A stretch of DNA of 64,000 nucleotides, from positions 930,001 through 994,000 of the forward strand of contig NZ_QFDM01000001.1 of assembly GCF_023702065.1 (NCBI RefSeq), in the 5' to 3' direction. Source of the DNA: Methanoculleus oceani. Lineage in GTDB: Archaea; Halobacteriota; Methanomicrobia; Methanomicrobiales; Methanoculleaceae. The translations under genes were made by a program, and so were the position numbers. The notes under the pieces are model-generated. The model was not told the origin of the DNA, made no database searches, and saw only the letters and a program-made list of their open reading frames with translations. Shown here piece by piece: positions 1 through 64,000 of the stretch; the stretch's first letter is position 1, and the number at the start of each line of letters is the position of its first letter.

Positions 1-2
1 CC

Positions 3-185
3 GGTGGAAAACCGTGTCCAGCTAGTGCGATTGCAGTAAGCGTGAGTATCATCAGGTGCAAGAAAGGCTATCGGAAGGTAAGGAGTTTGGAAAATGCTGA
101 AAGTCCAGCTTTATTGAAAACCTCTACATTCTTCAGGAGGAATATCAGGGCAACTCTGTTTTACTCACGTAACCCAATCAACTGA
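3..185 (+). pseudogene. Probable C-terminal remnant of a TnpB (IS200/IS605-family) protein
   Basis: An open frame enters from the window edge and stops after about 60 residues. It contains the stretch SLENAESPALLK, which resembles the 'ENAGSPAL' tail I associate with methanogen TnpB proteins, and a perfect GC hairpin follows 27 bases later, as expected near the right end of IS200/IS605 elements. The frame is cut by the window, so it cannot be said whether the upstream gene is intact. No catalytic residues are visible. The identification rests on a short tail motif plus the hairpin. It could instead be a chance open frame. Confidence 0.4.
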
Positions 186-212
186 TATTTCCCTGATATC
201 GTCACGCACTGC

Positions 213-233
213 CCCCGCCCCTCAGGGGCGGGG
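213..233. repeat. Perfect GC hairpin (9-bp stem, 3-nt loop), probable IS right-end structure or terminator
   Basis: CCCCGCCCC and GGGGCGGGG flank the loop TCA. It lies just after the probable TnpB remnant. IS200/IS605 right ends, and the omega-RNA guides that overlap tnpB 3' ends, carry such hairpins, but a plain transcription terminator would look the same. Confidence 0.5.
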
Positions 234-328
234 AACGACTGCTGGAACAGCAGGAGTTTGAGCGCCGAAGGTGCGGAGGAGGCCGGAGGCCGGGTGGGGT
301 GGGGATGAACACGGTGACCCGCTCCCCT

Positions 329-337
329 CATATTTAA
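329..337 (+). promoter_or_regulatory. TATA-like box upstream of the adenosylhomocysteinase gene
   Basis: The AT-rich element ATATTTAAG stands alone in GC-rich DNA about 75 bases before the first ATG of the gene. This spacing predicts a leader of roughly 50 bases. Confidence 0.4.
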
Positions 338-409
338 GTATTCACGAAAGACATCTTTACAGGCAAACCGGAGGAGTATCCGGGCGGGATAACCGGTCTG
401 GTGGTTTTT

Positions 410-1636
410 ATGGAGTCAGGAGATCTCAAAATTGCGTGGGCGCGGCAGTACATGCCGGTACTCTCGTCCATTCGGAAGCGTTTTGTCGAGGAGAAGCCGT
501 TCTCCGGCATGACCGTCGGCATGGCCCTGCACGTCGAGGCGAAGACTGCGGTGCTGGTCGAGACCCTGGCGGCAGGCGGCGCCGAGGTGCACATCACGGG
601 GTGCAACCCCCTCTCGACCCAGGACGACGTATCGATGGCGCTCAACACCCGTGATGGAATTCACTCCTATGCCCGCCGGGGGGCCGGCGTCGAGGAGTAC
701 TACGCGGCCATCGACCGGGTGCTCGACGCCCGGCCTGCGATCACCATCGACGACGGCATGGACTTGATCTTCCGCATCCACACCGAGCGGCGGGAGGTGC
801 TGGACTCGGTCATCGGCGGGTGCGAGGAGACCACGACCGGCATCCACAGGCTCCGCGCGATGGCGCGGGACGGGGCGCTCAGGTTCCCGGTCGTCGCCGT
901 CAATGATACCCCGATGAAGCACTTCTTCGACAACGTCCACGGCACCGGGGAGAGTTCGCTTGCGTCGATCATGATCACGACAAACGTCCTCATCGCCGGA
1001 AAAAGGTTCGTTGTTGCCGGCTACGGTTACTGCGGCCGGGGACTTGCACAGAAGGCCCGGAGCCTCGGCGCCCGCGTCATCGTGACCGAGATCGACCCGA
1101 GAAGGGCGTTACAGGCACACATGGACGGGTTCGACGTCATGACGATGGGCGAGGCGGCCCCCCTCGGCGACATCTTCGTCACCACCACCGGCAATGCGAG
1201 CATCATCACGGAGCGGCACTTCCTGAACCTGAAGGACGGGGCCATCCTTGCGAACGCCGGCCACTTCAACGTGGAGATCGATGTCGAATGGCTCGAATCG
1301 CACGCGGACTCCGTCGTCCGCCGGGACGGCATCGATACCTACCTGCTCGACAGGAAGGCCGTCCACGTCCTCGCCGAAGGAAGGCTCGTGAACCTCGCGA
1401 CGCCGAAGGGCATGGGCCACCCCGTCGAGGTGATGGACCTGAGTTTTGCCGTCCAGGCGCTCTCGGCCGAGTTCATCGCGAAGCACGGCCGTGAACTTGC
1501 TCCCGGCGTGCATGACGTTCCGTCCGCCATCGACGAGGCTGTTGCGCGGCTGAAACTCGCCTCGCTCGGCCTCTCGATCGACCGGCTGACGCCCGAGCAG
1601 GAGACCTATATGAGCAGCTGGACGATCGGGACGTAA
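410..1636 (+). CDS. ahcY: Adenosylhomocysteinase (S-adenosyl- or S-inosyl-L-homocysteine hydrolase)
   Basis: This NAD-dependent enzyme cleaves S-adenosylhomocysteine, the product of methyl transfer, and keeps the methyl cycle running. The protein has about 408 residues. EETTTG near residue 140 and NDTPMKHFFDN near 165-175 carry the glutamate, lysine and aspartate expected in the active site. GYGYCGRG near residue 203 is the NAD-binding glycine motif. The C-terminus lacks the Lys-Tyr tail of eukaryotic enzymes, as in archaeal members. In some methanogens the homologous enzyme prefers S-inosylhomocysteine, and sequence alone does not separate the two. I chose the ATG because family members begin close to it. 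An in-frame GTG lies nine bases upstream and no clear ribosome site distinguishes them. Confidence 0.93.
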   Translation: MESGDLKIAWARQYMPVLSSIRKRFVEEKPFSGMTVGMALHVEAKTAVLVETLAAGGAEVHITGCNPLSTQDDVSMALNTRDGIHSYARRGAGVEEYYAAIDRVLDARPAITIDDGMDLIFRIHTERREVLDSVIGGCEETTTGIHRLRAMARDGALRFPVVAVNDTPMKHFFDNVHGTGESSLASIMITTNVLIAGKRFVVAGYGYCGRGLAQKARSLGARVIVTEIDPRRALQAHMDGFDVMTMGEAAPLGDIFVTTTGNASIITERHFLNLKDGAILANAGHFNVEIDVEWLESHADSVVRRDGIDTYLLDRKAVHVLAEGRLVNLATPKGMGHPVEVMDLSFAVQALSAEFIAKHGRELAPGVHDVPSAIDEAVARLKLASLGLSIDRLTPEQETYMSSWTIGT

Positions 1637-1723
1637 AGGACCCCCTCTTTTTTTCTCCGCAACACAAACCCCTGCGCAGGACCCGGGATGGGAAGAAACG
1701 GAGAGGCCGGGACCGATACGCCG

Positions 1724-2065
1724 TCAGGTCTGACGGGCGTCTCCATCACGATTCAATTGCACTATGAACCCGTGACCGCATTCGCAGCAGCGGTACTGCG
1801 CATACATGCCGCACCCGGGAGCATCGACGTACCCCAGGAGTTCCCCCGGGGAGCCGCACCGGGGGCATACCGGCCCCCGGTCGTCGAACCAGCGGCCGCA
1901 TTTGAGACATTGATGGACGGTATGGATCCGCGGGTTGGCGGAAATGATCTCCTTGATGCGGTCCCTGCACCCGCAGAATGGGCAGGGAGCAGGTGCGTCC
2001 TCTCCGGTATCACCGGCGTCTCCTGATAGGTGCGTTGTCTTCCGGGTCCCGTCTAACACGTGCAC
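1724..2065 (-). CDS. Small zinc-ribbon protein with four Cys pairs
   Basis: The 113-residue product has four cysteine pairs (CPFC, CLKC, CPRC, CCEC), a pattern that would form two zinc ribbons. Such proteins are usually nucleic-acid or protein binding, and no more exact function can be read. The start is a GTG directly after an in-frame stop, and no strong ribosome site is seen, so the first 15-25 residues are uncertain. It lies tail to tail with the adenosylhomocysteinase gene. The regular cysteine spacing argues that it is a real gene and not a shadow frame. Confidence 0.6.
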   Translation of the reverse strand: MHVLDGTRKTTHLSGDAGDTGEDAPAPCPFCGCRDRIKEIISANPRIHTVHQCLKCGRWFDDRGPVCPRCGSPGELLGYVDAPGCGMYAQYRCCECGHGFIVQLNRDGDARQT

Positions 2066-2213
2066 TCATCAGCCCCCCTGTTTCCGGCGGGTTTGTCCCT
2101 CTCCGGGAAGGTGTTATCCCATCCCTTTCGTGTCTCCGGTATGCTTTCCGGCTGGCGCGGGTCAACCACTCTGCTCTGTCTCATGCACCCCTATGGGCGC
2201 TCCGACTGTTTAA

Positions 2214-2240
2214 TGATACCTATTGATACCTATGGGTATC
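2214..2240. promoter_or_regulatory. Operator candidate: repeated GATACC with a GATACC-TATG-GGTATC palindrome
   Basis: Two tandem TGATACCTAT units are followed at once by GGTATC, which makes a perfect 6-bp palindrome around TATG. Another GATACCT lies at 2284-2290, beside the start of the downstream gene. Ribbon-helix-helix repressors often bind short tandem or inverted sites near their own promoter, so autoregulation of the next gene is a natural inference. Confidence 0.5.
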
Positions 2241-2260
2241 TAATCAGAAAAATAAAAACG

Positions 2261-2270
2261 GTATAATATA
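2261..2270 (+). promoter_or_regulatory. TATA box of the ribbon-helix-helix gene
   Basis: GTATAATATA follows an A-rich stretch (AAAATAAAAAC) that could act as a BRE. It lies about 35 bases before the ATG and about 25 bases after the palindromic operator candidate. Confidence 0.55.
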
Positions 2271-2300
2271 ATTGTCCTGCCGGGATACCTGAATAGGAAG

Positions 2301-2576
2301 ATGGAGTCTCCCGATAATGTTTCAAGCAAGCAGGTGGGTGTGCGGCTCCCGGGCCACCTCTACCGGTGGCTGAAGGGGAAGGTCGACAGCGGCGAGTACT
2401 CGAATATGGCCCAGTCCGTCATCGGGGAACTGACGAAGGCAAGGACGCTCGAAGAGATGCGGCGCCGGGAGACTTCGCAGTACGATGTTGGGGAAGAACC
2501 GCTTGCCCGGATGGTGAACGAGCGTATCGAGGGAGTCCGTCGCGAGCTCCTGGACGAAGTGAAGCGGCGGCGTTGA
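2301..2576 (+). CDS. Small ribbon-helix-helix-like (CopG/MetJ-type) DNA-binding protein
   Basis: The 91-residue product begins with a short strand (KQVGVRLPGHLYRWL) followed by a helix and a second helix (YSNMAQSVIGELTKAR), the arrangement of ribbon-helix-helix DNA-binding domains. The C-terminal half is charged and probably helical. Repeated GATACC elements and a clear TATA box lie just upstream, which suggests that it controls its own transcription. No toxin partner is adjacent: the next gene on this strand begins about 360 bases later and encodes ModA. The family assignment is from the pattern of strand and helices, not from a strict motif. Confidence 0.65.
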   Translation: MESPDNVSSKQVGVRLPGHLYRWLKGKVDSGEYSNMAQSVIGELTKARTLEEMRRRETSQYDVGEEPLARMVNERIEGVRRELLDEVKRRR

Positions 2577-2871
2577 CCCGGACTCCTCACCGTTCAACCT
2601 GCGTGCAATCGTCATAGGCCGGGGCAGAAATATCTACGTCGATCTGTCATTCCGTGTAAGGACTATCCCGGCGGCCTTTCCCGGGCATGGCCTGCCCTCA
2701 GGCCAGGGTAGAGACCTGATCTCACCCAGGATCGATCGGCGCAAAGAGCCTTCTCAAACTCCTCTTTTCGTTCGTTCCGGCAGCCGGCAGCCTGCCTGCG
2801 GACCGGGCCGCTCATCCGGCCGGTAACACCACATATTTTTATACTCGCCGGGACTGTAAACTAAATATCCT
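2577..2871. other. Intergenic region without a recognised gene
   Basis: This stretch is GC-rich, with several short GC inverted segments (for example around CCCGGGCATGGCCTGCCC). A second TATA-like element, ATATTTTTATA, lies near 2832. I found no coding frame and no known riboswitch pattern that I can defend. Confidence 0.4.
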
Positions 2872-2905
2872 TTATTTGGGCTCTAAATAAGCTAAATTAA
2901 ATATA
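2872..2905 (+). promoter_or_regulatory. modA promoter with inverted repeat TTATTT-N7-AAATAA
   Basis: A perfect 6-bp inverted repeat spaced by seven bases lies immediately before a TATA-like TTAAATATA, which is about 40 bases from the modA ATG. The position suits an operator for a metal-oxyanion regulator such as a ModE-like protein. No such regulator is encoded nearby. Confidence 0.45.
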
Positions 2906-2939
2906 CCGAGCAGCAATCCCTTATGAGTAAGGTGTCATC

Positions 2940-3761
2940 ATGAAAGCATCAACCCCGGCAACCTTTGTTGCCGTAAGTATTCTGATCGTTGCCGGTCTCC
3001 TGGTCGCGGGATGCACGACCGCCCAGCAGGCACCCGAGCAGACAACCCTGACTGTCTTTACGGCCGCGTCGCTCACGGGAGCCTTCACGGATATCGGCAA
3101 AGCCTATGAAGCACAGAACGCGGACGTCAAAGTCGACCTGGTCTTCGACGGTTCGCAGGCCCTCCGCACCCAGATCGAGCAGGGGGCGAGCCCCGATATC
3201 TTCGTCTCCGCGAGCACAAAGCACATGCAGGCCCTCCAGGACGGCGGGTTCATGGATAACGACACCGTGGCGGTGTTCCTCGGGAACAGCATGGCCCTGA
3301 TCGTCCCGGTCGATAACCCGGCCGGGATCACCGGTCTTGCCGACCTGGCGAAACCGGGCACAAAGATCGTCATCGGCACCAAAGACGTTCCCTTCGGGGC
3401 CTACACCCGGCAGGTGCTCGACAAACTGGCTGCCGATCCCGCGTACGGCGAGGCATACCGGGAGGCGGTGATGAAGAACGTCATCTCCGAGGAGACGGCG
3501 GTGAGCTCCGTGGTGCCCAAACTGGCGCTCGGGGAGGCTGACGCGGCGTTCGTCTACAAGTCGGACGTCTCCAAAGACGACCTGGACAAAGTGACGCGGA
3601 TCGAGGTTCCGGCGGAGTACAACGTCATGGCCACCTACCCGCTCGGTATCCTTGCGGAGTCGTCGCAGAAGGCCGAGGCAGAGTCGTTCATAGCATTCGT
3701 CCGGGGCCCGGACGGCAGTGCCATCCTGACGGAATATGGATTTGATCCGATCCCTGCCTGA
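2940..3761 (+). CDS. modA: Molybdate/tungstate ABC transporter, substrate-binding lipoprotein
   Basis: ModA captures molybdate or tungstate outside the membrane and delivers it to the ModBC transporter. The 273-residue protein starts with a hydrophobic signal ending in the lipobox LVAGC (Cys 25), so the mature protein should be a lipid-anchored receptor. The mature part opens with LTVFTAASL and contains GASPDIFVSAS, both characteristic of the ModA family of periplasmic-type binding proteins. The start is preceded by AAGGTG. Its 3' end overlaps modB by 26 bases, which indicates one transcript. Molybdate and tungstate cannot be told apart from sequence alone. Confidence 0.9.
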   Translation: MKASTPATFVAVSILIVAGLLVAGCTTAQQAPEQTTLTVFTAASLTGAFTDIGKAYEAQNADVKVDLVFDGSQALRTQIEQGASPDIFVSASTKHMQALQDGGFMDNDTVAVFLGNSMALIVPVDNPAGITGLADLAKPGTKIVIGTKDVPFGAYTRQVLDKLAADPAYGEAYREAVMKNVISEETAVSSVVPKLALGEADAAFVYKSDVSKDDLDKVTRIEVPAEYNVMATYPLGILAESSQKAEAESFIAFVRGPDGSAILTEYGFDPIPA

Positions 3762-4578
3762 GCGTGAGGCGTCACTCTCCGGCATCCGGACGCGATCCCC
3801 GAGGGTGGTACTCACCCTCCTCATCGCCGTCCTCGTCGCCCTCTTCCTCCTCTTCGTCACGCTGCCGGTCGCCTCGCTCTTCCTGCGCATATCACCGGAG
3901 GCGTTCCTCCGCTCGCTCGCCGAACCGGTGGTGCTCGACGCTCTCTCCCTCTCGCTCGTCACCGCGACGGTGAGCACGGCGATCGTGGTCATCTTCGGGA
4001 CGCCGCTCGCCCTGGTGAATGCCCGGCACGACTACCCGGGGAGGGCGCTTGTCGATACCCTCACCGACCTCCCCATCGTCCTGCCGCCGGCGGTGGCGGG
4101 CATTGCGCTCCTGATGGCTTTCGGCCGCCGGGGCGTGGTCGGGCAGTACCTCGACGTGTTCGGCATCTCCATCGCCTTCACCACGGTCGCGGTGATCTTC
4201 GCACAGGTCTTCGTGGCCTCGCCGTTCTACATCCGGCAGGCGAGGGCGAGTTTCGAGGCGGTCGACCGCATCTACGAGGATGCGGCGCGGACGCTCGGGG
4301 CATCTCCCATGACCGTCGCCCTCCGGGTCACCATCCCGCTTGCGTGCGGCGGGCTCATCTCCGGGGCGATACTCTCGTTCGCCCGGGCGCTCGGGGAGTT
4401 CGGCGCCACGATCATGTTTGCCGGGAACTTCCAGGGCCGGACGCAGACGATGCCGCTTGCCATCTATACGACCATGCAGGGCGATCTATCCGCCGCGATC
4501 AGCCTCGCGATCATCCTCGTCGTGATATCGTTTGCGGTGATTGCCGCGGTGAAGATCATCACCCGGCGGAGTCTCTGA
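3736..4578 (+). CDS. modB: Molybdate/tungstate ABC transporter, permease
   Basis: This is the membrane channel subunit of the transporter. The 280-residue protein has about six hydrophobic segments. The cytoplasmic EAA loop, which docks on the ATPase, is seen as EDAARTLGASPMTVALRVTIP near residues 177-197. The start ATG lies inside the end of modA, so translation is probably coupled. Its stop codon overlaps the modC start (ATGA arrangement reversed as TGATG). Length and topology fit the ModB family. Confidence 0.9.
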   Translation: MDLIRSLPEREASLSGIRTRSPRVVLTLLIAVLVALFLLFVTLPVASLFLRISPEAFLRSLAEPVVLDALSLSLVTATVSTAIVVIFGTPLALVNARHDYPGRALVDTLTDLPIVLPPAVAGIALLMAFGRRGVVGQYLDVFGISIAFTTVAVIFAQVFVASPFYIRQARASFEAVDRIYEDAARTLGASPMTVALRVTIPLACGGLISGAILSFARALGEFGATIMFAGNFQGRTQTMPLAIYTTMQGDLSAAISLAIILVVISFAVIAAVKIITRRSL

Positions 4579-5366
4579 TGCTCTCCGTCCACGCCGTCCG
4601 GCAGCTCCGCGATTTCGTCCTCGACGTCACGCTCTCGGTCGGGCAGGGGGAGACCCTCGTCCTTGTCGGTGAGAACGGGGCGGGCAAGTCCACCGTAATG
4701 AACCTGATCTCCGGCATCCTCACCCCCGACCGCGGCGAGATCGCGCTCGGGGAGAGGACGCTCTTTTCGAGCGAGGAGCGGATCGACGTCCCTGCCGAAA
4801 GCCGGAAGATCGGCCATCTCTTCCAGTCCTATGCCCTCTTCCCGCACATGAGCGTCTTCGAGAACGTGGCGTTCGGCCTCCAATGCCGGAAGGTCCCGCG
4901 GCCGGAGATAGCCGACGCCGTGGGGGAGCAGCTCGCGGCGATGCACCTCGTCGACCTCGCGGACGTCAACGTCGGCAGGCTCTCGGGCGGGCAGCGGCAG
5001 CGAGTGGCCCTCGCCCGGGCGCTGGTGCTCGACCCGGACCTCCTCCTCCTCGACGAACCGCTCGCCGCCGTCGATATGCGGGCTCAAAGAGCGATGCGAA
5101 GCGAGCTCCGCGACCGGATCCGGAACGCCGGCATCCCCTGCATCGTCGTCACCCACAACCTCCGCGACGCCCTTGAACTCGGGGACCGCCTCTGCCTCAT
5201 CGAGGAGGGGAGGGTGGCGGTCGAGGGTGCGCCGGAGGAGGTGCTTGCGATGCGGGATAACGGGTTTATCGCGAGTTTTGCCGGGCCGGGGTTTCCGAGC
5301 GACTTTATACCCCGGGCGCCCATTACAGGTCATAGCCAGGGGGTGCCGGACTCCCGGCCCCTCTGA
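4578..5366 (+). CDS. modC: Molybdate/tungstate ABC transporter, ATP-binding protein (short, no Mop domain)
   Basis: This ATPase powers the ModAB importer. It has the Walker A motif GENGAGKST (residues 31-39), the signature LSGGQRQR near 135 and Walker B LLLLDEP near 155. The start ATG overlaps the modB stop. At 262 residues it is shorter than typical ModC proteins of about 350, and only about 20 residues follow the ABC fold, so the regulatory TOBE/Mop domain is missing. A separate Mop-domain protein is encoded about 10 kb downstream. The upstream frame is open, but that part is the shadow of modB. Confidence 0.9.
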   Translation: MLSVHAVRQLRDFVLDVTLSVGQGETLVLVGENGAGKSTVMNLISGILTPDRGEIALGERTLFSSEERIDVPAESRKIGHLFQSYALFPHMSVFENVAFGLQCRKVPRPEIADAVGEQLAAMHLVDLADVNVGRLSGGQRQRVALARALVLDPDLLLLDEPLAAVDMRAQRAMRSELRDRIRNAGIPCIVVTHNLRDALELGDRLCLIEEGRVAVEGAPEEVLAMRDNGFIASFAGPGFPSDFIPRAPITGHSQGVPDSRPL

Positions 5367-5374
5367 TAACGACC

Positions 5375-5830
5375 ATGAAGAAGCAAGGATACGTGCTATT
5401 CCTGGCACTGCTCGCGGTTGCCGCACTTTTACCGGGATCGGCCGCAGGCGGGGAGATCCCCCTCGATTGCTCGTTCAACGAGTCGCACTCAGAGATATAC
5501 GAGCGGATGCTGGAGCAGAACGCATCCCTCGGCGAGTACTATGAGCAGGTCTGCCCCGAATTCCTGGAGAGCATGCCCCCGGAGTTGCGGGCGCACGTCT
5601 ACAACACGACGATGCTCCGGCACCAGCCTCCCGGTGCCGACGGGGAGTTTGTGCCGCCCCTGAAGATGGGCAAAGTCGCTATCGCCACCGCATCACCCGT
5701 GATCTCTGTGTGCGGAGTACCTATCCTGATTGTGGGTATCGTCATCCTCGGCCTCGTCGGGCTCGGCATCCTCGCCCTGCTCGCGGCGGCCTGTCTCGTC
5801 CGGGAGCGGTTCCGCAGCGGAAAGGAGTGA
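5375..5830 (+). CDS. Hypothetical membrane-anchored secreted protein
   Basis: The 151-residue product has an N-terminal signal sequence (residues 1 to about 25, ending SAAGG), an extracellular acidic segment with potential N-glycosylation sites (NES, NAS, NTT), and one strong transmembrane helix near residues 112-140 followed by a short basic tail. It lies eight bases after modC on the same strand, so co-transcription is likely. I do not recognise the family. The topology suggests a small extracellular domain anchored by a C-terminal helix. Confidence 0.65.
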   Translation: MKKQGYVLFLALLAVAALLPGSAAGGEIPLDCSFNESHSEIYERMLEQNASLGEYYEQVCPEFLESMPPELRAHVYNTTMLRHQPPGADGEFVPPLKMGKVAIATASPVISVCGVPILIVGIVILGLVGLGILALLAAACLVRERFRSGKE

Positions 5831-5833
5831 GCA

Positions 5834-6691
5834 TTACTGCGGGCGACGTGCCGGGCCCCGTGCGCAGTAGAGGTACTCCTGCGCGTACCCGGCATACTCC
5901 CCGAAGTAGTCCCGGGCAAACCGCCGGATTCGCTCGTACTCCGCCGGAGTGCAACTCCTCCCGGCAAGGTCGGGGAGATACGTCTCCCCCACGATCCGGT
6001 GTATCCAGACATCGACCGGGAACGCTTCAAAAAACCCGAACGCAAAGAGCAGCACGCAGTCCGCCGCCTTCGGCCCGACACCCTTGAACTGCATCAGCAC
6101 CTCCCGTGCCTCCTCGAACGGGAGGGCGGCCACCCGCTCCGCCCAGTCCGGGTGCCCTGTTGCATATGCGGCTGCCTGGCAGACGTAATCCGTCCGGTAG
6201 CCGAGTTTACAATCCCATAGATCCGCGTGGGGGACTGCGCCGAGCGCCTCCGGCTCCGGGAACGCATACGCCCTGCCGAAGGGTCCGTCTATCGGTCTCC
6301 CGTAGCGCTCCGCCATCAGCGCGACCCTCCGCTTCACCGCCGGGATATTCGTGTTCGTGGCGCAGAGGTATGAAGCCAGGCACTCCCACGGCGTTTGTCG
6401 CACGAGCCGGAGACCGCGGCACTCCCGGATCGCGGCGCCTATAGCCGGGTCGCGGTCGATCGACGAGAGAATTTTTGGGAGATCCTGGTCGAGCCGGAAG
6501 TAGTCGCGGACGAACCCCGCATCCGCCCCGGCAAACGTGAGCCGGTTTTCGTCCTGCCGTATCCGGACGGCCCGGCCGTCGGCGACGCCCTGCCACCACC
6601 CCTCCGCCTTCTCCCAGCGGAAGGCCTGCCCGCAGGCGAGCGTCAGGTCGAGGTCGAACGGCTGATCCGGTCCAAGCGTGATCGTCGTCAT
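5834..6691 (-). CDS. ogg: 8-oxoguanine DNA glycosylase / AP lyase (OGG1-type)
   Basis: The enzyme removes oxidised guanine from DNA and nicks the abasic site. The N-terminal part has GQAFRW near residue 21, followed by LVRQTPWECLASYLCATNTNI, both typical of the OGG1 group. The helix-hairpin-helix is FKGVGPKAADC near residue 201, with the lysine of GPKAAD matching the Schiff-base lysine of OGG1. PVDVWIHR near 224 holds the catalytic aspartate. The full length is about 285 residues, close to human OGG1 cores. The ATG was chosen; a GTG 12 bases upstream would add four residues. The gene lies about 30 bases after nifB on the same strand and may share its transcript. Confidence 0.88.
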   Translation of the reverse strand: MTTITLGPDQPFDLDLTLACGQAFRWEKAEGWWQGVADGRAVRIRQDENRLTFAGADAGFVRDYFRLDQDLPKILSSIDRDPAIGAAIRECRGLRLVRQTPWECLASYLCATNTNIPAVKRRVALMAERYGRPIDGPFGRAYAFPEPEALGAVPHADLWDCKLGYRTDYVCQAAAYATGHPDWAERVAALPFEEAREVLMQFKGVGPKAADCVLLFAFGFFEAFPVDVWIHRIVGETYLPDLAGRSCTPAEYERIRRFARDYFGEYAGYAQEYLYCARGPARRPQ

Positions 6692-6724
6692 GGCCGGCGG
6701 CACCGCCGGATAAAAAAGAGTCGA

Positions 6725-7636
6725 TTATTCTGTCTTCTCATCCTTCATCTGCTGGTAGACGCAGGACTGCACGTCCTGGCCGAGTTTCCCGATCGCGTCC
6801 GCCCGGCAGCGTGCGCAGTGGCGCATCTGCTTGATGTATTGGGCGCACCGGTCCTGCATCTCCCGCTTATCCTTCTGGGTGGGCGGGGTTATCTCAGCGA
6901 ATTTGTACTGCGGGATGAGCGGGATGACGTTGAAGGTGAACGCCCCCATCTCCCCGACTTTCTTTGCGATCTCGGGGATGTGCTCGTCGTTGATCCCGGG
7001 GATGTAGACGGTGTTTATCTTGACGAACATCTTCTTTGCAACCGCCATCTCGATCCCCTTCATCTGCTGGGAGAGGAGGAGTTCCGCCGCCTCGCGCCCG
7101 TGATACTTCTTCCCGCCGTACTCGACCCAGGAGTAGATCTTCTCCCCGATCGAAGGATCGACGGCGTTGAGCGTGACCGTGACGTTCCCGACATCGTACT
7201 TCGCCAGTTCCTCGATCGACTCGGGGAGCATGAGACCGTTCGTGCTGATGCACATGATCAGGTGCGGGAACTCCTCGTGGACCAGCCGCAGTGCCTCGAA
7301 CGTCTCGGGGTTTGCGAGCGGTTCGCCCGGCCCCGCGATGCCGACCACCTTCACGTACGGGTACTCCCTGACGACGTTCCTGACGAGGTCGAGCGCCTCC
7401 TCCGGGGTGAGCACCCTGCTCGTCACACCCGGCCGGCTCTCGTTCACGCAGTCGAAGTCCCGTATGCAGTAGTTGCACTGGATGTTGCACTTCGGAGCGA
7501 CGGGGACGTGGCACCGCCCGAAGGCGTGGCACGCTTTATCGGAGTAGCAGGGGTGCTCGCTGATCTTGCGCAGCTGCTCCGGATCGTAGGGAACCTCCCT
7601 GCCCTGGACCGTCGCGGTCCGATACTCGTCGGCCAT
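6725..7636 (-). CDS. nifB: NifB, nitrogenase cofactor radical SAM protein
   Basis: NifB builds the NifB-co precursor (an Fe8S9C cluster) of the nitrogenase cofactor. The radical SAM cluster ligands are in CNIQCNYC (Cys 50, 54, 57). Further cysteines precede it (HPCYSDKACHAFGRCH), and the C-terminal CARCRADAIGKLGQD block is diagnostic of NifB. At 303 residues it is the short archaeal form without the NifX-like C-terminal domain. A TATA box lies about 30 bases upstream of the ATG, so the transcript has little or no leader. No nifHDK is in the window. The gene fits with the molybdate transporter and Mop protein nearby. Confidence 0.93.
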   Translation of the reverse strand: MADEYRTATVQGREVPYDPEQLRKISEHPCYSDKACHAFGRCHVPVAPKCNIQCNYCIRDFDCVNESRPGVTSRVLTPEEALDLVRNVVREYPYVKVVGIAGPGEPLANPETFEALRLVHEEFPHLIMCISTNGLMLPESIEELAKYDVGNVTVTLNAVDPSIGEKIYSWVEYGGKKYHGREAAELLLSQQMKGIEMAVAKKMFVKINTVYIPGINDEHIPEIAKKVGEMGAFTFNVIPLIPQYKFAEITPPTQKDKREMQDRCAQYIKQMRHCARCRADAIGKLGQDVQSCVYQQMKDEKTE

Positions 7637-7660
7637 ATATTATGATCTATGCGCCAGAGG

Positions 7661-7670
7661 ATATTATATA
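7661..7670 (-). promoter_or_regulatory. TATA box of nifB
   Basis: TATATAATAT read on the minus strand lies about 30 bases before the nifB start codon. This spacing predicts a leaderless or nearly leaderless message. Confidence 0.55.
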
Positions 7671-7698
7671 CTGATGGGTACCGGCGAGCCGGCGCCGC

Positions 7699-8943
7699 TC
7701 ACATGTATCCCGTTGGTCGATCGGTCGGTTCCGTGCGCACCTGGCCGCCGGGTTCCGGCCCGGATTTCCGGGGTGCGTCGTGGTCCCGGTCAAGGATGAG
7801 GCGGACATCGGGCAGGACGAGGTAGACCGGGAAGAAGCCGAAGAGGCTGTGGTATTCCGAGGTATACACTTTCATCCGCCGGTGGTCGCTCTGCATCTGC
7901 GTAAGATCCGCCATGAGGTCGGCGAGGTGCCCCGGGGTCGGGATCTCCTCCGGGGTTGTGGGGGATGCGGCGAGCCTGCGCAGGATCCCGTCCCGCCAGA
8001 CATGGACCTTGTAGTCGCCCACCTGCAGGAAGAGTTCCCGGCTGTATGCCCCCTGCAGGTACCGGACGATGACGACCTGGGAGGCGAATATGAGAGCGAG
8101 CGGCAGGAGGTTCCATCCGAGGGCGAGGTCGACCGAGGCGAGGAACGTCGAGAGCGTCATTCCCGGGAGAAGCATCGCCGATATGGCGATGGCCCCGCTC
8201 GCGGCCGCGAGAGCGGCGACGAGGAGGACTACCCGCATCGTCGCCCGCCATCCGGCCCGGACCTTCTCCTGCATGCTCATCCGCATCACGTCGAGCGAGA
8301 GGAAAAAACTCTTCGTGTAAGGCCTGACGTACCAGATGCCGGTGTAGAAGAGGATGATCGCAAGGGACTGGAGCGTGATCAGTGCTGCCGTCTCCGGTTC
8401 GAAGAACCCCGCTACATAACCGCTGAAGAGTGCGAAGAAGACGTTGATACCGAATATCAGTCCGAATCCCGCGGCGAGGGGCTGACAGTTGATGAAGAAG
8501 GTGTCCCAGAACACCTTCCAGAACGTCCTCGCATCTCCGGCCACGAGAAAAGGAACCCGTCCCGGACCCCGGAGCGAGCTGAAAAACTCCCGGACTGCCT
8601 TCGTGTCCTGGAGGGTCGTCTTCAGGCCCCCGGTCGGGATCATCAGGATGAAGGGGTTTGCCATGTAGAGGATGAAACTCGCTGCGATCCAGTAGAGCAT
8701 ATACCGGGGGAGGAAGAGCAGGAAGATGAGGTTCGCGAGGACCGCGGCGAGGATGAAGAGCCCGGTGACGTGGAGCTGCCCGTCACAGGCGAGGAGGGCC
8801 GATTGCCGCTGCTCCTCACGTGCGATCTCGTCCTCCACGCCTCTTGCGAGCGCTCCGGCCTCCCGGGCGTATCTCACAAAGGCAGGGTCTCTCTCCGGCA
8901 CCGCCATCTGCGGGAGACAGTGGTCTTTTGGGAATAAATGCAT
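7699..8943 (-). CDS. Polytopic membrane protein of unknown function
   Basis: The product has about 414 residues and roughly six or seven hydrophobic segments, in pairs separated by amphipathic or charged loops (for example TGLFILAAVLANLIFLLFL, then segments around AGFGLIFGINVFF, LQSLAIILFYTGIW and RVVLLVAALAA). The C-terminal 100 residues are hydrophilic and contain YLVLPDVRLILDRDHD. No transporter or enzyme motif is recognised. Two ATG starts are possible (8943 or 8907), and neither has a clear ribosome site. It stands downstream of the methyltransferase/ATP-grasp gene on the same strand, with a short gap that allows co-transcription. Confidence 0.65.
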   Translation of the reverse strand: MHLFPKDHCLPQMAVPERDPAFVRYAREAGALARGVEDEIAREEQRQSALLACDGQLHVTGLFILAAVLANLIFLLFLPRYMLYWIAASFILYMANPFILMIPTGGLKTTLQDTKAVREFFSSLRGPGRVPFLVAGDARTFWKVFWDTFFINCQPLAAGFGLIFGINVFFALFSGYVAGFFEPETAALITLQSLAIILFYTGIWYVRPYTKSFFLSLDVMRMSMQEKVRAGWRATMRVVLLVAALAAASGAIAISAMLLPGMTLSTFLASVDLALGWNLLPLALIFASQVVIVRYLQGAYSRELFLQVGDYKVHVWRDGILRRLAASPTTPEEIPTPGHLADLMADLTQMQSDHRRMKVYTSEYHSLFGFFPVYLVLPDVRLILDRDHDAPRKSGPEPGGQVRTEPTDRPTGYM

Positions 8944-8988
8944 TCGCAAGAGCGGGACGTTTCCCGCTCCACTCAAAAAGTGGGCGGG

Positions 8989-10980
8989 TCAGGCCGTCTG
9001 CCGGGAGAGGTCGAACGGGAGAGGTTCCTTCCCGGTCTCCCGCCCACCGGTCTCCGGCTCCATCCCGAACCGGTCCTCCGCAGCTTTGAGGATCCGCCCG
9101 AGCATCTCGGCGTACGTCAGGCCCGCGTACTTCGCCATCTTTGCAAGGTGGCCGTCCCAGCACCACCCGGGGTTCGGGTTGACCTCGAGGAGTTTCGGGT
9201 TGCCGTGCTCGTCCAGGCGCCAGTCGAACCGGCAGTAGTCACGGCACTCCAGGCGCTTGAAGAGGGCGAGGCAGCACTGCACGATCATCTTCTCGGTCTC
9301 TTCGGGGAGATCCGCCGGCCTCGATACGATCTTCCAGTACGGCGAGTCCGGGAGCCACTTCGCTTCGTAGCCGCAGATCCGGGGGAGTTCCGGGGGCAGC
9401 GCGGAGTAGTCCTCCTCGATGATGGGAAGCACCGTGCAGTATCCCGACGGGTTTCCGATGATGCCGACGCTGATGTCCTTTCCCGGGAGGAACTCCTCGA
9501 CGAGGAGCGAGCGGTCGTAGCCGAGCGTCGTCCGGAGCGTGCTGATGACGTCGGAGAGTTCCTCGATGGTATGGGCGATGCTCTTTTGCGTGATGCCGAA
9601 CGAGGAGTCGCCTGCGTTCGGCTTGACGATCGCCGGGAGTTTCATCCCGACGTCGTAGGTGCGGTCGCCCGGGGTGATGAAGCAGGCGTCGGGCACCGGG
9701 ATCCCCATCTCTTTCGCGACGCCGCGCACGAGCGACTTGTCGTAGCAGAACGCAAGCGACTGCGGTCCGGATCCCGTGTACGGGATCTCGAAGATCTCGA
9801 GAAGCGCCGGCACGTGGAGTTCTTTCCTCGGGTCGTTGTCGAACCCCTCGTCGCAGAGGTTGAAGACGTAGTCCACCTTTCCCTTCAGTTTCGGGAGGTC
9901 CTGGATCAGCGTGTCGTGTTTGCACAGGAAGGTGAACCGGTAGCCCTCCAGTTCCCGGAGGGCCGCCTTCATCTGGTCGATGGTGTAGAAGTCGTCGTCG
10001 TCGAAGGTGCAGGAGGGTTTCAGGGCATCGGGCCTGGCCGGGTCGCCGAGCATCACCGCGACGTGTTTTGCCCTCTCCCTGCCCCTCGCCTTTACCGGCG
10101 ACCACTCCTTCCTGACGACCGCGGTGACGATGTGGCGGCGTTCCATCATGCCGAGGTCCTGGTTCCGCTGCGACTCCGTGGCAATCTCGTGGAAGGCGAT
10201 GCCGGAGAAGCCCGCCTTCTCAAGGAGCCGCCGGAGCGCCTCGGGTGTGTAGAGGCGTTCGGCATAGAACTGGTCGGCCACGACGCCCTTCTCGACGTCG
10301 GTGATCACCTCCCGGGATATCAGGCGCTGCTCATCGAGCGAGAGGGACCTCTCGCGGCAGACGAACATCGCATCGTCGATCCACTCCCACGACCTCGCCT
10401 GGAAGTGCTCTTTCAAGTACTCGCCGTCGGCCACGTCCAGGAGCACCCGCCCCCAGGGCTTGAGGATGCGCCGGAGTTCGGTGAGGACCCGCAGGTCTTC
10501 TTCGACCGAATCGAAGTAACCGAAGCTGTTCCCGAGGACGAGGACGACATCGTAGGTGTCGGTGCGATACGGGAGGCGGCGTGCGTCTCCTTCGCGGAAC
10601 CGGGCCGGGAGTCCCTCCTTCTTCGCGGTCGCCCGGGCCCGCTGGATCAGGTAATGCGACTGGTCGAGACCCTCGGCGTTGTAGCCCCTGCGCACGAGTT
10701 CGAGGGTGTGCCTTCCCTGGCCGCAGCAGAGATCGAGGATCTTCTCGTCGGGCTGGAGGTGCAGAACCCGGGCGATCCGGTCGATCTCACGCTCGGTGAT
10801 CCGGGGGTCGTCAACGACGTCGCCGTCGGTCTTCAAGTAGAGGCGGTTGAAGATACCCCTCCACCAGTCGGATTTCACATGCTCTTCAAGGTTCGGGACC
10901 GGACCGATCGTCCTCCTGTCCCGGCGTTTTCCCTTGCGTCTGCTATCGGGGGGTTCGTCTGCGTGGATCTCGTCGGTCAT
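8989..10980 (-). CDS. Fusion of SAM-dependent methyltransferase and D-Ala-D-Ala ligase-like ATP-grasp enzyme
   Basis: The 663-residue protein has two enzyme parts. Residues about 35-290 form a class I methyltransferase, with SAM motif I ILDLCCGQGR at 81-90 and the following acidic EGLDQS. Residues about 305-640 resemble D-alanine-D-alanine ligase: PAIVKPNAGDSSFGI near 448-461 is the ATP-grasp lysine/glycine loop, and KLLEVNPNPGW near 597 carries the Mg-binding Glu and Asn. ATP-grasp ligases join a carboxylate to an amine through an acyl phosphate. Methanogens of this group have no peptidoglycan, so another amide or ester product, methylated by the partner domain, is more likely. The frame is continuous with no sign of an accidental join. 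The start ATG is well placed and is not preceded by another in-frame ATG. Confidence 0.85.
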   Translation of the reverse strand: MTDEIHADEPPDSRRKGKRRDRRTIGPVPNLEEHVKSDWWRGIFNRLYLKTDGDVVDDPRITEREIDRIARVLHLQPDEKILDLCCGQGRHTLELVRRGYNAEGLDQSHYLIQRARATAKKEGLPARFREGDARRLPYRTDTYDVVLVLGNSFGYFDSVEEDLRVLTELRRILKPWGRVLLDVADGEYLKEHFQARSWEWIDDAMFVCRERSLSLDEQRLISREVITDVEKGVVADQFYAERLYTPEALRRLLEKAGFSGIAFHEIATESQRNQDLGMMERRHIVTAVVRKEWSPVKARGRERAKHVAVMLGDPARPDALKPSCTFDDDDFYTIDQMKAALRELEGYRFTFLCKHDTLIQDLPKLKGKVDYVFNLCDEGFDNDPRKELHVPALLEIFEIPYTGSGPQSLAFCYDKSLVRGVAKEMGIPVPDACFITPGDRTYDVGMKLPAIVKPNAGDSSFGITQKSIAHTIEELSDVISTLRTTLGYDRSLLVEEFLPGKDISVGIIGNPSGYCTVLPIIEEDYSALPPELPRICGYEAKWLPDSPYWKIVSRPADLPEETEKMIVQCCLALFKRLECRDYCRFDWRLDEHGNPKLLEVNPNPGWCWDGHLAKMAKYAGLTYAEMLGRILKAAEDRFGMEPETGGRETGKEPLPFDLSRQTA

Positions 10981-11337
10981 GATGAGCCACTCCCCCTACT
11001 CCCGTCTCCGGGATAGAACCGGTGTTCTGTCGGGTTGCAAAAGAGATCGGTTATCGTGTGCCATAGTTGGATGATCATTCGGTAGGATAGTATCGATAAA
11101 AGCGTTGTGTCACGGTTCTCTTTGGCGGAGTAAACGGCCGCATTGCAGGGGAATTTCCCTCTCCGGGAGAGAGGGGCACGCACCGGGAGGACAGGGCCGC
11201 GCACTCTCCGGTGGATGGCAAAAGCCGGATAAGGCGAAGAGATCCGGGCAGGTTTTGCCGTCCCGGATCCGTGAGACGCACCTATATATGCAGGCAGGTA
11301 GTTGTGTATGTGCAGACTATCTGCATGGTTGAAGTAA
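10981..11337. other. Intergenic promoter region between divergent genes
   Basis: No gene is recognised. It holds a hairpin CCCTCTC-CGGGA-GAGAGGG at 11157-11175 and a plus-strand TATA element CTATATATG at 11282-11290, about 50 bases before the first CxxC protein. A minus-strand AT-rich element near 11090-11104 (GCTTTTATCGATA) could serve the methyltransferase fusion. Confidence 0.45.
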
Positions 11338-11514
11338 ATGGAAGAGAGATATCCGCGCAGGGGTCCCAGATCGTTCCAGGACCGTCCCCGCGAGTTCCAC
11401 AAAGCAGTCTGTTCCGACTGCGGCAAAGAGTGCGAGATTCCTTTCAAGCCAACGGAGGGTCGGCCCGTCTACTGCCTCGACTGCCTCCCGAAGCACAGGA
11501 AACCCCGGTACTGA
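11338..11514 (+). CDS. Small CxxC-x17-CxxC zinc-binding protein, copy 1
   Basis: This 58-residue protein begins MEERYPRRGPRSFQDRPREF and has two cysteine pairs, CSDC and CLDC, separated by exactly 17 residues. That is the signature of the small 'CxxC-x17-CxxC' proteins known from methanogens and some bacteria. They probably bind zinc and have no assigned function. The N-terminus is rich in Arg and Pro and the C-terminus is basic (KHRKPRY), which would suit nucleic-acid contact. The second copy follows 43 bases downstream. A TATA element lies about 50 bases before the ATG. Confidence 0.8.
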   Translation: MEERYPRRGPRSFQDRPREFHKAVCSDCGKECEIPFKPTEGRPVYCLDCLPKHRKPRY

Positions 11515-11556
11515 GTCGTCCGTGTGAGTATAATTCTCAAAGTGAGTGAAATTCCA

Positions 11557-11733
11557 ATGGAAGAGAGATACCCGAGCAGGGGTCCCAGGTCGTTCCAGGA
11601 CCGCCCCCGCGAGTTCCACAAGGCAGTCTGTTCCGACTGCGGCAAAGAGTGTGAAGTTCCTTTCAAGCCGACCGAGGGCAGGCCCGTCTACTGCCGTGAC
11701 TGCCTCCCGAAGTACAGAAAACCCCGATTCTAA
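11557..11733 (+). CDS. Small CxxC-x17-CxxC zinc-binding protein, copy 2
   Basis: This is a second 58-residue member, identical to the first except at a handful of positions (for example CEVPF for CEIPF, CRDC for CLDC, and a final Phe for Tyr). The same 17-residue spacing between CSDC and CRDC is kept. I start it at the internal ATG that matches copy 1. An upstream in-frame ATG would add 11 residues with no counterpart in the other copy. The pair is a tandem duplication, with the spacer poorly conserved. Function is unknown. Confidence 0.78.
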   Translation: MEERYPSRGPRSFQDRPREFHKAVCSDCGKECEVPFKPTEGRPVYCRDCLPKYRKPRF

Positions 11734-11838
11734 CCTTTTTTTGCACGCACCCGTATGGTTTGCGGTTCCCCGTTCTCACCGCCCATAGCACCGGCGATCT
11801 GTCGTCTTCTGCCCGGCGAGCCGGTTCGCACCGGGCAG

Positions 11839-12606
11839 TCAGACGATAAGCCGCCTTCGCATCAGCCTGATGGCGAGTACGAAGAAGAAGACGGTCGCTA
11901 CCGCGATCCAGGCGAGGTTGAGGATATTCGTCGGCGAAAACGCCGAGAGCGTGATCGCCCGGTTGATGCCGACGACGTGCGTGAGCGGGAGAGCGGCGAG
12001 GGCGAAGTACTGGATCGGCTGCGGGAGCAGGTCGAGGGGGAAGAACGTCCCCGAGAAGAGGAACATCGGGGTGATGAAGAGAAACGATGGGTAATTCAAC
12101 GCGTCGATGCTCGGCGTGATCGCCGTGAAGCACATCGCGATGCTTGCAAAGAGGAGGCCGGCAAGGTACGCGAAGGGTATGAGGAGCAGGGACGACGGCA
12201 TGGTCACGACGTTAAAGAGGAGGAGCACCGGGAGCATCAGCGTCGCGTAGATCATCCCCCGGGTGGCGCCCCAGAGCATCTCCCCGGCGATCACTTCGTC
12301 GATGCTGACCGGCGTTGCGATGATCGCATCGAACGTCTTCTGGTAGTACATCCGGACGAACGACGAGTAGGTGCACTCGAAGAAGGACGAGTACATCACC
12401 GATATTGAGACGAGGGCCGGTGCGATGAAGACGGGATAGGGTATCCCGTCGACCGCCTCGATGTAGGTCCCGAGACCGAACCCCAGGGCCAGGAGGTAGA
12501 GGACCGGCTCGACGAAAGGGGGGATGAAGTTTACCCGGTAGGTCCTGATGAAGGCGTCCCAGTTCCTCCGCCAGACGCTTTGCACCCTGCTGCTGATGTC
12601 GATCAT
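11839..12606 (-). CDS. ABC-2 type transporter, permease (NodJ/DrrB-like)
   Basis: The 255-residue protein has six predicted membrane spans. The segment IATPVSIDEVIAGEMLWGATRGM (residues about 95-118) matches the loop conserved in ABC-2 permeases, and the last third has FLFSGTFFPLDLLPQPIQ, also typical of this group. It is preceded by its ATPase, with only three bases between the two genes, so both form one exporter. Relatives export drugs, lipo-oligosaccharide or other hydrophobic molecules. The substrate here cannot be read. Confidence 0.88.
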   Translation of the reverse strand: MIDISSRVQSVWRRNWDAFIRTYRVNFIPPFVEPVLYLLALGFGLGTYIEAVDGIPYPVFIAPALVSISVMYSSFFECTYSSFVRMYYQKTFDAIIATPVSIDEVIAGEMLWGATRGMIYATLMLPVLLLFNVVTMPSSLLLIPFAYLAGLLFASIAMCFTAITPSIDALNYPSFLFITPMFLFSGTFFPLDLLPQPIQYFALAALPLTHVVGINRAITLSAFSPTNILNLAWIAVATVFFFVLAIRLMRRRLIV

Positions 12607-12609
12607 CGC

Positions 12610-13506
12610 TCACTCCCGCAGGCTCCGGCCGGTCAGCCGCAGAAAGACGTCCTCGAGGGTTGCCGGGCGCACCGTCACCGCCGCCTCGTGCTGGCAGACC
12701 TCGAGCAGTTCGCGTGCCACGTCGTGGGGGCGATCCGTGAAGACCTGGATCACGTCGCCGGCAAGGTCATAGTTCACGCCAAGCCCGGTCAGGCAGGCGA
12801 TTGCTTTCTCCGTCCGTTCGACCTCGACGATATCGCTCCCGGCATGCTCCCGGATGAGGTCTGCCGGGGCGCCCTCGACGAGGACCTTCCCGTTATCCAT
12901 GATCACCAGCCGGTCGCAGAGGCGTTCCGCTTCGTCCAGGTAGTGCGTGGTGAGGACGAGGGTGTTTCCCTGCGCCTGGAGGTTCCGGAGTTTCTCCCAG
13001 ATCAGGTGCCGTGCCTGCGGGTCGAGCCCGATGGTCGGCTCGTCGAGGATGAGCAGTTCGGGTGCGTTGATCAGGGCCCGGGCGATGATCAGCCGTCGTT
13101 TCATCCCGCCCGAGAGTTTCTCGATCAGGACGTCCCGTTTCTCATCGAGCTGCATGAACGCGAGGAGTTCTTCCGCCCGCCGCTCTGCCTCCCGTTTCGG
13201 GATCCCGAAGTAGCGGGCGTAGACCAGCAGGTTCCGGTAGGTTGAGAAGTCCGGGTCGAGGTTGGTCTCCTGCGGCACCACGCCGAGGCGGCTCTTGATC
13301 TCCCGCTGGTGGGTCTCCACGTCCATGTTAAAGACCTCCAGGGTGCCGCCGGTCTTTGGGGAGATGCACTGGATCATCTTCATGGTCGTCGTCTTTCCCG
13401 CCCCGTTCGGGCCGAGAAACCCAAAGACCTCCCCCTCTCTGACTCGGAAGGTGATGCGGTCGACCGCGACGAGGTCCTCGAACCGCTTCAAGAGGTCGCG
13501 TGCCAC
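12610..13506 (-). CDS. ABC-2 type transporter, ATP-binding protein (NodI/DrrA-like)
   Basis: This ATPase partners the adjacent permease. It contains Walker A GPNGAGKTTTM, the family block PQETNLDPDFSTYRNL, the signature LSGGMKRR and Walker B LLILDEPTIGLDP, followed by LTTHYLDEAERLCDRL. About 298 residues result from a GTG start (VARDLLKRF). That GTG has GGAG eight bases upstream, and the family fold begins right after it. The open frame continues about 80 codons further, but that extension is Arg/Pro-rich without family similarity and is probably untranslated. The stronger AGGAGG lies 23 bases upstream of the GTG with no in-frame ATG near it, so the exact start remains uncertain. Confidence 0.87.
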   Translation of the reverse strand: MARDLLKRFEDLVAVDRITFRVREGEVFGFLGPNGAGKTTTMKMIQCISPKTGGTLEVFNMDVETHQREIKSRLGVVPQETNLDPDFSTYRNLLVYARYFGIPKREAERRAEELLAFMQLDEKRDVLIEKLSGGMKRRLIIARALINAPELLILDEPTIGLDPQARHLIWEKLRNLQAQGNTLVLTTHYLDEAERLCDRLVIMDNGKVLVEGAPADLIREHAGSDIVEVERTEKAIACLTGLGVNYDLAGDVIQVFTDRPHDVARELLEVCQHEAAVTVRPATLEDVFLRLTGRSLRE

Positions 13507-13747
13507 GATGATGTCTCCGATTGTTTGTTCCTCCTGATGGGTCAGTGGGGTCGTGCGTATACAACATTCTTTCGCTTGCTCCTCCCGCTCCGGGAGGGGC
13601 GGACCCCCTCCTCCGCGCAGGCGGCTTTGTGCTGTTTTTTTCCGGAGGATTGGGCCGGGATTTCGGCCCGGGCGAGCAGGAGGCCGTATCCTTTTTCCCC
13701 GGAGAGAGCCCACCTCTCTCATTCGCAGATGTGTGGAGAGCGATACC

Positions 13748-14167
13748 ATGACCGATACTGCCGTGGAGACGGGCAGGGTCGTCTACCCTTCCGACACCGT
13801 ATATGTCAGTTCATCGAAATGCCGTGGGCGGGGAGTCTTCGCCCGCAGGGATCTTTTTGCCGGCGAGGTGATCGAGGTCTGCCCGGTGATCGTGCTCGGC
13901 GGAGCGGACGAGCAGGAACTCCTTGATAAGACGCGCCTCTTCGACTACTACTTCGCATGGGGGGAGCTCGCCGCCGTGGCGCTCGGCTACGGGTCGCTCT
14001 ACAACCACTCCTATCAAGCGAACGCGGACCATCTCTGCGACGTTCTCCGGGGCGAGATCCGCATCCTGGCCCACCGTACCATCCGGCGGGGCGAGGAGGT
14101 CACCATCAACTACGGCGGCCGGCCAGACTGCCCCGACCCCGTCTGGTTCGATGCGGCGGAGGAGTAA
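13748..14167 (+). CDS. SET-domain protein (putative protein-lysine methyltransferase)
   Basis: The 139-residue protein is almost entirely one SET domain. The opening GRGVFARRDLFAGEVI is the SAM-binding N-terminal SET motif. LYNHSYQANA contains the NHS...N element of the cofactor pocket, and GEEVTINYGG is the C-terminal pseudoknot motif. No pre-SET or cysteine post-SET part is present, as in other short archaeal and bacterial members. SET proteins methylate lysine in proteins. In archaea the targets are largely unknown, with chromatin proteins one possibility. The gene diverges from the ABC exporter. The ATG was chosen because the upstream open frame has no similarity to the family. Confidence 0.85.
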   Translation: MTDTAVETGRVVYPSDTVYVSSSKCRGRGVFARRDLFAGEVIEVCPVIVLGGADEQELLDKTRLFDYYFAWGELAAVALGYGSLYNHSYQANADHLCDVLRGEIRILAHRTIRRGEEVTINYGGRPDCPDPVWFDAAEE

Positions 14168-14627
14168 CTCTTCTCCGCCTGCAAAACCCTTCTTCACCAT
14201 CTCCGTGTTCGGACGGCACGCCCGGAGCCGCGACGGTTCGCTCTCCCGCCACCGTCCGGTTGAGATTGCTCTGTGAGGAGCCGCGGCGTTTACCGGTACC
14301 GGGAACCGGGGGTGGCGGCAGCGCCCCGGACCTCCCTGGCCGCTCCGGGGTGCGCGACCGGATCTCCAGTGGAAATCAAGGGGTTTGCGATAATCTCTCC
14401 AGATCGTAGAGATTCTCTCGATCGCCCGTAATGTCTGCCGACCCCTGTAACCGTCCTGACGGCCCTGCGGGCGGCTCAGAAATGCTCTTCAATTTGAAGA
14501 ATTTTCAGGGATTCAAGGGCAATTTAGGGAGATCGCATCGGGTCATCAGGGGCGCGGGGGCATGACGGCGGGGATATTGCCCGGAACCTCCCGCGATCCC
14601 CCTGCAAAGGCCGTGCCGGCCGGTATT
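14168..14627. other. Intergenic region between convergent genes
   Basis: No coding frame with plausible codon use or ribosome site is visible. There is a short palindrome CTTCAA-T-TTGAAG near 14484, several GC-rich inverted segments near 14290-14345, and a locally AT-richer stretch at 14470-14530. Nothing recognisable as an RNA gene was found. Confidence 0.4.
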
Positions 14628-15137
14628 CTAGCGCCGGATGACCAGCTGCACCTGCTCCGTCCGCACGGTGCCCCCTCCGGTCGCCGTCACCGTGGCGTCC
14701 ACGGTCGCGGTGGAGACGAGGGGCGGGAGGTCGGGCGCCACAACCTCGTACGTGAGCGGCGGGTAGGGCGGGGTGACCGTGCCGAGGTCATGGTTGTCGC
14801 GGTATACACCCCCGAGCGCCGTAGCGGAGACTTTTATCTGCACGGGTGCGGAAAAGCCGCTTTCGGGGTGCAGCCTGAGCGTGAACCTGACGGTATCGCC
14901 GGGCCGGGCCGTGGCGGTTGCGGGCGTGACGCTGATGGAGAACGAGCGTGCAGCGACCGGCACCGGGACTCCTGTCGTGACCGGCGTTCCCGGCGTTGCG
15001 GTCGGGGCCGGAGGCAGGGTAGGTTGTTTTGGAGGCGGTGCGCCCCGGTCCATGAGGAGGCCGTAGGCGATGGCGGTGCCGGTGAGCATGACGCAGATGA
15101 GGACCGCGATCAGCAGGGGGGGATATTCTCGTTCCAT
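14628..15137 (-). CDS. Membrane-anchored secreted protein with Pro/Thr linker and Ig-like domain
   Basis: The 169-residue product begins MEREYPPLLIAVLICVMLTGTAIAYGLLM, an N-terminal signal anchor. A Pro/Thr-rich linker of about 30 residues (PPPKQPTLPPAPTATPGT) follows, then a beta-rich domain of about 110 residues with FSISVTPATATARPGDTVRFTL, which resembles bacterial and archaeal Ig-like or CARDB-type folds. Function is unknown, and an extracellular adhesive or scaffolding role is an inference. The longer open frame upstream is the shadow of the mop gene. The ATG lies about 45 bases after a minus-strand CTTAAATAC element. Confidence 0.68.
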   Translation of the reverse strand: MEREYPPLLIAVLICVMLTGTAIAYGLLMDRGAPPPKQPTLPPAPTATPGTPVTTGVPVPVAARSFSISVTPATATARPGDTVRFTLRLHPESGFSAPVQIKVSATALGGVYRDNHDLGTVTPPYPPLTYEVVAPDLPPLVSTATVDATVTATGGGTVRTEQVQLVIRR

Positions 15138-15234
15138 GGGTGCCGGTACTCCCTCGATGGGTATGCCTGCAGAACGGTTGCCGGCGTATTTAAGCGTTGC
15201 CGGCCTGCCCGGGATAAAAATGGGTGAGTGTTCT

Positions 15235-15444
15235 TCAGTCGGTGGCGACCATGACCTCGGTCGACTTGACCACGGCGTAGACTTTCTTGCCGACGGCAAT
15301 CCCGAGGTTCTCCACGGACTTTTTCGTGATGACCGCGATGAGCTCGCCGCCGCCGTCCAGCTCGATGACGACCTCTGCGGTGACCATGCCCTCATTGAGA
15401 GCCTTGACTTTTCCGGGAAGTTGGTTTCTTGCACTTAACTTCAT
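15235..15444 (-). CDS. mop: Standalone Mop (molbindin/TOBE-like) domain protein
   Basis: The 69-residue protein is a single Mop domain: KLSARNQLPGKVKALNEG at the start and VITKKSVENLGIAVGKKVYAVVKSTEVMV at the end are diagnostic. Mop proteins oligomerise and bind molybdate or tungstate. It could be a storage or buffering protein in the cytoplasm, or it could supply the regulatory domain that the short ModC of this window lacks. The ATG is chosen because the fold begins there. An extension of 12 residues from an upstream start has no match to the domain. Confidence 0.9.
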   Translation of the reverse strand: MKLSARNQLPGKVKALNEGMVTAEVVIELDGGGELIAVITKKSVENLGIAVGKKVYAVVKSTEVMVATD

Positions 15445-15610
15445 GATGCACCGCGACGGTAATCCGGCTCTCTGAGCCATATAGGTTTCGATGCCCGAAA
15501 CCCCGGTGCGGTCGTGCGCATTCCTTCGCCTGTGCGGGAGTGCCGGCGTTTTTTTCCGGACGCAAAAAGTGGATTCGCCTGCCCCGGGTCAGTGTGCCGC
15601 ATCGCTACTC

Positions 15611-15818
15611 GCACCTGACGGTGCTTCAACTCTGTTCCTTACGGAACGTCGCCATTCGCACCTAGGGTGCTCAAGCTCCGCCTGCCCTCGCACCTGACGG
15701 TGCTCAAGCTCCGGTTCTTACGAACCATCGCGCTGCGAACCGTCGCAACTCGCACCTGACGGTGCTCAAGCTCCGTTCCCTTCGGGAACCTCGCAACTCG
15801 AAAGCGCTTCGCGTTTTC
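15611..15818. repeat. REP-like array of alternating short hairpins
   Basis: Four hairpins GCACC-(TGAC or TAG)-GGTGC (15611-15624, 15658-15670, 15690-15703, 15752-15765) alternate with GTTCC-TTAC-GGAAC (15634-15647), GGTTC-TTAC-GAACC (15713-15726), GTTCCC-TTC-GGGAAC (15775-15789) and GAAAGCGC-TTC-GCGTTTTC (15800-15818). The spacer TCAAGCTCCG follows three of the four GCACC hairpins. The array runs into the 3' end of the alpha/beta hydrolase gene and encodes its last residues and stop codon. Confidence 0.75.
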
Positions 15819-16815
15819 TCAAGCGCATGAAATCCCGCACGGCCGCGAGGTAGGCATCGGTCTCTTCGAGGTGGTGCTCGTGCGAGGCGCCTTCGAAGAC
15901 CGCCAGTTCCGACCCCGGCACCAGGCGCTGGAAGTGTGCCATGGTCGCAGGCGGCGCCTCGTCGTGCTCCCCGCAGGTGAAGAGCACCGGGACCGGGATC
16001 TCGGCGAGCCGGCCGGTGACGTTGAACGTCCTGAGGGTTCCCGTGCAGGTGAACTCGCTCGGCCCCCACATTCCGAGGTAGACCGGCAGGGAGATCTTCT
16101 CGAACGTCCGGTTCAGGCATTCGGGCCAGGGGTCCGTCCGGCAGACGTGCCGGGCGTAGTACGTCGCCATGGCTTCCTGGTACTCCGGCGAGTCGAAGTT
16201 CCCGGTTGCCTCAGCCTCGCGGACAACCTCCTGCATCTCGTCGGGGAAGGCCGCGAGGTGCGCCCGCTGGTCGGCCACCCACCGGTCGGCGTCCAGCAGC
16301 GGCGCGGAGAGGATCAGGCTCTCCACACCGTCGGATTTGTTGGAGAGCACGTACTCGACCGCGAGCGCCCCTCCCCAGGACTGCCCGAGGAGGTGCACCC
16401 GACGAAGTCCGAGTGCGTCCCGGACCTCGCCGACCTCCTTAACGTAGCGCTCCACCGTCCAGAGAGCGGGGTCGTCGGGCCGGTCGGAGTTCCCGCACCC
16501 GAGCTGGTCGTAGAAGACGACCGGCCTCTCGTCCGCGAGGGCCGCGAGCGGCTCGAGGTAGTCGTGCGTCGCCCCCGGCCCCCCGTGGAGGACCAGCAGG
16601 GGCGTTCCTGCGCTGTCGGCACCGACGATGCGGAACCAGACCCGGCCGCCGGTGACGTCGACGTAGCCCTCGTGGGTGTCGCCCTCGGTTTTGGTTATGG
16701 AGACGTTTGATCTGTCGGCCGTTCCGCCTGTCGTGGTGCAGAGTGCGAGCAGCACTGCTGCAACTGTGAGAAAGATGAGTAACATGAGATATCCCCGGGA
16801 CCTGTTGCCTGGCAT
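15766..16815 (-). CDS. Exported alpha/beta hydrolase, proline iminopeptidase-like (S33)
   Basis: The 349-residue protein starts with a basic segment and a hydrophobic helix (residues about 10-30), so it is exported or anchored with its catalytic domain outside. The hydrolase part has the oxyanion motif HGGPGATHD, the nucleophile elbow GQSWGG (Ser), the acid in CGEHDE and the histidine in ASHEHH, all in family S33 order. Such enzymes cleave N-terminal proline or related amides and esters. The last dozen residues (ALSSCEVPEGNGA) come from the REP-like hairpin array, so the native C-terminus has been replaced or extended. An upstream open stretch of 45 codons is ignored because the ATG precedes the signal segment directly. 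Confidence 0.82.
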   Translation of the reverse strand: MPGNRSRGYLMLLIFLTVAAVLLALCTTTGGTADRSNVSITKTEGDTHEGYVDVTGGRVWFRIVGADSAGTPLLVLHGGPGATHDYLEPLAALADERPVVFYDQLGCGNSDRPDDPALWTVERYVKEVGEVRDALGLRRVHLLGQSWGGALAVEYVLSNKSDGVESLILSAPLLDADRWVADQRAHLAAFPDEMQEVVREAEATGNFDSPEYQEAMATYYARHVCRTDPWPECLNRTFEKISLPVYLGMWGPSEFTCTGTLRTFNVTGRLAEIPVPVLFTCGEHDEAPPATMAHFQRLVPGSELAVFEGASHEHHLEETDAYLAAVRDFMRLRKREALSSCEVPEGNGA

Positions 16816-16977
16816 GGTTGAGCCCTGAATGCACGGCCGGAGGGGGCTGTCGGGCGCATCCGGCGGTGTATTCCTGGTGTGATGTTTGTTCGGGGATATT
16901 TTGAATATTATGAAATAGAATGGAAACTGCTCATACGAGGCTTGCAACACAATTAAAATCGCAGAAGACGGGATCGA

Positions 16978-17051
16978 TGGGCCTGGCCGGATTCGAACCG
17001 GCGATCTTCGCCGTGTAAGGGCGACGTCATGACCAGCTAGACCACAAGCCC
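16978..17051 (-). tRNA. tRNA-Val (anticodon UAC)
   Basis: On the minus strand the 74-nt sequence begins GGGCTTG, which pairs with CAGGCCC at the 3' end, followed by discriminator A. The anticodon arm is TCGCC-CTTACAC-GGCGA, with anticodon TAC. The T arm has GCCGGTTCGAATCCGGC. CCA is not encoded. An ACATTAAATA element about 33 bases upstream (17081-17090) fits as the TATA box. Confidence 0.95.
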
Positions 17052-17080
17052 GGTTGCCTACATTTTTTTCTTTCGTATCC

Positions 17081-17090
17081 TATTTAATGT
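17081..17090 (-). promoter_or_regulatory. TATA box of tRNA-Val
   Basis: ACATTAAATA on the minus strand lies about 33 bases before the mature tRNA 5' end, in otherwise pyrimidine-rich spacer. Confidence 0.5.
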
Positions 17091-17157
17091 ATTGTACCTG
17101 CGGATGCAGGGGTTTTTCCGCAGGATGCTCGAGAAACGGCGGAGTGTCGGGTGGCTC

Positions 17158-17634
17158 TCACTTCACCGCATAGGGTATCTGGAGCGTCACCTGCTTCGTG
17201 ATCGCCGCGGTCCCGGTGCCTCCCGCACGTGATTTCGCCTCGTCGTAGGTGATCATCGCTCCTTCGGAGATCTCCGGGGGGATGGTGACGCTCATCATGA
17301 CGACGTCGGGGGCCGGCGGATAGCCGATGCCGGGCGGGTGCAGGTTGTAGCCCACGGTAAAGGTCGTCTTTCCGTTGCTCTCCGTCGAGCGGGAGAAGGA
17401 GAACTCGCTGCCCTCCTTGACACTCGTCCCCGTGGTCTTCACGGAGTGGAACGAAACCGGCACGCCTGCCACCGGCTTTCCCGCACTGTCGATCACCGTC
17501 ACCTCGAGCATCGCCGTGACGTGGACCGCCTCGCCCTCCGTCACTCCCCCGAGTTCGGTACATCCCGCAACGCCCGCCCCTGCGCCCAGCACGGCGCAAA
17601 GGCACACCAGCACCACGACGTATGATACTTCCAT
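17158..17634 (-). CDS. Lipoprotein with Ig-like fold
   Basis: The 158-residue product has a hydrophobic signal ending in VAGC, which fits a lipobox, so the mature protein should be lipid-anchored outside the cell. The mature part contains AMLEVTVIDSAGKPVAGVPVSF, the opening pattern of Big-1/CNA-B-like Ig domains, then alternating beta-strands to the end. No catalytic motif is present. It lies directly upstream of the tRNA-Val gene on the same strand. A structural or binding role at the cell surface is likely but not shown. Confidence 0.7.
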   Translation of the reverse strand: MEVSYVVVLVCLCAVLGAGAGVAGCTELGGVTEGEAVHVTAMLEVTVIDSAGKPVAGVPVSFHSVKTTGTSVKEGSEFSFSRSTESNGKTTFTVGYNLHPPGIGYPPAPDVVMMSVTIPPEISEGAMITYDEAKSRAGGTGTAAITKQVTLQIPYAVK

Positions 17635-17813
17635 CAGAGTCCTCCCATCACCGTTCGACGAATAACTCCATTACACAGCACTCTAACGGCACCGTATATG
17701 ATGGTTGCGAAATCACCCGGGAGAAACCCCCACGGTGTATTTCCCGTATCTTAAAAGCCCTGAACAGGATTCCCCGCACGCAGGGCGCGGGTGTGTGCGG
17801 AAAAAAGTTGTGG

Positions 17814-18761
17814 TTAGATGAACCCGAAGGACTTCAGCGTCACTTCGGGGTTGACGGCTCCCACGTGGTAGACCTTGCCCTCGGAGAGCTCGTTGATGAC
17901 CACCTCGGCCGGCGAGAAGAGCGAGGTGTCGATCTGGTAGAAGTCGAAGTTGGCTTCCTTGAAGATCTCGTAGAACGGTTTTCCGTATCCCTTGGACTTG
18001 TTGCTCGGGATCCGATCCAGGTAGTCCTTGATCTCCGGGGCGTTCATCGTCAGCATGATGCTCCCGTGGTAGATCGTGGCGTCGTTGGTGCTGCCCATCG
18101 CCTTCGTGCCGTCCTTCTTGACGGGGGCGATCGGAGCGTGGCCGATACCTGCGCTGATCTTTCTCGTATCGAATCCGAGTTCGTTCAGCTTGTAGATCGC
18201 GGTCTCGACGCAGCGGCCCGCGACCTGGATCGAGCCGACGAGCGATGCCGTGGGGGCGACGACCGCGCAGGTGTTCGCGACGTCCACGTTGCAGGCCTCG
18301 GCGATGTTCTCCATCACCGCGGCGTTCGGGAGGTGGTCGCTCTCGAGGCAGATGACCGCGTAATCGAACTCATCCTCGTAGTCGATGACCTCGTAGGTGT
18401 GCTTGGGCTTCAAGGAGAGCGCCCGTGCGGGGCCGCTGCCCATGGCGAAGTACTTATTGACGTTGACCGTCCAGCCCGCCTTCTGGGCGCCGAGGCATGC
18501 AATGGATGGGAAATCGGTGCTGACCTCGATGAACGGGATCGGAACGTCCCGGATCCGGCCCATCGTGATGTCGACCTCGCCGAGCCCGCCCATGCAGATC
18601 TCGGTGAACCGTCTTCCCGTCAGGTACCCGCCGGTCGTGCTGACGCCGCAGTCAACGATGCGTGCCCCGTTGTCGAGCTCGTGCGGGACGGCATGGAACT
18701 CCTCGGCGTATTCGAAGAGTTCCTCAAAAATATCCAGAGCCAGTTCGTTCACGCTGAGCAT
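17814..18761 (-). CDS. mch: Methenyl-tetrahydromethanopterin cyclohydrolase
   Basis: Mch converts formyl- to methenyl-tetrahydromethanopterin, the third step in the reduction of CO2 to methane. The protein of 315 residues begins MLSVNELALDIFEELFEYAEEF. It shows the family segments GARIVDCGVSTTGGYLTGRRF, ICMGGLGEVDI and SAGIGHAPIAPVKKDG. The full length matches the family, and the reading frame is intact. The ATG is preceded by GAGG at a suitable distance. An upstream TTG would add eight residues. It lies downstream of orc1/cdc6 on the same strand with a gap of about 50 bases. Confidence 0.95.
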   Translation of the reverse strand: MLSVNELALDIFEELFEYAEEFHAVPHELDNGARIVDCGVSTTGGYLTGRRFTEICMGGLGEVDITMGRIRDVPIPFIEVSTDFPSIACLGAQKAGWTVNVNKYFAMGSGPARALSLKPKHTYEVIDYEDEFDYAVICLESDHLPNAAVMENIAEACNVDVANTCAVVAPTASLVGSIQVAGRCVETAIYKLNELGFDTRKISAGIGHAPIAPVKKDGTKAMGSTNDATIYHGSIMLTMNAPEIKDYLDRIPSNKSKGYGKPFYEIFKEANFDFYQIDTSLFSPAEVVINELSEGKVYHVGAVNPEVTLKSFGFI

Positions 18762-18810
18762 GTGGAAAACCTCATCAGAATACAAACGGTGGGGGAATAG
18801 ATAAGGATTA

Positions 18811-19947
18811 TCAAATCGTCTGCCGCAGGTGTTCCAGCACGCGTCCGGGATCGTACCGGAGGCTGATCAGCCGGGTCCTCCCCCTTCCCTGGCGGTAGTG
18901 GAGGTTCAAGAGCCGCATCGCGTCAAACTTCTGGATTATCTCGTAATACTTGGTGTAACTGACTCCTTCCTGCTCTTTTACGAACCGGTAGACGTCGCCG
19001 GCGTTCATCTCCTGGTCGTCGCGGGCCGACATCTCCGCGATCCTCCCGAGCACCCCCCTCTCCTCGGCCTTGAGCGCCCGAAGCGAGAACGCAAGGTGCA
19101 GGTACCGCGAAACCTCGTATGCCTTGCAGACATCCTCTCGCTCGACGGAACGGCGTGCCTCCTTTTCGGCGTTCAGGGCTGCACGCTTGAGAAGGTCGAT
19201 ACCGACGCGGAGGTCGCCGCTCTTCATCGTCTGCTCCACCACGAGGTCCAGCGTCTCGGGCCGGATGACGTTCGGGTAGAGCCCCTGCAGGACCCGCTCC
19301 TCGAGGATGCCGTGCACCTCCTCCTCCGAGTAGGGGGGGAAGTAGATCTCGGTGGGCCGAAATACCGATGCCACCCGGGCGTCGACCTCGCTCTGCAGGG
19401 TGACGGACATGTCGCTGACGATGGCGACGACACCGATCCGGACGCCCGGATAGGCCTCGTGCGAGCGGAGCAGTGGATAGAGCACCTGGTTGATCTCGTT
19501 CTCGTAGAGAAGGTAGTTTGCGTCGTCGAGCGCCACAAGGAGCACCTGCTCCTCCCGCTGCAGGACCCGGGCTATGGCGTCGAAGACCTGCTTGAACGAT
19601 GTGCCTGACGCCGGCGGCGGGTGTCCGGTGACCCGGCGGTAGATCTGCGAAAAGATGGCGAACTTGGTGTTGTCGATCTGGCAGTTGATGTAGACGGGGA
19701 CGAGTTTCTTCGTGGTCTCCTCGATCTCGGCAAGGACCTTTTTGACGCTCGTCGTCTTCCCCGTCCCCGGGAGGCCCCGGCAGATGGTGTTGAGGGGTCG
19801 GGCCCCCCGCAGGCCCGGCCGGACCTGAAAAGCGAGTTCCCGGATCTGGGCGTCACGGTGGTTGAACTGCTCGGGAACGTAATCGATCTCGAAGACTTCA
19901 GGGTCCCGAAAAAGCGTCTCGTCCCACATGAGCAGGTTCTTCTTCAT
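18811..19947 (-). CDS. cdc6: Orc1/Cdc6 family replication initiator-like ATPase
   Basis: Orc1/Cdc6 proteins bind replication origins and load the MCM helicase. The 378-residue protein has Walker A GLPGTGKTT at 58-66, Walker B ALDDAN near 140, a sensor/arginine-finger type AAA+ lid (SGDLRVGIDLLKRAALNAE), and a C-terminal winged helix with VSYTKYYEIIQKFDAMRLLNL. Archaea often have several copies. I cannot tell whether this is the main initiator, and no clear origin recognition boxes are visible beside it. A TATATATAT element lies about 25 bases upstream of the ATG. Confidence 0.92.
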   Translation of the reverse strand: MKKNLLMWDETLFRDPEVFEIDYVPEQFNHRDAQIRELAFQVRPGLRGARPLNTICRGLPGTGKTTSVKKVLAEIEETTKKLVPVYINCQIDNTKFAIFSQIYRRVTGHPPPASGTSFKQVFDAIARVLQREEQVLLVALDDANYLLYENEINQVLYPLLRSHEAYPGVRIGVVAIVSDMSVTLQSEVDARVASVFRPTEIYFPPYSEEEVHGILEERVLQGLYPNVIRPETLDLVVEQTMKSGDLRVGIDLLKRAALNAEKEARRSVEREDVCKAYEVSRYLHLAFSLRALKAEERGVLGRIAEMSARDDQEMNAGDVYRFVKEQEGVSYTKYYEIIQKFDAMRLLNLHYRQGRGRTRLISLRYDPGRVLEHLRQTI

Positions 19948-20021
19948 TATACAAACCTCGGATACAGTAGTATATATATCCTCCAGGTTGTTCTTCCTTC
20001 ATCGCGCGGATCCTGCAGGGC

Positions 20022-20612
20022 CTATGGCTGTTCCATGCACTTCTTGCAGAGTGTTTTGCTCATGAAGAGCTGAGAGAGTTTTGCCTGTGATTTTGTCACT
20101 TCTGCTCCGCACATCTCGCAGACGTCCTCCCCGGGAGCGGCGGGCGGCTTTGCCGCGACCGGTGCCTGTTCCGGGGCCGCCTCCGGCTGTGCCGGAACCG
20201 CTTCCAGGGGTTTTGCGGGCGGTTCGGGGATCCGGGGCGGCTCCGGGTGTTCCGGCGCCGCCGGGATCGCTCTCTCGATGATCTCGGGCGAAGGGCAGGC
20301 TTTCTCCTCCTCCCGGGGTGCCGGTTCAGTCTCCGGGGTCGTTGTCGCCGCCGGCTCGGGAGCCTTCTCCTCCCGCGCCGGTGCCTGTGGCGCTGCAGGC
20401 TTGACCGCGAGAACGCGCCGCCGGTACGCATCCACGCGCTCGGCGGTTGCCTGATCGCCGCGTCCGAGCCGGGCAAGCATCCCGTCGAGGAACGTGATAA
20501 GGTCGTCCACATCCTCACGGGTCTCTACATCCCCCTCGACCTCGAGGCGGAGGTTTTCATAGTTCTCGAGGTTGATGGTGATCCCGATGGTGACTTCCTT
20601 CTTGCTGGACAT
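20022..20612 (-). CDS. Protein with Pro/Glu/Ala-rich linker and C-terminal zinc finger
   Basis: The 196-residue protein has an N-terminal alpha/beta segment (KKEVTIGITINLENYENLRLEVEGDV) followed by a helix. A long low-complexity linker rich in Pro, Ala and Glu (residues about 75-155) comes next, then a C-terminal Cys4 finger CEMCGAEV...CKKC. I do not recognise the N-terminal domain. The architecture suggests a regulatory or scaffolding protein that binds zinc and perhaps nucleic acid. The start is the ATG of MSSKKEV, which lies close to a TATA-like stretch (ATATACAATT near 20640). It is the gene upstream of orc1/cdc6 on the same strand. Confidence 0.68.
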   Translation of the reverse strand: MSSKKEVTIGITINLENYENLRLEVEGDVETREDVDDLITFLDGMLARLGRGDQATAERVDAYRRRVLAVKPAAPQAPAREEKAPEPAATTTPETEPAPREEEKACPSPEIIERAIPAAPEHPEPPRIPEPPAKPLEAVPAQPEAAPEQAPVAAKPPAAPGEDVCEMCGAEVTKSQAKLSQLFMSKTLCKKCMEQP

Positions 20613-20968
20613 ATATTCCAGTAAATATTGTATTCCATTATATACAATTCCACCGGCGACCCGCATCGCCTCTCCATTCGGTCAGTCCGGTCGTGTTTCT
20701 CCGCCTCCTGCATTGAGAGCAGTCCGTGCCGCCGGTCATCGGTCCGGTAGAAACGGGGGTTGTCCCGGGCGTTCCGGCAGGTTCCCGTCCCGGCAACCTG
20801 GCGGGCGGGACCCGTGCCGTCCGCTGCCCCGCCGGTCTGAAACCCGGAGCATCGTGGGCCTGGGAGTATTTCCTCTCCCATTGATTTTTATATTCTTGCC
20901 GCTATACTGGCGGGTGGAGTTCCCGACAGGTATACCCGGTAGCCCGTACGATATGCCCGAGGAGCGTG
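20613..20968. other. Divergent promoter region between the zinc-finger gene and the first beta-helix gene
   Basis: It holds AT-rich elements at both ends (TATATAC near 20640 for the minus gene, TTTTTATATTC near 20885 for the plus gene) and a GC-rich middle without a gene. No RNA structure stands out. Confidence 0.4.
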
Positions 20969-22528
20969 ATGATTACCCGCCTGCATGAAAAACCGGCAGA
21001 ATCGCCCCGGAAACGCCCGGCCGGCACGGACCTGCCGGTCGTTCTCCTGGTTGGCATAGTTGTCGGCCTCCTGCTCGTCCCGAGTGCTGCTGCAGCACCG
21101 GGAGCGTCGCTCGTTGTGGCGGCAGGCGACAGCAGCCCTGCATCGAAGGCACAGGCGAACTACACCTGTGACGGTCTCGACGATCAGGTGGAGATCCAGG
21201 CGGCGCTTGCCGCACTGTCCCCGGGCGGCACGCTCGTCCTCTCCCGCGGCACGTTCAACTGCTCGGGAAGCATCGTTCCCTCCGCCGGGACGACGCTCCT
21301 CGGCCAGGGTCCGGAAGCAACGAACCTTTCGTTCAGCCGGAACGGGATGCTCAATGTCTCCGAGGAGCACGTTACCCTGGACGGGTTTCATATCGAGGGG
21401 TCCGGCTACGTGAATGCGAGTACGAACACGACCCTCGACCTCACCCAGTGGCTGGGCGTGCTCACCATCTACGCGAGCGATACCCGGGTTTACAACGTCA
21501 CGGGCACCGCCGACGCGAGTATCCAGGCCGTCTTTCTCCTGCTCCACAACCCGAACATCTACGCCCCCATCCTCCAGGACGTCGAGTTCGTCAACTGCAG
21601 GGCCGTGGACACCGGGACCTACGGGTTCCTCCACAACGCCTGGGGGTCGGAGAACACGACGATCAAAAACATCCGCTACAGGAACTGCGCTGCGATCAAC
21701 TGCGGCAGGTACGGCGCGTTCAACCCCTGGGTGACCGGATTCGACTTTGCCGAGCAGAACGACATCGAAGGGCTCCGGGTGACGGACTGCCTCGCGGAAG
21801 GCAGCCTGGAGTCCGGGTTCCACTTCGAGTGGAACCCGACGAAGCAGGACTGCGTCTTCATCAACTGCTCGAGCCGGAACAACGGGCAGAAGCCCTCTCC
21901 CGGGGACTATCTGGTTGGCGACCCGGACTTCTTCGGGTCCGGCTTCTACATCCCGGGAGGACAGGTCTCCCTGATAGACTGCCGGGCCGAGGAGAACAGT
22001 GCGTTCGGGTTCTTCATCATCAACCCGGACGGTATGCTCCTGTACAATTGTACCGAAAGGGGCACCGGGCGCGTCCCGGGCATCGCTCTCTCCCAAAAAC
22101 CCATCTCGTACTGTATTCTCCAGTCCATGCCTGTCCCGGCAAACCCGTCCATCGTGATGGATCACTGCCGGAGTCTCGATTCGAACGGTTGGGGCCTCTT
22201 TATCTGCGGCACGGAGAACGCACTCATCAGGGATTTCACCATGACCGATCCGGCGGGCATCGACGGTATCGGGGCGATATTGGGGTGCCCTTCCGGAGAA
22301 CTCCCGGTGAACTCGACGATCGACATGGGTGTCTCCAACTCGACCATCGATCTCGCCGCATCGGGAGACCGGCCACAGACGCTGGTGTACATTGTGAATA
22401 ACAGAAACGTCACGTATTCCGGGATGGTCGTCTCCGATGCCGTCAGGCCGGTGCTGGTCGAGTGGACCCTGGCGGGGGGTGTGGACCTCTCCGGCCTCGA
22501 GGTGCTGCCGGCCAACAGCACGGCATAG
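20969..22528 (+). CDS. Secreted right-handed beta-helix protein, family A member 1
   Basis: The 519-residue protein has a basic N-terminus, a signal segment (LPVVLLVGIVVGLLLVPSAAAA) and a pectate-lyase-like repeat domain. Family A marks are CDGLDDQVEIQAALAAL, VNCRAVDTGTYGFLHNAWG and AEGSLESGFHFEW. Many N-glycosylation sites (NVS, NTT, NCS) fit a glycosylated surface protein. It has no C-terminal anchor, CARDB or dockerin. No catalytic site of a polysaccharide lyase is evident, so a structural or sugar-binding role is possible. A GTG one codon upstream is equally near the GAGGAG ribosome site. Three paralogues lie within the next 14 kb. Confidence 0.82.
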   Translation: MITRLHEKPAESPRKRPAGTDLPVVLLVGIVVGLLLVPSAAAAPGASLVVAAGDSSPASKAQANYTCDGLDDQVEIQAALAALSPGGTLVLSRGTFNCSGSIVPSAGTTLLGQGPEATNLSFSRNGMLNVSEEHVTLDGFHIEGSGYVNASTNTTLDLTQWLGVLTIYASDTRVYNVTGTADASIQAVFLLLHNPNIYAPILQDVEFVNCRAVDTGTYGFLHNAWGSENTTIKNIRYRNCAAINCGRYGAFNPWVTGFDFAEQNDIEGLRVTDCLAEGSLESGFHFEWNPTKQDCVFINCSSRNNGQKPSPGDYLVGDPDFFGSGFYIPGGQVSLIDCRAEENSAFGFFIINPDGMLLYNCTERGTGRVPGIALSQKPISYCILQSMPVPANPSIVMDHCRSLDSNGWGLFICGTENALIRDFTMTDPAGIDGIGAILGCPSGELPVNSTIDMGVSNSTIDLAASGDRPQTLVYIVNNRNVTYSGMVVSDAVRPVLVEWTLAGGVDLSGLEVLPANSTA

Positions 22529-22570
22529 CATCCGGACGGCTGCATCGCGGTCGGGGGTGTTCGGGGTTCC

Positions 22571-22610
22571 CCGGTTCCGGATTCTCCGGTTCCGGATTCT
22601 CCGGTTCCGG
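22571..22610. repeat. 15-bp tandem repeat, about 2.7 copies
   Basis: The unit CCGGTTCCGGATTCT occurs at 22571-22585 and 22586-22600, and its first ten bases recur at 22601-22610. It lies just after a beta-helix gene, in noncoding DNA. Confidence 0.8.
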
Positions 22611-22665
22611 AAAACCACCACGCATGAATTTCTAACCCGCCCGGGGTCGGAGATCCCGGGGTTGC

Positions 22666-22699
22666 CCCCCCGGAGTTCCGGGCCGAACCCTCCGGGGGG
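22666..22699. terminator. Strong GC hairpin between paralogous genes
   Basis: CCCCCCGGAG pairs perfectly with CTCCGGGGGG across a 14-base loop. It stands between two same-strand genes and may end or protect the upstream message. No T-run follows, so termination is only inferred. Confidence 0.45.
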
Positions 22700-22840
22700 A
22701 TCAGGTCGGCTAAACCCTTAAATGGTACTTCTGCGCCATAGGGGTATGAGCCGGGCAGAAGGCGTTGCGGCCCCTCTCGATCCCGGGTCCGGACGGTCCC
22801 GTACGAGATACACCGGCAACGTCGAAGAGGTCATAGTTCC

Positions 22841-24493
22841 ATGTCGGCAAGACTACCTCTGGGAGCCAGAGACAGACGTATCCTCATCGCCATCGCGATC
22901 ATACTCTCGGTGATCGTCGCCATCGTGCTGATCGTATACTTTTATCCGCCGGTCCCGGTGCCTCCGCCTCCTCCTCCGCCGCCCATCACCCCGATTCCCA
23001 CGACGCCGGTAGTGCCGCCGGTGGTGGCCGGACCGACGATCGTCGTCGCGGCAAGCGACGGCAGCGCCGCGTCGAAAGCCCGGGCCGACGTCCTGTGCGA
23101 CGGTACCGACGATCAACGCGAGATCCAGGAGGCGTTCGATTCGCTGTCGTCGTCGGGCGGCACGGTCGTCCTGACCGAAGGCACGTTCAATTGTGCCGGG
23201 AGCATCTACCCCTCCGTGAATACCATGCTTCGCGGGGAGGCGCCGGATGCAACGTTCCTCGAGTTCACCCGGAACGGGCGGCTCCATGTCACCCGGGAAG
23301 GCGTCACGCTCTACAATTTCCACGTCCGGGGCACCGGATACCCGCAGACCGGGACCGACCTCTGGCTCGGCGTGGTCACCATCTATGCGAGCCACGCGAA
23401 GGTCCTCGCCGTCGAAGGGACCGCCGATGCGAGCACCCAGGCGGTCTTCCTCCTGCTGCATGACCCGGACGTCTACGCCCCCCTCCTCCAGGACGTCGAG
23501 TTCGTCAACTGCCGGGCCGTGGACACCGGAACCTACGGGTTCCTCCACAACGCCTGGGGAACGGAGAACAAAGTGATCCGGAACGTCCGCTACGAGAACT
23601 GTCAGGCGATCAACTGCGGCAGGTACGGTGCGTTCAATCCCTGGGTGACCGGGTTTGACTTTGCCGAGTTAAACGACATCGAAGGGCTCCGGGTGACGAA
23701 CTGCCTCGCGGAAGGCAACCTGGAGTCCGGGTTCCATTTCGAGTGGGACCCCGAGAAGCGGGACTGCATCCTCGAGAACTGCATCAGTAAGAACAACGGA
23801 CAGAAAGCCTACCCGACGAAGCCCTACCGGGAGGACGATAAGTCGACGCACTACTTCGGGTGCGGTTACTACGCCCCCCGGGGGGACATCACCTTCATCA
23901 GCTGCTACTCAGAGGGGAACAGCCGGCATGGGTTCTACGCGACGAACGGCGGCAAGCTCTACAACTGTGTCGACAAAAACGTCGGCGCCGGGAAGACCGA
24001 TTACCGGCACATCCAGCCGGCATCGTTCTACGCTGCCCCGACCCGTTCGATTGCCCCGTCTCTGGTGCTCGAGAACTGCTCGAGCATCGATTCATGCGGG
24101 TATGGCCTGCACATCGACTTCGCAAGCGACGTCTGGATCAAGAACTTCCGTCTGGAGAACCCGGCCGGGATCGACGGAAAGGCGACAAACCTTGGCGGGT
24201 CGCAGGGGGGGCCGCTGGCCAACTCCGTGGTAAACATCTATGCGTCGGGCAACCGGGCTGAAACGTTGATCTGGGCCCGGAATAACGATAATGTCGAGTA
24301 CTCGGGTCGGATAGTCTCAGATACGGCAAAGCCGTTCGTGATCGAGGGAGATCGCACCAGGAATGTCCGGATCAAGGATATGGAGATCGTCTCTGCAAGC
24401 CTCGCGCCGTTTAACAACGGTGTGGTCCTCACGAATACGGTGCCTGCGGGAGCGGTGACGTTTGAGAACGTGGCGGTCACCTCGGGAGTGTAG
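22841..24493 (+). CDS. Membrane-anchored right-handed beta-helix protein, family A member 2
   Basis: The 550-residue protein opens with a basic stretch and one long hydrophobic helix (RRILIAIAIILSVIVAIVLIVYF) and then a Pro-rich linker (PPPPPPPP, PTTPVVPPV). It is probably anchored by the N-terminus, with the beta-helix outside. The domain follows the family pattern: CDGTDDQREIQEAF, VNCRAVDTGTYGFLHNAWG, AEGNLESGFHFEW and STHYFGCGYYAP. The start has GAGGTC eight bases upstream. Unlike its three paralogues, which have cleavable Sec-type signals, this one carries a stalk. The core has long near-identical DNA stretches in common with them. Confidence 0.83.
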   Translation: MSARLPLGARDRRILIAIAIILSVIVAIVLIVYFYPPVPVPPPPPPPPITPIPTTPVVPPVVAGPTIVVAASDGSAASKARADVLCDGTDDQREIQEAFDSLSSSGGTVVLTEGTFNCAGSIYPSVNTMLRGEAPDATFLEFTRNGRLHVTREGVTLYNFHVRGTGYPQTGTDLWLGVVTIYASHAKVLAVEGTADASTQAVFLLLHDPDVYAPLLQDVEFVNCRAVDTGTYGFLHNAWGTENKVIRNVRYENCQAINCGRYGAFNPWVTGFDFAELNDIEGLRVTNCLAEGNLESGFHFEWDPEKRDCILENCISKNNGQKAYPTKPYREDDKSTHYFGCGYYAPRGDITFISCYSEGNSRHGFYATNGGKLYNCVDKNVGAGKTDYRHIQPASFYAAPTRSIAPSLVLENCSSIDSCGYGLHIDFASDVWIKNFRLENPAGIDGKATNLGGSQGGPLANSVVNIYASGNRAETLIWARNNDNVEYSGRIVSDTAKPFVIEGDRTRNVRIKDMEIVSASLAPFNNGVVLTNTVPAGAVTFENVAVTSGV

Positions 24494-25056
24494 TGACGCT
24501 TCGCGTGGGGGCCCGGTGCCCCCTTCCGTCTGGTGACGCCGGCCATGTGGTCCCGGTATCCTGAAAAACGCCCTGACTACCGGCGTGTCGCGGAATCCTG
24601 ACCGGTGCCGGATACCTGACGTCATTCTATGGCTGATCCGGTTGCGACCGGGTGTCGCACGGGTCTGTGCCGCAGGCATTCCCCCGGCCTCTCCGGGGTG
24701 CGGCAGGGGGGGTGGCTGCCGCCCCGGTTGGTTGGCGACGGAGATCTTTGAATATAAGGGATTTTTATAAAATTTACTGGATGATAACTCGTATTCAGGG
24801 TTCGTTCACCCGTCCGGAATGTCCCCTCGAACCTCCGGTCGGGACAGGTATTCTCCGGGATATCTGCGCTAAAGTTTAATTGTATATTTATGTTTTTCTC
24901 TTCTCACCTAAATTTTGGAAATACCAAAAACCAGCAATTCTCGCTGAAAATAATTGCCTGTTTGTAATTTAAAATAATCTGGATTGTCTAATTAATTTAA
25001 AAAACATTTTAAATTGCGGTTGTCAGATAATGCAGTATCTCCCAAGAGGTGAGATA
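24494..25056. other. Long AT-rich leader/regulatory region before the CARDB-dockerin gene
   Basis: The first 300 bases are GC-rich and empty, apart from small GC inverted repeats near 24700. From about 24870 the sequence becomes strongly AT-rich (runs such as TTAATTGTATATTTATG and TTAATTTAAAAAACATTTTAAATTG) up to the gene. Several TATA candidates exist. No RNA gene is recognised. A similar AT island precedes the fourth family A gene. Confidence 0.45.
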
Positions 25057-27672
25057 ATGCGAGATAGACGGACAACGAAGCTTCTAATCGTAGTGTTCCT
25101 GATTGTCGGGCTCGTCCCGATTGTCGGGGCACTCGAAGCGACCCCCAACACGATTGTCGCGGCAAGCGACAGTAGTGCGGCCGATAAGGCATCGGCCGAC
25201 TACGTCTGTGATGGGGTCAACGATCATGTGGAGATTCAGGCAGCACTGAACGCCCTGCCATCATCCGGCGGTGTTGTCCTCCTCACCAGCGGAACATACA
25301 ACTGCGCGGGAATCATTGCTCCCAAAGCAAGCTCCACTCTCATGGGGGAAGGTGAATCGGAGACATTCCTGATATTCACCAAGGATGGTCGGATCAACGT
25401 CGACCGCGAGTACATTACGCTGGACGGGTTCCACATCAAGGGAACCGGCTACAGCAGCGGCGTCAAGTGGCTCGGCGTGATGAACATCCGCGCAAGCCAC
25501 GCGAAGATCCACAACATTGAGGGCACGGCGGATGCAAGCATCCAGGCGGTCTACCTCCTGGTGCACGATCCGACCGTGTATGCCCCGACCCTCCAGGACG
25601 TCGAGTTCATTAACTGCCGGGCCGTGGACACCGGGACCTACGGGTTCCTCCACAATGCCTGGGGCTCGACGAACATGGTGATCAAGAACGTCCGCTACGA
25701 CAACTGCGCCGCGATCAACTGTGGCAAGTACGGGCAGTTCAATCCCTGGATCACCGGGTTCGACTTTGCGGAATTAAACGACATGGACGGCCTCCGCGTG
25801 ACGAACTGTCTTGCGGAAGGCACTACCGAGTCCGGGTTCCACTTCGAGTTCGACCCGAAAGTGACGAATGCCGTTCTCGAGAACTGCGTGAGCAGAAACA
25901 ACGGGCAGAAAGCCTTCCCGACGAAGGCCTACAACGTAAACGACATGTCGACCCACTACTTCGGGTGCGGCTACTACGCCCCGAACTGCGACGTGACGTT
26001 CATCAATTGCACCGCGGAGGGCAACTCCATGAACGGGTTCTACACGACGAACGGCGGCAAGCTCTACAACTGCGTCGAGAAGGACACCGGTATCGGGAGG
26101 ACCGACTTCTCCTACCGGGTGCCTGCCGGCTATTACAGTATCCCGACCCGTTCGGTCAACCCCTCCACGGTGATGGAGAACTGCACGAGCATCAACTCGC
26201 GTGCCTTCGGCCTCCAGGTCGACCTCGCGAACAACGTCAAGATCCGGAACTTCCACCTGATCGATCCGGTCGGATACAACGGCAAGGGTTCGAGCCTCGG
26301 CGGCACGAACGGCCAGTTCGATAACTCCGAAGTGAGCATCTATGCATCCGGCAACCGTGTGGAGACGCTCGTATGGGCGAAGGAGAACGTGAACACCGTC
26401 TTCTCCGGTCAGATCGTCTCCGATGCCGCGAAGCCGTTCGTGGTTGAGGGTTACAGAACCAAAAACGTCCTCGTGAAGGACATGGAGATCGTCTCCAAGA
26501 CCCTCCCCGCCGGGTCCTCCGGTGTGACCATCGTGAGCACGGTTCCGGCCGGTCAGGCGACCCTCCAGAACGTGAAGGTGACGTCCACCGGTTCGCCGGT
26601 GCCGACCCCGACCGTCACGGGTCCCACCCCGGTGCCCACCACACCGGCACCGGTTACCCCGACCCCCACCACCACTCCGGCTCCCTCCGGGAAGCCTGAC
26701 CTTGTGGTGACCGATATCTCCTGGAAACCGGCAAACCCGGCCACCGGGAGTGCGGTGACCCTCTCGGCCACGATCAAGAACCAGGGGACGGCCCCCACGC
26801 CTGCGGGCGCGAAACACGGCGTTCTCTTCACGTTCGATGACGGGGCCGCCGGGTCCGGCGTCTGGTCCGACACCCACGCCGCGTCGATCGCTCCGGGTGC
26901 ATGGGTTACGCTGACCGCGAACGGCGGCTCGGCCGGTGCAACCTGGAAGGCCGTCGAGGGCACTCACACCGTGAAGGCCAACGTGGACGACGTCAACCGG
27001 ATTGCCGAGAGCAACGAAGCGAACAACGTCATGAGCAAGCAGATCACGGTCGCAAAGACCGCGTCGGGGTCAACCCCGACCCCCACTCCTACCACTCCGG
27101 CTCCCTCCGGGAAGCCTGACCTTGTGGTGACCGATATCTCCTGGAAACCGGCAAACCCGACCCCCGGGAGCGCGGTGACCCTCTCGGCCACGATCAAGAA
27201 CCAGGGGACGGCCCCCACGCCTGCGGGCACAAAGCACGGCGTTCTCTTCACGTTCGATGACGGGGCCGCCGGGTCCGGCGTCTGGTCCGACACCCACACC
27301 ACGGCTATTGCCGCGGGTGCATCCGTCACCCTGACCGCGAACGGCGGTTCGGCCGGTGCAACCTGGAAGGCCGTCGAAGGCACTCACACCGTGAAGGCCA
27401 ACGTGGACGACGTCAACCGGATCGCCGAGAGCAACGAAGCGAACAACGTTATGAGTAAGGAGATCGTCGCCGGAACGCAGCCTGTCCCCGTCAGGGGAGA
27501 CCTCAACAAAGACGGCAGCGTTGACTGGGCCGACGTGACGATCGCCGCCGGAATGGCACAGGGAACCACCCCGTCCGATGCCGCTGCTGATTGTAATGGA
27601 GACGGCACAGTGGACTGGAAGGATGTTGCCCTGCTCGCCGATTTCTTCTTCGGCAGGACTCCTTCTCTGTAA
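25057..27672 (+). CDS. Beta-helix protein (family A member 3) with two CARDB repeats and C-terminal dockerin
   Basis: The 871-residue protein has a Sec signal (LLIVVFLIVGLVPIVGA), a family A beta-helix domain to about residue 510, and a Thr/Pro linker. Two nearly identical CARDB-type domains of about 120 residues follow (each starting KPDLVVTDISWKPANP and ending IAESNEANNVMSK). The C-terminus has two EF-hand-like loops, DLNKDGSVDWAD and DCNGDGTVDWKD, which together make a type I dockerin. Dockerins bind cohesins, so the protein may dock to a surface scaffold. No cohesin is seen in the window. The ATG with GAGGTGA five bases upstream is preferred over an ATG nine codons earlier. The coding DNA of the two CARDB units is almost the same. 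Confidence 0.87.
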   Translation: MRDRRTTKLLIVVFLIVGLVPIVGALEATPNTIVAASDSSAADKASADYVCDGVNDHVEIQAALNALPSSGGVVLLTSGTYNCAGIIAPKASSTLMGEGESETFLIFTKDGRINVDREYITLDGFHIKGTGYSSGVKWLGVMNIRASHAKIHNIEGTADASIQAVYLLVHDPTVYAPTLQDVEFINCRAVDTGTYGFLHNAWGSTNMVIKNVRYDNCAAINCGKYGQFNPWITGFDFAELNDMDGLRVTNCLAEGTTESGFHFEFDPKVTNAVLENCVSRNNGQKAFPTKAYNVNDMSTHYFGCGYYAPNCDVTFINCTAEGNSMNGFYTTNGGKLYNCVEKDTGIGRTDFSYRVPAGYYSIPTRSVNPSTVMENCTSINSRAFGLQVDLANNVKIRNFHLIDPVGYNGKGSSLGGTNGQFDNSEVSIYASGNRVETLVWAKENVNTVFSGQIVSDAAKPFVVEGYRTKNVLVKDMEIVSKTLPAGSSGVTIVSTVPAGQATLQNVKVTSTGSPVPTPTVTGPTPVPTTPAPVTPTPTTTPAPSGKPDLVVTDISWKPANPATGSAVTLSATIKNQGTAPTPAGAKHGVLFTFDDGAAGSGVWSDTHAASIAPGAWVTLTANGGSAGATWKAVEGTHTVKANVDDVNRIAESNEANNVMSKQITVAKTASGSTPTPTPTTPAPSGKPDLVVTDISWKPANPTPGSAVTLSATIKNQGTAPTPAGTKHGVLFTFDDGAAGSGVWSDTHTTAIAAGASVTLTANGGSAGATWKAVEGTHTVKANVDDVNRIAESNEANNVMSKEIVAGTQPVPVRGDLNKDGSVDWADVTIAAGMAQGTTPSDAAADCNGDGTVDWKDVALLADFFFGRTPSL
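26683..27466 (+). repeat. Tandem duplication of a CARDB coding unit
   Basis: The segment beginning CTCCCTCCGGGAAGCCTGAC recurs about 416 bases later and stays nearly identical for about 360 bases. Differences are scattered (for example GCGGGCGCGAAACA versus GCGGGCACAAAGCA). This points to a recent in-frame duplication or repeated gene conversion. Confidence 0.8.
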
Positions 27673-27890
27673 AGCGTTTGCCAGGAGCAGTGGTTTTGTC
27701 CCTCCCCTCCTCCTGGTTTTGCCACAGGTGCCGCCCCCTAACACCTGTGCAGTGTGCAACCATATTGGTTATGGGCGGATCTCCTCACCGGATCCGGTGA
27801 GCCTCTTCTGCTGCCGTCTCGTGTAACGAGGCCCTGAAAATTCTCTCCGGAAGGATCTCCGGCTCTCCCGGGGTCGGAGCGGTGGATACA

Positions 27891-27898
27891 TCTATATA
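27891..27898 (+). promoter_or_regulatory. TATA box of the first flippase gene
   Basis: TCTATATA lies 26-33 bases before the ATG at 27924, which predicts a leaderless transcript and supports that start over the upstream GTG at 27900. Confidence 0.6.
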
Positions 27899-27923
27899 GG
27901 TGCCACCCGATAATGGCGACCGA

Positions 27924-29165
27924 ATGGCAGTAGCACTTCCTAAAAACTTCAGCGAGGTCAGGCAGCACTTACAGGAGCCGCTTATCCGGAATTCGTTCTT
28001 CATCATGGCGTCATCGTTCGTCGCCGCAGGGTTTGGGTTCTTTTTCTGGATGATCGCAGCCAGGTTCTACTCGCAAGCGGACGTGGGTATTGCAACCGCC
28101 CTGATGTCGTCCATGGGGCTTCTTATCCTCATCTCCCGGCTCGGCCTGGACCAGTCGGTGATCCGGTTCTTCCCCCAGCGCGACAAGAACAGGGTGCTCG
28201 GAACCGCCATCCTCGTCCCGACAGGGGTGGCGCTCGGTGCGGGGGTGGTCTTCATCGCCGCAGTGGACGTCATATCTCCCGAGCTCACGATCGTCAGGAC
28301 GGTCGCCCCCCTCTACCTCATCTTCCTCGGGGCCTACTCTATCACCTGGGTTCTCGAGGGCGCGTTCAATGCGCTGCGGAAGTCTGAACACTACTTCACC
28401 CTGAACCTGCTCTACGGGACGAGAATCCTCTTCCTCGTCCCCCTGGTCTTCCTCGGAGCGATGGGCATCTTCAGTGCCTTCGGTCTCTCGTTCGTCCTCG
28501 GGCTTGTCCTGGCCCTCGTCCTCCTCGCCCGGTGCTCCGTGCGGCCGGCACTGGGGGTGGACCGGGTCTTCCTGCGGGAGGCATGGCAGTTCTCTGCCGG
28601 CGCATACATTGCCGGGATACTGATGTCCGCCCCGAACATGGCCATCCCGATCATGGTGCTCCACGTGCTGGGGGCGGAGAGCACCGCTAACTACTACATC
28701 ACCTACGCGATCGTCTCGATACTCTTCATGATCCCCTACGCGTTCACGACCTCGCTCTTCGTCGAGGGAAGCCACGGAGGAGAGATGAAGAAGAGCGTGT
28801 TCCGGACGCTCGCGAGCATGTTCGCCCTGCTCATACCTGCGATCATCGGGCTCTCTCTCTTCGGGGAGCAGATCCTCAACCTGATCGGCAAGGACTACGT
28901 CGAAGGGATGGCCCTGCTCCAGGTGCTCGCCGCATCCGCTCTGTTTGTCTCCATCTGCCAGACCTTCATATCGATCGCAAAGGTCAGGAACGATATCCGG
29001 AGCCTCATCATTCTCAGCGGTTTCATCAGCGTTGCCCTGCTCGGGCTCGGTTATACCCTGATGAACCGGTTCGGCCTCATCGGCATGGGGTATGCGTGGC
29101 TCGCCACGTATGTGGCAGGAACGCTCCTCGTCGGCGTGATCCTGAAGAAGAAAGGATGGTTATGA
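27924..29165 (+). CDS. Flippase (Wzx-like, MOP superfamily), surface glycan export
   Basis: The protein has about 413 residues and 12 or more hydrophobic segments. It opens with FSEVRQHLQEPLIRNSFFIMASSF, followed by the pattern ARFYSQADVGIATALMSSMGLL typical of polysaccharide-biosynthesis flippases. Such proteins turn lipid-linked oligosaccharides to the outer face of the membrane. It heads a stretch of glycosyltransferase and sugar-nucleotide genes. A TATA box about 29 bases upstream supports a leaderless start at this ATG. A second, sequence-divergent flippase is encoded at about 55-56 kb. Confidence 0.85.
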   Translation: MAVALPKNFSEVRQHLQEPLIRNSFFIMASSFVAAGFGFFFWMIAARFYSQADVGIATALMSSMGLLILISRLGLDQSVIRFFPQRDKNRVLGTAILVPTGVALGAGVVFIAAVDVISPELTIVRTVAPLYLIFLGAYSITWVLEGAFNALRKSEHYFTLNLLYGTRILFLVPLVFLGAMGIFSAFGLSFVLGLVLALVLLARCSVRPALGVDRVFLREAWQFSAGAYIAGILMSAPNMAIPIMVLHVLGAESTANYYITYAIVSILFMIPYAFTTSLFVEGSHGGEMKKSVFRTLASMFALLIPAIIGLSLFGEQILNLIGKDYVEGMALLQVLAASALFVSICQTFISIAKVRNDIRSLIILSGFISVALLGLGYTLMNRFGLIGMGYAWLATYVAGTLLVGVILKKKGWL

Positions 29166-29231
29166 CTGTTTTCCGGGCTGCTGCAAGGTCCCGGTTGCCT
29201 CTCTGGTCGCGCAGGGGCAGCCGCCCGTCCT

Positions 29232-31439
29232 TTACCGGTAGTAGACGGCGGAACCGGCATTATCGTAGACCTTGTTCCTGTTCCGGATGAACCATCCTGC
29301 ATCGGTATAGACTGCCGTAGTGACCGCATGCTCCTGCGCCTCGATCCGGATGCTGTCCCGTACGACGTTATACGTGCCGAAGTAGAGGTAGGTGCTCGGC
29401 TCCACCAGCGACGAGTTTGCCGGGATGTACCGCTGACGGTGCGGGTCGAACCCGAGCAGGAGCCACCAGCGCGTGCCGTCGACATAGATGGGGCGCTCGA
29501 TTCCTTCTGAGAAGAGCCATCGTGCTCCCTGCACTTCTTTGCCGTTGAAGACCGGTTTATCCCCGGTAGTCTCGAGCGCCATCGACGTCGGGTCGTCGTC
29601 CACGACCTGGTAGATGAGCCCGCTGTTGAAGAGGAAGAAGACGACGAAGAATGCCGATAACGCCTGATAAGCCGTTCCCATGAATGGGGCGACCTGTATC
29701 GTGCGTATCCTCCCGACTGCCGCCTCGTAGAGCGCTATGCCGCCGATGATCGCGAACGGGGCAAGGAAGATCAGGGTGATGTGATAGAGCCGGCTGGTGT
29801 TGAGCGAGCTTGAGAAGAAGGGGACGACGATGCCGGCCACGTTGATGAGGAGGAAGACGAGCGAGACGGCGAGGTACTCGGGCTCGATGCGCCACCGCTC
29901 CCGCCTCGCGAGGGTTGCAAGCAGTCCCACGGAGATGAGCCCCTGGGTGGCGATATGGACGACCTTTGCCAGACTGTGCAGGGGTGTCGTCGACTGGCTG
30001 GTGAGGATCTGCATTCCCTGGGCGGTCGTCGGGTTGAAGGAGTCTGCAAAGAGGGTATTCCAGATCTTATCCCCGATGCCGGTGACGGTAGCAAGCGCCG
30101 TGCCTTCGGCTACCGTCGAGTACCAGAGGTAGGCGAGGGCGGCAAAGACGAGGATGTAGGGGAGGACGAGTGTCCTCGCCGACATCCTCCCGCCGGTCCC
30201 CGACGGAGCGAGCAGGTCGGGCTTCAGGATGCCCGGCCTTCCGGTGAGCCTCTCCGGGAGCGAGAAATGCAGGCGCTCCGAGACGACGAGCAGCAGCCAT
30301 GCCGGAACGAGCGAGAAGAAGTAGATGTACGAAAGGCCGTAGTGCGAGACGATCATGGCGAAGGCGAAGGTGACCATGAGGAATGCCTGCCTGTTGCGGT
30401 CCATGGTCTTGTCGATCATCACAAGGACGGTCAGCGCGAGAAAGAGTTCAGCGATCTGCTGGCGCGCAAGGGAGATCATCTCCGTATAGAACGTGAAGAA
30501 CGAGAAGAAGAAGAAGATCGAGAGGAACCCGATCCTCGCGTCCGTCTGTTTCTCCACCGCCCGGTAGAGCGCGAGCGGCACGAGCGCGAAGAGGAGGGGA
30601 TAGAGGATCTTGAAGACCCATACGGGGTCCAGATCGGAGATAAGCGAGTAGATGGGGACGAGCGCAACGACGGAGAGCATCCCGTTCGTGTTGTACGGAA
30701 TGGTCATGTCCCAGAACCCCGGGATCAGCACCCCGTTCACGAGATGCAGCTCGTGGTGGATGTCGTAACCCCAGACATACTCCGATATCAGCGAGGTGTG
30801 ATAGAGGAGCGAGAGCGCGATAGCGTAGATCGCGAGCGGATAACAGGACGTCGGGATGAGACGGTCGAACCCGACGGCGAGGCCGACGATGGCGATCAGG
30901 ACGAGGAGCAGGAAGAGGAGCGTGACCATATGGTACTCGTCGCGCAGGTACGTCCCTATGATTGCAAGGAACGGCAGCAGCATCAGGAACGGTGCTGCAG
31001 GGGAGGAGGGAACGGCTATCTTCGGACTCGAGCCGGCATGTCCCCGGTCCCTGGTGAGCGCGAGGTAAAGCAGAACCTGCACGACGGCGACGATCGTGAG
31101 AAAGAGGATAGCAAACGAGAACGGCCGTGTATACCCGAGCAGCGGATAGACGGTGTTGGCACCGAGGCCGGTGAGCATGAGGACCGCAAGGCTCAGCCCG
31201 ACGGAGTAGAGCACCGTCTCGATCGTGCCGAGATTGTGGAGCCTGAGCGCCTTCAGCACGAGGATCCCGGGAAGGAAGGTGAGATAGAGAAAGGCCAGCG
31301 CCTCCCGTGCGATCGGTATCTGGTACCCGACGAGGTCGAGGCAGACTACCCCGACGAAGACGAGCTGGATCGCCTGGAATGCCCAGAAAAACGTTTTGTT
31401 ATCCCAGTCGTTCATCCGGAGCGGGTTAGGCAGGTGCAT
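29232..31439 (-). CDS. Large polytopic membrane protein (DUF2206-like), possible glycan assembly enzyme
   Basis: The 735-residue protein has more than a dozen membrane spans in the first 620 residues and a soluble C-terminal part with YVDGTRWWLLLGFDP. The layout resembles archaeal DUF2206 proteins and the wider GT-C/oligosaccharide-transferase-like membrane proteins: a first extracytosolic loop with an EYVWGYDIHHELHL stretch, then WDMTIPYN. I cannot confirm a catalytic Asp motif. An ATG eight codons into the frame is an alternative start. Its orientation opposes the flippase, with the two genes converging. Confidence 0.7.
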   Translation of the reverse strand: MHLPNPLRMNDWDNKTFFWAFQAIQLVFVGVVCLDLVGYQIPIAREALAFLYLTFLPGILVLKALRLHNLGTIETVLYSVGLSLAVLMLTGLGANTVYPLLGYTRPFSFAILFLTIVAVVQVLLYLALTRDRGHAGSSPKIAVPSSPAAPFLMLLPFLAIIGTYLRDEYHMVTLLFLLLVLIAIVGLAVGFDRLIPTSCYPLAIYAIALSLLYHTSLISEYVWGYDIHHELHLVNGVLIPGFWDMTIPYNTNGMLSVVALVPIYSLISDLDPVWVFKILYPLLFALVPLALYRAVEKQTDARIGFLSIFFFFSFFTFYTEMISLARQQIAELFLALTVLVMIDKTMDRNRQAFLMVTFAFAMIVSHYGLSYIYFFSLVPAWLLLVVSERLHFSLPERLTGRPGILKPDLLAPSGTGGRMSARTLVLPYILVFAALAYLWYSTVAEGTALATVTGIGDKIWNTLFADSFNPTTAQGMQILTSQSTTPLHSLAKVVHIATQGLISVGLLATLARRERWRIEPEYLAVSLVFLLINVAGIVVPFFSSSLNTSRLYHITLIFLAPFAIIGGIALYEAAVGRIRTIQVAPFMGTAYQALSAFFVVFFLFNSGLIYQVVDDDPTSMALETTGDKPVFNGKEVQGARWLFSEGIERPIYVDGTRWWLLLGFDPHRQRYIPANSSLVEPSTYLYFGTYNVVRDSIRIEAQEHAVTTAVYTDAGWFIRNRNKVYDNAGSAVYYR

Positions 31440-31628
31440 GGTATCCCTTGTTCTGACTCTGGTCGGCTATCTGCATGGACAGCGTATCTTTTCCTTCGGT
31501 GACGTCTGACAGGCCGTGTGCTCTACCGGTGCACCTACTCTCCGGTCAACCTATTAATGTGTTGCGCCGGCCCGGGCTGTTTGCGGGAGCGGCCCGTTCC
31601 CGTGCAGCCGGCCGGGGGGTGCGCAGGG

Positions 31629-32804
31629 TCATCGCTCTTTCCCGCCGGCGGGGGCTCTCTCGACGAGGGCCTCTTCAGCATGAGGTTTTCCCCTCCCCGG
31701 AGCAGGCGCGAGCTCGCTGTAGACCGCGAGGAGCGATCGGGCGATCGTGGACCAGGCCATGTCCGTCTTCAGTTTTACGTAACCCTGCTCTCCCATGCGC
31801 CGGCATCCCGCCGGGTCCTTCAGCAGGGCCACGATCGCGTTTGCCAGTGCTTCCGGGTCACGCGGCGGCACGACATACCCGGTCCTGGCGTCGTCGACGA
31901 CCTCCGGCAGGCTCCCCACGTCCGTCACCACCACCGGTCTTTTGAACCCGTATGCGGTCGGTATGACGCCGCTCTGGGACGCCTCGACGTACGGGAGCGC
32001 CACGACGCTCGCCTGCTGGAAGAGCCGGGCGCCCTCTTCGTAGGGTATCCTGTAGTTGTAGACCTCGAATGCGTCCCGGCCCGCCATCGCGTCCCGGTAC
32101 CTGCCGAAGTCCTCCCCCGTCCCGGCGATGACGATCCGGGCTCCCGGGACTTCCCGGGTGATGAGCGGTTCTGCCCGGATCAGGCAGTCGAGCCCTTTGT
32201 AGCGGTGAATGCGGCCGAAGAAGAGGACTCTGAGACCGTCCGGCTCCAGGCCGTCCTGCTCGAACTTCACGAACGGCGCCACCTCGTGCTCGCCGATCGG
32301 GATGACATGCACCTTCCGCCCCGGGACACGGTAGTTCTCCACCAGAACATCCCGGAGCGCTTTTCCGTGGACGAAGATCCGGTCGGGCAGGACCCTTGAT
32401 ACGAAGAGGGTGAGCCGGTAGAGCAGGGAGCCCATATCCAGGAGACGGTCTTCGCCCGGGTGCGGCTCGATGTCGTGGAATGTCGCCACCAGCGGATACT
32501 TCCGGAGCATGGGGAGGAGCGGGCAGAGCATGGGGTTGTTTACCTGGAAATGGATGACGTCGGGCTCGAAGTCGTTGATTGCGGCGACGATCTCCTTGAG
32601 CATCGGGTAGCACGACGGACCGAACCTCCCGGCGTAGCGGGAGTAGCCGAAGATACGGACCTTCACGTTCGGGTCGATGCTCTCCAGGTACTCCTCCGAC
32701 CTGTAATCCGGCAGCAGCAGCAGCACCTCGGCATGCCGGGCAAGTTCGTTTGCCATCTGGATGGTGTAGTCGTAGAACCAGAAGGTCAGGCATGCCACTC
32801 GCAT
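31629..32804 (-). CDS. Glycosyltransferase, GT4 type
   Basis: The 391-residue cytoplasmic enzyme transfers a sugar from a nucleotide donor during glycan synthesis. It begins MRVACLTFWFYDYTIQMANEL and has the N-terminal FEPDVIHFQVNNP. The C-terminal lobe has LRVLFFGRIHRYKGLDCLI and the donor-binding PYVEASQSGVIPTAYGFKRPVV, with the E-x7-E-like pattern partly changed (EASQSGVIPTAYGF). The start ATG is 24-32 bases after a minus-strand TATA box, and the upstream open frame is Arg/Pro-rich noise. Donor and acceptor cannot be read. Confidence 0.87.
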   Translation of the reverse strand: MRVACLTFWFYDYTIQMANELARHAEVLLLLPDYRSEEYLESIDPNVKVRIFGYSRYAGRFGPSCYPMLKEIVAAINDFEPDVIHFQVNNPMLCPLLPMLRKYPLVATFHDIEPHPGEDRLLDMGSLLYRLTLFVSRVLPDRIFVHGKALRDVLVENYRVPGRKVHVIPIGEHEVAPFVKFEQDGLEPDGLRVLFFGRIHRYKGLDCLIRAEPLITREVPGARIVIAGTGEDFGRYRDAMAGRDAFEVYNYRIPYEEGARLFQQASVVALPYVEASQSGVIPTAYGFKRPVVVTDVGSLPEVVDDARTGYVVPPRDPEALANAIVALLKDPAGCRRMGEQGYVKLKTDMAWSTIARSLLAVYSELAPAPGRGKPHAEEALVERAPAGGKER

Positions 32805-32828
32805 GGGGCACTCTCTGTGAGGATGCTC

Positions 32829-32836
32829 TATATAGA
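32829..32836 (-). promoter_or_regulatory. TATA box of the GT4 gene
   Basis: CTATATAG-type element on the minus strand about 28 bases before the ATG at 32804. It predicts a leaderless transcript and supports that start over the longer open frame. Confidence 0.58.
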
Positions 32837-33346
32837 TATTGCGTCCGGGAGCGCCGCTTGACCCGGGGACTCCGGGCAGAAGGGTATGGGTGCGGCGGGT
32901 TCCACTCTGAGGCTGGTTCTCCTCCGGGCGTTTCTGCCCGCTGTCCCTGCAGCATCGGGCCCCCGTGACTCCGGATTCCGGATGGCGGGATGGAGCCTGC
33001 GTCGTTTCACACCGTCGCCCTGCAGCGAGGGCTGGAGGTCCCGGTTCATACCGGCGCACGGAACCGAATTTCCATCCGCTCTGCGTGAAGGCGTTTTAAG
33101 AAGGCCGTTCCCGACGATCGGCGACAGAAGGCGCGGCTATTTATATCCTCCGATTTTAATTTTAATAATTATATAATACGTTTTGGCAGAAGTCTATCTC
33201 AGTTCTGCTATGCCTTCATCCTAACTAACTGGATTTTAGGAGCCTATATTGCTGAATAATCCCTATAAGAAATTTTATTTTATGAATAAAATATTTATAT
33301 TGCAATGGAAAGACGGTAGTAATACCTCACAGAGAGGCTGAATGGC
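32837..33346. other. Intergenic region with AT-rich island before beta-helix family A member 4
   Basis: The first 300 bases are GC-rich without a defendable gene. From about 33140 to 33330 the DNA turns AT-rich (for example TTTTAATTTTAATAATTATATAATACG and TTTTATTTTATGAATAAAATATTTATATTG), with several TATA candidates, like the region before the CARDB-dockerin gene. Confidence 0.45.
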
Positions 33347-34804
33347 ATGACAGACAGGCAAAATATACTACGACTGGCTGCAGTACTTCTGGCGTGCTGC
33401 CTTATCCCGGCATTCTCTCCGGTAAGTGCAGCCGAGTCTGCAAGTCCGGCCACGCTCACCGTGGCCGCAAACGATAGCACCGAACTGTCGAAGAACCAGG
33501 CAGACTATGTCTGTGACGGAGTCGACGACCAGGCCGAGATCCAGGCGGCGCTCGCCGCACTGCCGGACGGCGGCACGGTCGTCCTGACCGAGGGTACGTT
33601 CAACTGCGCCGGGGTCCTCGCGCCGGCGGCAGGCACGACGCTCTCCGGCCAGGGTCCGGATGCGACGTTCCTTGAATTCACCAACGACGGTCGGATCAAC
33701 GTCGACCAGGAGAACATCACACTGGACGGGTTCCACATCGAGGGAACCGGTTACAGCAGCGGCGTCAAGTGGCTCGGCGTGATGACCATCCGGGCGAGCC
33801 ACGCGAAGATCCACAACGTTGAGGGAACGGCGGATACAAGCATCCAGGCGGTCTTCCTCCTGATCCACGATCCGGCGGTCTATGCACCGACCCTGCAGGA
33901 CGTCGAGTTCGTCAACTGCAAGGCCGTGGACACCGGGACCTATGGGTTCATCCACAACGCCTGGGGCTCGTCCAACAAGGTGATCAAGGACGTCCGCTAC
34001 GATAACTGTCAGGCGATCAACTGCGGGAGCAAAGGCGCGTTCAACCCCTGGATCACCGGGTTCGACTTTGCGGAATTGAACGACATGGAAGGTCTCCGGG
34101 TGACGAACTGTCTTGCGGAAGGCAACCTGGAGTCCGGGTTCCACTTCGAGTTCGACCCGAAAGTGACGGACGCGGTCCTCGAGAACTGCACGAGCATAAA
34201 CAACGGGCAGAAACCCTACCCGACGGTGCCCTACAAGCAGAGCGACATGTCGACCCACTACTTCGGGTGCGGCTACTACGCCCCGAACTGCGACGTGACG
34301 TTCAAGAACTGCACGGCGGAAGGCAACTCGCTGTATGGGTTCTATGCGACGAACGGCGGCAAGCTCTACGACTGTGTCGATAAGGACACCGGTGCCGGGA
34401 AGACCGACTACACCTACCGGAAGCCGGCCGGCTACTACAGCATCCCGAGCCGCTCGACCGATCCCGCTCTGGTGCTTGAGAACTGCACGAGCATCGACTC
34501 GCACGGCTACGGCCTCCAGGTCGACCTCGCAAGCAACATCCAGATTAAGAACTTCGAGCTCGTGAACCCGGTCGGGATCGATGGCAAGGGTGCAAGCCTC
34601 GGCGGTACGAACGGCCAGTTCAGCAACGCCGAAGTAGACATCCACGCCTCCGGAGACCAGGTTGAGACGCTGGTCTGGGCGAAGAACAACCAGAACGTCC
34701 AGTACACCGGAGAGATCACCTCCGACTCCGAAAAGGCGTTCCTGGTTGAAGGCGGCCAGAACGTCCAGACCGCAGGCATTACGGTTGCGTCTGCCGGCGA
34801 GTAA
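33347..34804 (+). CDS. Secreted right-handed beta-helix protein, family A member 4
   Basis: The 485-residue protein has a Sec signal (LRLAAVLLACCLIPAFSPVSAAE) and one beta-helix domain: CDGVDDQAEIQAALAAL, LDGFHIEGTGYSSGVKWLGVMTIRASHAKIHNVEGTAD, and CKAVDTGTYGFIHNAWG. It lacks CARDB, dockerin or membrane anchor and ends soon after the core. It is closest to member 3, with long near-identical segments, for example around STHYFGCGYYAPNCDVTF. No enzyme site is evident. GAGAGGC nine bases upstream could be the ribosome site. Confidence 0.85.
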   Translation: MTDRQNILRLAAVLLACCLIPAFSPVSAAESASPATLTVAANDSTELSKNQADYVCDGVDDQAEIQAALAALPDGGTVVLTEGTFNCAGVLAPAAGTTLSGQGPDATFLEFTNDGRINVDQENITLDGFHIEGTGYSSGVKWLGVMTIRASHAKIHNVEGTADTSIQAVFLLIHDPAVYAPTLQDVEFVNCKAVDTGTYGFIHNAWGSSNKVIKDVRYDNCQAINCGSKGAFNPWITGFDFAELNDMEGLRVTNCLAEGNLESGFHFEFDPKVTDAVLENCTSINNGQKPYPTVPYKQSDMSTHYFGCGYYAPNCDVTFKNCTAEGNSLYGFYATNGGKLYDCVDKDTGAGKTDYTYRKPAGYYSIPSRSTDPALVLENCTSIDSHGYGLQVDLASNIQIKNFELVNPVGIDGKGASLGGTNGQFSNAEVDIHASGDQVETLVWAKNNQNVQYTGEITSDSEKAFLVEGGQNVQTAGITVASAGE

Positions 34805-34878
34805 ACCAGCCGATACTATCGGGCCCTGACCGGGCCCGACCCCAATCTTTTTTGCACCCGCCCTCCGGCCGAATGCAT

Positions 34879-36117
34879 TCAAAAGGTATCCGGAGCCTTC
34901 GGGGCCGCCCCTTTTGAGAACTCCACCGGTATACTACCTTTCGTGCCACCGCCTGCAACCTTCGCGTAAAAGGCCTCGATTTCGTGGACGATTGATTGCC
35001 AGTTGTACCGGGTCCGGACGAGCTCCTTCGCCTGCTCGCCGAACCTGGCTCGTAAGGCGTCGTCGGCGAGCAGACGTCCTATGGCGTCGGCGAGCGCCTC
35101 CGGCGTGTATCCGGTATTGAACCCGACGGTGTTGTCGAGCCATCCGAGCAGGTCCCCCTGGCCCGTCGTCACGATGGGCGTTCCACAGAGGCATGCTTCG
35201 AGGAACGTGACGGGAAAGCCGGTGAAACTCGGCGTCACGAAGACGTCGGCATCGGTATACGCAGCCATCTTGTCCTCCTTGCTCACGAACCCCGTGAAGA
35301 CCACCCGGTCGTCAAGATCGAGCGACCGGACCCGCTGCCTGAACTCATCGTTGTGGCCCATGTCCCCACCCACCAGCATGAGGATGACGTTGTCGTCCTC
35401 CCGTGCGACCTCTGCGAACGAGCGGATCAGCAGATCGATCCCCTTCGTCGGGTCGAGCCTCCCGAGGTAGAGCACTATCTTCGTGGCGTCGTCGATTCCC
35501 CACGCCGCACGGAACCTGCCGCGGGCCGGAAGGTCGGGATACTCGGCGAAATCGATGCCGTTCGGGACGATCGCGATCCTCTCCTCGGCGACGCCCAGGG
35601 CACGGTAGCGCTCCGCCTCCGTCTCGTTGAGCGCGATCACGCCTGCGGCGCCGAGGATTACCCTCTCCGACAAAAACCGGTCGAACAACCGCTTCATTCG
35701 CCTGGATCCCGTATCCTGCGGGAGCGCCCCGTGCGCCTGGAGCACGTACGGTACGCCGTACTTCCTCGCGTAGTGCGAGGCGATGACGGTGAGCATGGTG
35801 CGATGGTCGTGAATGTGGATCACATCGAACTTGTCGATCTCGTTTTTCGCGATCGTCGGCATACGGTAGGGCATCACCGGCAGGATCGTGCCCCGGGTGT
35901 ATCTTCGTAAATTCTCAAAGTAGTAGACGTCCATCCCGTCGACTGCGGTCAGGCGGTTCGTCGGCAGGTCGTTTGGATAGATGCTCCTGTTCGTCGTATA
36001 GACCGTGACGTCGTGCCCGTTCTCGTGAAGGGTATGGGAGATGTCGTATGCTACCCGCGCCACCCCCCCCGACTCCCAGAGCGGTTTGAAGAACGGGGTA
36101 ACCTGTAATATCTTCAT
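34879..36117 (-). CDS. Glycosyltransferase, GT4 type
   Basis: The 412-residue enzyme begins MKILQVTPFFKPLWESGGVARVAYDI, the glycine-rich N-terminal loop of GT4 enzymes. The donor lobe has VLYLGRLDPTKGIDLLIRSF, and the SFTGFPVTFLEACLCGTPIV block carries the conserved E-x7-E-type glutamate. Its ATG overlaps the stop of the CapA-like gene (ATGA), so the two are translationally coupled and probably act on the same glycan. The upstream open frame belongs to the CapA-like gene in another frame. Confidence 0.9.
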   Translation of the reverse strand: MKILQVTPFFKPLWESGGVARVAYDISHTLHENGHDVTVYTTNRSIYPNDLPTNRLTAVDGMDVYYFENLRRYTRGTILPVMPYRMPTIAKNEIDKFDVIHIHDHRTMLTVIASHYARKYGVPYVLQAHGALPQDTGSRRMKRLFDRFLSERVILGAAGVIALNETEAERYRALGVAEERIAIVPNGIDFAEYPDLPARGRFRAAWGIDDATKIVLYLGRLDPTKGIDLLIRSFAEVAREDDNVILMLVGGDMGHNDEFRQRVRSLDLDDRVVFTGFVSKEDKMAAYTDADVFVTPSFTGFPVTFLEACLCGTPIVTTGQGDLLGWLDNTVGFNTGYTPEALADAIGRLLADDALRARFGEQAKELVRTRYNWQSIVHEIEAFYAKVAGGGTKGSIPVEFSKGAAPKAPDTF

Positions 36118-37196
36118 GCCTGTCCTCCTGCATGTCGTTGCCTCAGCCGTCTCCTGATCAGACCCGCATAGCAGTTTAAGCAGAACGGTGTCAACAGCCA
36201 GACCCCGCACTCGACCAGGGGCGCGAGCCCGTGCTGCCGGATCCGGTAGCGGTAACTCTCCAGGTTGTATGTCAGGTAATCCTCGCCGATCTGCTCGAAC
36301 CACCACTGCCGGTTGACTTCACCGTTCTGAACCCGATCCGAGCACTTCCCGATCCAGTGCTGCACCAGTTCCCGTGTCCGCCCCTCCGCCACCTCCGGCT
36401 GGAAGTCGCTGTTAATGACACAGGGGGTGACGGCGTAGTCCCGGATGCCGTGCCGGTCGAAGTCCACCGAGAGGATCATGGTGCTGTTGATCTGCTCCTT
36501 GAAGATCTCGGTGTCGAACTGGAAGTTCCCGAGGGAGTAGGCGATCAGGCCGTTGTTATACCGTTCCAGCCCCTGGATGGTGTGCGAGTGGTGCCCGAGA
36601 ACCAGGGCCGCCCCGGCATCGATGAGGGCACGGGCGAGTCTGACCTGGCCCGGGGATGGATAGTAGGTGTTCTCGATCCCCCAGTGCAGGGAGACGACGA
36701 TGTGGTCGCACCGGTCCTTCAGTGCCCTGATGTCATTGATGATGGCCTTTCTCTTCAGTTTGGATACCGTAACTCCCGGCGGCGACCGGAACCTCCCGCT
36801 CGTGTAACCGAGGAAGCCGAGCCGGATCCCGTTTCGCTCGACGACCAGCCCCCCGGGGGGGTCGTCGCCCCGTGCCCCTCCGATGTAGGCGATACCACGG
36901 GTCTCGAGACCCTCAAGGGTCTTCTCGAACCCCTCCCGGCCCATATCGAGCGTGTGGTTGTTCGCCACGCTGAGAATGTCGAACCCTGCGTCCTTGAGAT
37001 GCTCGCCCGCTTCCGGCGGGGTCGTGTTGACCCAGCGTTTCCTGCTCTCCGTGCCGCTCTCGGAGAGGACCGTCTCCAGGTTCCCGAAGAGCAGGTCTTT
37101 CTGCCTGAGCTCGTGCTGTATCAGGGCAAACGGCTTTTTGTCGTTCCTGATCCAGAGCAGCACGTCTCCGACGGCCCGCAGCCGCACCGATGTCAT
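36114..37196 (-). CDS. CapA-like protein (PGA_cap metallophosphatase fold)
   Basis: The 360-residue protein matches the CapA/PgsA family linked to poly-gamma-glutamate and other capsule synthesis. Seen here are RAVGDVLL at the start, FGNLETVLS, SVANNHTLDMG and VLGHHSHTIQG, which carry the metal-binding Asp, Asn and His residues of the calcineurin-like fold. A C-terminal hydrophobic segment (LVECGVWLLTPFCLNCYAGLI) may attach it to the membrane. The start follows GGGGGAGAGGT closely. It precedes and overlaps a GT4 gene. There is no CapB/CapC neighbour, so poly-glutamate itself is not implied. Confidence 0.85.
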   Translation of the reverse strand: MTSVRLRAVGDVLLWIRNDKKPFALIQHELRQKDLLFGNLETVLSESGTESRKRWVNTTPPEAGEHLKDAGFDILSVANNHTLDMGREGFEKTLEGLETRGIAYIGGARGDDPPGGLVVERNGIRLGFLGYTSGRFRSPPGVTVSKLKRKAIINDIRALKDRCDHIVVSLHWGIENTYYPSPGQVRLARALIDAGAALVLGHHSHTIQGLERYNNGLIAYSLGNFQFDTEIFKEQINSTMILSVDFDRHGIRDYAVTPCVINSDFQPEVAEGRTRELVQHWIGKCSDRVQNGEVNRQWWFEQIGEDYLTYNLESYRYRIRQHGLAPLVECGVWLLTPFCLNCYAGLIRRRLRQRHAGGQA

Positions 37197-38347
37197 ACCT
37201 CTCCCCCGGCAGTCTCTTCGTTCGCTGCTGAAGGCCGGCCACAGGCCCGGGCCTTCTGCATCGACCTGCAGGCTCCCACTCTCTTAAGTCCCTGCGGTGG
37301 AGTTCTGTTGCCGTCTACGAGAAAAACCTTCATATACGGGTAATCTGGAATACTGCCCTCCCTCCATCGAAGCGTTGAGTTCCAGACAGGCAGTGTGACA
37401 ATATATATTTTGCCCCGCTTTCTGCCCCCGGCAAGCAGACCCCGGCGCATACGGTGGCCCCGGAGGCTCCGGCTCTCCATGTGGGGCACGAAATGGCGCC
37501 TGAATCGGCACCACCCCGAACCATTAACTGCTTTTACATTGAATACGTACCTGGACTGCCGGGCGGCAGATGATGAGAGTTACCCCCACTGATCCGGTGA
37601 TGAAGCAGGGGACTGATGCCGCTGTGTATCCCGTGGAAGGGTGGCCCATGTTCCGGGGAATATTCGTTCTCCGCGCCTTCCGCATCGTTCCGGCCCACCA
37701 GGCTCCGAAATGCGGCGGCCGCTGTTTTTGTGACGATACCGGCTGCTGCCCACGGTCGCCGGCGGAGCATCCGCGTCGGTGCGGATTAAACAGGGACGAT
37801 CTACGTAAACCCGGTTGTTCTGTACCGGCCTGTGCATGCGTATCCCTCCTGATCGGTTCTCAGAGCGTACTATCCACTGTACTCCAGCTGCGACCTCCTA
37901 TCCGGGCTGCCCATGACGCTTTTAAAGAAACCAAATCGATGTGAAGGGCCGGTCCGGATGTCCCTGCTCGAATAAGCGTTATGGAAAAGATATATATGGA
38001 AGAAACAGTATGCACGATGTCGGCAGTGCGATTGAGATGGGTGTTTCCTCAGATGAGGTGGGTGTTTCCTCATATGTGCACCGGGATCCGCTCTCCATAC
38101 CTCTGATAGCAGAGGATGTCAGATATCGCACTGCGAATAACTTATGGGGGCTATGTACGTGCGCTGGGCTGGATCTGTTGCAGTTAGAATTCCTATCAGT
38201 AGGAAAAGGACAATAGTCCAGAAGGCTTTTCCCGTTCTCAATAGACCCTCACGCTTCACGTCTCCCATCAAAGGCAGCCGGCGGAGCCGGGATTGTGCTC
38301 CGGGCCCGGCCTGTGCCTGCTTGAACCCCGGGCGGACTTCTGTCTGT
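37197..38347. other. Long intergenic region, probably promoters and decayed DNA
   Basis: About 1.1 kb holds no gene I can support. Short open frames exist on both strands but lack family likeness and ribosome sites. TATA elements ACAATATATATTTTG (near 37397) and GATATATATGG (near 37989) stand out. A 15-base direct repeat lies near 38050. A plus-strand frame with repeated GVSS residues (38010-38216) follows the second TATA box and is at best a small hypothetical protein. Confidence 0.4.
38037..38072 (+). repeat. Direct repeat GTGGGTGTTTCCTCA, 20-bp period
   Basis: TGGGTGTTTCCTCA at 38038-38051 recurs at 38059-38072 and lies about 45 bases after a strong TATA element. It could be a regulator-binding pair or a repeat within a small frame. 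Confidence 0.6.
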
Positions 38348-39431
38348 GTGGATGGGAACTGTTCAGCAACAGGTGTTACCCCTGCCGACAATCCCGAGAA
38401 CTCCTCCCAGGAGGTCGATGGAAACTGGAGTCGGCAGGAACACCCTCTGTCCCCTTCGGGTAACGGCGTCGATATCCCGAAAGATGGTCGTTCCTCACCC
38501 GCCGCGAGAGTATATCCCGCACCTGCAACGCCAGGAACCCACGCGTTTGCCGTTATCGCTCCTGCTTATAACGAAGCCCTCGTCATCGGCTCCGTCGTCC
38601 TCCTGGCGAAGAAGCACGCCGACCGGGTGATCGTCGTCGACGACGGCTCGGCGGACCGAACCGCTGTGATCGCCCGGCTCGCCGGCGCCGACGTCATCGA
38701 GATGCCGGAGAACGGCGGCAAGGCGAAGGCCATGATGGCCGGGTTTGCCCGGGCGCGTGAACTCGGCTATGAGGCCGTCGTGATGCTCGACGGCGACGGG
38801 CAGCACGACCCCGAAGAGATCCCGATTGTGGCGGCGCCGGTGCTCGCCGGCGAGGCTGATCTTGTCATCGGCTCGCGGTTCCTGGAAACCCGGGCCGAGA
38901 TCCCGACCTATCGCAGGGCCGGCCAGATGGTGCTCAACGGGTTCACGAACCTCTCGGTGGACGGTAGTTTTGCGACGACCGACTCCCAGTCGGGCTTCCG
39001 GGCGCTCTCCTGCCGGGCCCTCGAGAACCTCACCTTCACCTCTGAGGGTTACAACATCGAGTCCGACATGATCGCCCACTTCGCCCCCCTGAATCTCAGG
39101 ATGACCGAGGTCCCGATCTCCGTCACCTACGATGTCCCCCACAAGCACAAGAAGAACCCGGTCTCGCACGGCTTCGGGGTGCTCGCCCGGATCCTCGGGC
39201 TGATTGGCTCCCGGCGGATCCTCCGCGCTCATTCTCGGGCTCCTGCTCGTCGCGATGGAAACGATTCTGGAATCATTCGTACAGATTTTCCTGCAGGAGA
39301 GCAGGGGTCGTTGCGGTCGGATTCCCGGCCGGACAGGACTCCGGAAGAGTGGAGCAGGGGAGACCCCGTCGGCCCTGGAGGTCCCGGGAGTGATTGCGAT
39401 TGTGTTTGGCATCCGGTCGGCGAATATTTGA
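38348..39431 (+). pseudogene. Decayed GT2 glycosyltransferase (dolichyl-phosphate mannose synthase-like)
   Basis: Strong GT2 similarity runs from FAVIAPAYNEALVIGSVV through VIVVDDGSADRT, DGDGQHDPEEIP and DSQSGFRALS to VPHKHKKNPVSHGFGVLARILGLIGSRR. At this point members of the family enter two membrane helices. Here the frame changes. The continuation ALILGLLLVAMETILESFVQIF, which looks like the last membrane helix, is found in another reading frame from about 39225 and stops at 39431. An internal deletion that removed the first helix and shifted the frame explains this. The original frame runs on through nonsense into the next GT4 gene, giving an apparent 858-codon fusion. The start is uncertain. 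A GTG at 38348 is one option, ATG 38144 the other. Confidence 0.65.
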
Positions 39432-39526
39432 ATCTGCCGGGTACAGGCTCCCAGCGAACCCATTTGCCGTCCTGCACGACCGATTCAGGAGTTGCTGATG
39501 ACGAAAGAGAGAACCAGGTTGTGCCT

Positions 39527-40720
39527 ATGAAGATTTTGCGCGTCTCCTCAAACCTCTATCCGTCGGTTGTCGGAGGGCTCGGTTTGCATGCCCATGAGAT
39601 GTCCCGCCTCCAGGCACAGGCGGGACACGATATTACCGTCATTACAGACCAGACTGACTCCGGGCAGCCTGCATTTGAGGAGAAGGATGGATACAGCATC
39701 ATCCGATCGAATGCATCGCTCAATCTCTTCGGGAACTCAATCTCTTTCTCCCAGTTGTTCTCTCTTTTTAAGCGCTGGGACTCCTATGACATCGTTCACG
39801 CCCACTCGCATCTTTTCTTCTCAACGGTCCTCTGCACGGTTGTCCGGAAGTTGCGATCCGCCCCGCTGGTCGTCACGAACCACGGCCTTGTATCACAGAC
39901 CGCGCCTGGGTGGCTGCAGCGACTCTACCTGCCGACGATCGGGAAGTGGGTCTTTAAAACGGCAGATGCGGTAATCTGCTACACCAGGGCCGAACGGGAC
40001 CAGGTGATCGACCTCGGCGTTTCTCCCGATAAGATCCACGTCATCCATAACGGCATCGACACCAGTGTCTTTGTCCCTTCGGAGTCCTCGTCCCCAAAAA
40101 AACAGATCCTCTGGATCGGACGGTTCACTCCTGGAAAAGGAGTGGAGTATCTCCTGAAAGGGTTTGAGGCCTTCTCCCGGAAGTTCCCCGACTACACCCT
40201 CGTGGCGGTCGGCCGGGGGCCGCTCCGGGACGATTTCATCAGGACGATCCGGGAAATGGGTCTCGAAGACAGGGTAATCCTCAGGGATTTCACTCCGAAC
40301 AAGGAACTCCCCGACCTGTACCAGGATTCATCTCTCTTTGTTCTTCCGAGCCTTGAGGAAGGCGTCCCGAGAACGATCCTGGAGGCGATGGCCTGCGGAA
40401 GGCCGGTGGTCTGCACGGCTCTCCCTCAGCTAATCGATATCGTTTCGGGGTGCGGGATGCTCGTCCCCACCGAAGATGCCGGGGCCGTGGCCGACGCCCT
40501 CTCAGCACTGGTATCGGAGCCGGCCCTCGCCCGTAACCTCGGGCAGTCGGCGAGGGAAAAGGTCGTCTCGCAGTATTCCTGGGACGACACGGTCGCAAGA
40601 ACTCTCGACCTCTACGCCTCGCTCCTTCACCCTGCTTCCAGGGATCGCAATACGTCCCGGATCTCGAATGTTGCAGAGAAATCTTCAAAATTAGAGGAAT
40701 TTGAAAGGATCGACGGATAG
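39527..40720 (+). CDS. Glycosyltransferase, GT4 type
   Basis: The 397-residue enzyme begins MKILRVSSNLYPSVVGGLGLHAHEM, the usual N-terminal loop of GT4 proteins. It has SYDIVHAHSHLFF, the donor-lobe QILWIGRFTPGKGVEYLLKGF, and PSLEEGVPRTILEAMACGRPVV with the E-x7-E motif. The frame is open into the upstream decayed GT2 gene, but the 100 residues between are of unusual composition and match no family, so this ATG is the real start or close to it. It precedes three sugar-nucleotide genes in tight order and probably belongs to their operon. Confidence 0.88.
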   Translation: MKILRVSSNLYPSVVGGLGLHAHEMSRLQAQAGHDITVITDQTDSGQPAFEEKDGYSIIRSNASLNLFGNSISFSQLFSLFKRWDSYDIVHAHSHLFFSTVLCTVVRKLRSAPLVVTNHGLVSQTAPGWLQRLYLPTIGKWVFKTADAVICYTRAERDQVIDLGVSPDKIHVIHNGIDTSVFVPSESSSPKKQILWIGRFTPGKGVEYLLKGFEAFSRKFPDYTLVAVGRGPLRDDFIRTIREMGLEDRVILRDFTPNKELPDLYQDSSLFVLPSLEEGVPRTILEAMACGRPVVCTALPQLIDIVSGCGMLVPTEDAGAVADALSALVSEPALARNLGQSAREKVVSQYSWDDTVARTLDLYASLLHPASRDRNTSRISNVAEKSSKLEEFERIDG

Positions 40721-40745
40721 GAGATCATCGGCTGGTGGTAAAGAC

Positions 40746-42014
40746 ATGAAAATATCGATCGTTGGTTGCGGGTATGTCGGCACGGTTACCGGTGTTTGTT
40801 TTGCTGATTTTGGTCATGACATCATCTTTTACGATATCGATGGAAAGAAACTGGATCTCCTCGCCCGGGGGGAGGCGCCGATCTATGAACCCTCTCTCGA
40901 CGGCCTGATCCGGAAGAACCGGGAGCACCTTGTCACGACTCCGGATCTCACCGCTGCCGTGCGCGATACCGATATCACGTTCGTCTGTGTCGGCACCCCG
41001 TCCCGGCAGGACGGGTCCATCGACCTCGCTTACATCCTCTCGGCGGGTGCCACGATCGGAGAGGGCCTGCAAGAGATGCCGGGCTTCCATTCCATCATCG
41101 TCAAGAGCACCGTCTTCCCGGGGAGCACCGAGGGACCCGTTCGTTCGGTTATCGAGCAGGAGTCGGGGAAACAGGCGTTCGTCGATTTCGGCCTCGGATC
41201 GAATCCGGAGTTCCTCAGGGAGGGAAACGCTGTCCGCGACTTCTGCGAGCCCGATCGTATCGTGCTCGGTACCGGGGATACGAGGACGGCAAGGATGCTC
41301 GGGAACCTCTACGCCTCCTTCACCTGCCCGAAGATCGAGACCTCGATCCGGACGGCGGAGATGATCAAATACGCGAGCAACGCTTTCCTTGCCACGAAGA
41401 TCAGCTTTGCGAACGAGATCGGCAACCTTGCAAAGAAGCTCGGGATCGACTCGGAGGAGGTCTTTGCCGGGGTCGGGCTTGACAGCCGGATCGGTCCGGC
41501 CTTCTTCCGGACGGGAATCGGGTTTGGGGGTTCGTGTTTCCCAAAGGACGTCCGGGCCCTGATCGCCGGGGCGGGAGGCCACGGCGAGGATCTCCATGTC
41601 CTGCACGCGGCGTTGCGCGTCAACGAGGATCAACCCCTGAGGCTGTTCCGGCTGATACAGGCACGCATCCCTGACCTCAAAGGGCGGCGGATCGGCATCC
41701 TCGGTCTTGCCTTCAAGCCCGACACCGACGACGTCAGGGAGAGCCGGGCCATCCCGATCGTCAGGGCGCTGCTCGATGCGGGGGCCGATATCATTGCCTA
41801 CGACCCTCTTGCCATGGAGAACTTCGCCGCTCTCTTCCCGCAGATCGATTACGCGCCATCGGCCCGGGCCGTCCTCTCGGCCGACGCCGTCCTGATCACG
41901 ACCGAGTGGGAAGAGTTTGAGCACCTCGACTACAGCGGGGCGACCGTCATCGACGGGCGGAGGATTGCGGCTGCTTCCCGGACCGCGGAAATTTATGAGG
42001 GGGTTTGCTGGTGA
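40746..42014 (+). CDS. ugd: UDP-glucose (or related nucleotide-sugar) 6-dehydrogenase
   Basis: The enzyme oxidises the 6-hydroxyl of UDP-glucose in two NAD-dependent steps to UDP-glucuronate. The 422-residue protein has the NAD motif GCGYVG at 7-12, the GDH-type FVCVGTPS, and the catalytic cysteine in GFGGSCFPKD near residue 262. LGLAFKPDTDDVRES near 320 is typical of UDP-glucose/GDP-mannose dehydrogenases. The downstream uridylyltransferase gene makes UDP-glucose, which favours UDP-glucose over GDP-mannose or UDP-ManNAc. The stop overlaps the next start (GTGA). Confidence 0.88.
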   Translation: MKISIVGCGYVGTVTGVCFADFGHDIIFYDIDGKKLDLLARGEAPIYEPSLDGLIRKNREHLVTTPDLTAAVRDTDITFVCVGTPSRQDGSIDLAYILSAGATIGEGLQEMPGFHSIIVKSTVFPGSTEGPVRSVIEQESGKQAFVDFGLGSNPEFLREGNAVRDFCEPDRIVLGTGDTRTARMLGNLYASFTCPKIETSIRTAEMIKYASNAFLATKISFANEIGNLAKKLGIDSEEVFAGVGLDSRIGPAFFRTGIGFGGSCFPKDVRALIAGAGGHGEDLHVLHAALRVNEDQPLRLFRLIQARIPDLKGRRIGILGLAFKPDTDDVRESRAIPIVRALLDAGADIIAYDPLAMENFAALFPQIDYAPSARAVLSADAVLITTEWEEFEHLDYSGATVIDGRRIAAASRTAEIYEGVCW

Positions 42015-42946
42015 GGGAGGTCAGGAAGGCCGTCATCCCTGCAGCAGGCCTCGGCACCCGGTTCCTCCCGGCGACGAAGGCGATGCCCAAGGAGATGCTC
42101 CCGCTCATCGACCGGCCGGTGATCCAGTACGTGGTGGAAGAGGCGATCGACTCAGGGATTGACGACCTGATCATCATTACCGGGCGGGGGAAGCGGGCGA
42201 TAGAGGACTACTTCGACGACTCGCCCGAACTCGAGATGCACCTGCGCGATCACGGGAAACACGAGACGCTCAAGACGGTGCGTGACGTCTCTTCCCTCGT
42301 CGATATCCACTACATCCGGCAGAAGGAGCCGAGAGGACTTGGCGACGCTATCTTGCGTGCTGAAAAGCACATCGGCGACGAACCGTTTGCGGTCCTTCTC
42401 GGAGACGACATCATCAGGAACCATATCCCCTGTACGAAGCAGCTGATCGAGATCTACGGGCAGACCGGGCGTTCCGTCGTTGCGGTCGAGGCGGTGCCCC
42501 GCGAGAAGGTCAGCAGTTACGGGATCATCAGGGGCACCCCGGCGAGCCCGTCGCTCTACCGCATCGATGACATCATCGAAAAGCCCCGGATCGAGGATGC
42601 ACCCTCGAACATCGGTGCCATAGGACGCTATGTCTTCAGTCCCGAGATCTTTGAATGCCTGGGGCGTACGTCCCCGGGCGTCGGAGGCGAGATCCAGCTC
42701 ACCGACGCGATGCGGATCCTCCTCCAGTCTCAGGAGATCTATGCTCATGCGTTCCAGGGGCATAGATATGATACCGGGGATAAGGCGGGATACATCAAGG
42801 TGATCATCGACTTCGCGTTAGAGAACCCTGAGACGTGCGATGAGGTCGCCGAGCATCTTTCGTCTCTTGAGAGGCTCAAGCCGGAAGATCTCCGGGCCGA
42901 AAAATCCATATCCCAGGGGACTGTAGAGCCCTTTCAAAAATATTGA
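42011..42946 (+). CDS. galU: UTP-glucose-1-phosphate uridylyltransferase
   Basis: This enzyme makes UDP-glucose from UTP and glucose 1-phosphate. The 311-residue protein has the nucleotidyltransferase signature AAGLGTRFLPATKAMPKEMLPLID at the N-terminus, FAVLLGDDI in the centre, and GEIQLTDAM plus YDTGDKAGYI toward the end, all typical of GalU. The GTG start overlaps the preceding stop codon and has GAGGGGG seven bases upstream, so translation is coupled. A TTG start two codons earlier is an alternative. It supplies substrate to the dehydrogenase before it. Confidence 0.93.
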   Translation: MREVRKAVIPAAGLGTRFLPATKAMPKEMLPLIDRPVIQYVVEEAIDSGIDDLIIITGRGKRAIEDYFDDSPELEMHLRDHGKHETLKTVRDVSSLVDIHYIRQKEPRGLGDAILRAEKHIGDEPFAVLLGDDIIRNHIPCTKQLIEIYGQTGRSVVAVEAVPREKVSSYGIIRGTPASPSLYRIDDIIEKPRIEDAPSNIGAIGRYVFSPEIFECLGRTSPGVGGEIQLTDAMRILLQSQEIYAHAFQGHRYDTGDKAGYIKVIIDFALENPETCDEVAEHLSSLERLKPEDLRAEKSISQGTVEPFQKY

Positions 42947-42961
42947 TCGTAAGGAGAATTT

Positions 42962-43906
42962 ATGACAAAGATTGCCGTGATAGGAGGAGCGGGGTTCATC
43001 GGATCCCACATCGCCGAAGAGATCGCAAAAGAGCACGAGGTCGTCATCACCGACAACCTTGACGACTACTACTCGCCGGAGTTGAAACGGCGCAACCTCC
43101 AGACCCTCCTTGCAAATCCGAACGTGCGTTTCATCGAAGGCGATATCACCGACCTCGACCTCCTCCGGAGGGTGATAGACCCCGATGTGGAGTTCGTCTT
43201 CCATGAGGCAGCCCAGGCCGGCGTCAGGATCTCGGTCGAGGACCCGTTCAAACCGAACAACGTCAACGTGCTCGGGACCTTAAACGTCCTCAAGGCCTCC
43301 CTCGATGCCGGCGTGAAGCGGGTGATCAATGCTTCCTCCTCTTCGGTTTACGGGAAGGTGCAGTACCTGCCGTTCGATGAAACGCACCCCACCGTGCCGC
43401 TCTCTCCCTACGGAGTCTCGAAGCTCGCCGCCGAGCACTATTGCCGGGTCTTTTACGAGGTCTACGGCCTCCCGACAGTCTCGCTCCGGTATTTCACGGT
43501 TTACGGCCCCAGGATGCGCCCTGACCTCGCGATATCCATCTTCACCAAAAAGTTGCTTGCAAACGAGCCGATCACGGTTTTTGGCGACGGCAACCAGACC
43601 CGCGACTTCACCTACATCGACGATATCGTCCGGGTGAACCGGAGGCTGCTCGAGACGGACGCCGCCGACGGCCGCGTGATGAATGTCGGCGGCGGCCATC
43701 GGATTACGGTGAACGACCTGATCGCCCATCTCAGAGAGATAACCGGGAGTGAGTCTGAGGTGGTGTACTCCAACAGGCAGAAGGGCGATGCGGAGCATAC
43801 GCTGGCGGACACCTCTCTTGCGAGGAAACTGGTTGGATACAGGCCCGAGGTTCCTATCGGGGAAGGCCTGAGCAGATTTGCCAGGTGGTATATGCAGAAT
43901 CTTTGA
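42962..43906 (+). CDS. NAD-dependent nucleotide-sugar epimerase (SDR family)
   Basis: The 314-residue extended SDR protein has the Rossmann motif GGAGFIGSH at 8-16 and the active-site Tyr 150/Lys 154 in SPYGVSK, with Ser in INASSSSVYG. LRYFTVYGPRMRPDLAI and FTYIDDIV are typical of UDP-glucose and UDP-glucuronate 4-epimerases. Beside ugd and galU, conversion of UDP-glucuronate to UDP-galacturonate is the simplest reading, but UDP-glucose or N-acetyl sugars are possible. It lies 15 bases after galU with AAGGAG near its start, so it closes this operon. Confidence 0.86.
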   Translation: MTKIAVIGGAGFIGSHIAEEIAKEHEVVITDNLDDYYSPELKRRNLQTLLANPNVRFIEGDITDLDLLRRVIDPDVEFVFHEAAQAGVRISVEDPFKPNNVNVLGTLNVLKASLDAGVKRVINASSSSVYGKVQYLPFDETHPTVPLSPYGVSKLAAEHYCRVFYEVYGLPTVSLRYFTVYGPRMRPDLAISIFTKKLLANEPITVFGDGNQTRDFTYIDDIVRVNRRLLETDAADGRVMNVGGGHRITVNDLIAHLREITGSESEVVYSNRQKGDAEHTLADTSLARKLVGYRPEVPIGEGLSRFARWYMQNL

Positions 43907-44075
43907 GGAAGCGGTATGCATACGCCCAACACCCTCAGAATGCCCTTTCAACCGGGGAAGTTGCCGATGAAGATACCCCGTGCTTGTGGAGTAAGGCCTG
44001 TGCCGCCAGATCATGAGCATTCAGTTACAGGCGAACTGAAATTATTCGACTATAACGTCAGGATGGGGGAATAAA

Positions 44076-45230
44076 ATGAAACTATTAGTCTGCACGACAG
44101 AATACTATCCCTACGGTTCCGGAATTGCTAATGTTGCATATAATGTTGTTCGGCAGTTAGAAAAGAAGGGAGTCGAATGCACTGTCTGTTCTCCCACCGG
44201 ACCGGATATAACCATCGAACCGGTATCAGGATGCGGCAGACTCTCCCTGGTACATTACTGGTATAAAGTATCAAAATATTTCCAGAATCGGCAAGATCAG
44301 TATGATATAGCCTGGTTACACTATCCGTTGATGCTAAAATCAAATCCCTTCAAGAGGAGTTATGTAACCATTCATTCGACGGCGCACGGCATAAAATATC
44401 CTTTCTATCTAAAGCCATATCAAATCATTTCTGAGGCCCTTGAAAGGTACTGTCTGGATAAATTGGACGAAGATATTCCTTTTTCTTCAGTCAGCGACCA
44501 ATCAATTTTAGATCTAAGAGCAAGTGGATTTGATAAAAAGAATATCATAAAAATAATCAATGGGGTAGATCCCGGTTTATTTGGTTCTAATTACGAAAAA
44601 AATGAAATTCGAGCTAAGTATGGCTTGCCAACAGGATCAACAGTATTTCTCTCTGTGGGGAGATTAACATACCACAAAATGCCGTTCAGGATGATTGATT
44701 TATTCAAAAGAATTCAAAACTACAATAATGACGTTCTTCTGGTTGTTGTTGGGGGAGGTAAACTTTTACCGGAATTAGAAGCATACGCAAAAAAGAATGG
44801 CGTGCAGGTGAAGTTTTTGGGTTATGTTAAATCCGAAGAATTGCCTGGGATATACAGTTGCGCAGACTTTTTCTTCATGACCAGCAAGTATGAGGGAGGA
44901 GAACCCACTCTTACGGTAGCAGAGGCTATGGCGTCAGGTTTGCCGTGTATTGCTTCAAAAATACCAAATTTTAAGTTAGTCGAAGAGAACAATCTGGGAC
45001 TGCTGTTTCACCCTTCAAACGATGATATCGCTGAGTCCGAAATTCTCAATTACTTGAGTAATTATGACTCGAATTATTCTAAAGAGATCCAGAACTACGC
45101 CATAAAAAACTTTGATTGGGAGGTTCTTTCAAACAAATACTTTGAGGAATTTTGTAACGCTATTTCTAACGATCTACAACATGAGAGAAATCCTTCAGTG
45201 TCCTCTCAGTATCGATCGTTCAGCGGTTAG
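44076..45230 (+). CDS. Glycosyltransferase, GT4 type, with AT-rich composition
   Basis: The 384-residue enzyme starts MKLLVCTTEYYPYGSGIANVAYNVV and has INGVDPGLFG, VFLSVGRLTYHKMPFRMI and MTSKYEGGEPTLTVAEAMASGLPCI, which carries the E-x7-E motif. Its codons favour A and T (AAA, ATA, TTA, AAT), in contrast with the GC-rich genes around it, which suggests recent horizontal transfer. A GGGGGAATAAA stretch places a ribosome site before the ATG. Its own promoter may lie in the preceding 170 bases (GACTATAACG). Donor and acceptor are unknown. Confidence 0.87.
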   Translation: MKLLVCTTEYYPYGSGIANVAYNVVRQLEKKGVECTVCSPTGPDITIEPVSGCGRLSLVHYWYKVSKYFQNRQDQYDIAWLHYPLMLKSNPFKRSYVTIHSTAHGIKYPFYLKPYQIISEALERYCLDKLDEDIPFSSVSDQSILDLRASGFDKKNIIKIINGVDPGLFGSNYEKNEIRAKYGLPTGSTVFLSVGRLTYHKMPFRMIDLFKRIQNYNNDVLLVVVGGGKLLPELEAYAKKNGVQVKFLGYVKSEELPGIYSCADFFFMTSKYEGGEPTLTVAEAMASGLPCIASKIPNFKLVEENNLGLLFHPSNDDIAESEILNYLSNYDSNYSKEIQNYAIKNFDWEVLSNKYFEEFCNAISNDLQHERNPSVSSQYRSFSG

Positions 45231-45605
45231 TTAAAGCGATAATACATTTGACCCTGCTCATCGGGAGGGATCCACCTATGTATAAAAAAGAGTCGAGAGT
45301 GGGATTTTTCCCCCTTCTTCTGCTACTACATCTTGGACGCTCCTACCCCTGCTCGAGAGCCGTTCGATGGCACAGGTGATTGAAGGCCGCCTGCGGTTTC
45401 CGGGGGTCATCGCAGGGACGGCTGGCGTGCGGCTTCAGAGTGGAGGTGTTTTCCGTTAATTTCCCAGGAATTTCAGTAAATTCCGGGAAATGCCATGATC
45501 TCGAATTTTTATCGCGAGGCTGGTTATTTAGGATGGCCCCGTCAGGTGTCTGAAGATCGTTAGTTATAAACCCGAGCGTGGCGCCACTGACCGGCAGGTA
45601 GTTCT
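45231..45605. other. Intergenic region with a long imperfect palindrome and a promoter
   Basis: It contains the inverted repeat described separately and a TATA-like TTAGTTATAAAC near 45562-45573, about 35 bases before the next gene. No gene is recognised. Confidence 0.45.
45459..45492. repeat. Near-perfect inverted repeat, about 14-bp arms
   Basis: ATTTCCCAGGAATTT and AAATTCCGGGAAAT pair with a single unpaired base and a four-base loop, CAGT. It could be a terminator of the AT-rich gene, an operator, or a remnant of a mobile element end. Confidence 0.6.
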
Positions 45606-46853
45606 ATGAACGTCGTTATTCTCGATGCGCATCGTGAGGGGGATGCAAGGATTGAGAGGCATACTAAATATCTTGTGGATCAGGGACTGAATATCTACAG
45701 GGTACACTATAACTATAAGAGCGATTCCGCAAAACCGGGAGCATTCTCCCGATACGGGGAGAAGGGGTTTAGAATAAATATATCGATCCTTCAGGGGAAG
45801 ATCAGGACCCTGTATTTCCTCGGATACTGTTTAAGGCGGAAGATGCTGAAAGACTGCCTTGAAGCATTGGAGGTACTCGGCTTCGATCCCGCGCAGCCGT
45901 CTGTTATCCATGTTCATGACCCCCAGTTGTTGCCGCTGGCCGGAATGCTGGTTAAAGGCGGCCTGCAGAACTCCAGGGTCGTCTATGACAGGCATGAGGT
46001 TTACGAGGTATGGAAACAGTACCTGGGTATTTCTACGCCGGCTTTCTACGAGGGCCTCGGTAAGAACGTTATCTCCGGGGCAGTTGCCGTCTCCGAACAC
46101 CATATCGATACGGTCCAGAGGTTGTTCCCGGCATCATGCGTTGTGGCGGTTCCGAATTATCCGTTGCCTGAGGATTATGACGATGAGGTGATAAACAGAA
46201 AGATTGACCCCGCAAATTCGGAGGCGCCCATAAATGCCGTATATGTAGGAAGCCTCAATAACATGGCCGATAGAGATGTTTCCCTCCTTCTTAACATTGC
46301 AGATGCAGCCATTCGGTCGTATGATAACGTGACCTTCTTCGTCGGTGGAACCTCCCTGGATGAAGACTCGAAGGCGAAGATCGACGCTCTCGCCGGAAAG
46401 CATGACGGCAGGTTCCGGTTTTTCGGGCGTGTTCCCCGGGAGGAGACCGTCGAACTTACCGAGAAGGCTCACATCGGCTTCCTTCTCATACGACCGGACG
46501 TGAGGTACTGGGTAAGAACCTCCCCCAACAAGATCTATGAATACCTGATATGCGGCACCGTCCCCATCGTCAGGGCCGATGTCGACCATGCCGATCTCCT
46601 TAGATCGTGTTCGCTGATATTCGATCGTTCCGACGACGATGAGGCTATCGTGAGCGCTGTCCTGGACCTGCTCGGCGATCCCGGGAGACTCAGGAAGCTC
46701 ATGACGGCCGCCAGGGAGTTAGGCGTCACATTCACCTGGGAGTCCGTAGCATGCCGATATATCGGACTCTATAAGACGTTGCTGCAATCCGGGGCAGCCC
46801 CCGACCAATCCGCCCGGGGAATTCCCCTCGACATGTACGGGTGCGAGACTTAA
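45606..46853 (+). CDS. Glycosyltransferase, GT4 type
   Basis: The 415-residue protein begins MNVVILDAHREGDARIERHTKYL and has VIHVHDPQLLPLAGML, VVYDRHEVYEVW, AVYVGSLNNMADRD and a C-terminal nucleotide-binding region around SPNKIYEYLICGTVPIVRADVDHADLL. The E in KIYEY stands where GT4 enzymes have their second glutamate, and the motif is not canonical. A TATA-like box lies about 35 bases upstream. It probably adds a sugar to the same surface glycan as its neighbours. The C-terminal 20 residues are of no known family. Confidence 0.82.
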   Translation: MNVVILDAHREGDARIERHTKYLVDQGLNIYRVHYNYKSDSAKPGAFSRYGEKGFRINISILQGKIRTLYFLGYCLRRKMLKDCLEALEVLGFDPAQPSVIHVHDPQLLPLAGMLVKGGLQNSRVVYDRHEVYEVWKQYLGISTPAFYEGLGKNVISGAVAVSEHHIDTVQRLFPASCVVAVPNYPLPEDYDDEVINRKIDPANSEAPINAVYVGSLNNMADRDVSLLLNIADAAIRSYDNVTFFVGGTSLDEDSKAKIDALAGKHDGRFRFFGRVPREETVELTEKAHIGFLLIRPDVRYWVRTSPNKIYEYLICGTVPIVRADVDHADLLRSCSLIFDRSDDDEAIVSAVLDLLGDPGRLRKLMTAARELGVTFTWESVACRYIGLYKTLLQSGAAPDQSARGIPLDMYGCET

Positions 46854-47034
46854 TGGGCGCGGCATCCGGGCGCCGGGTGCTTTTTGCCCGATTCGAGTGA
46901 TCTATCCGGTTCTCCTGACGCGAGTCCGGAATTTGAGGAGATTATGACAGCCGGAGCCGTCGCATCGGCCGCAGCGTTCTGATCCCCGCTCAAAAATTCG
47001 TGCAGCGGCCTGCTCCCCGCAGGGGTACCCGCGG

Positions 47035-48030
47035 TCAGGCTCCCCGGTTCGTGAGGAGCATCTCCCTTATCTTATAGGATACCAGCATCGGTTTTGAGAG
47101 CAGGACAAGGTTTGAATGGATCGGCAGATGCTCGGCCCCGAACTTCGCCTTGTACCGGAACCGGGGGTTGCCCGGTTCCAGTTTCTGCCGCCCGGAAGAT
47201 AACTTTTCATACCCGTTCTTCCACGCCCAGTTAATGCTCTCCCACATGATGTGGTAGGAGGGGGTATACCGGTTCGGAAGGTCCCGGTTGATGGCCAGGT
47301 AATTGCCATAGTATATCTTCCTGGCCGGGTCCAGGAGTGCCAGGGATCCGCCGGCAAAGAGATCGTTCCGGGTTAAGGCCGTAACCCTTATTTCGTCCGG
47401 GAACTGCTCCAGGAGCTTCTCAAAGAAGGCAAGAGGCAGGATCTTGCCGTTGATATGCGTCATGTTCCCGGAATAGTACCGGTAAAAGTCATCGAGTTCG
47501 TCCGGATGGTTTATCTCCGAGACCTCGAATCCGTCGTTCTCAAATGTGCGGAGGGCCTGTTTCGTACGCTTCGAGAGCCCGGCCCATATGGCATCGGGGG
47601 GGCTGGATCTCAGGTCCGTCATCATATGGCCTGTATCCTCGCCGGAGACATGGGTGAACCTGATCCCGTCCAGCAGAGCGGGGTTGCACGTATTGAAGTG
47701 CAGGAACGAGTACTTCTTCGCAAAGAGCGACAGGATCTCATTGAAATGGTCGGCATTGAACGTATCGTCCAGCACAATTCCGTTCATCTCGGAGTGGGGG
47801 ATACTGACCAGCCCCAGGAAATTCAGCGCCGACCGTTCGGCCCAGGGACTTATTCCGACGACTTCCTGTTCGTTGAGGATGAGATAATATCGCAAATTCG
47901 AATGAAAAATGTCCTCGAGAACCTGTTTCCACCTTAAACTGTGAAATGGTGTTCCTCCTCCTGATTGGTTGTTAAATTCCTCCCATTGGTCTGCAGTGTC
48001 CTCGGATAACAACTCAATCGAATATGCCAT
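47035..48030 (-). CDS. FemAB/GNAT-like acyltransferase, paralogue 1
   Basis: The 331-residue protein has the N-terminal WEEFNNQSGGGTPFHSLRWKQVLE and the C-terminal HIMWESINWAWKNGYEKLSSGRQKLEPGNPRFRYKAKFG, a layout I associate with FemAB/GNAT proteins (two GNAT folds). FemAB enzymes transfer amino acids from aminoacyl-tRNA to cell-wall amines. Other relatives make extracellular polymers. Paralogues 2 and 3 (below) share the same two segments. It runs against them, with its start facing the start of paralogue 2, so the spacer may hold both promoters. The substrate is unknown. Confidence 0.8.
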   Translation of the reverse strand: MAYSIELLSEDTADQWEEFNNQSGGGTPFHSLRWKQVLEDIFHSNLRYYLILNEQEVVGISPWAERSALNFLGLVSIPHSEMNGIVLDDTFNADHFNEILSLFAKKYSFLHFNTCNPALLDGIRFTHVSGEDTGHMMTDLRSSPPDAIWAGLSKRTKQALRTFENDGFEVSEINHPDELDDFYRYYSGNMTHINGKILPLAFFEKLLEQFPDEIRVTALTRNDLFAGGSLALLDPARKIYYGNYLAINRDLPNRYTPSYHIMWESINWAWKNGYEKLSSGRQKLEPGNPRFRYKAKFGAEHLPIHSNLVLLSKPMLVSYKIREMLLTNRGA

Positions 48031-48256
48031 ATGGGGATACCTACCCGGGCAGCGGTATTAATACTTCGTATCATCGGGCGACGGATATGGCATACCGGGC
48101 GAATACCCGGAAGCATGCAGGAGGAAGGCCCTGATAACGGGCGTTGATCCCGGCACAGAGAGATCGGGCCTGCATCATCGCGGCCGGAAGAGCATCGGGA
48201 TGGGCCTTACGGGATGATAGAAAACGTTAATGCCGGTGTCGCTTAAGGTGCCCTTC

Positions 48257-49279
48257 ATGACGTATTCCATCGAACTGCTATCACAGAGCAATGCTCACCG
48301 GTGGGAAGAATTTAATTGCCGGTGCAGGGAAGGGACGCCGTTTCACAGCATACGTTGGAAGAACATACTCGAAGATGTGCTGAAATTGCGATTACGCTAC
48401 TATCTTATCCTGGATGGCGGGAAGGTCGTCGGCATATGCCCCTTTGTCAAACGGTCGATGAAACTCTTTCGAGGCTTAAGCAGTATACCCCGATCCGAGT
48501 ACAGCAACATCCTGCTGGACGATACGTTCAATGCCGATCATATCAGCGAAATTCTGTCCCTCTTCGCGAATAAATATTCGTTTTTGTCCTTTAATACGTA
48601 CGATTCGGCCTTACCTGACAGGATCGGGTACGTTAATGTCCCGAACGAGGATGGATGCAATATACTACTGGACCTGGATCAGACTCCGCCCGAGACGATA
48701 TGGGAGGAGATCCTCTCGAAGGACGAGCGATACAAAGTCAGTAGATTTGAAAAAGGAGGCTTTACGGTCCAGGAGGTAGGAAAAGGGCAGGACATGGAAA
48801 AATTTTATCAGTATTACAGGGAAAACCTGAGCCACATAAAAGGGTATATCCTGCCGTTTACCTTCTTCGAGAGGCTTCTGGACTCATTTTCTCCGGACGA
48901 AGTGAGGGTTGCAATCGTGACGAACAATGGCGTATTCGCCGGCGGAAACCTGACGTTGCTGGACCCTGCCCGAAAAACCGCTTACTTCCAGTACCTTGCA
49001 CTCAACCGGGACCTCCCGAACAAGTACTCTCCCAGTTACTACCTTTCGTGGGAGGGGATCAACTGGGCGTGGGAGAACGGCTATGAGAAGATATCGTTCG
49101 GACGGGAGAAGCTGGATAATCCTCGTGTCCGAAGCAAAGCAAAGTTCGGGGCCGAACCCGTGCCAATCCATTCGAGGGTAGTCCTGCTTTCGAAGACGGC
49201 TTCCCTGCTCTACCAGTTGAGACAGACCGTTTCAGGAAGCCGGGAGGCTGGTGCCCCCTCAACGGGCCGGGTGTCCTGA
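48257..49279 (+). CDS. FemAB/GNAT-like acyltransferase, paralogue 2
   Basis: The 340-residue protein begins MTYSIELLSQSNAHRWEEFN and shares with its paralogues REGTPFHSIRWKNILEDVL, LLDDTFNADHISEILSLF and GYEKISFGREKLDNPRVRSKAKFGAE. The start ATG has AAGGTG seven bases upstream, the same leader sequence as before paralogue 3, which supports the choice over an ATG nine codons earlier. The stop is directly followed by the ATG of the next gene, so both are probably one operon. Transfer of an aminoacyl or acyl group to a surface polymer is inferred from the FemAB family. Confidence 0.8.
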   Translation: MTYSIELLSQSNAHRWEEFNCRCREGTPFHSIRWKNILEDVLKLRLRYYLILDGGKVVGICPFVKRSMKLFRGLSSIPRSEYSNILLDDTFNADHISEILSLFANKYSFLSFNTYDSALPDRIGYVNVPNEDGCNILLDLDQTPPETIWEEILSKDERYKVSRFEKGGFTVQEVGKGQDMEKFYQYYRENLSHIKGYILPFTFFERLLDSFSPDEVRVAIVTNNGVFAGGNLTLLDPARKTAYFQYLALNRDLPNKYSPSYYLSWEGINWAWENGYEKISFGREKLDNPRVRSKAKFGAEPVPIHSRVVLLSKTASLLYQLRQTVSGSREAGAPSTGRVS

Positions 49280-50329
49280 ATGGCGCGAACCGAGGTAAGG
49301 GCGCTGGAGTCCGGCGAACTGACGGCTTGGGACGAATTGGTCGCCGGCTCTCCTCAGGGGACGGTCTTCCACACGAGCGACTGGTTGCAGAAGACTGCTT
49401 CATCCCTGGACCGGACACTGGTGATACTTGGGTGCTACGAGGATGAGACATTGATCGGGGGTTGCCCCCTTCTCCTGTCGAATCCGTACGGATTGCTCAG
49501 AATCGCCTCTTCCGCGGCGCTGCTGGCCCCATACGGGGGGATAGTGACAGCCGGCATAGAAAGCACCAAACGGAGAGAGAAGGAGTTGCATGCCGAAAAG
49601 GTCATCGCATCCATCCGCGATCACATTGTCCGGAAAAGATTCGACCACGTGGACCTGGTGAATTCCCCGGGACTGGGGGATATTCGAGGATTCACCAGGA
49701 ACGGGTGGGGTGCCAGGGTATACTACACGTATATGCTTCCGATCGACGGGGACGTGTTCGAACACATTTCCAAAAATGCACGGCGAAGTATTCGTAAAGC
49801 CGAGAAACTGGGTATTACCGCGACAGAGCATTTCGACCCCGAGACATACTGGGAACTCACGAAAAACACCTTTGCAAAGCAGAATTCGCAACCGCCGTTC
49901 TCCAAGAAACACCTCGTGAACATGCTGGATACGATCCGGAAGAAGAACCTGGGCGAGATGTGGGTCGCGAGGACTCCTTCGGGAGAGGTCGCTGCGGCTG
50001 AAGTCATCATCTGCGACCGGAAGACTGCTCATCGCTGGTCTGCTGCCTCCTCGGAAGAGCACCTGAACACAGGGGCGGCCTCGCTTCTTCTCGGCGAGGT
50101 TATCACTCACTTCGCGGATCGGAATTGTTCATCAGTCAATTTGATGGGAGGAAACATGGCCCGCCTGAGTGCATTTGTCTCCACTTTCAACCCGGACCTT
50201 GTTCCTTACTACGGCGTTGAACTGTCCGGGCCCAGGTACAACATCATAAACGGACTCAACAATCGCGTGAAGGGCGTGGCCTCCCGCCTCACCTCAAGAG
50301 CCGGCACAGGATCCCCGCAACGGAGGTGA
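49280..50329 (+). CDS. FemAB/GNAT-like acyltransferase, divergent member
   Basis: The 349-residue protein is a more distant FemAB/GNAT member: WDELVAGSPQGTVFHTSDWLQ at the start, ISKNARRSIRKAEKLGITATEH in the middle (the typical NARRSIRKAEK motif of the first GNAT lobe) and NLMGGNMARLSAFVSTFNPDLVPYYGVEL near the end. It begins at the base after the stop of paralogue 2 and so is likely co-translated. Its different sequence from the three paralogues suggests a different acceptor or donor. Substrate unknown. Confidence 0.82.
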   Translation: MARTEVRALESGELTAWDELVAGSPQGTVFHTSDWLQKTASSLDRTLVILGCYEDETLIGGCPLLLSNPYGLLRIASSAALLAPYGGIVTAGIESTKRREKELHAEKVIASIRDHIVRKRFDHVDLVNSPGLGDIRGFTRNGWGARVYYTYMLPIDGDVFEHISKNARRSIRKAEKLGITATEHFDPETYWELTKNTFAKQNSQPPFSKKHLVNMLDTIRKKNLGEMWVARTPSGEVAAAEVIICDRKTAHRWSAASSEEHLNTGAASLLLGEVITHFADRNCSSVNLMGGNMARLSAFVSTFNPDLVPYYGVELSGPRYNIINGLNNRVKGVASRLTSRAGTGSPQRR

Positions 50330-50440
50330 CCGGGTTTTACCGCGGCGCTTCGTTGCTGGGCTGCATGGGCCGCATCCGTTCGAAGGACAGACCAGAGGTA
50401 GTGGAAAGTATTATCAGTGTTGTTCGGCAAGGTGCCCCTC

Positions 50441-51454
50441 ATGGCTTATTCCATTGAGCTGTTGTCCGAAGGGAGCATACACCAATGGGAAGAGTTTAAC
50501 GATCGATCCCGGGAGGGCACACCGTTTCACAGCATACGCTGGAAGCACATCCTCGAGGATGTGCTGAAACTGCGATTACGCTACTATCTTATCCTGGATG
50601 GCGGGAAGGTCGTTGGCATATGCCCGTTCATTGAACAGTCGGTAGGCTTTTTCCGGGGCCTGAACAGCCTGCCTCACTCCGAATTCAACAACATGATCCT
50701 GGATGATTCGTTTGATGCCGGCCGCCTTGATGAGATTCTGTCGCTCTTCGCAGAAGATTACTCGTTCCTGCACTTCAACGTCTACCATCCGGACATTATA
50801 GCGGCAATAAACCGCGACAATTTCATTGTTGAGCATACGGGCAATATGATGCTGGACCTGAAACAGAAACCTCCGGAGGCCATATGGAGCACATTTTCGA
50901 GGAACATGCGGTACAACATCCAGATATTCGAAAAGAGAGGTTTTACGATTCAGGAGGTGCACGAACCATCGGAAATCAAAAGATTCTATCATTACTATGT
51001 AGAAAACTTAACACACATCAACGGGGATATCCTGCCGTTCTCCTTCTTTGAGAGACTTATGGAACGTTTCCCGGACGAAGTGAGGATCGCGACCCTGACG
51101 AACGGCGACGTATTTGCAGGCGGATGGCTGACACTGGCATCCCCGGATCGAACAACCGCCTATTACCAGTACCTGGCCCTGAACCGGGACCTTCCGAACA
51201 GGTATACCCCCACGTATCCTATTTACTGGGACCTGGTCAACTGGGCGTGGGATAACGGCTATGAAAAACTCTCCTTCGGGCGGCAGAAACTGGAACCGGG
51301 AAACCCCCGCCTGCAGGGCAAGGCAAAATTCGGGGCCGAGCACGTACCGATTCATGCAAGATTGGTCCCGCTATCGAGGACAGTATCTCTTGCTTACCAG
51401 TTGAAACGAAAACTCTCCGGGCTTCAACCTGCTGATGCCCCCACTGCAGGGTAG
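50441..51454 (+). CDS. FemAB/GNAT-like acyltransferase, paralogue 3
   Basis: The 337-residue protein is closely related to paralogue 2. Its region coding for HILEDVLKLRLRYYLILDG is almost identical in DNA to that of paralogue 2, while the rest diverges. It has GTPFHSIRWKHILEDV and GYEKLSFGRQKLEPGNPRLQGKAKFGAE. The ATG follows AAGGTGCCCCTC, nearly the same leader as paralogue 2, with AAGGTG as ribosome site. No substrate can be inferred beyond the FemAB family. It is the last of the four-gene set before the Ntn-hydrolase-like gene. Confidence 0.8.
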   Translation: MAYSIELLSEGSIHQWEEFNDRSREGTPFHSIRWKHILEDVLKLRLRYYLILDGGKVVGICPFIEQSVGFFRGLNSLPHSEFNNMILDDSFDAGRLDEILSLFAEDYSFLHFNVYHPDIIAAINRDNFIVEHTGNMMLDLKQKPPEAIWSTFSRNMRYNIQIFEKRGFTIQEVHEPSEIKRFYHYYVENLTHINGDILPFSFFERLMERFPDEVRIATLTNGDVFAGGWLTLASPDRTTAYYQYLALNRDLPNRYTPTYPIYWDLVNWAWDNGYEKLSFGRQKLEPGNPRLQGKAKFGAEHVPIHARLVPLSRTVSLAYQLKRKLSGLQPADAPTAG

Positions 51455-51772
51455 GTTGACCGGCACAGAGCAGTTGCCGACCGCCGTTTTATCGCCCTTC
51501 CTGGCAGTCGGACTGCCTGGTTTGACGGAGATCGCACCGGTGCGGGGCATGCCTGCAGGGCCGTTGTGAGAGGGCGGATTTTTTGCTTGAGGGTTCTACG
51601 CGGGCTCCTCATTTTTACGAGTTCTCTCTGGAATTCGGATAAACCTTGATTTTGCAGAAGAAGTAAATCCCCCCGTGTTCCCGGCGTAATGTTAATATAC
51701 TCTCAAGGATTTGACGATGACAGGTTTCTTCTCACCGCAAGCACACACCGACAAATCACCTGGAGCATATAC
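51455..51772. other. Intergenic promoter region of the Ntn-type gene
   Basis: A TATA-like GTTAATATACTC at about 51688 lies roughly 80 bases before the chosen ATG and would allow a leader of about 50 bases. There is also a short imperfect palindrome CAGTCGGACTG near 51505. No gene is recognised. Confidence 0.4.
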
Positions 51773-53560
51773 ATGGAACAAGGAAGTCCCGTCCTGATGA
51801 AGGCGCTGCTCGCGGCCATCTTCGTCCTTATCGCCCTCATGGCACTGATTGCCTTCTATCCCGGCTTTCAGCAGTTGCCGTTAACGGACAAGGAGGTTAC
51901 GATATCCGGCACCCTTGTCTCCGAGGACCGGGACCCCGGCACGATATACATCCTCGCGCTCTACCCGGTCGTTCTTCAGAAGATACGCGAGGTGGAAACG
52001 GAGGTGCAGCCATACGCATCGCGGCACGTTGTCGCGTATACAACCATCAGCGCCCCGGGCTCCTATAGCATCAGGGTTCCCAAACCCGGCGAATACTTCC
52101 TCTATGCCTGGAAAGATACGAACGGTGACGGGGGAATCGATCATGAAGATTACCTGGAACCCGCCGGCTGGTACCGGACCGACGATTACCTGCTGCCGAC
52201 GAGCGTTGACGTGACCGACGGCAACGACGTTTCCGGGATTGACCTGACACTGCTCGCCCCGACTCCTTACCCGGATGAGGAGTTGAGTGTCAGCCGGGGG
52301 AGCGGCGGGGGAACCCTGAAGACGATAAAAGGGTATCCGGTCCTGCAACTCCGGGGGACCGACGAAGAGCGGGCGTATGCCCAGGGATATCTTGTCGGTC
52401 CGCAGATCAGGGACTGGGTCGAGTATGTCCTGATCGAGTACTATGCCCGATCTCCGTCGCTCTATGAAAACGACCTCCTTCCCTTCATCCGGGACAACTT
52501 CTCAGCAAACGATCCCTATATTCCCGTTGCCGATGCGATGATCCAGGGCATGCGGGACTCCGAAACCAGCATGCGCATCGACGTCCTCAAGCGGGATATC
52601 ACGCGCGACGATATTCTGGCGATAAATGCTCTTTACTGTATGGTACATCTGAGAGATGCCATACTGAACGAGGAGAAGGGGGAACCGGGCAGCCCGATGT
52701 GTTCAAACGCAGTCGTCTGGGGCAACCTGACCCGGAACGACGAACTTTCCGGTGGGTTGATCCACGGCAAGAACATGGACGGAGAGAACGACCTGCGGAA
52801 GGTCACGGTGAACACCCTCCTCATCGTCGCAACCGAACCCGAAGAGGGAAGCGGCAAGATGCGGGTCGTGGGTATCGACTGGCCCGGCTTCTACGGGACA
52901 TACAACGCCATGAACGAGGAAGGCCTGATCCTGGTCACGCATTCCGTCGGATACGGCCCGAACTTCAGTGCAACGGACCTGCTAGAATACTCCACGCTCT
53001 ATATGGAAACCCTGCAGCACTGCCGGACCATCCCCGAGGCGGAAGCCTACTGGATGTCGCGGGACATGACCCGGACGGGAGGCTGGAATACCGCAGTCTC
53101 GGTGCCGTACAAAACGGATCCCAACGAGACCCCGTCGGTGACGTTCGAGTCCGACTCCTATGGCATGGCGGTACGGAGACCCGGCGACGTTCCGCCGACC
53201 GGCATCCCCGCAATCCTGACGACCAACAGCTTCTATACCTATAACGCCAGACCGGACGCAGAAGCAACAGCCGACGGAGGGCCGGGATCTATTCTGCCGA
53301 CCCATTACCGGTACATAGCAATGAACGATACCCTGAACCGGTTCATAAACGAAGGCCGCAGCATCGGCACGCCCGAGATGATAGAGATCCTGCGAGCGGC
53401 ATCGAACTCCACCAGTTACAGCGGTGCCACCGAGTACAGCTATATCGGGTACCCCGACACCATGTCCTTTGCCGTTGCACGGGAGGATCTGGAACGGAAG
53501 ATTCTTGATGCGTCGTACGCGGAGTACACGGCATTCTCCTTTGAGGAGGTCTTCCAGTGA
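51773..53560 (+). CDS. Membrane-anchored Ntn-type acyltransferase/hydrolase (peptidase C45-like)
   Basis: The 595-residue protein has one membrane helix (LLAAIFVLIALMALIAFYPG). A beta-domain with a Ca-binding-like loop follows (KDTNGDGGIDHED, near residue 120), then a catalytic part that resembles the C45 family (acyl-CoA:6-aminopenicillanate acyltransferase) and related Ntn hydrolases. The likely nucleophile is Cys 310 in PMCSNAVVWG, which autoproteolysis would expose as a new N-terminus. HGKNMDGEND further on resembles the conserved post-nucleophile region. Such enzymes form or cleave amides. GGAG seven bases before this ATG supports the start. The stop overlaps the next gene, which implies joint function. 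Confidence 0.78.
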   Translation: MEQGSPVLMKALLAAIFVLIALMALIAFYPGFQQLPLTDKEVTISGTLVSEDRDPGTIYILALYPVVLQKIREVETEVQPYASRHVVAYTTISAPGSYSIRVPKPGEYFLYAWKDTNGDGGIDHEDYLEPAGWYRTDDYLLPTSVDVTDGNDVSGIDLTLLAPTPYPDEELSVSRGSGGGTLKTIKGYPVLQLRGTDEERAYAQGYLVGPQIRDWVEYVLIEYYARSPSLYENDLLPFIRDNFSANDPYIPVADAMIQGMRDSETSMRIDVLKRDITRDDILAINALYCMVHLRDAILNEEKGEPGSPMCSNAVVWGNLTRNDELSGGLIHGKNMDGENDLRKVTVNTLLIVATEPEEGSGKMRVVGIDWPGFYGTYNAMNEEGLILVTHSVGYGPNFSATDLLEYSTLYMETLQHCRTIPEAEAYWMSRDMTRTGGWNTAVSVPYKTDPNETPSVTFESDSYGMAVRRPGDVPPTGIPAILTTNSFYTYNARPDAEATADGGPGSILPTHYRYIAMNDTLNRFINEGRSIGTPEMIEILRAASNSTSYSGATEYSYIGYPDTMSFAVAREDLERKILDASYAEYTAFSFEEVFQ

Positions 53561-54756
53561 CAACCATCTCAGGGACAGACGTGTCCGAAAGCAATCGCCG
53601 GAGGCCGAACAGGAGCCATGATATGTTAGCGGAACATCAATTGAATGCTGCACTGACCGGAAAGTTATATTCGCCGACTCAGGGTTACAGGGGAGAGGCA
53701 TCCCCGAGCATGATGGATCTGCTCCGGCAGGATGGGGAGATATGGGACCTGTTCACCAGACAGGAGGAGTACGGGAGCTGCGATCAGGACCGGCACGATC
53801 GGTTTCCATACTATCGGAGCCGCCACCGGGACATATGCGTGCCCCGGGCATCGCAGGTGCTGGTGGAGAACGGCTTTCATTGCGAATACCCGGAATCGCA
53901 GCCGTTTGCAATCTGTCTTACGCACGACATCGACACTGTGTACCGGCCTCTCCGTTCCAAAGGTTATGAGATCGCAAAAGCGCTGAAAGACGGGAATTTT
54001 AAGCGTGCCGGCAACACCGCTCTGCAAATGCGCTCGAAGAAACTCCCCGCGTGGAACTTCAAAGAGATCGCCGACCTCGAGGAGTCCCACGGCGCATGCT
54101 CCAGCTTCTACTTCCTTGCCCCGGAGAAGGGGGCACGGGAGTACGCATACGCGCTTGAGGATGTTGAAGGGGAGATGTGCACGCTCCTTGATGGGGGGTG
54201 GGAGATCGGCCTGCACGGAGGTTGCGAGGCCTACCTGAACCCGGAGAGGCTGCAGGCGGAGAAACGGCGCCTGGAGAAGATCCTTAACCGGCAGATAGCC
54301 GGGTGCAGAAACCATTTTCTCAAGTTCCGGGTGCCGGAGACCTGGGAACTGCTGGAGGATGCAGGGTTCCTGTATGACACCACCCTGGGGTATTCGGACT
54401 GTGTCGGGTTTCGGAACGGCATGTGCCACCCTTTTTTGCCTTTCAACCTGAATACCGGCCGGGAGATGGATATCATGGAGATCCCGCTCACGATCATGGA
54501 CCGGACATTGCTCCATTACATGTCGTTGAACCCGGAGCAGGCCTGGGCCCAGATAGAACGCCTCCTCGCCACTGTCGAGCGGCTTCACGGCGTGATCACC
54601 GTACTCTGGCATAACGAATTCATGCTCGGCACGACGCTCCGGTTCTACCGGAAGATCCTGAAGTATGGGCACGATAAGGGCGCCTGGATGACGAGCGGTG
54701 AGGAGATCGCGAAGTGGTGGAAGAAAGAGGGGTTGCGGGCTCCTCCGACTGAGTGA
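53557..54756 (+). CDS. Polysaccharide deacetylase-like protein
   Basis: The 399-residue protein starts with a GTG that overlaps the preceding stop (GTGA), with GAGGAGG eight bases upstream, so translation is coupled to the Ntn-type gene. It has AICLTHDIDTVYRP (a NodB-like motif 1 with two aspartates and a histidine), GLHGGCEAY (second metal histidine), KFRVPETWELLEDAGFLYDTTLGY and the late LWHNEFM. These are features of the NodB/polysaccharide deacetylase fold. No signal peptide is visible, so it may act in the cytoplasm on lipid-linked or nucleotide sugars. An N-deacetylated sugar could be the amine acceptor for the neighbouring acyltransferases (inference). Confidence 0.8.
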   Translation: MTTISGTDVSESNRRRPNRSHDMLAEHQLNAALTGKLYSPTQGYRGEASPSMMDLLRQDGEIWDLFTRQEEYGSCDQDRHDRFPYYRSRHRDICVPRASQVLVENGFHCEYPESQPFAICLTHDIDTVYRPLRSKGYEIAKALKDGNFKRAGNTALQMRSKKLPAWNFKEIADLEESHGACSSFYFLAPEKGAREYAYALEDVEGEMCTLLDGGWEIGLHGGCEAYLNPERLQAEKRRLEKILNRQIAGCRNHFLKFRVPETWELLEDAGFLYDTTLGYSDCVGFRNGMCHPFLPFNLNTGREMDIMEIPLTIMDRTLLHYMSLNPEQAWAQIERLLATVERLHGVITVLWHNEFMLGTTLRFYRKILKYGHDKGAWMTSGEEIAKWWKKEGLRAPPTE

Positions 54757-54873
54757 GACAGCCGGCCCGTACGGCCGCCGGTCAGACTGGCCCACATGGG
54801 GAATCCCCCGGATTCACCTGCCTTTTCATGCCCGATCCTTCGAACGGCTTCCGTACAACCCCTGCCGACCCCG

Positions 54874-56364
54874 TCATCGGAACAACCCCAGCCGCTCCAT
54901 CCACTCAACGTGTCCCGGGGGGACGGAACCCCGGATCATCCTCAGGACCTCCTTGCGGATCAGGGCATCCGTGAAGAAGATCAGGAGGTAGTAGGCCGCC
55001 GCGGTCACTCCCGCGACCCCGAGCAGGAGCAGGAACGGGACCCCCGCAAACTTCGCAATTATGAGGGGGAGGGATACACCGATGCTGAGCAGCAGGTGCC
55101 GGGCCAGGCTGAGGACGCTGTCCCGGTACCCGGCCTCAGACTCCCGTATGAGGTAGGCGCTCTTCGCCCCCCAGATGAAAACGCCGCCGATGGAAAAGAG
55201 CGTGAGCGCTATAATGGGATCGCCGAAGGTGCCGCCGATGTAGAAGAGGAGCGTCAATGCGCACAGGGTCAGGATCTCGAAGAAGAAAAAAGCCCTCTGC
55301 TTGTCGAGAACGCCGAAGAGGGATGTAATGGGTGAGATGATGAATACGGCGAAGATCCATGGAGCGATAATCATCGCATAGGTGCCTGCTGTGAGCCAGT
55401 TTGCACCGAAGACGAAGGTGAAGAGGTCCTGGGCGAGGATCACAAAGACAACGAAAGGGAAAATGCCGATGGAGATCAGCCTCGTGTGGACCTCACGGAC
55501 CACGTTCTTTACGTCCCCGGTCTGGATTCTTTCCTCGCTCGCTTTCTGGAAGAACACCTGTGTGATCGATTTCCCTACCATCGCCATGGGCAACTTTACT
55601 GCCATTATGGCAAGGGCATAGTATCCGACAACAGTCGGGTTGAAGAAGTAGGCAAGCATGAAGGCCGGCAGTTCCCAGGATGCGCTGTTGGCAAGGCTGC
55701 CGAGAGACGCATAAAGTGAGAAATGCTTATATCGAGCGGCAAGAGCCATCATTCGCTCTCCTGTAACGGTCTTTAAGAGGGCAGTGTCCTCTTTCAATCC
55801 CCGGAGCAGGGAGAGAGTGGCAAGACCCGTCCCTATCACCGAACCGAGTATAAGGCCGAGCGGGGAGGCATGGGCCAGGCCGCCTCCGATCTGGATCACC
55901 CGCGTTGAGACCGTGTTCGTTACGATGCCCCTGGCGATGACGCCGTACCTCACCTTCCGGGAGAGCCATTCATTCAGGACCACGATGAGGCTGCTGAAGA
56001 TGATATAGAGCGGCAGCCATACAAAGTAGTCGGCGATCAGCGGCGTATTGAAGACGCTTCCGAACCAGTCTGCAAACCCGACGAAGACGACGCCCACCCC
56101 GGTAGAGATACCCAGCAGACAGACGACACACACCCCAAGGATGTTCACGGAATCTTCGTCTCGCTCCGTCACCATGATCGCGAAGTGATAGGAGAGGTTG
56201 GAGACGACCAGTATCACCGCACCTATGGAGAGGAAGAGCTGGTTGACCCCGAAGAATTCCGGTGGATAGAGGCGCGTAACCACGGGAATGAGGATTATGG
56301 CAACGATCTGGGCAATCACGGTGCCCGACGCCATCTTAAGGAGATTGCTGATGAAGCTCGGCAT
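54874..56364 (-). CDS. Flippase (Wzx-like, MOP superfamily), second copy
   Basis: The 496-residue protein has 12-14 membrane spans. It begins MPSFISNLLKMASGTVIAQIVAIILIPVVTRLYPPEFFG, the classic start of O-antigen/teichoic-acid type flippases. It would move lipid-linked glycans across the membrane. It shows little residue similarity to the flippase at 27.9 kb. A TATA element lies about 37 bases upstream of the ATG. Its gene converges with the deacetylase gene. Confidence 0.88.
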   Translation of the reverse strand: MPSFISNLLKMASGTVIAQIVAIILIPVVTRLYPPEFFGVNQLFLSIGAVILVVSNLSYHFAIMVTERDEDSVNILGVCVVCLLGISTGVGVVFVGFADWFGSVFNTPLIADYFVWLPLYIIFSSLIVVLNEWLSRKVRYGVIARGIVTNTVSTRVIQIGGGLAHASPLGLILGSVIGTGLATLSLLRGLKEDTALLKTVTGERMMALAARYKHFSLYASLGSLANSASWELPAFMLAYFFNPTVVGYYALAIMAVKLPMAMVGKSITQVFFQKASEERIQTGDVKNVVREVHTRLISIGIFPFVVFVILAQDLFTFVFGANWLTAGTYAMIIAPWIFAVFIISPITSLFGVLDKQRAFFFFEILTLCALTLLFYIGGTFGDPIIALTLFSIGGVFIWGAKSAYLIRESEAGYRDSVLSLARHLLLSIGVSLPLIIAKFAGVPFLLLLGVAGVTAAAYYLLIFFTDALIRKEVLRMIRGSVPPGHVEWMERLGLFR

Positions 56365-56980
56365 GAAGCGATCTCATGCTTTAGACCCGAGATCAGTGAT
56401 ATATGTTTTGCCCGGACGGCTGAAAAGTCGATAAAAGGCATTGCTGAAGGTGTGCTCTATCGATCCGGCCTGCTCAAACACCTGGCCGATCGCAAGACCG
56501 GTCCGGCATGAGCCGATGAGCGGCCTGCCCCCCACCTTCCGGCTCCGCGGGATATCCCGTCGGGGAAGGATCCTCGCATCAGGGACCGGGGAAGTTTCGG
56601 TTCGTCACGAGTGGGTATGCCGTTTTCGATTTCATGGGGTGACAGGTATGCACGGAGGCTAGCCCCTCTCATCCGCAGGGCCTCTCACAGGAGTGTCCGG
56701 CAGGAGCGCCCGGAGAACGGGGCCTGGGTGCCGACGGGAGGGTTTTGCACGGCATTGCGTGCATGGATATGAAACGGGTGCAAAGCGGCTTATGAGTGCC
56801 TGCTATCCTTCGCCGAATTCCTGGAGGAGAAGGCGAAAGGCACCATTGGAGTGAAAGGAAGAAGCAGTGCAGCGGAGATCGGAGATATACATCGGGCAAC
56901 TCCCTAATCCGTCGCCACTCCTTCGATAGATTCGGATCTCCGCAGGTATTATATGCATGGACTCATGATCGGTTACAACG
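56365..56980. other. Intergenic promoter region, 0.6 kb
   Basis: It holds the minus-strand TATA element of the flippase (TGATATAT, 56397-56404), GC-rich spacer with no supportable gene, and TATTATATGC at 56947-56956 about 30 bases before the next ATG, which again predicts a leaderless transcript. Confidence 0.45.
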
Positions 56981-57241
56981 ATGCGGAAGAGAAACGTTGC
57001 ATCGATCACCCTGGCGGCCTGGATGCTTGCCGTGAGCGGTCTTATGAGTATGCTCCACATTCCGGACCTGAAAATGTTTATGGCCACCATACTCGTGGGA
57101 TTCTTCATCATAGTCTACATCTTCCACCCGGTGTTTTCAAAACCGGGGTATATCCGCAACATACACCGTATGGCAGCAGTCTGCACGGTGCTCTTCGGTC
57201 TGGTCATCGTCCTGAGAATACTGGAACTGGTCAGCGGGTGA
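56981..57241 (+). CDS. Small integral membrane protein
   Basis: The 86-residue product has three hydrophobic segments (SITLAAWMLAVSGLMSML, FMATILVGFFIIVYIF and AAVCTVLFGLVIVLRIL) with a short basic N-terminus. A TATA box about 30 bases upstream of its ATG makes it a probable leaderless gene, which supports that it is real. The family is not recognised. It lies about 40 bases before another membrane protein gene on the same strand and may be co-transcribed with it. Confidence 0.62.
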   Translation: MRKRNVASITLAAWMLAVSGLMSMLHIPDLKMFMATILVGFFIIVYIFHPVFSKPGYIRNIHRMAAVCTVLFGLVIVLRILELVSG

Positions 57242-57282
57242 GGAGTCCCCTGCATCACATAAGTTCTGTTTGAGTGATTGAC

Positions 57283-58083
57283 ATGGAGACAGACGAACGT
57301 GAACGCTACAGAATCGGCGCATCCCTTCTCATAGGTTTTGCAGTCCTGCTCCTCATTGCAGCCCTGGCGACAGATCAGTGGAGATACATGCAGACCCCCC
57401 TCTTCATGCTGAGTACGACCTGCTTCATCGGGGGAGTGTTTCTCTTCGCGTTCGGCGGGGGCGAGTCGGTCGACGCAAGGTTGGCCAGCCGGCTCTCCCT
57501 GCAGGGCATCCCTGCTCTCGGCCGGATCATCCGGAACCTGGGTGGCTACGGGACTGCAATCTTCCTTCCGCCGGATAGCCCGGACGGGAGGGTTATGCAG
57601 TTCATTCCTACCCAGCCCGCCTGCAGGCCCCTTTTCGGAGACGGAGGTGGGTTTGCTTATCACGACGGGAGCACCGGGACTATAGCCCATCCCCTGGCGG
57701 GTCCCGTTCTCGAGGATCTGAAACGCGACAACGAACTCGTCCTGCCTTCTGAGTACGGCCTGCTGATGGGGGCTATCCGTGAGGTGTGCGAGGACCTCCT
57801 TTCCGTCGCGGACCGGGTGGATATAAGAAGGGTGGACGACACGGTGATCTTTCACCTGCACAACTACCTGTTCTTCTCGGGCTGTGCTGCACTTCGAAAG
57901 GAGTCTCCGGAGGTCTGCATACTCTGCCCCTGCTCGATCTGCAGCCTGATCGCGTGCATGATCGCAGAGGGTCTTAAGTGCGAGGTTAGCCTGAACTGCG
58001 TCACCCTGGATGACTCCGGCCGCTCGCCCGGTATGGAAATCCGCTATACCCTTAAGATGGGCACAGATGAACCGCAATCCTGA
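57283..58083 (+). CDS. Hypothetical protein with two N-terminal membrane segments and a Cys-rich soluble domain
   Basis: The 266-residue product has two membrane spans (ASLLIGFAVLLLIAALA and MLSTTCFIGGVFLFAF) and then a cytosolic domain of about 190 residues. Its end has a striking cysteine cluster, CILCPCSICSLIACMIAEGLKC, which may bind metal or form a small-molecule pocket. The cysteine pattern is only loosely reminiscent of V4R-like sensory domains. The ATG was chosen over a GTG three codons earlier because GAGTGA stands six bases before it. No known family can be assigned. Confidence 0.6.
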   Translation: METDERERYRIGASLLIGFAVLLLIAALATDQWRYMQTPLFMLSTTCFIGGVFLFAFGGGESVDARLASRLSLQGIPALGRIIRNLGGYGTAIFLPPDSPDGRVMQFIPTQPACRPLFGDGGGFAYHDGSTGTIAHPLAGPVLEDLKRDNELVLPSEYGLLMGAIREVCEDLLSVADRVDIRRVDDTVIFHLHNYLFFSGCAALRKESPEVCILCPCSICSLIACMIAEGLKCEVSLNCVTLDDSGRSPGMEIRYTLKMGTDEPQS

Positions 58084-58149
58084 AGGGGGCCGCACCGTTA
58101 ATTCCCGGGCCCGTTATGGCAGGACGGTTCGATCCGTCCTCTCCTGGCA

Positions 58150-60081
58150 TCAGTGCAGAAAATGGTAGACTTCGACGGCGGCGTTTGAGTAAACCTTATC
58201 CTCCGTAGACAATCTGCCTGTCATGTTCAGGACATTCTCTTCCGTGGGCCGGTAGGGCTTAAGGCTTTTGTCCGGATCAATCTCCGCTTCATCCAGTAGC
58301 TCATCCGGCCCGAGGAGGAGCCCTCCATGCATGAACTGGTGATTCAGGAGAACGATATAGCCCGTCTTCTCCGAGATCCTCAGATCTTCCGGCATCATGC
58401 GAGCGGAATAGTAAGGCAGGTTCAGACTTTCAGATTCGTTGATCTTCTTTCTCCCGAAGAATCGCAACGTATAGTAGTCCGAGTACAGAGGGGATCCGCT
58501 GGGCACCGTCGTTAACACGCGATCGAACCCGGCTACCTCGTCCTGGTCGAAAGAGTACCGTTTGTAGCTTGGCTCATCCCTGACGAGCCCGAGAGAACCG
58601 ATGCCGTACAGGAGGATCAGGGCAATGAGTACTACCCCGATCCACCTTGATGACTGCCTCACGGCGGACAGGTACCGGGTGAGAAGGTATATCCCGACAC
58701 CCATAACGACGGCAAGAATCGGCAGAAACAGAATTGCGAACCGATCGATTCGGAGGATTGCCGCGAACTGGAAGATCACGGTAAGGATATTCGGAACGTT
58801 CAGGAGAACTGCTAACAGTCCTAAAAGGCCAAATACAGCCGAATATTTCGGCTGCTGCTTCCATATAAGATAAATCGCCCCGATCAATGCGAAGAACACG
58901 ACGAACAGGCCGTCAATCTGGCTAACCAGGAAATTCCAGCCGTTGTACACCACGTCGGTGAAAACAACCTCCTGGTATAGCGATAACTCGGTACGCGGGA
59001 GCAGTTCCCTCACGAAGGAGTAGGCTACGAAAGTCCAGTAACAGGCAAACAGGGATATGGGGACCATCAGGAAGACCGGATCCACGTGCTTCCTTTCCTG
59101 GATGGCCCATCCGAGGACGAAGAGGAGCCCGATCAGGATGATGATCATGGGCATGGAGATCTGGTGCGTCAACAGAATGAAGACGGCCATGATCACGGCG
59201 GGGATCTTTCTGGCGGCGGGCCTGACGATGGCATGCTCCGCGTCGGCCTTCGGGCCTGTCATGGTGTAGAGCAGGTACAGGAGGATGAGAAACCCGACAT
59301 ATGCCATGATCCTCGTCACCATGTACGTCCCGTAGAATATGACGTCGGCGTTCATTGCGTACGCAAGAACCGCCAGAAGGGCGATCTGTTCGTTACGGAA
59401 TATGCTGTTGACCAGATAGTACAGGAACAGCACCGTTGAAGCGAAGATCAGGCCCGTGGTGACAAAGAGGGCTGTCTGGATATCCATGCCCAGCATCTGC
59501 GAAGATTGAGCCACAAATATGTGGTATAGGGGGAAGTAGGTGTATGTTCCGACATCGGGCGGGATGACGTGCCCTGACAGATACGTGACCGTGGCCATGT
59601 AACTGTGCGACAGGATATCCGTTGTCCCGAAGTACAGAGCCGGCCGCAGGGTGTAGCTGTAGATCGTGATTGCGAGCGTGAGCATGGTCTCAAGGAGCAC
59701 CGTCACCGGGCGTAGCCGCCAGGACAGTATCTGGACGAAGATTGTCGTGTACAGGATGAGTGCCGGAAACAGGCCCAGTTCGAAATCGATGTCCGTTACG
59801 AGCAGGACCAGGACGGCAAGCGTGGAGTACAGCAGGAAGAATACCGGAGACAAGAGAAGGCTATACCGAAATACCGCCGCTTTCTCTGACAGGTCGGGAT
59901 CCCTTTTCTTTATGAGAATGAATACGGCACACGCGATGATCGCAGGAACCGCTATGATTGAACCGTTGACCAGATAGCTCATTCTGTCGATATAGACACA
60001 GAAGATGCAGCCGACGATGTAGAAAGAGAGCGTCAGGTACGGGAGGATGTTGGCCAGCCTCTCAAGCGATCGGATCTTCAT
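58150..60081 (-). CDS. Large polytopic membrane protein, possible GT-C glycosyltransferase
   Basis: The 643-residue protein has a long series of membrane spans (about 13) and a soluble C-terminal region. The first large loop contains RPALYFGTTDILSHSY and the second LSGHVIPPDVGTYTYFPLYH, which resembles the extracytosolic loops of GT-C enzymes and archaeal DUF2206-like proteins, with an acidic residue after FGT. A role in lipid-linked glycan assembly is an inference. The start is the ATG before KIRSLERL, because the 52 codons upstream are Arg-rich without family resemblance. It is convergent with the preceding gene and on the same strand as the two beta-helix genes that follow to the right. 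Confidence 0.7.
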   Translation of the reverse strand: MKIRSLERLANILPYLTLSFYIVGCIFCVYIDRMSYLVNGSIIAVPAIIACAVFILIKKRDPDLSEKAAVFRYSLLLSPVFFLLYSTLAVLVLLVTDIDFELGLFPALILYTTIFVQILSWRLRPVTVLLETMLTLAITIYSYTLRPALYFGTTDILSHSYMATVTYLSGHVIPPDVGTYTYFPLYHIFVAQSSQMLGMDIQTALFVTTGLIFASTVLFLYYLVNSIFRNEQIALLAVLAYAMNADVIFYGTYMVTRIMAYVGFLILLYLLYTMTGPKADAEHAIVRPAARKIPAVIMAVFILLTHQISMPMIIILIGLLFVLGWAIQERKHVDPVFLMVPISLFACYWTFVAYSFVRELLPRTELSLYQEVVFTDVVYNGWNFLVSQIDGLFVVFFALIGAIYLIWKQQPKYSAVFGLLGLLAVLLNVPNILTVIFQFAAILRIDRFAILFLPILAVVMGVGIYLLTRYLSAVRQSSRWIGVVLIALILLYGIGSLGLVRDEPSYKRYSFDQDEVAGFDRVLTTVPSGSPLYSDYYTLRFFGRKKINESESLNLPYYSARMMPEDLRISEKTGYIVLLNHQFMHGGLLLGPDELLDEAEIDPDKSLKPYRPTEENVLNMTGRLSTEDKVYSNAAVEVYHFLH

Positions 60082-60271
60082 TTTCAGACCGAACCGCACT
60101 TCAACGCTCAAACCTAATAAAGTTAAGTTTGCGAACCGTCGGCGCCCCGGCGAAAGGGTGCTCCAGAATATTCTGCGTGCGGTCTGAGTAAGTTCTGTAT
60201 TGGCGGAAGGGGAGCAGCGGGTTATGCTGTCTCGCACACAGGGCCTGCCCCGTCCGGTGGCGCCTTTTCCT

Positions 60272-62194
60272 CTATACGTGGCGTATCGGTCCCTCTTCGT
60301 GGAAATTCCGTTCGGGCCCGATCAGGTTGTCGGTCATGGTGATCCCACTTCTGCCGTCCGTCTGCCAGACTGGTGCCTGCTGGGTGTAGTAGAACCAGTT
60401 GTGGTCGATGTACGCCCCGTCCCGGGGGACCCCGCGGATGGCTACCGGGTACGCACCCGTGGGCTGGGTGGCCTGGAATGTGTTGTGGTGGATCAGGATC
60501 GTGTCGCCTGCAATCGTGCCGGAGCCGTTCGGGTCGGGCTTGCCGTGCATGTCGAAGGCGTGCGGGGACGTTGCGATGGCGTGCGGGCCGCAGATGTTGT
60601 ACCTTGCCTCATAGCCATCCCCGGCGACCCCGGTCCCGGCGATCGCGTGCCGGCAGTAGTCGAAGTAGTTCGCCTCGACCAGAGCTACGCCGCCGGCGGA
60701 GACCACGATACCGTATCCGAGACCGTCCATCTGGCAGTGGTGGATATAGTTGTGGTGAATGTAGCCGCCGGCCTTCATGTCGGAGCCTCCGGTGCCGACC
60801 ATGGTGATCGCAGCGCCGTTCCAGCCCCAGATCTCGCAGTTGTCCACCTCAAAGTTCCGGTGGGTGCAGTAGATTCCGATCTTCTTTTCATCGATCCAGT
60901 CGGTGTCCTTGTCCGGTCCCTCGATACGGAGGCCGGTGATCCTCACGTTCTCCCCCCCGACGATGAGTCCGGCCGGGTAGTTGGAGTCTGTCGATGCCAG
61001 GGAGATCCTTCCGCCCGGGGAGACCGGGAGTTCGCCCATGCCGGGGCCATCAGGAGCCGAGATATACGCTCCTCCCAACGCAACGGAGTCTGCGATTGCC
61101 TCCATCGGAGATGAGATCGTACCGGATTCAGCTTCTATCCAGGTGTGTCTCTCTCCGCTCTGCTCTTCCATGGCAGCATCCGGAAGATAATCCGTGTCGT
61201 CTGTGATGAGGATCCCGTCGAGTTTCGAGTTCTTCTCCCGCCAATGGATGGTCAGGGTGTGCTGACCGCTGGAGAGGCGGTGGACCCCTTCCCTGTTCCA
61301 GCGCCAATCAGAACCGGCTTCAAGGTCCCACCGCCGGGTTCCTTCTCCATCTACCGAGATCCAGAAAGAATCGCTCTCCTCATGGGATGCGGACGCAAGG
61401 CCCCAGACAACATAATCTCCGGCCTCCTCAACCTCGAACGAGTATATCGCCGATCCGATTGTATTCCTCTCCCCCCTGTTGCCGGCAAGGGTCACTCCTT
61501 CCGGTACGGTCACTCCTCCCGAAATATCCGTGAGGTCGATCCGGGCCATCTCATCGACGTAGATTACATCTCCGCTTTCCGCGCTCGAAAGGGCGGCAAG
61601 CAACTCGTCGGTGGTTGTAACGACATAGTCCACTCTCGAGTCCGTCGAAGTGAATATCTCGTCGTAGCCCTCCCCTCCGCTGATGGGGTTGCCGGTGGGA
61701 TTCGATTCCGCACCGAACGTCTCCTCCTGATCGGGGGATGCCGGATCCGGAGAGCCTGCGAAGAAGGGGGGCAGGAAAAATTCCAAAATACTCGTGTTGT
61801 TTTGCCCCAGGGATAGCAGCGTCTCGCGTATCGTCCTGTAAATATCGATGGCCGACGGCATCGCACGAAGATCTCCATCTTCGGCGCTCGCAGTCCAGAT
61901 CCCGCCACCGAGGAGTTGAACTCCGTGGATATGTGGAATTCGGGAACCGCCTTCGCTGCTTTGATCGCTACAGATCGGGGAACTACCGGAATCGGCAGGG
62001 TTCCGCGATGGATCCGCCAGCTCAGGCTCGTCCCAGCCTCTGTTCTCGACCCGGGAGGGAAGATTGGTGCCGGTAGTTATCGAGATGACCAGTGCTGCAC
62101 ACAGCAGGATCTGGACAACAGGAACGAAATCGCCGGATCTCACTTGTTGTGTTTGATTCCGTTGGTCCGCAATAAACCTTTTTACCGGCAGCAC
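60272..62194 (-). CDS. Surface beta-helix protein, family B, with inserted permuted CBM-like module
   Basis: The 640-residue protein has a hydrophobic segment at residues 22-42, a variable region to about 165, a beta-helix start (SNPTGNPISGGEGYDEI), and a core from about 395 (VRITGLRIEGPDKDTDW, GGYIHHNYIHHCQMDG, ATSPHAFDMHG). Between residues about 250 and 375 sits extra sequence absent from the paralogue next door. It has the C-terminal half of a CBM6/35-like module (YSFEVEEAGDYVVWG...HTLTIHWREKNSKLDGILITDD) followed by the N-terminal half (TWIEAESGTISSPM...GGAYISAPDG), that is, in permuted order. The N-terminal RSGDFVPVVQILLC resembles a class III (pilin-like) signal. A GTG 17 codons into the frame is an alternative start. 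Confidence 0.8.
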   Translation of the reverse strand: MLPVKRFIADQRNQTQQVRSGDFVPVVQILLCAALVISITTGTNLPSRVENRGWDEPELADPSRNPADSGSSPICSDQSSEGGSRIPHIHGVQLLGGGIWTASAEDGDLRAMPSAIDIYRTIRETLLSLGQNNTSILEFFLPPFFAGSPDPASPDQEETFGAESNPTGNPISGGEGYDEIFTSTDSRVDYVVTTTDELLAALSSAESGDVIYVDEMARIDLTDISGGVTVPEGVTLAGNRGERNTIGSAIYSFEVEEAGDYVVWGLASASHEESDSFWISVDGEGTRRWDLEAGSDWRWNREGVHRLSSGQHTLTIHWREKNSKLDGILITDDTDYLPDAAMEEQSGERHTWIEAESGTISSPMEAIADSVALGGAYISAPDGPGMGELPVSPGGRISLASTDSNYPAGLIVGGENVRITGLRIEGPDKDTDWIDEKKIGIYCTHRNFEVDNCEIWGWNGAAITMVGTGGSDMKAGGYIHHNYIHHCQMDGLGYGIVVSAGGVALVEANYFDYCRHAIAGTGVAGDGYEARYNICGPHAIATSPHAFDMHGKPDPNGSGTIAGDTILIHHNTFQATQPTGAYPVAIRGVPRDGAYIDHNWFYYTQQAPVWQTDGRSGITMTDNLIGPERNFHEEGPIRHV

Positions 62195-62395
62195 ACTTTC
62201 GGGCCGTAATAAAACCCGGTACGCCAGGGACGCTCATTGGACCCGGGGTGCCGCGTTTCAGCACGATTTCCGGCTCGGCCCACGTCTCCGTGCAAAAAAA
62301 GTGTTCTGTCGAATCGGGCCTAAGTGCGATTAAATAGATGAAGCACCCATCCAAAAAAGGTGGTTGTGGGGTTGCTCTTGACCTTCCTTACCAGT

Positions 62396-64000
62396 TCAGA
62401 CGTACTTGATCGGACCCGACTTTGAGAGAGTTCCGGAAGCCCCGATCAGGTTGTCGGTCATGGTGATCCCACTTCTGCCGTCCGTCTGCCAGACAGGTGC
62501 CTGCTGGGTGTAGTAGAACCAGTTGTGGTCGATGTATGCCCCGACGCGGGGAACGCCCCGGATAGCAATCGGGTACGCACCCGAGGGGCTCGTGGCCAGG
62601 AACGTGTTGTGGTGGATCCTGACCTCGTCACCTGCAATCGTGGTTGAGCCGGACGCCTTGCCGTGCATATCGAAGGGATGCGGAGACGTTGCGAGGGCGT
62701 GCGGGCCGCAGATGTTGTACCTTGCCTCATAGCCATCCCCGGCAACCCCGTCTCCGGCGATCGAGTGCCGGTTGTAGTCGAAGTAGTTCGCTTCGATCAG
62801 GGCGACACCTCCGGCGGTTACCACGATACCGTATCCATAACCGTCCATCTGGCAGTGGTGGATATTGTTGTGGTGGATGTAGCCGCCGGCCTTCATGCCC
62901 GAACCTCCGGTGCCGGCCATGTTGATCCCGGCATCGCACCAGCCCCAGATCTCACAGTTGTCTATCTCACTGTTCCGCTGGGTGCAGTAGATTCCAATGG
63001 GTTTGTAACTCACCGAATTGGTGTTCTTTTCCGGTCCCTCGATACGGAGGCCGGTGATCCTCACATTCTGCCCGTCGACCCTGAACAGGACGGCCGTGGA
63101 CGGTGGGCTGGACTGCTTGCTCTGGTAGATCCGCCCGCCCAGAGCACCGTTCTCGCCCCGGTTGCTCGCAAGGGTGACCCCTGCCGGAATCCGGGTGTTG
63201 TAAGTGCCGCTCATGTCGATGTTGGCGTTGCCTTCGACGTAGACGACATCCCCGGACCGTGCGCTCTGCAGGGCCGAGAGCAGTTCGCTCTTCGTGTCGA
63301 CGATGAAGTCAGCACTGCTTCGGCTGACGATGTTCGTGTAGCCGTCGCCTCCGCCGATCGGGTTTCCGGTCGGGTTGGCATCCGCTCCGTAGACATTGTT
63401 ACCGGGAGTCGGTGCCGGGGTCTGGGTCGGCCTTGGAGTCGCCGTCGCAGTGGGTGTCGGCGTCACGGTGGGTGTCGGGGCCGGTGTGGTCGCCTTCACC
63501 GTCATGGTCTTCGTGAGAACGTTGTTGTCCTCATTCTCCTCTACCATCCGGTCGACGTCGTCCACCCATGCCTGGATGGTGTAAGTACCCGCAGCCGCAT
63601 CCCAGGTCGCACCGGCCGAGCCGCCGTTCGCGGTCACCGTGACCGATGCTCCGGGGGCGATGGAAGTCCTGAAGTCGTCAGACCAGACTTTGGAGCCAAG
63701 GTTTCCGTCCGAGGTGAAGGCCACCCCGTGAATCGTGCCGGATGGCGTTGCAGCAGTGCCCTGGTTCTTGATCACTGCTTTCATGACGATCGTGTCGCCG
63801 GTTGCCGGGCTCGCCGGTTCCCAGGAGATGTCGGTCACCACGAGGTCCGGGTTCCCTGAAGGGGCCGGTGTGGAGGTCGGCGTCGCGGTGGGAGTCGGGG
63901 TCGGTGCAACGCTGGGGACCGTGATCTCCTTGCTCATGACGTTGTTCGTCTCGTCGCTCTCGGCGATCCGGTAAACATCGTCTACGTTGGCCTTTACGGT
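62396..64000 (-). CDS. Surface beta-helix protein, family B, with CARDB domains (5' end outside window)
   Basis: The gene enters from the right edge, and 534 residues are seen. They start in the end of a CARDB domain (VDDVYRIAESDETNNV). A Thr/Pro linker, a full CARDB domain (PDLVVTDISWEPASP to VLTKTMTVK), and a second Thr/Pro linker follow. The last part is a beta-helix of about 300 residues (ANPTGNPIGGGDGY, VRITGLRIEGPEKNTNS, GGYIHHNNIHHCQMDG, HALATSPHPFDMHG). It is a close relative of the gene at 60.3-62.2 kb but has no CBM insertion. The CARDB units match those of the dockerin protein. No start codon or signal is visible, so the gene is partial here. Confidence 0.86.
   Translation of the reverse strand, partial: TVKANVDDVYRIAESDETNNVMSKEITVPSVAPTPTPTATPTSTPAPSGNPDLVVTDISWEPASPATGDTIVMKAVIKNQGTAATPSGTIHGVAFTSDGNLGSKVWSDDFRTSIAPGASVTVTANGGSAGATWDAAAGTYTIQAWVDDVDRMVEENEDNNVLTKTMTVKATTPAPTPTVTPTPTATATPRPTQTPAPTPGNNVYGADANPTGNPIGGGDGYTNIVSRSSADFIVDTKSELLSALQSARSGDVVYVEGNANIDMSGTYNTRIPAGVTLASNRGENGALGGRIYQSKQSSPPSTAVLFRVDGQNVRITGLRIEGPEKNTNSVSYKPIGIYCTQRNSEIDNCEIWGWCDAGINMAGTGGSGMKAGGYIHHNNIHHCQMDGYGYGIVVTAGGVALIEANYFDYNRHSIAGDGVAGDGYEARYNICGPHALATSPHPFDMHGKASGSTTIAGDEVRIHHNTFLATSPSGAYPIAIRGVPRVGAYIDHNWFYYTQQAPVWQTDGRSGITMTDNLIGASGTLSKSGPIKYV

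Follow-up and report, generated by a model that had tools for sequence, protein, structure and literature searches.

FemAB enzymes are best known from murein cross-bridges, and murein is not expected in a Methanoculleus-type archaeon. Secreted proteins of Porphyromonas and Tannerella are anchored by a uronic-acid sugar; in the proposed route to it, VimE takes off an acetyl group and VimA attaches serine or glycine, and exchanging vimA exchanged the amino acid on this linking sugar, serine versus glycine (PMC7468200). VimA resembles the FemAB family of XrtA/PEP-CTERM regions (TIGR03019), and Veith et al. speculated that bacterial PEP-CTERM/exosortase systems use the same linkage (PMC7468200). 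Further from surface anchoring, the FemX-like protein Orf11 glycylates streptothrisamine from Gly-tRNA, as described in a review that also covers the role of Lys305 in FemX (PMC12945691); streptothrisamine is an amino sugar intermediate, going by the title of the primary paper cited there. In archaea, the N-glycans of Methanococcus contain a uronic acid with threonine at its position 6, along with a 2,3-diacetamido glucuronic acid (PMC2952790). A search of the open-access literature found no published link between FemAB proteins and archaeosortases, or between FemAB proteins and the surface glycans of Methanoculleus.

The window analysed here is a 64,000-nucleotide stretch of Methanoculleus oceani DNA. 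Within it, six open reading frames between 47035 and 54756 were confirmed at the positions given by the initial annotation, which had read them as a pathway that decorates a surface glycan: four FemAB-like proteins, an Ntn-hydrolase-like protein and a deacetylase. Our preferred reading keeps a smaller core: an amino sugar of a surface glycan would be de-N-acetylated in the cytoplasm and then aminoacylated, a reading to which we assign a probability of roughly 60%. The parts of the locus are ordinary, while their combination and distribution are unusual. The genome (2.46 Mb) holds seven FemAB-type genes, four of which are packed into 4.4 kb at this locus, a clustering beyond chance.

The six genes are flanked by glycosyltransferases upstream and a flippase downstream. 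Two GT4 glycosyltransferase genes on the plus strand (44076-45230 and 45606-46853; PF00534, the second below the cut-off) belong to a type that recurs around the module in relatives. They are preceded, at 40701-43906 on the same strand, by nucleotide-sugar genes for an AglM-like UDP-sugar dehydrogenase (TIGR03026, 434.7 bits), GalU (TIGR01099, 380.8 bits), both above their cut-offs, and an epimerase/dehydratase (PF01370). Downstream lies a MOP-family flippase (54874-56364, minus strand; PF13440, 72.6 bits), a genus-conserved neighbour found as the same cluster in 10 loci. Flippases in the plural had been described as flanking the set; only this one was found, and the other large polytopic membrane protein (58150-60237, minus strand), a conserved neighbour in 8 loci (cluster c4), matched no family in Pfam and NCBIfam scans.

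All four FemAB-like proteins score above the PF13480 cut-off, and 47035-48030 and 49280-50329 also above that of PF02388. Three are close paralogues, with 56-62% mutual identity, here called type A: 47035-48030 on the minus strand (PF13480, 36.9 bits; PF02388, 32.9 bits), 48257-49279 on the plus strand (the frame opens at 48230, and the ATG at 48257 fits the homologues), and 50441-51454 on the plus strand (the frame opens with the GTG at 50417; PF13480, 42.3 bits; 62% identical to 48257-49279). Type A matches TIGR03019 over nearly the full length at ~86 bits (86 bits for 47035-48030), below the cut-off of 260. The fourth protein, type B (49280-50329, plus strand; PF13480, 57.4 bits), begins immediately after the stop codon of 48257-49279, and BLASTP aligns it with the paralogues at only ~22-25% identity over 50-60 residues, in agreement with the earlier description of three close paralogues and one divergent protein.

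The FemAB/GNAT-like identity, for which a fold check had been called for, was borne out with an AlphaFold2 model of 48257-49279 (pLDDT 89.8). The top Foldseek match was FemX (E = 8e-17), with Z = 24 over ~305 residues that form two GNAT domains in a FemX-like arrangement. FemX, FemA and Sba18/Sbb17 (solved with streptothrisamine) match at Z 23-24, and all solved structures in this range are aminoacyl transferases or are named as aminoacyl-tRNA-dependent. The next folds, MprF and the acyl-CoA tandem GNATs, reach Z of at most ~18. These comparisons bear on another reading, in which the FemAB-fold proteins are tandem GNATs that re-acylate the freed amine from CoA. It would suit the naming of PF13480 as a GNAT acetyltransferase domain, the matches to the tandem GNATs 2wpx and mycothiol synthase at Z ~16-17, and a type B protein without the FemX lysine. 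However, the acyl-CoA enzymes among the matches listed fall 5-7 Z units short of FemX, FemA and Sba18/Sbb17, the lysine is kept in type A, and the profile search returned only FemX/FemA-type proteins (FemX at E = 5e-14), Sba18/Sbb17 and one lysyl-PG-synthase-type domain. Acylation from CoA is, in our view, rather unlikely.

A closer look at the lysine separates the two types. In the three type A proteins (47035, 48257 and 50441), a lysine aligns with the FK of Sbb17, and on the basis of this alignment we equate it with FemX Lys305; it is residue 294 in the 340-residue protein that starts at 48257. Type B has valine at this position, and its relatives have isoleucine, valine, threonine, tyrosine or others. 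Proteins with and without the lysine are encoded side by side in the window (47035-51454) and in two archaeal exosortase loci (L065 and L152), and such a pair may consist of a catalytic enzyme and a non-canonical partner. In a quick tree, the three close paralogues form a clade, type A, that is largely confined to Methanoculleus and its nearest relatives, and type B falls into a broader clade; in Methanoregula and others, members of that broader clade directly adjoin the deacetylase. The tree has no row for a proven VimA because none of the 148 genomes sampled from the phylum of one Bacteroidetes MAG (L134) reached the VimE cut-off of 440 bits. The divergence of type B had thus been seen correctly, but not its place in the lineage that most often stands beside the deacetylase. 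Another two FemAB genes of this genome (L068, G000:C1:216000-235999; 8377-10593 and 12490-13623) lie as a pair near a CapA-like gene (PF09587), and CapA-like genes also repeatedly adjoin window-type loci in relatives.

The deacetylase (53713-54756, plus strand) has as its best NCBIfam match the VimE family (NF053580 deacetylase_VimE; E = 7e-34, 117 bits against a cut-off of 440), and its profile matches solved polysaccharide deacetylases weakly. His123, Asp124, Asp126, His220, Arg251, His253 and His352 are invariant across 13 relatives, a CE4-like set of the metal-binding and catalytic type, and the motifs HD.D, HG and G.R.H, among others, are common to them all. The identification as a deacetylase-like protein is upheld by this match and these residues. 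The protein is predicted to have neither a signal peptide nor a transmembrane segment. The frame opens with a GTG at 53557, but most homologues begin near residues 52-53, which correspond to the ATGs at 53710 and 53713; judged by these alignments, one of the two is probably the start, an assignment that is not certain because two relatives (L055 and L057) have no ATG there. Translational coupling to the preceding Ntn-hydrolase-like gene, as originally proposed, is doubtful, since the 4-base overlap needs the GTG, and the likely start leaves ~150 bp between the genes. Partial second copies accompany the full-length deacetylase in two Methanoculleus-type genomes (L056, 6008-6828, in G092; L057, 6712-7320, in G058).

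To follow the pair beyond this genome, bacterial and archaeal genomes were scanned with the deacetylase alignment, which gave 76 loci from Methanomicrobia, Thermoplasmatota, Bacillota and Chloroflexota, among others; many come from related species, and the loci are not independent. Across these 76 loci, FemAB genes per 10 kb of flank numbered 1.12, 0.61, 0.38, 0.05 and 0 in successive 2-kb bins from the deacetylase, against an own-genome background of 7 in 2.46 Mb. The gap between the two genes is at most 500 bp at 20 loci, and a FemAB gene is present in the examined flank at 35 and absent from it at 41. Within the order, all 10 genomes with a type A locus have FemAB and deacetylase genes adjacent or nearly so, and in the genomes sampled around the Bacteroidetes MAG, FemAB is next door at 4 of ~20 deacetylase loci. 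The linkage is far above chance expectation. The initial annotation had staked its reading on the set not proving to be one whose genes never occur together; the pair proved to be neighbours in many archaea and in several bacterial phyla. The deacetylase does not always depend on FemAB, because, in addition to the 41 loci, the second VimE-like deacetylase of the same genome (C2:433833, locus L067) has no FemAB gene within ~10 kb. Genes for asparagine-synthase-like proteins and DegT aminotransferases are found repeatedly in the vicinity of the pair at some distant archaeal loci, which is reminiscent of the Wbp/Vim pathway. Many Methanosarcina loci (L085, L087, L089-L096, L098 and L099) lack a FemAB gene and carry this deacetylase with a DegT-type aminotransferase at a distance of ~3 kb.

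Surface-polysaccharide islands gather glycan-modifying genes. The locus might accordingly hold separate modifying genes that share a region but no pathway, and the FemAB copy number (2-4) and the neighbouring genes do vary among relatives. Nevertheless, a link between FemAB and deacetylase that crosses phyla and decays with distance within the flanks makes a loose gathering hardly credible.

The remaining gene of the set encodes the Ntn-hydrolase-like protein (51773-53560, plus strand; the frame opens at 51689). The 51689-53560 frame matches the C45 subfamily NF040521 at 62 bits (E = 5e-17), below the cut-off of 85, and a Pfam scan matched it to no family; all seven members of the C45 family that were scanned match NF040521. 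Searches of PDB sequences with the protein and its profile gave nothing significant, and a structure prediction from three sequences had a pLDDT of 31. An invariant cysteine and an HGKNMD motif characterise the family. This cysteine is the nucleophile candidate of the initial annotation, numbered Cys338 in the 623-residue frame and Cys310 only with the plausible start at ATG 51773. The membrane anchor assigned earlier is also seen, as a single predicted N-terminal transmembrane segment. Because of this one segment, the catalytic part is predicted to lie outside, on the opposite side of the membrane from the FemAB proteins and deacetylase, which are predicted to be soluble and cytoplasmic.

This topology weighs against the fuller pathway that had been proposed, in which the C45 enzyme regularly takes part and swaps acyl groups on the sugar that the others modify. 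The gene does lie between FemAB and deacetylase in four species (G000, G063, G072 and L075), and its position is therefore not unique to the window genome. It is absent, however, from 10 of the 14 related loci (those of 10 genomes of the order together with L071, L073, L074 and L075), and in 13 genomes of the order, the window genome among them, its relatives form a stand-alone family at other places; most of these genomes lack the type A FemAB clade. The own-genome paralogue (L147, G000:C2:812500-832400; 9298-11106) carries an AAGC signal like that of a lipoprotein and lies next to housekeeping genes, recognised by eye from sequence as a KsgA-like methyltransferase and an L21e-like ribosomal protein. 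A pathway with the C45 enzyme as a regular step is thus quite improbable, and we treat the protein as an accessory, not as part of the core.

The core is read as deacetylation followed by aminoacylation because of the FemAB-deacetylase linkage and the analogy to VimE and VimA, with their N-aminoacyl anchor sugar. The idea that the deacetylase frees an amine for FemAB to modify was already part of the first reading and is supported here. Gene identity, the FemAB fold, the conservation of catalytic-type residues and the gene linkage are observed; the chemistry, the donor, the order of steps, the substrate and the destination we infer. In the proposed scheme, the deacetylase would act on an amino sugar linked to a nucleotide or a lipid and strip off its N-acetyl group; at least one FemAB-fold enzyme would then load the exposed amine with an amino acid, for which aminoacyl-tRNA is the most likely donor. 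Type B, whose lineage adjoins the deacetylase in other organisms, is for that reason the strongest candidate to attach the first residue. The three type A proteins, with their FemX-type lysine, might attach later residues or modify different sugars. Assembly and export of the glycan would fall to the glycosyltransferases and the flippase, and the C45 protein could, for example, trim or transfer acyl groups on exported material. Counting against this reading are the deacetylase and type A scores below the VimE and TIGR03019 cut-offs, the type B protein without a Lys305 equivalent, the failure to recognise a complete Wbp gene set in the annotated ~31.6-63.9 kb, the acyl-CoA users among the tandem GNATs, and the deacetylase loci, L067 included, with FemAB-free flanks.

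An exosortase-linked version of the FemAB-deacetylase module was missed in the initial annotation. Among 100 genomes of the order, a long VimE-like deacetylase frame (532-569 codons) occurs in six (G007, G014, G031, G037, G049 and G055), and a strong EpsH-type exosortase occurs in these six and no others. Were the genomes independent, the chance of this overlap would be ~8e-10; its true weight is much smaller because five of the six belong to one family, and the length class was noticed post hoc. FemAB, deacetylase and exosortase genes lie within ~3-12 kb of each other in five of these genomes and on different contigs in G014, and the exosortase of G037 passes TIGR04178. These loci also pair a FemAB protein without the lysine, beside the deacetylase, with one that has it. 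Several archaeal exosortase loci (L065/L150, L066, L151, L152 and L153) hold a VimE-like deacetylase and one to three FemAB genes, some with ATP-grasp, PIG-L and MraY-like genes, and look like the archaeal counterpart of XrtA/PEP-CTERM regions.

It is conceivable that the window locus itself makes such a linking sugar, an aminoacyl sugar that accepts the C-termini of surface proteins through an archaeosortase-like enzyme, as the Vim sugar does in Porphyromonas. The six-for-six overlap, the close spacing in five genomes and the parallel speculation of Veith et al. (PMC7468200) all point this way. Near the window locus, however, no exosortase or sortase gene was recognised in the annotated part (~31.6-63.9 kb). 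In the whole genome, PF09721 matches a single protein, an ArtA-like archaeosortase encoded on a different contig, and haloarchaeal ArtA substrates are described as lipid-anchored (PMC7157517). Co-occurrence with an archaeosortase was rejected as evidence, since an ArtA-like gene is present in 97 of the 100 genomes, with or without the module, and is uninformative on it. We consider a linking sugar at this locus unlikely, and retain the aminoacylated surface glycan as the preferred product.

A broader proposal is offered tentatively, and we would not count on it: many archaea and several bacterial phyla may share a module that de-N-acetylates and aminoacylates amino sugars by means of FemAB proteins of two sorts, one carrying the lysine and one lacking it; the module would make the exosortase acceptor sugar in one archaeal branch and an aminoacylated surface glycan in Methanoculleus. 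If true, FemAB enzymes would serve murein-free archaea in the aminoacylation of surface sugars, along a route akin to the protein-anchoring pathway of Porphyromonas. The module would then identify what exosortases and some archaeosortases join proteins to, and the exosortase-linked archaeal loci would be a concrete candidate source for the exosortase acceptor.

Of the known systems, the Wbp/Vim pathway shares with the window locus a deacetylase, with VimE as its best NCBIfam match, beside a FemAB/GNAT-type protein, and in some archaeal relatives an asparagine-synthase-like gene near the pair. The pair itself had been noted before, but not this resemblance. The differences are a bit score for the window deacetylase far below the VimE equivalog cut-off, 2-4 FemAB genes of two types in window-type loci instead of the one in Vim, and a type IX secretion sortase that is absent. 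WbpB/D/E-type genes were not recognised beside the locus either; the only possible Wbp counterparts recognised around it were a UDP-sugar dehydrogenase and an epimerase/dehydratase. By analogy, the window pair may work like the Vim pair, although both partners fall short of the VimE and TIGR03019 equivalog cut-offs and we do not claim membership. TIGR03019 itself compares well in the nearly full-length match of type A and in the pair's closeness to an exosortase in five archaeal genomes, and differs in that type A scores below its 260-bit cut-off and no exosortase was recognised near the window locus. FemX/FemA and Sba18/Sbb17 share the double-GNAT fold and, with type A, the FemX-type lysine, while their identity to the window protein is ~15% and a murein acceptor would be out of place here. 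Methanococcus N-glycans differ in that the threonine is taken to sit on the carboxyl of the uronic acid, its enzyme being unassigned in the 2010 review; they nonetheless provide an archaeal surface glycan that combines an amino acid with a sugar of the VimE type (PMC2952790).
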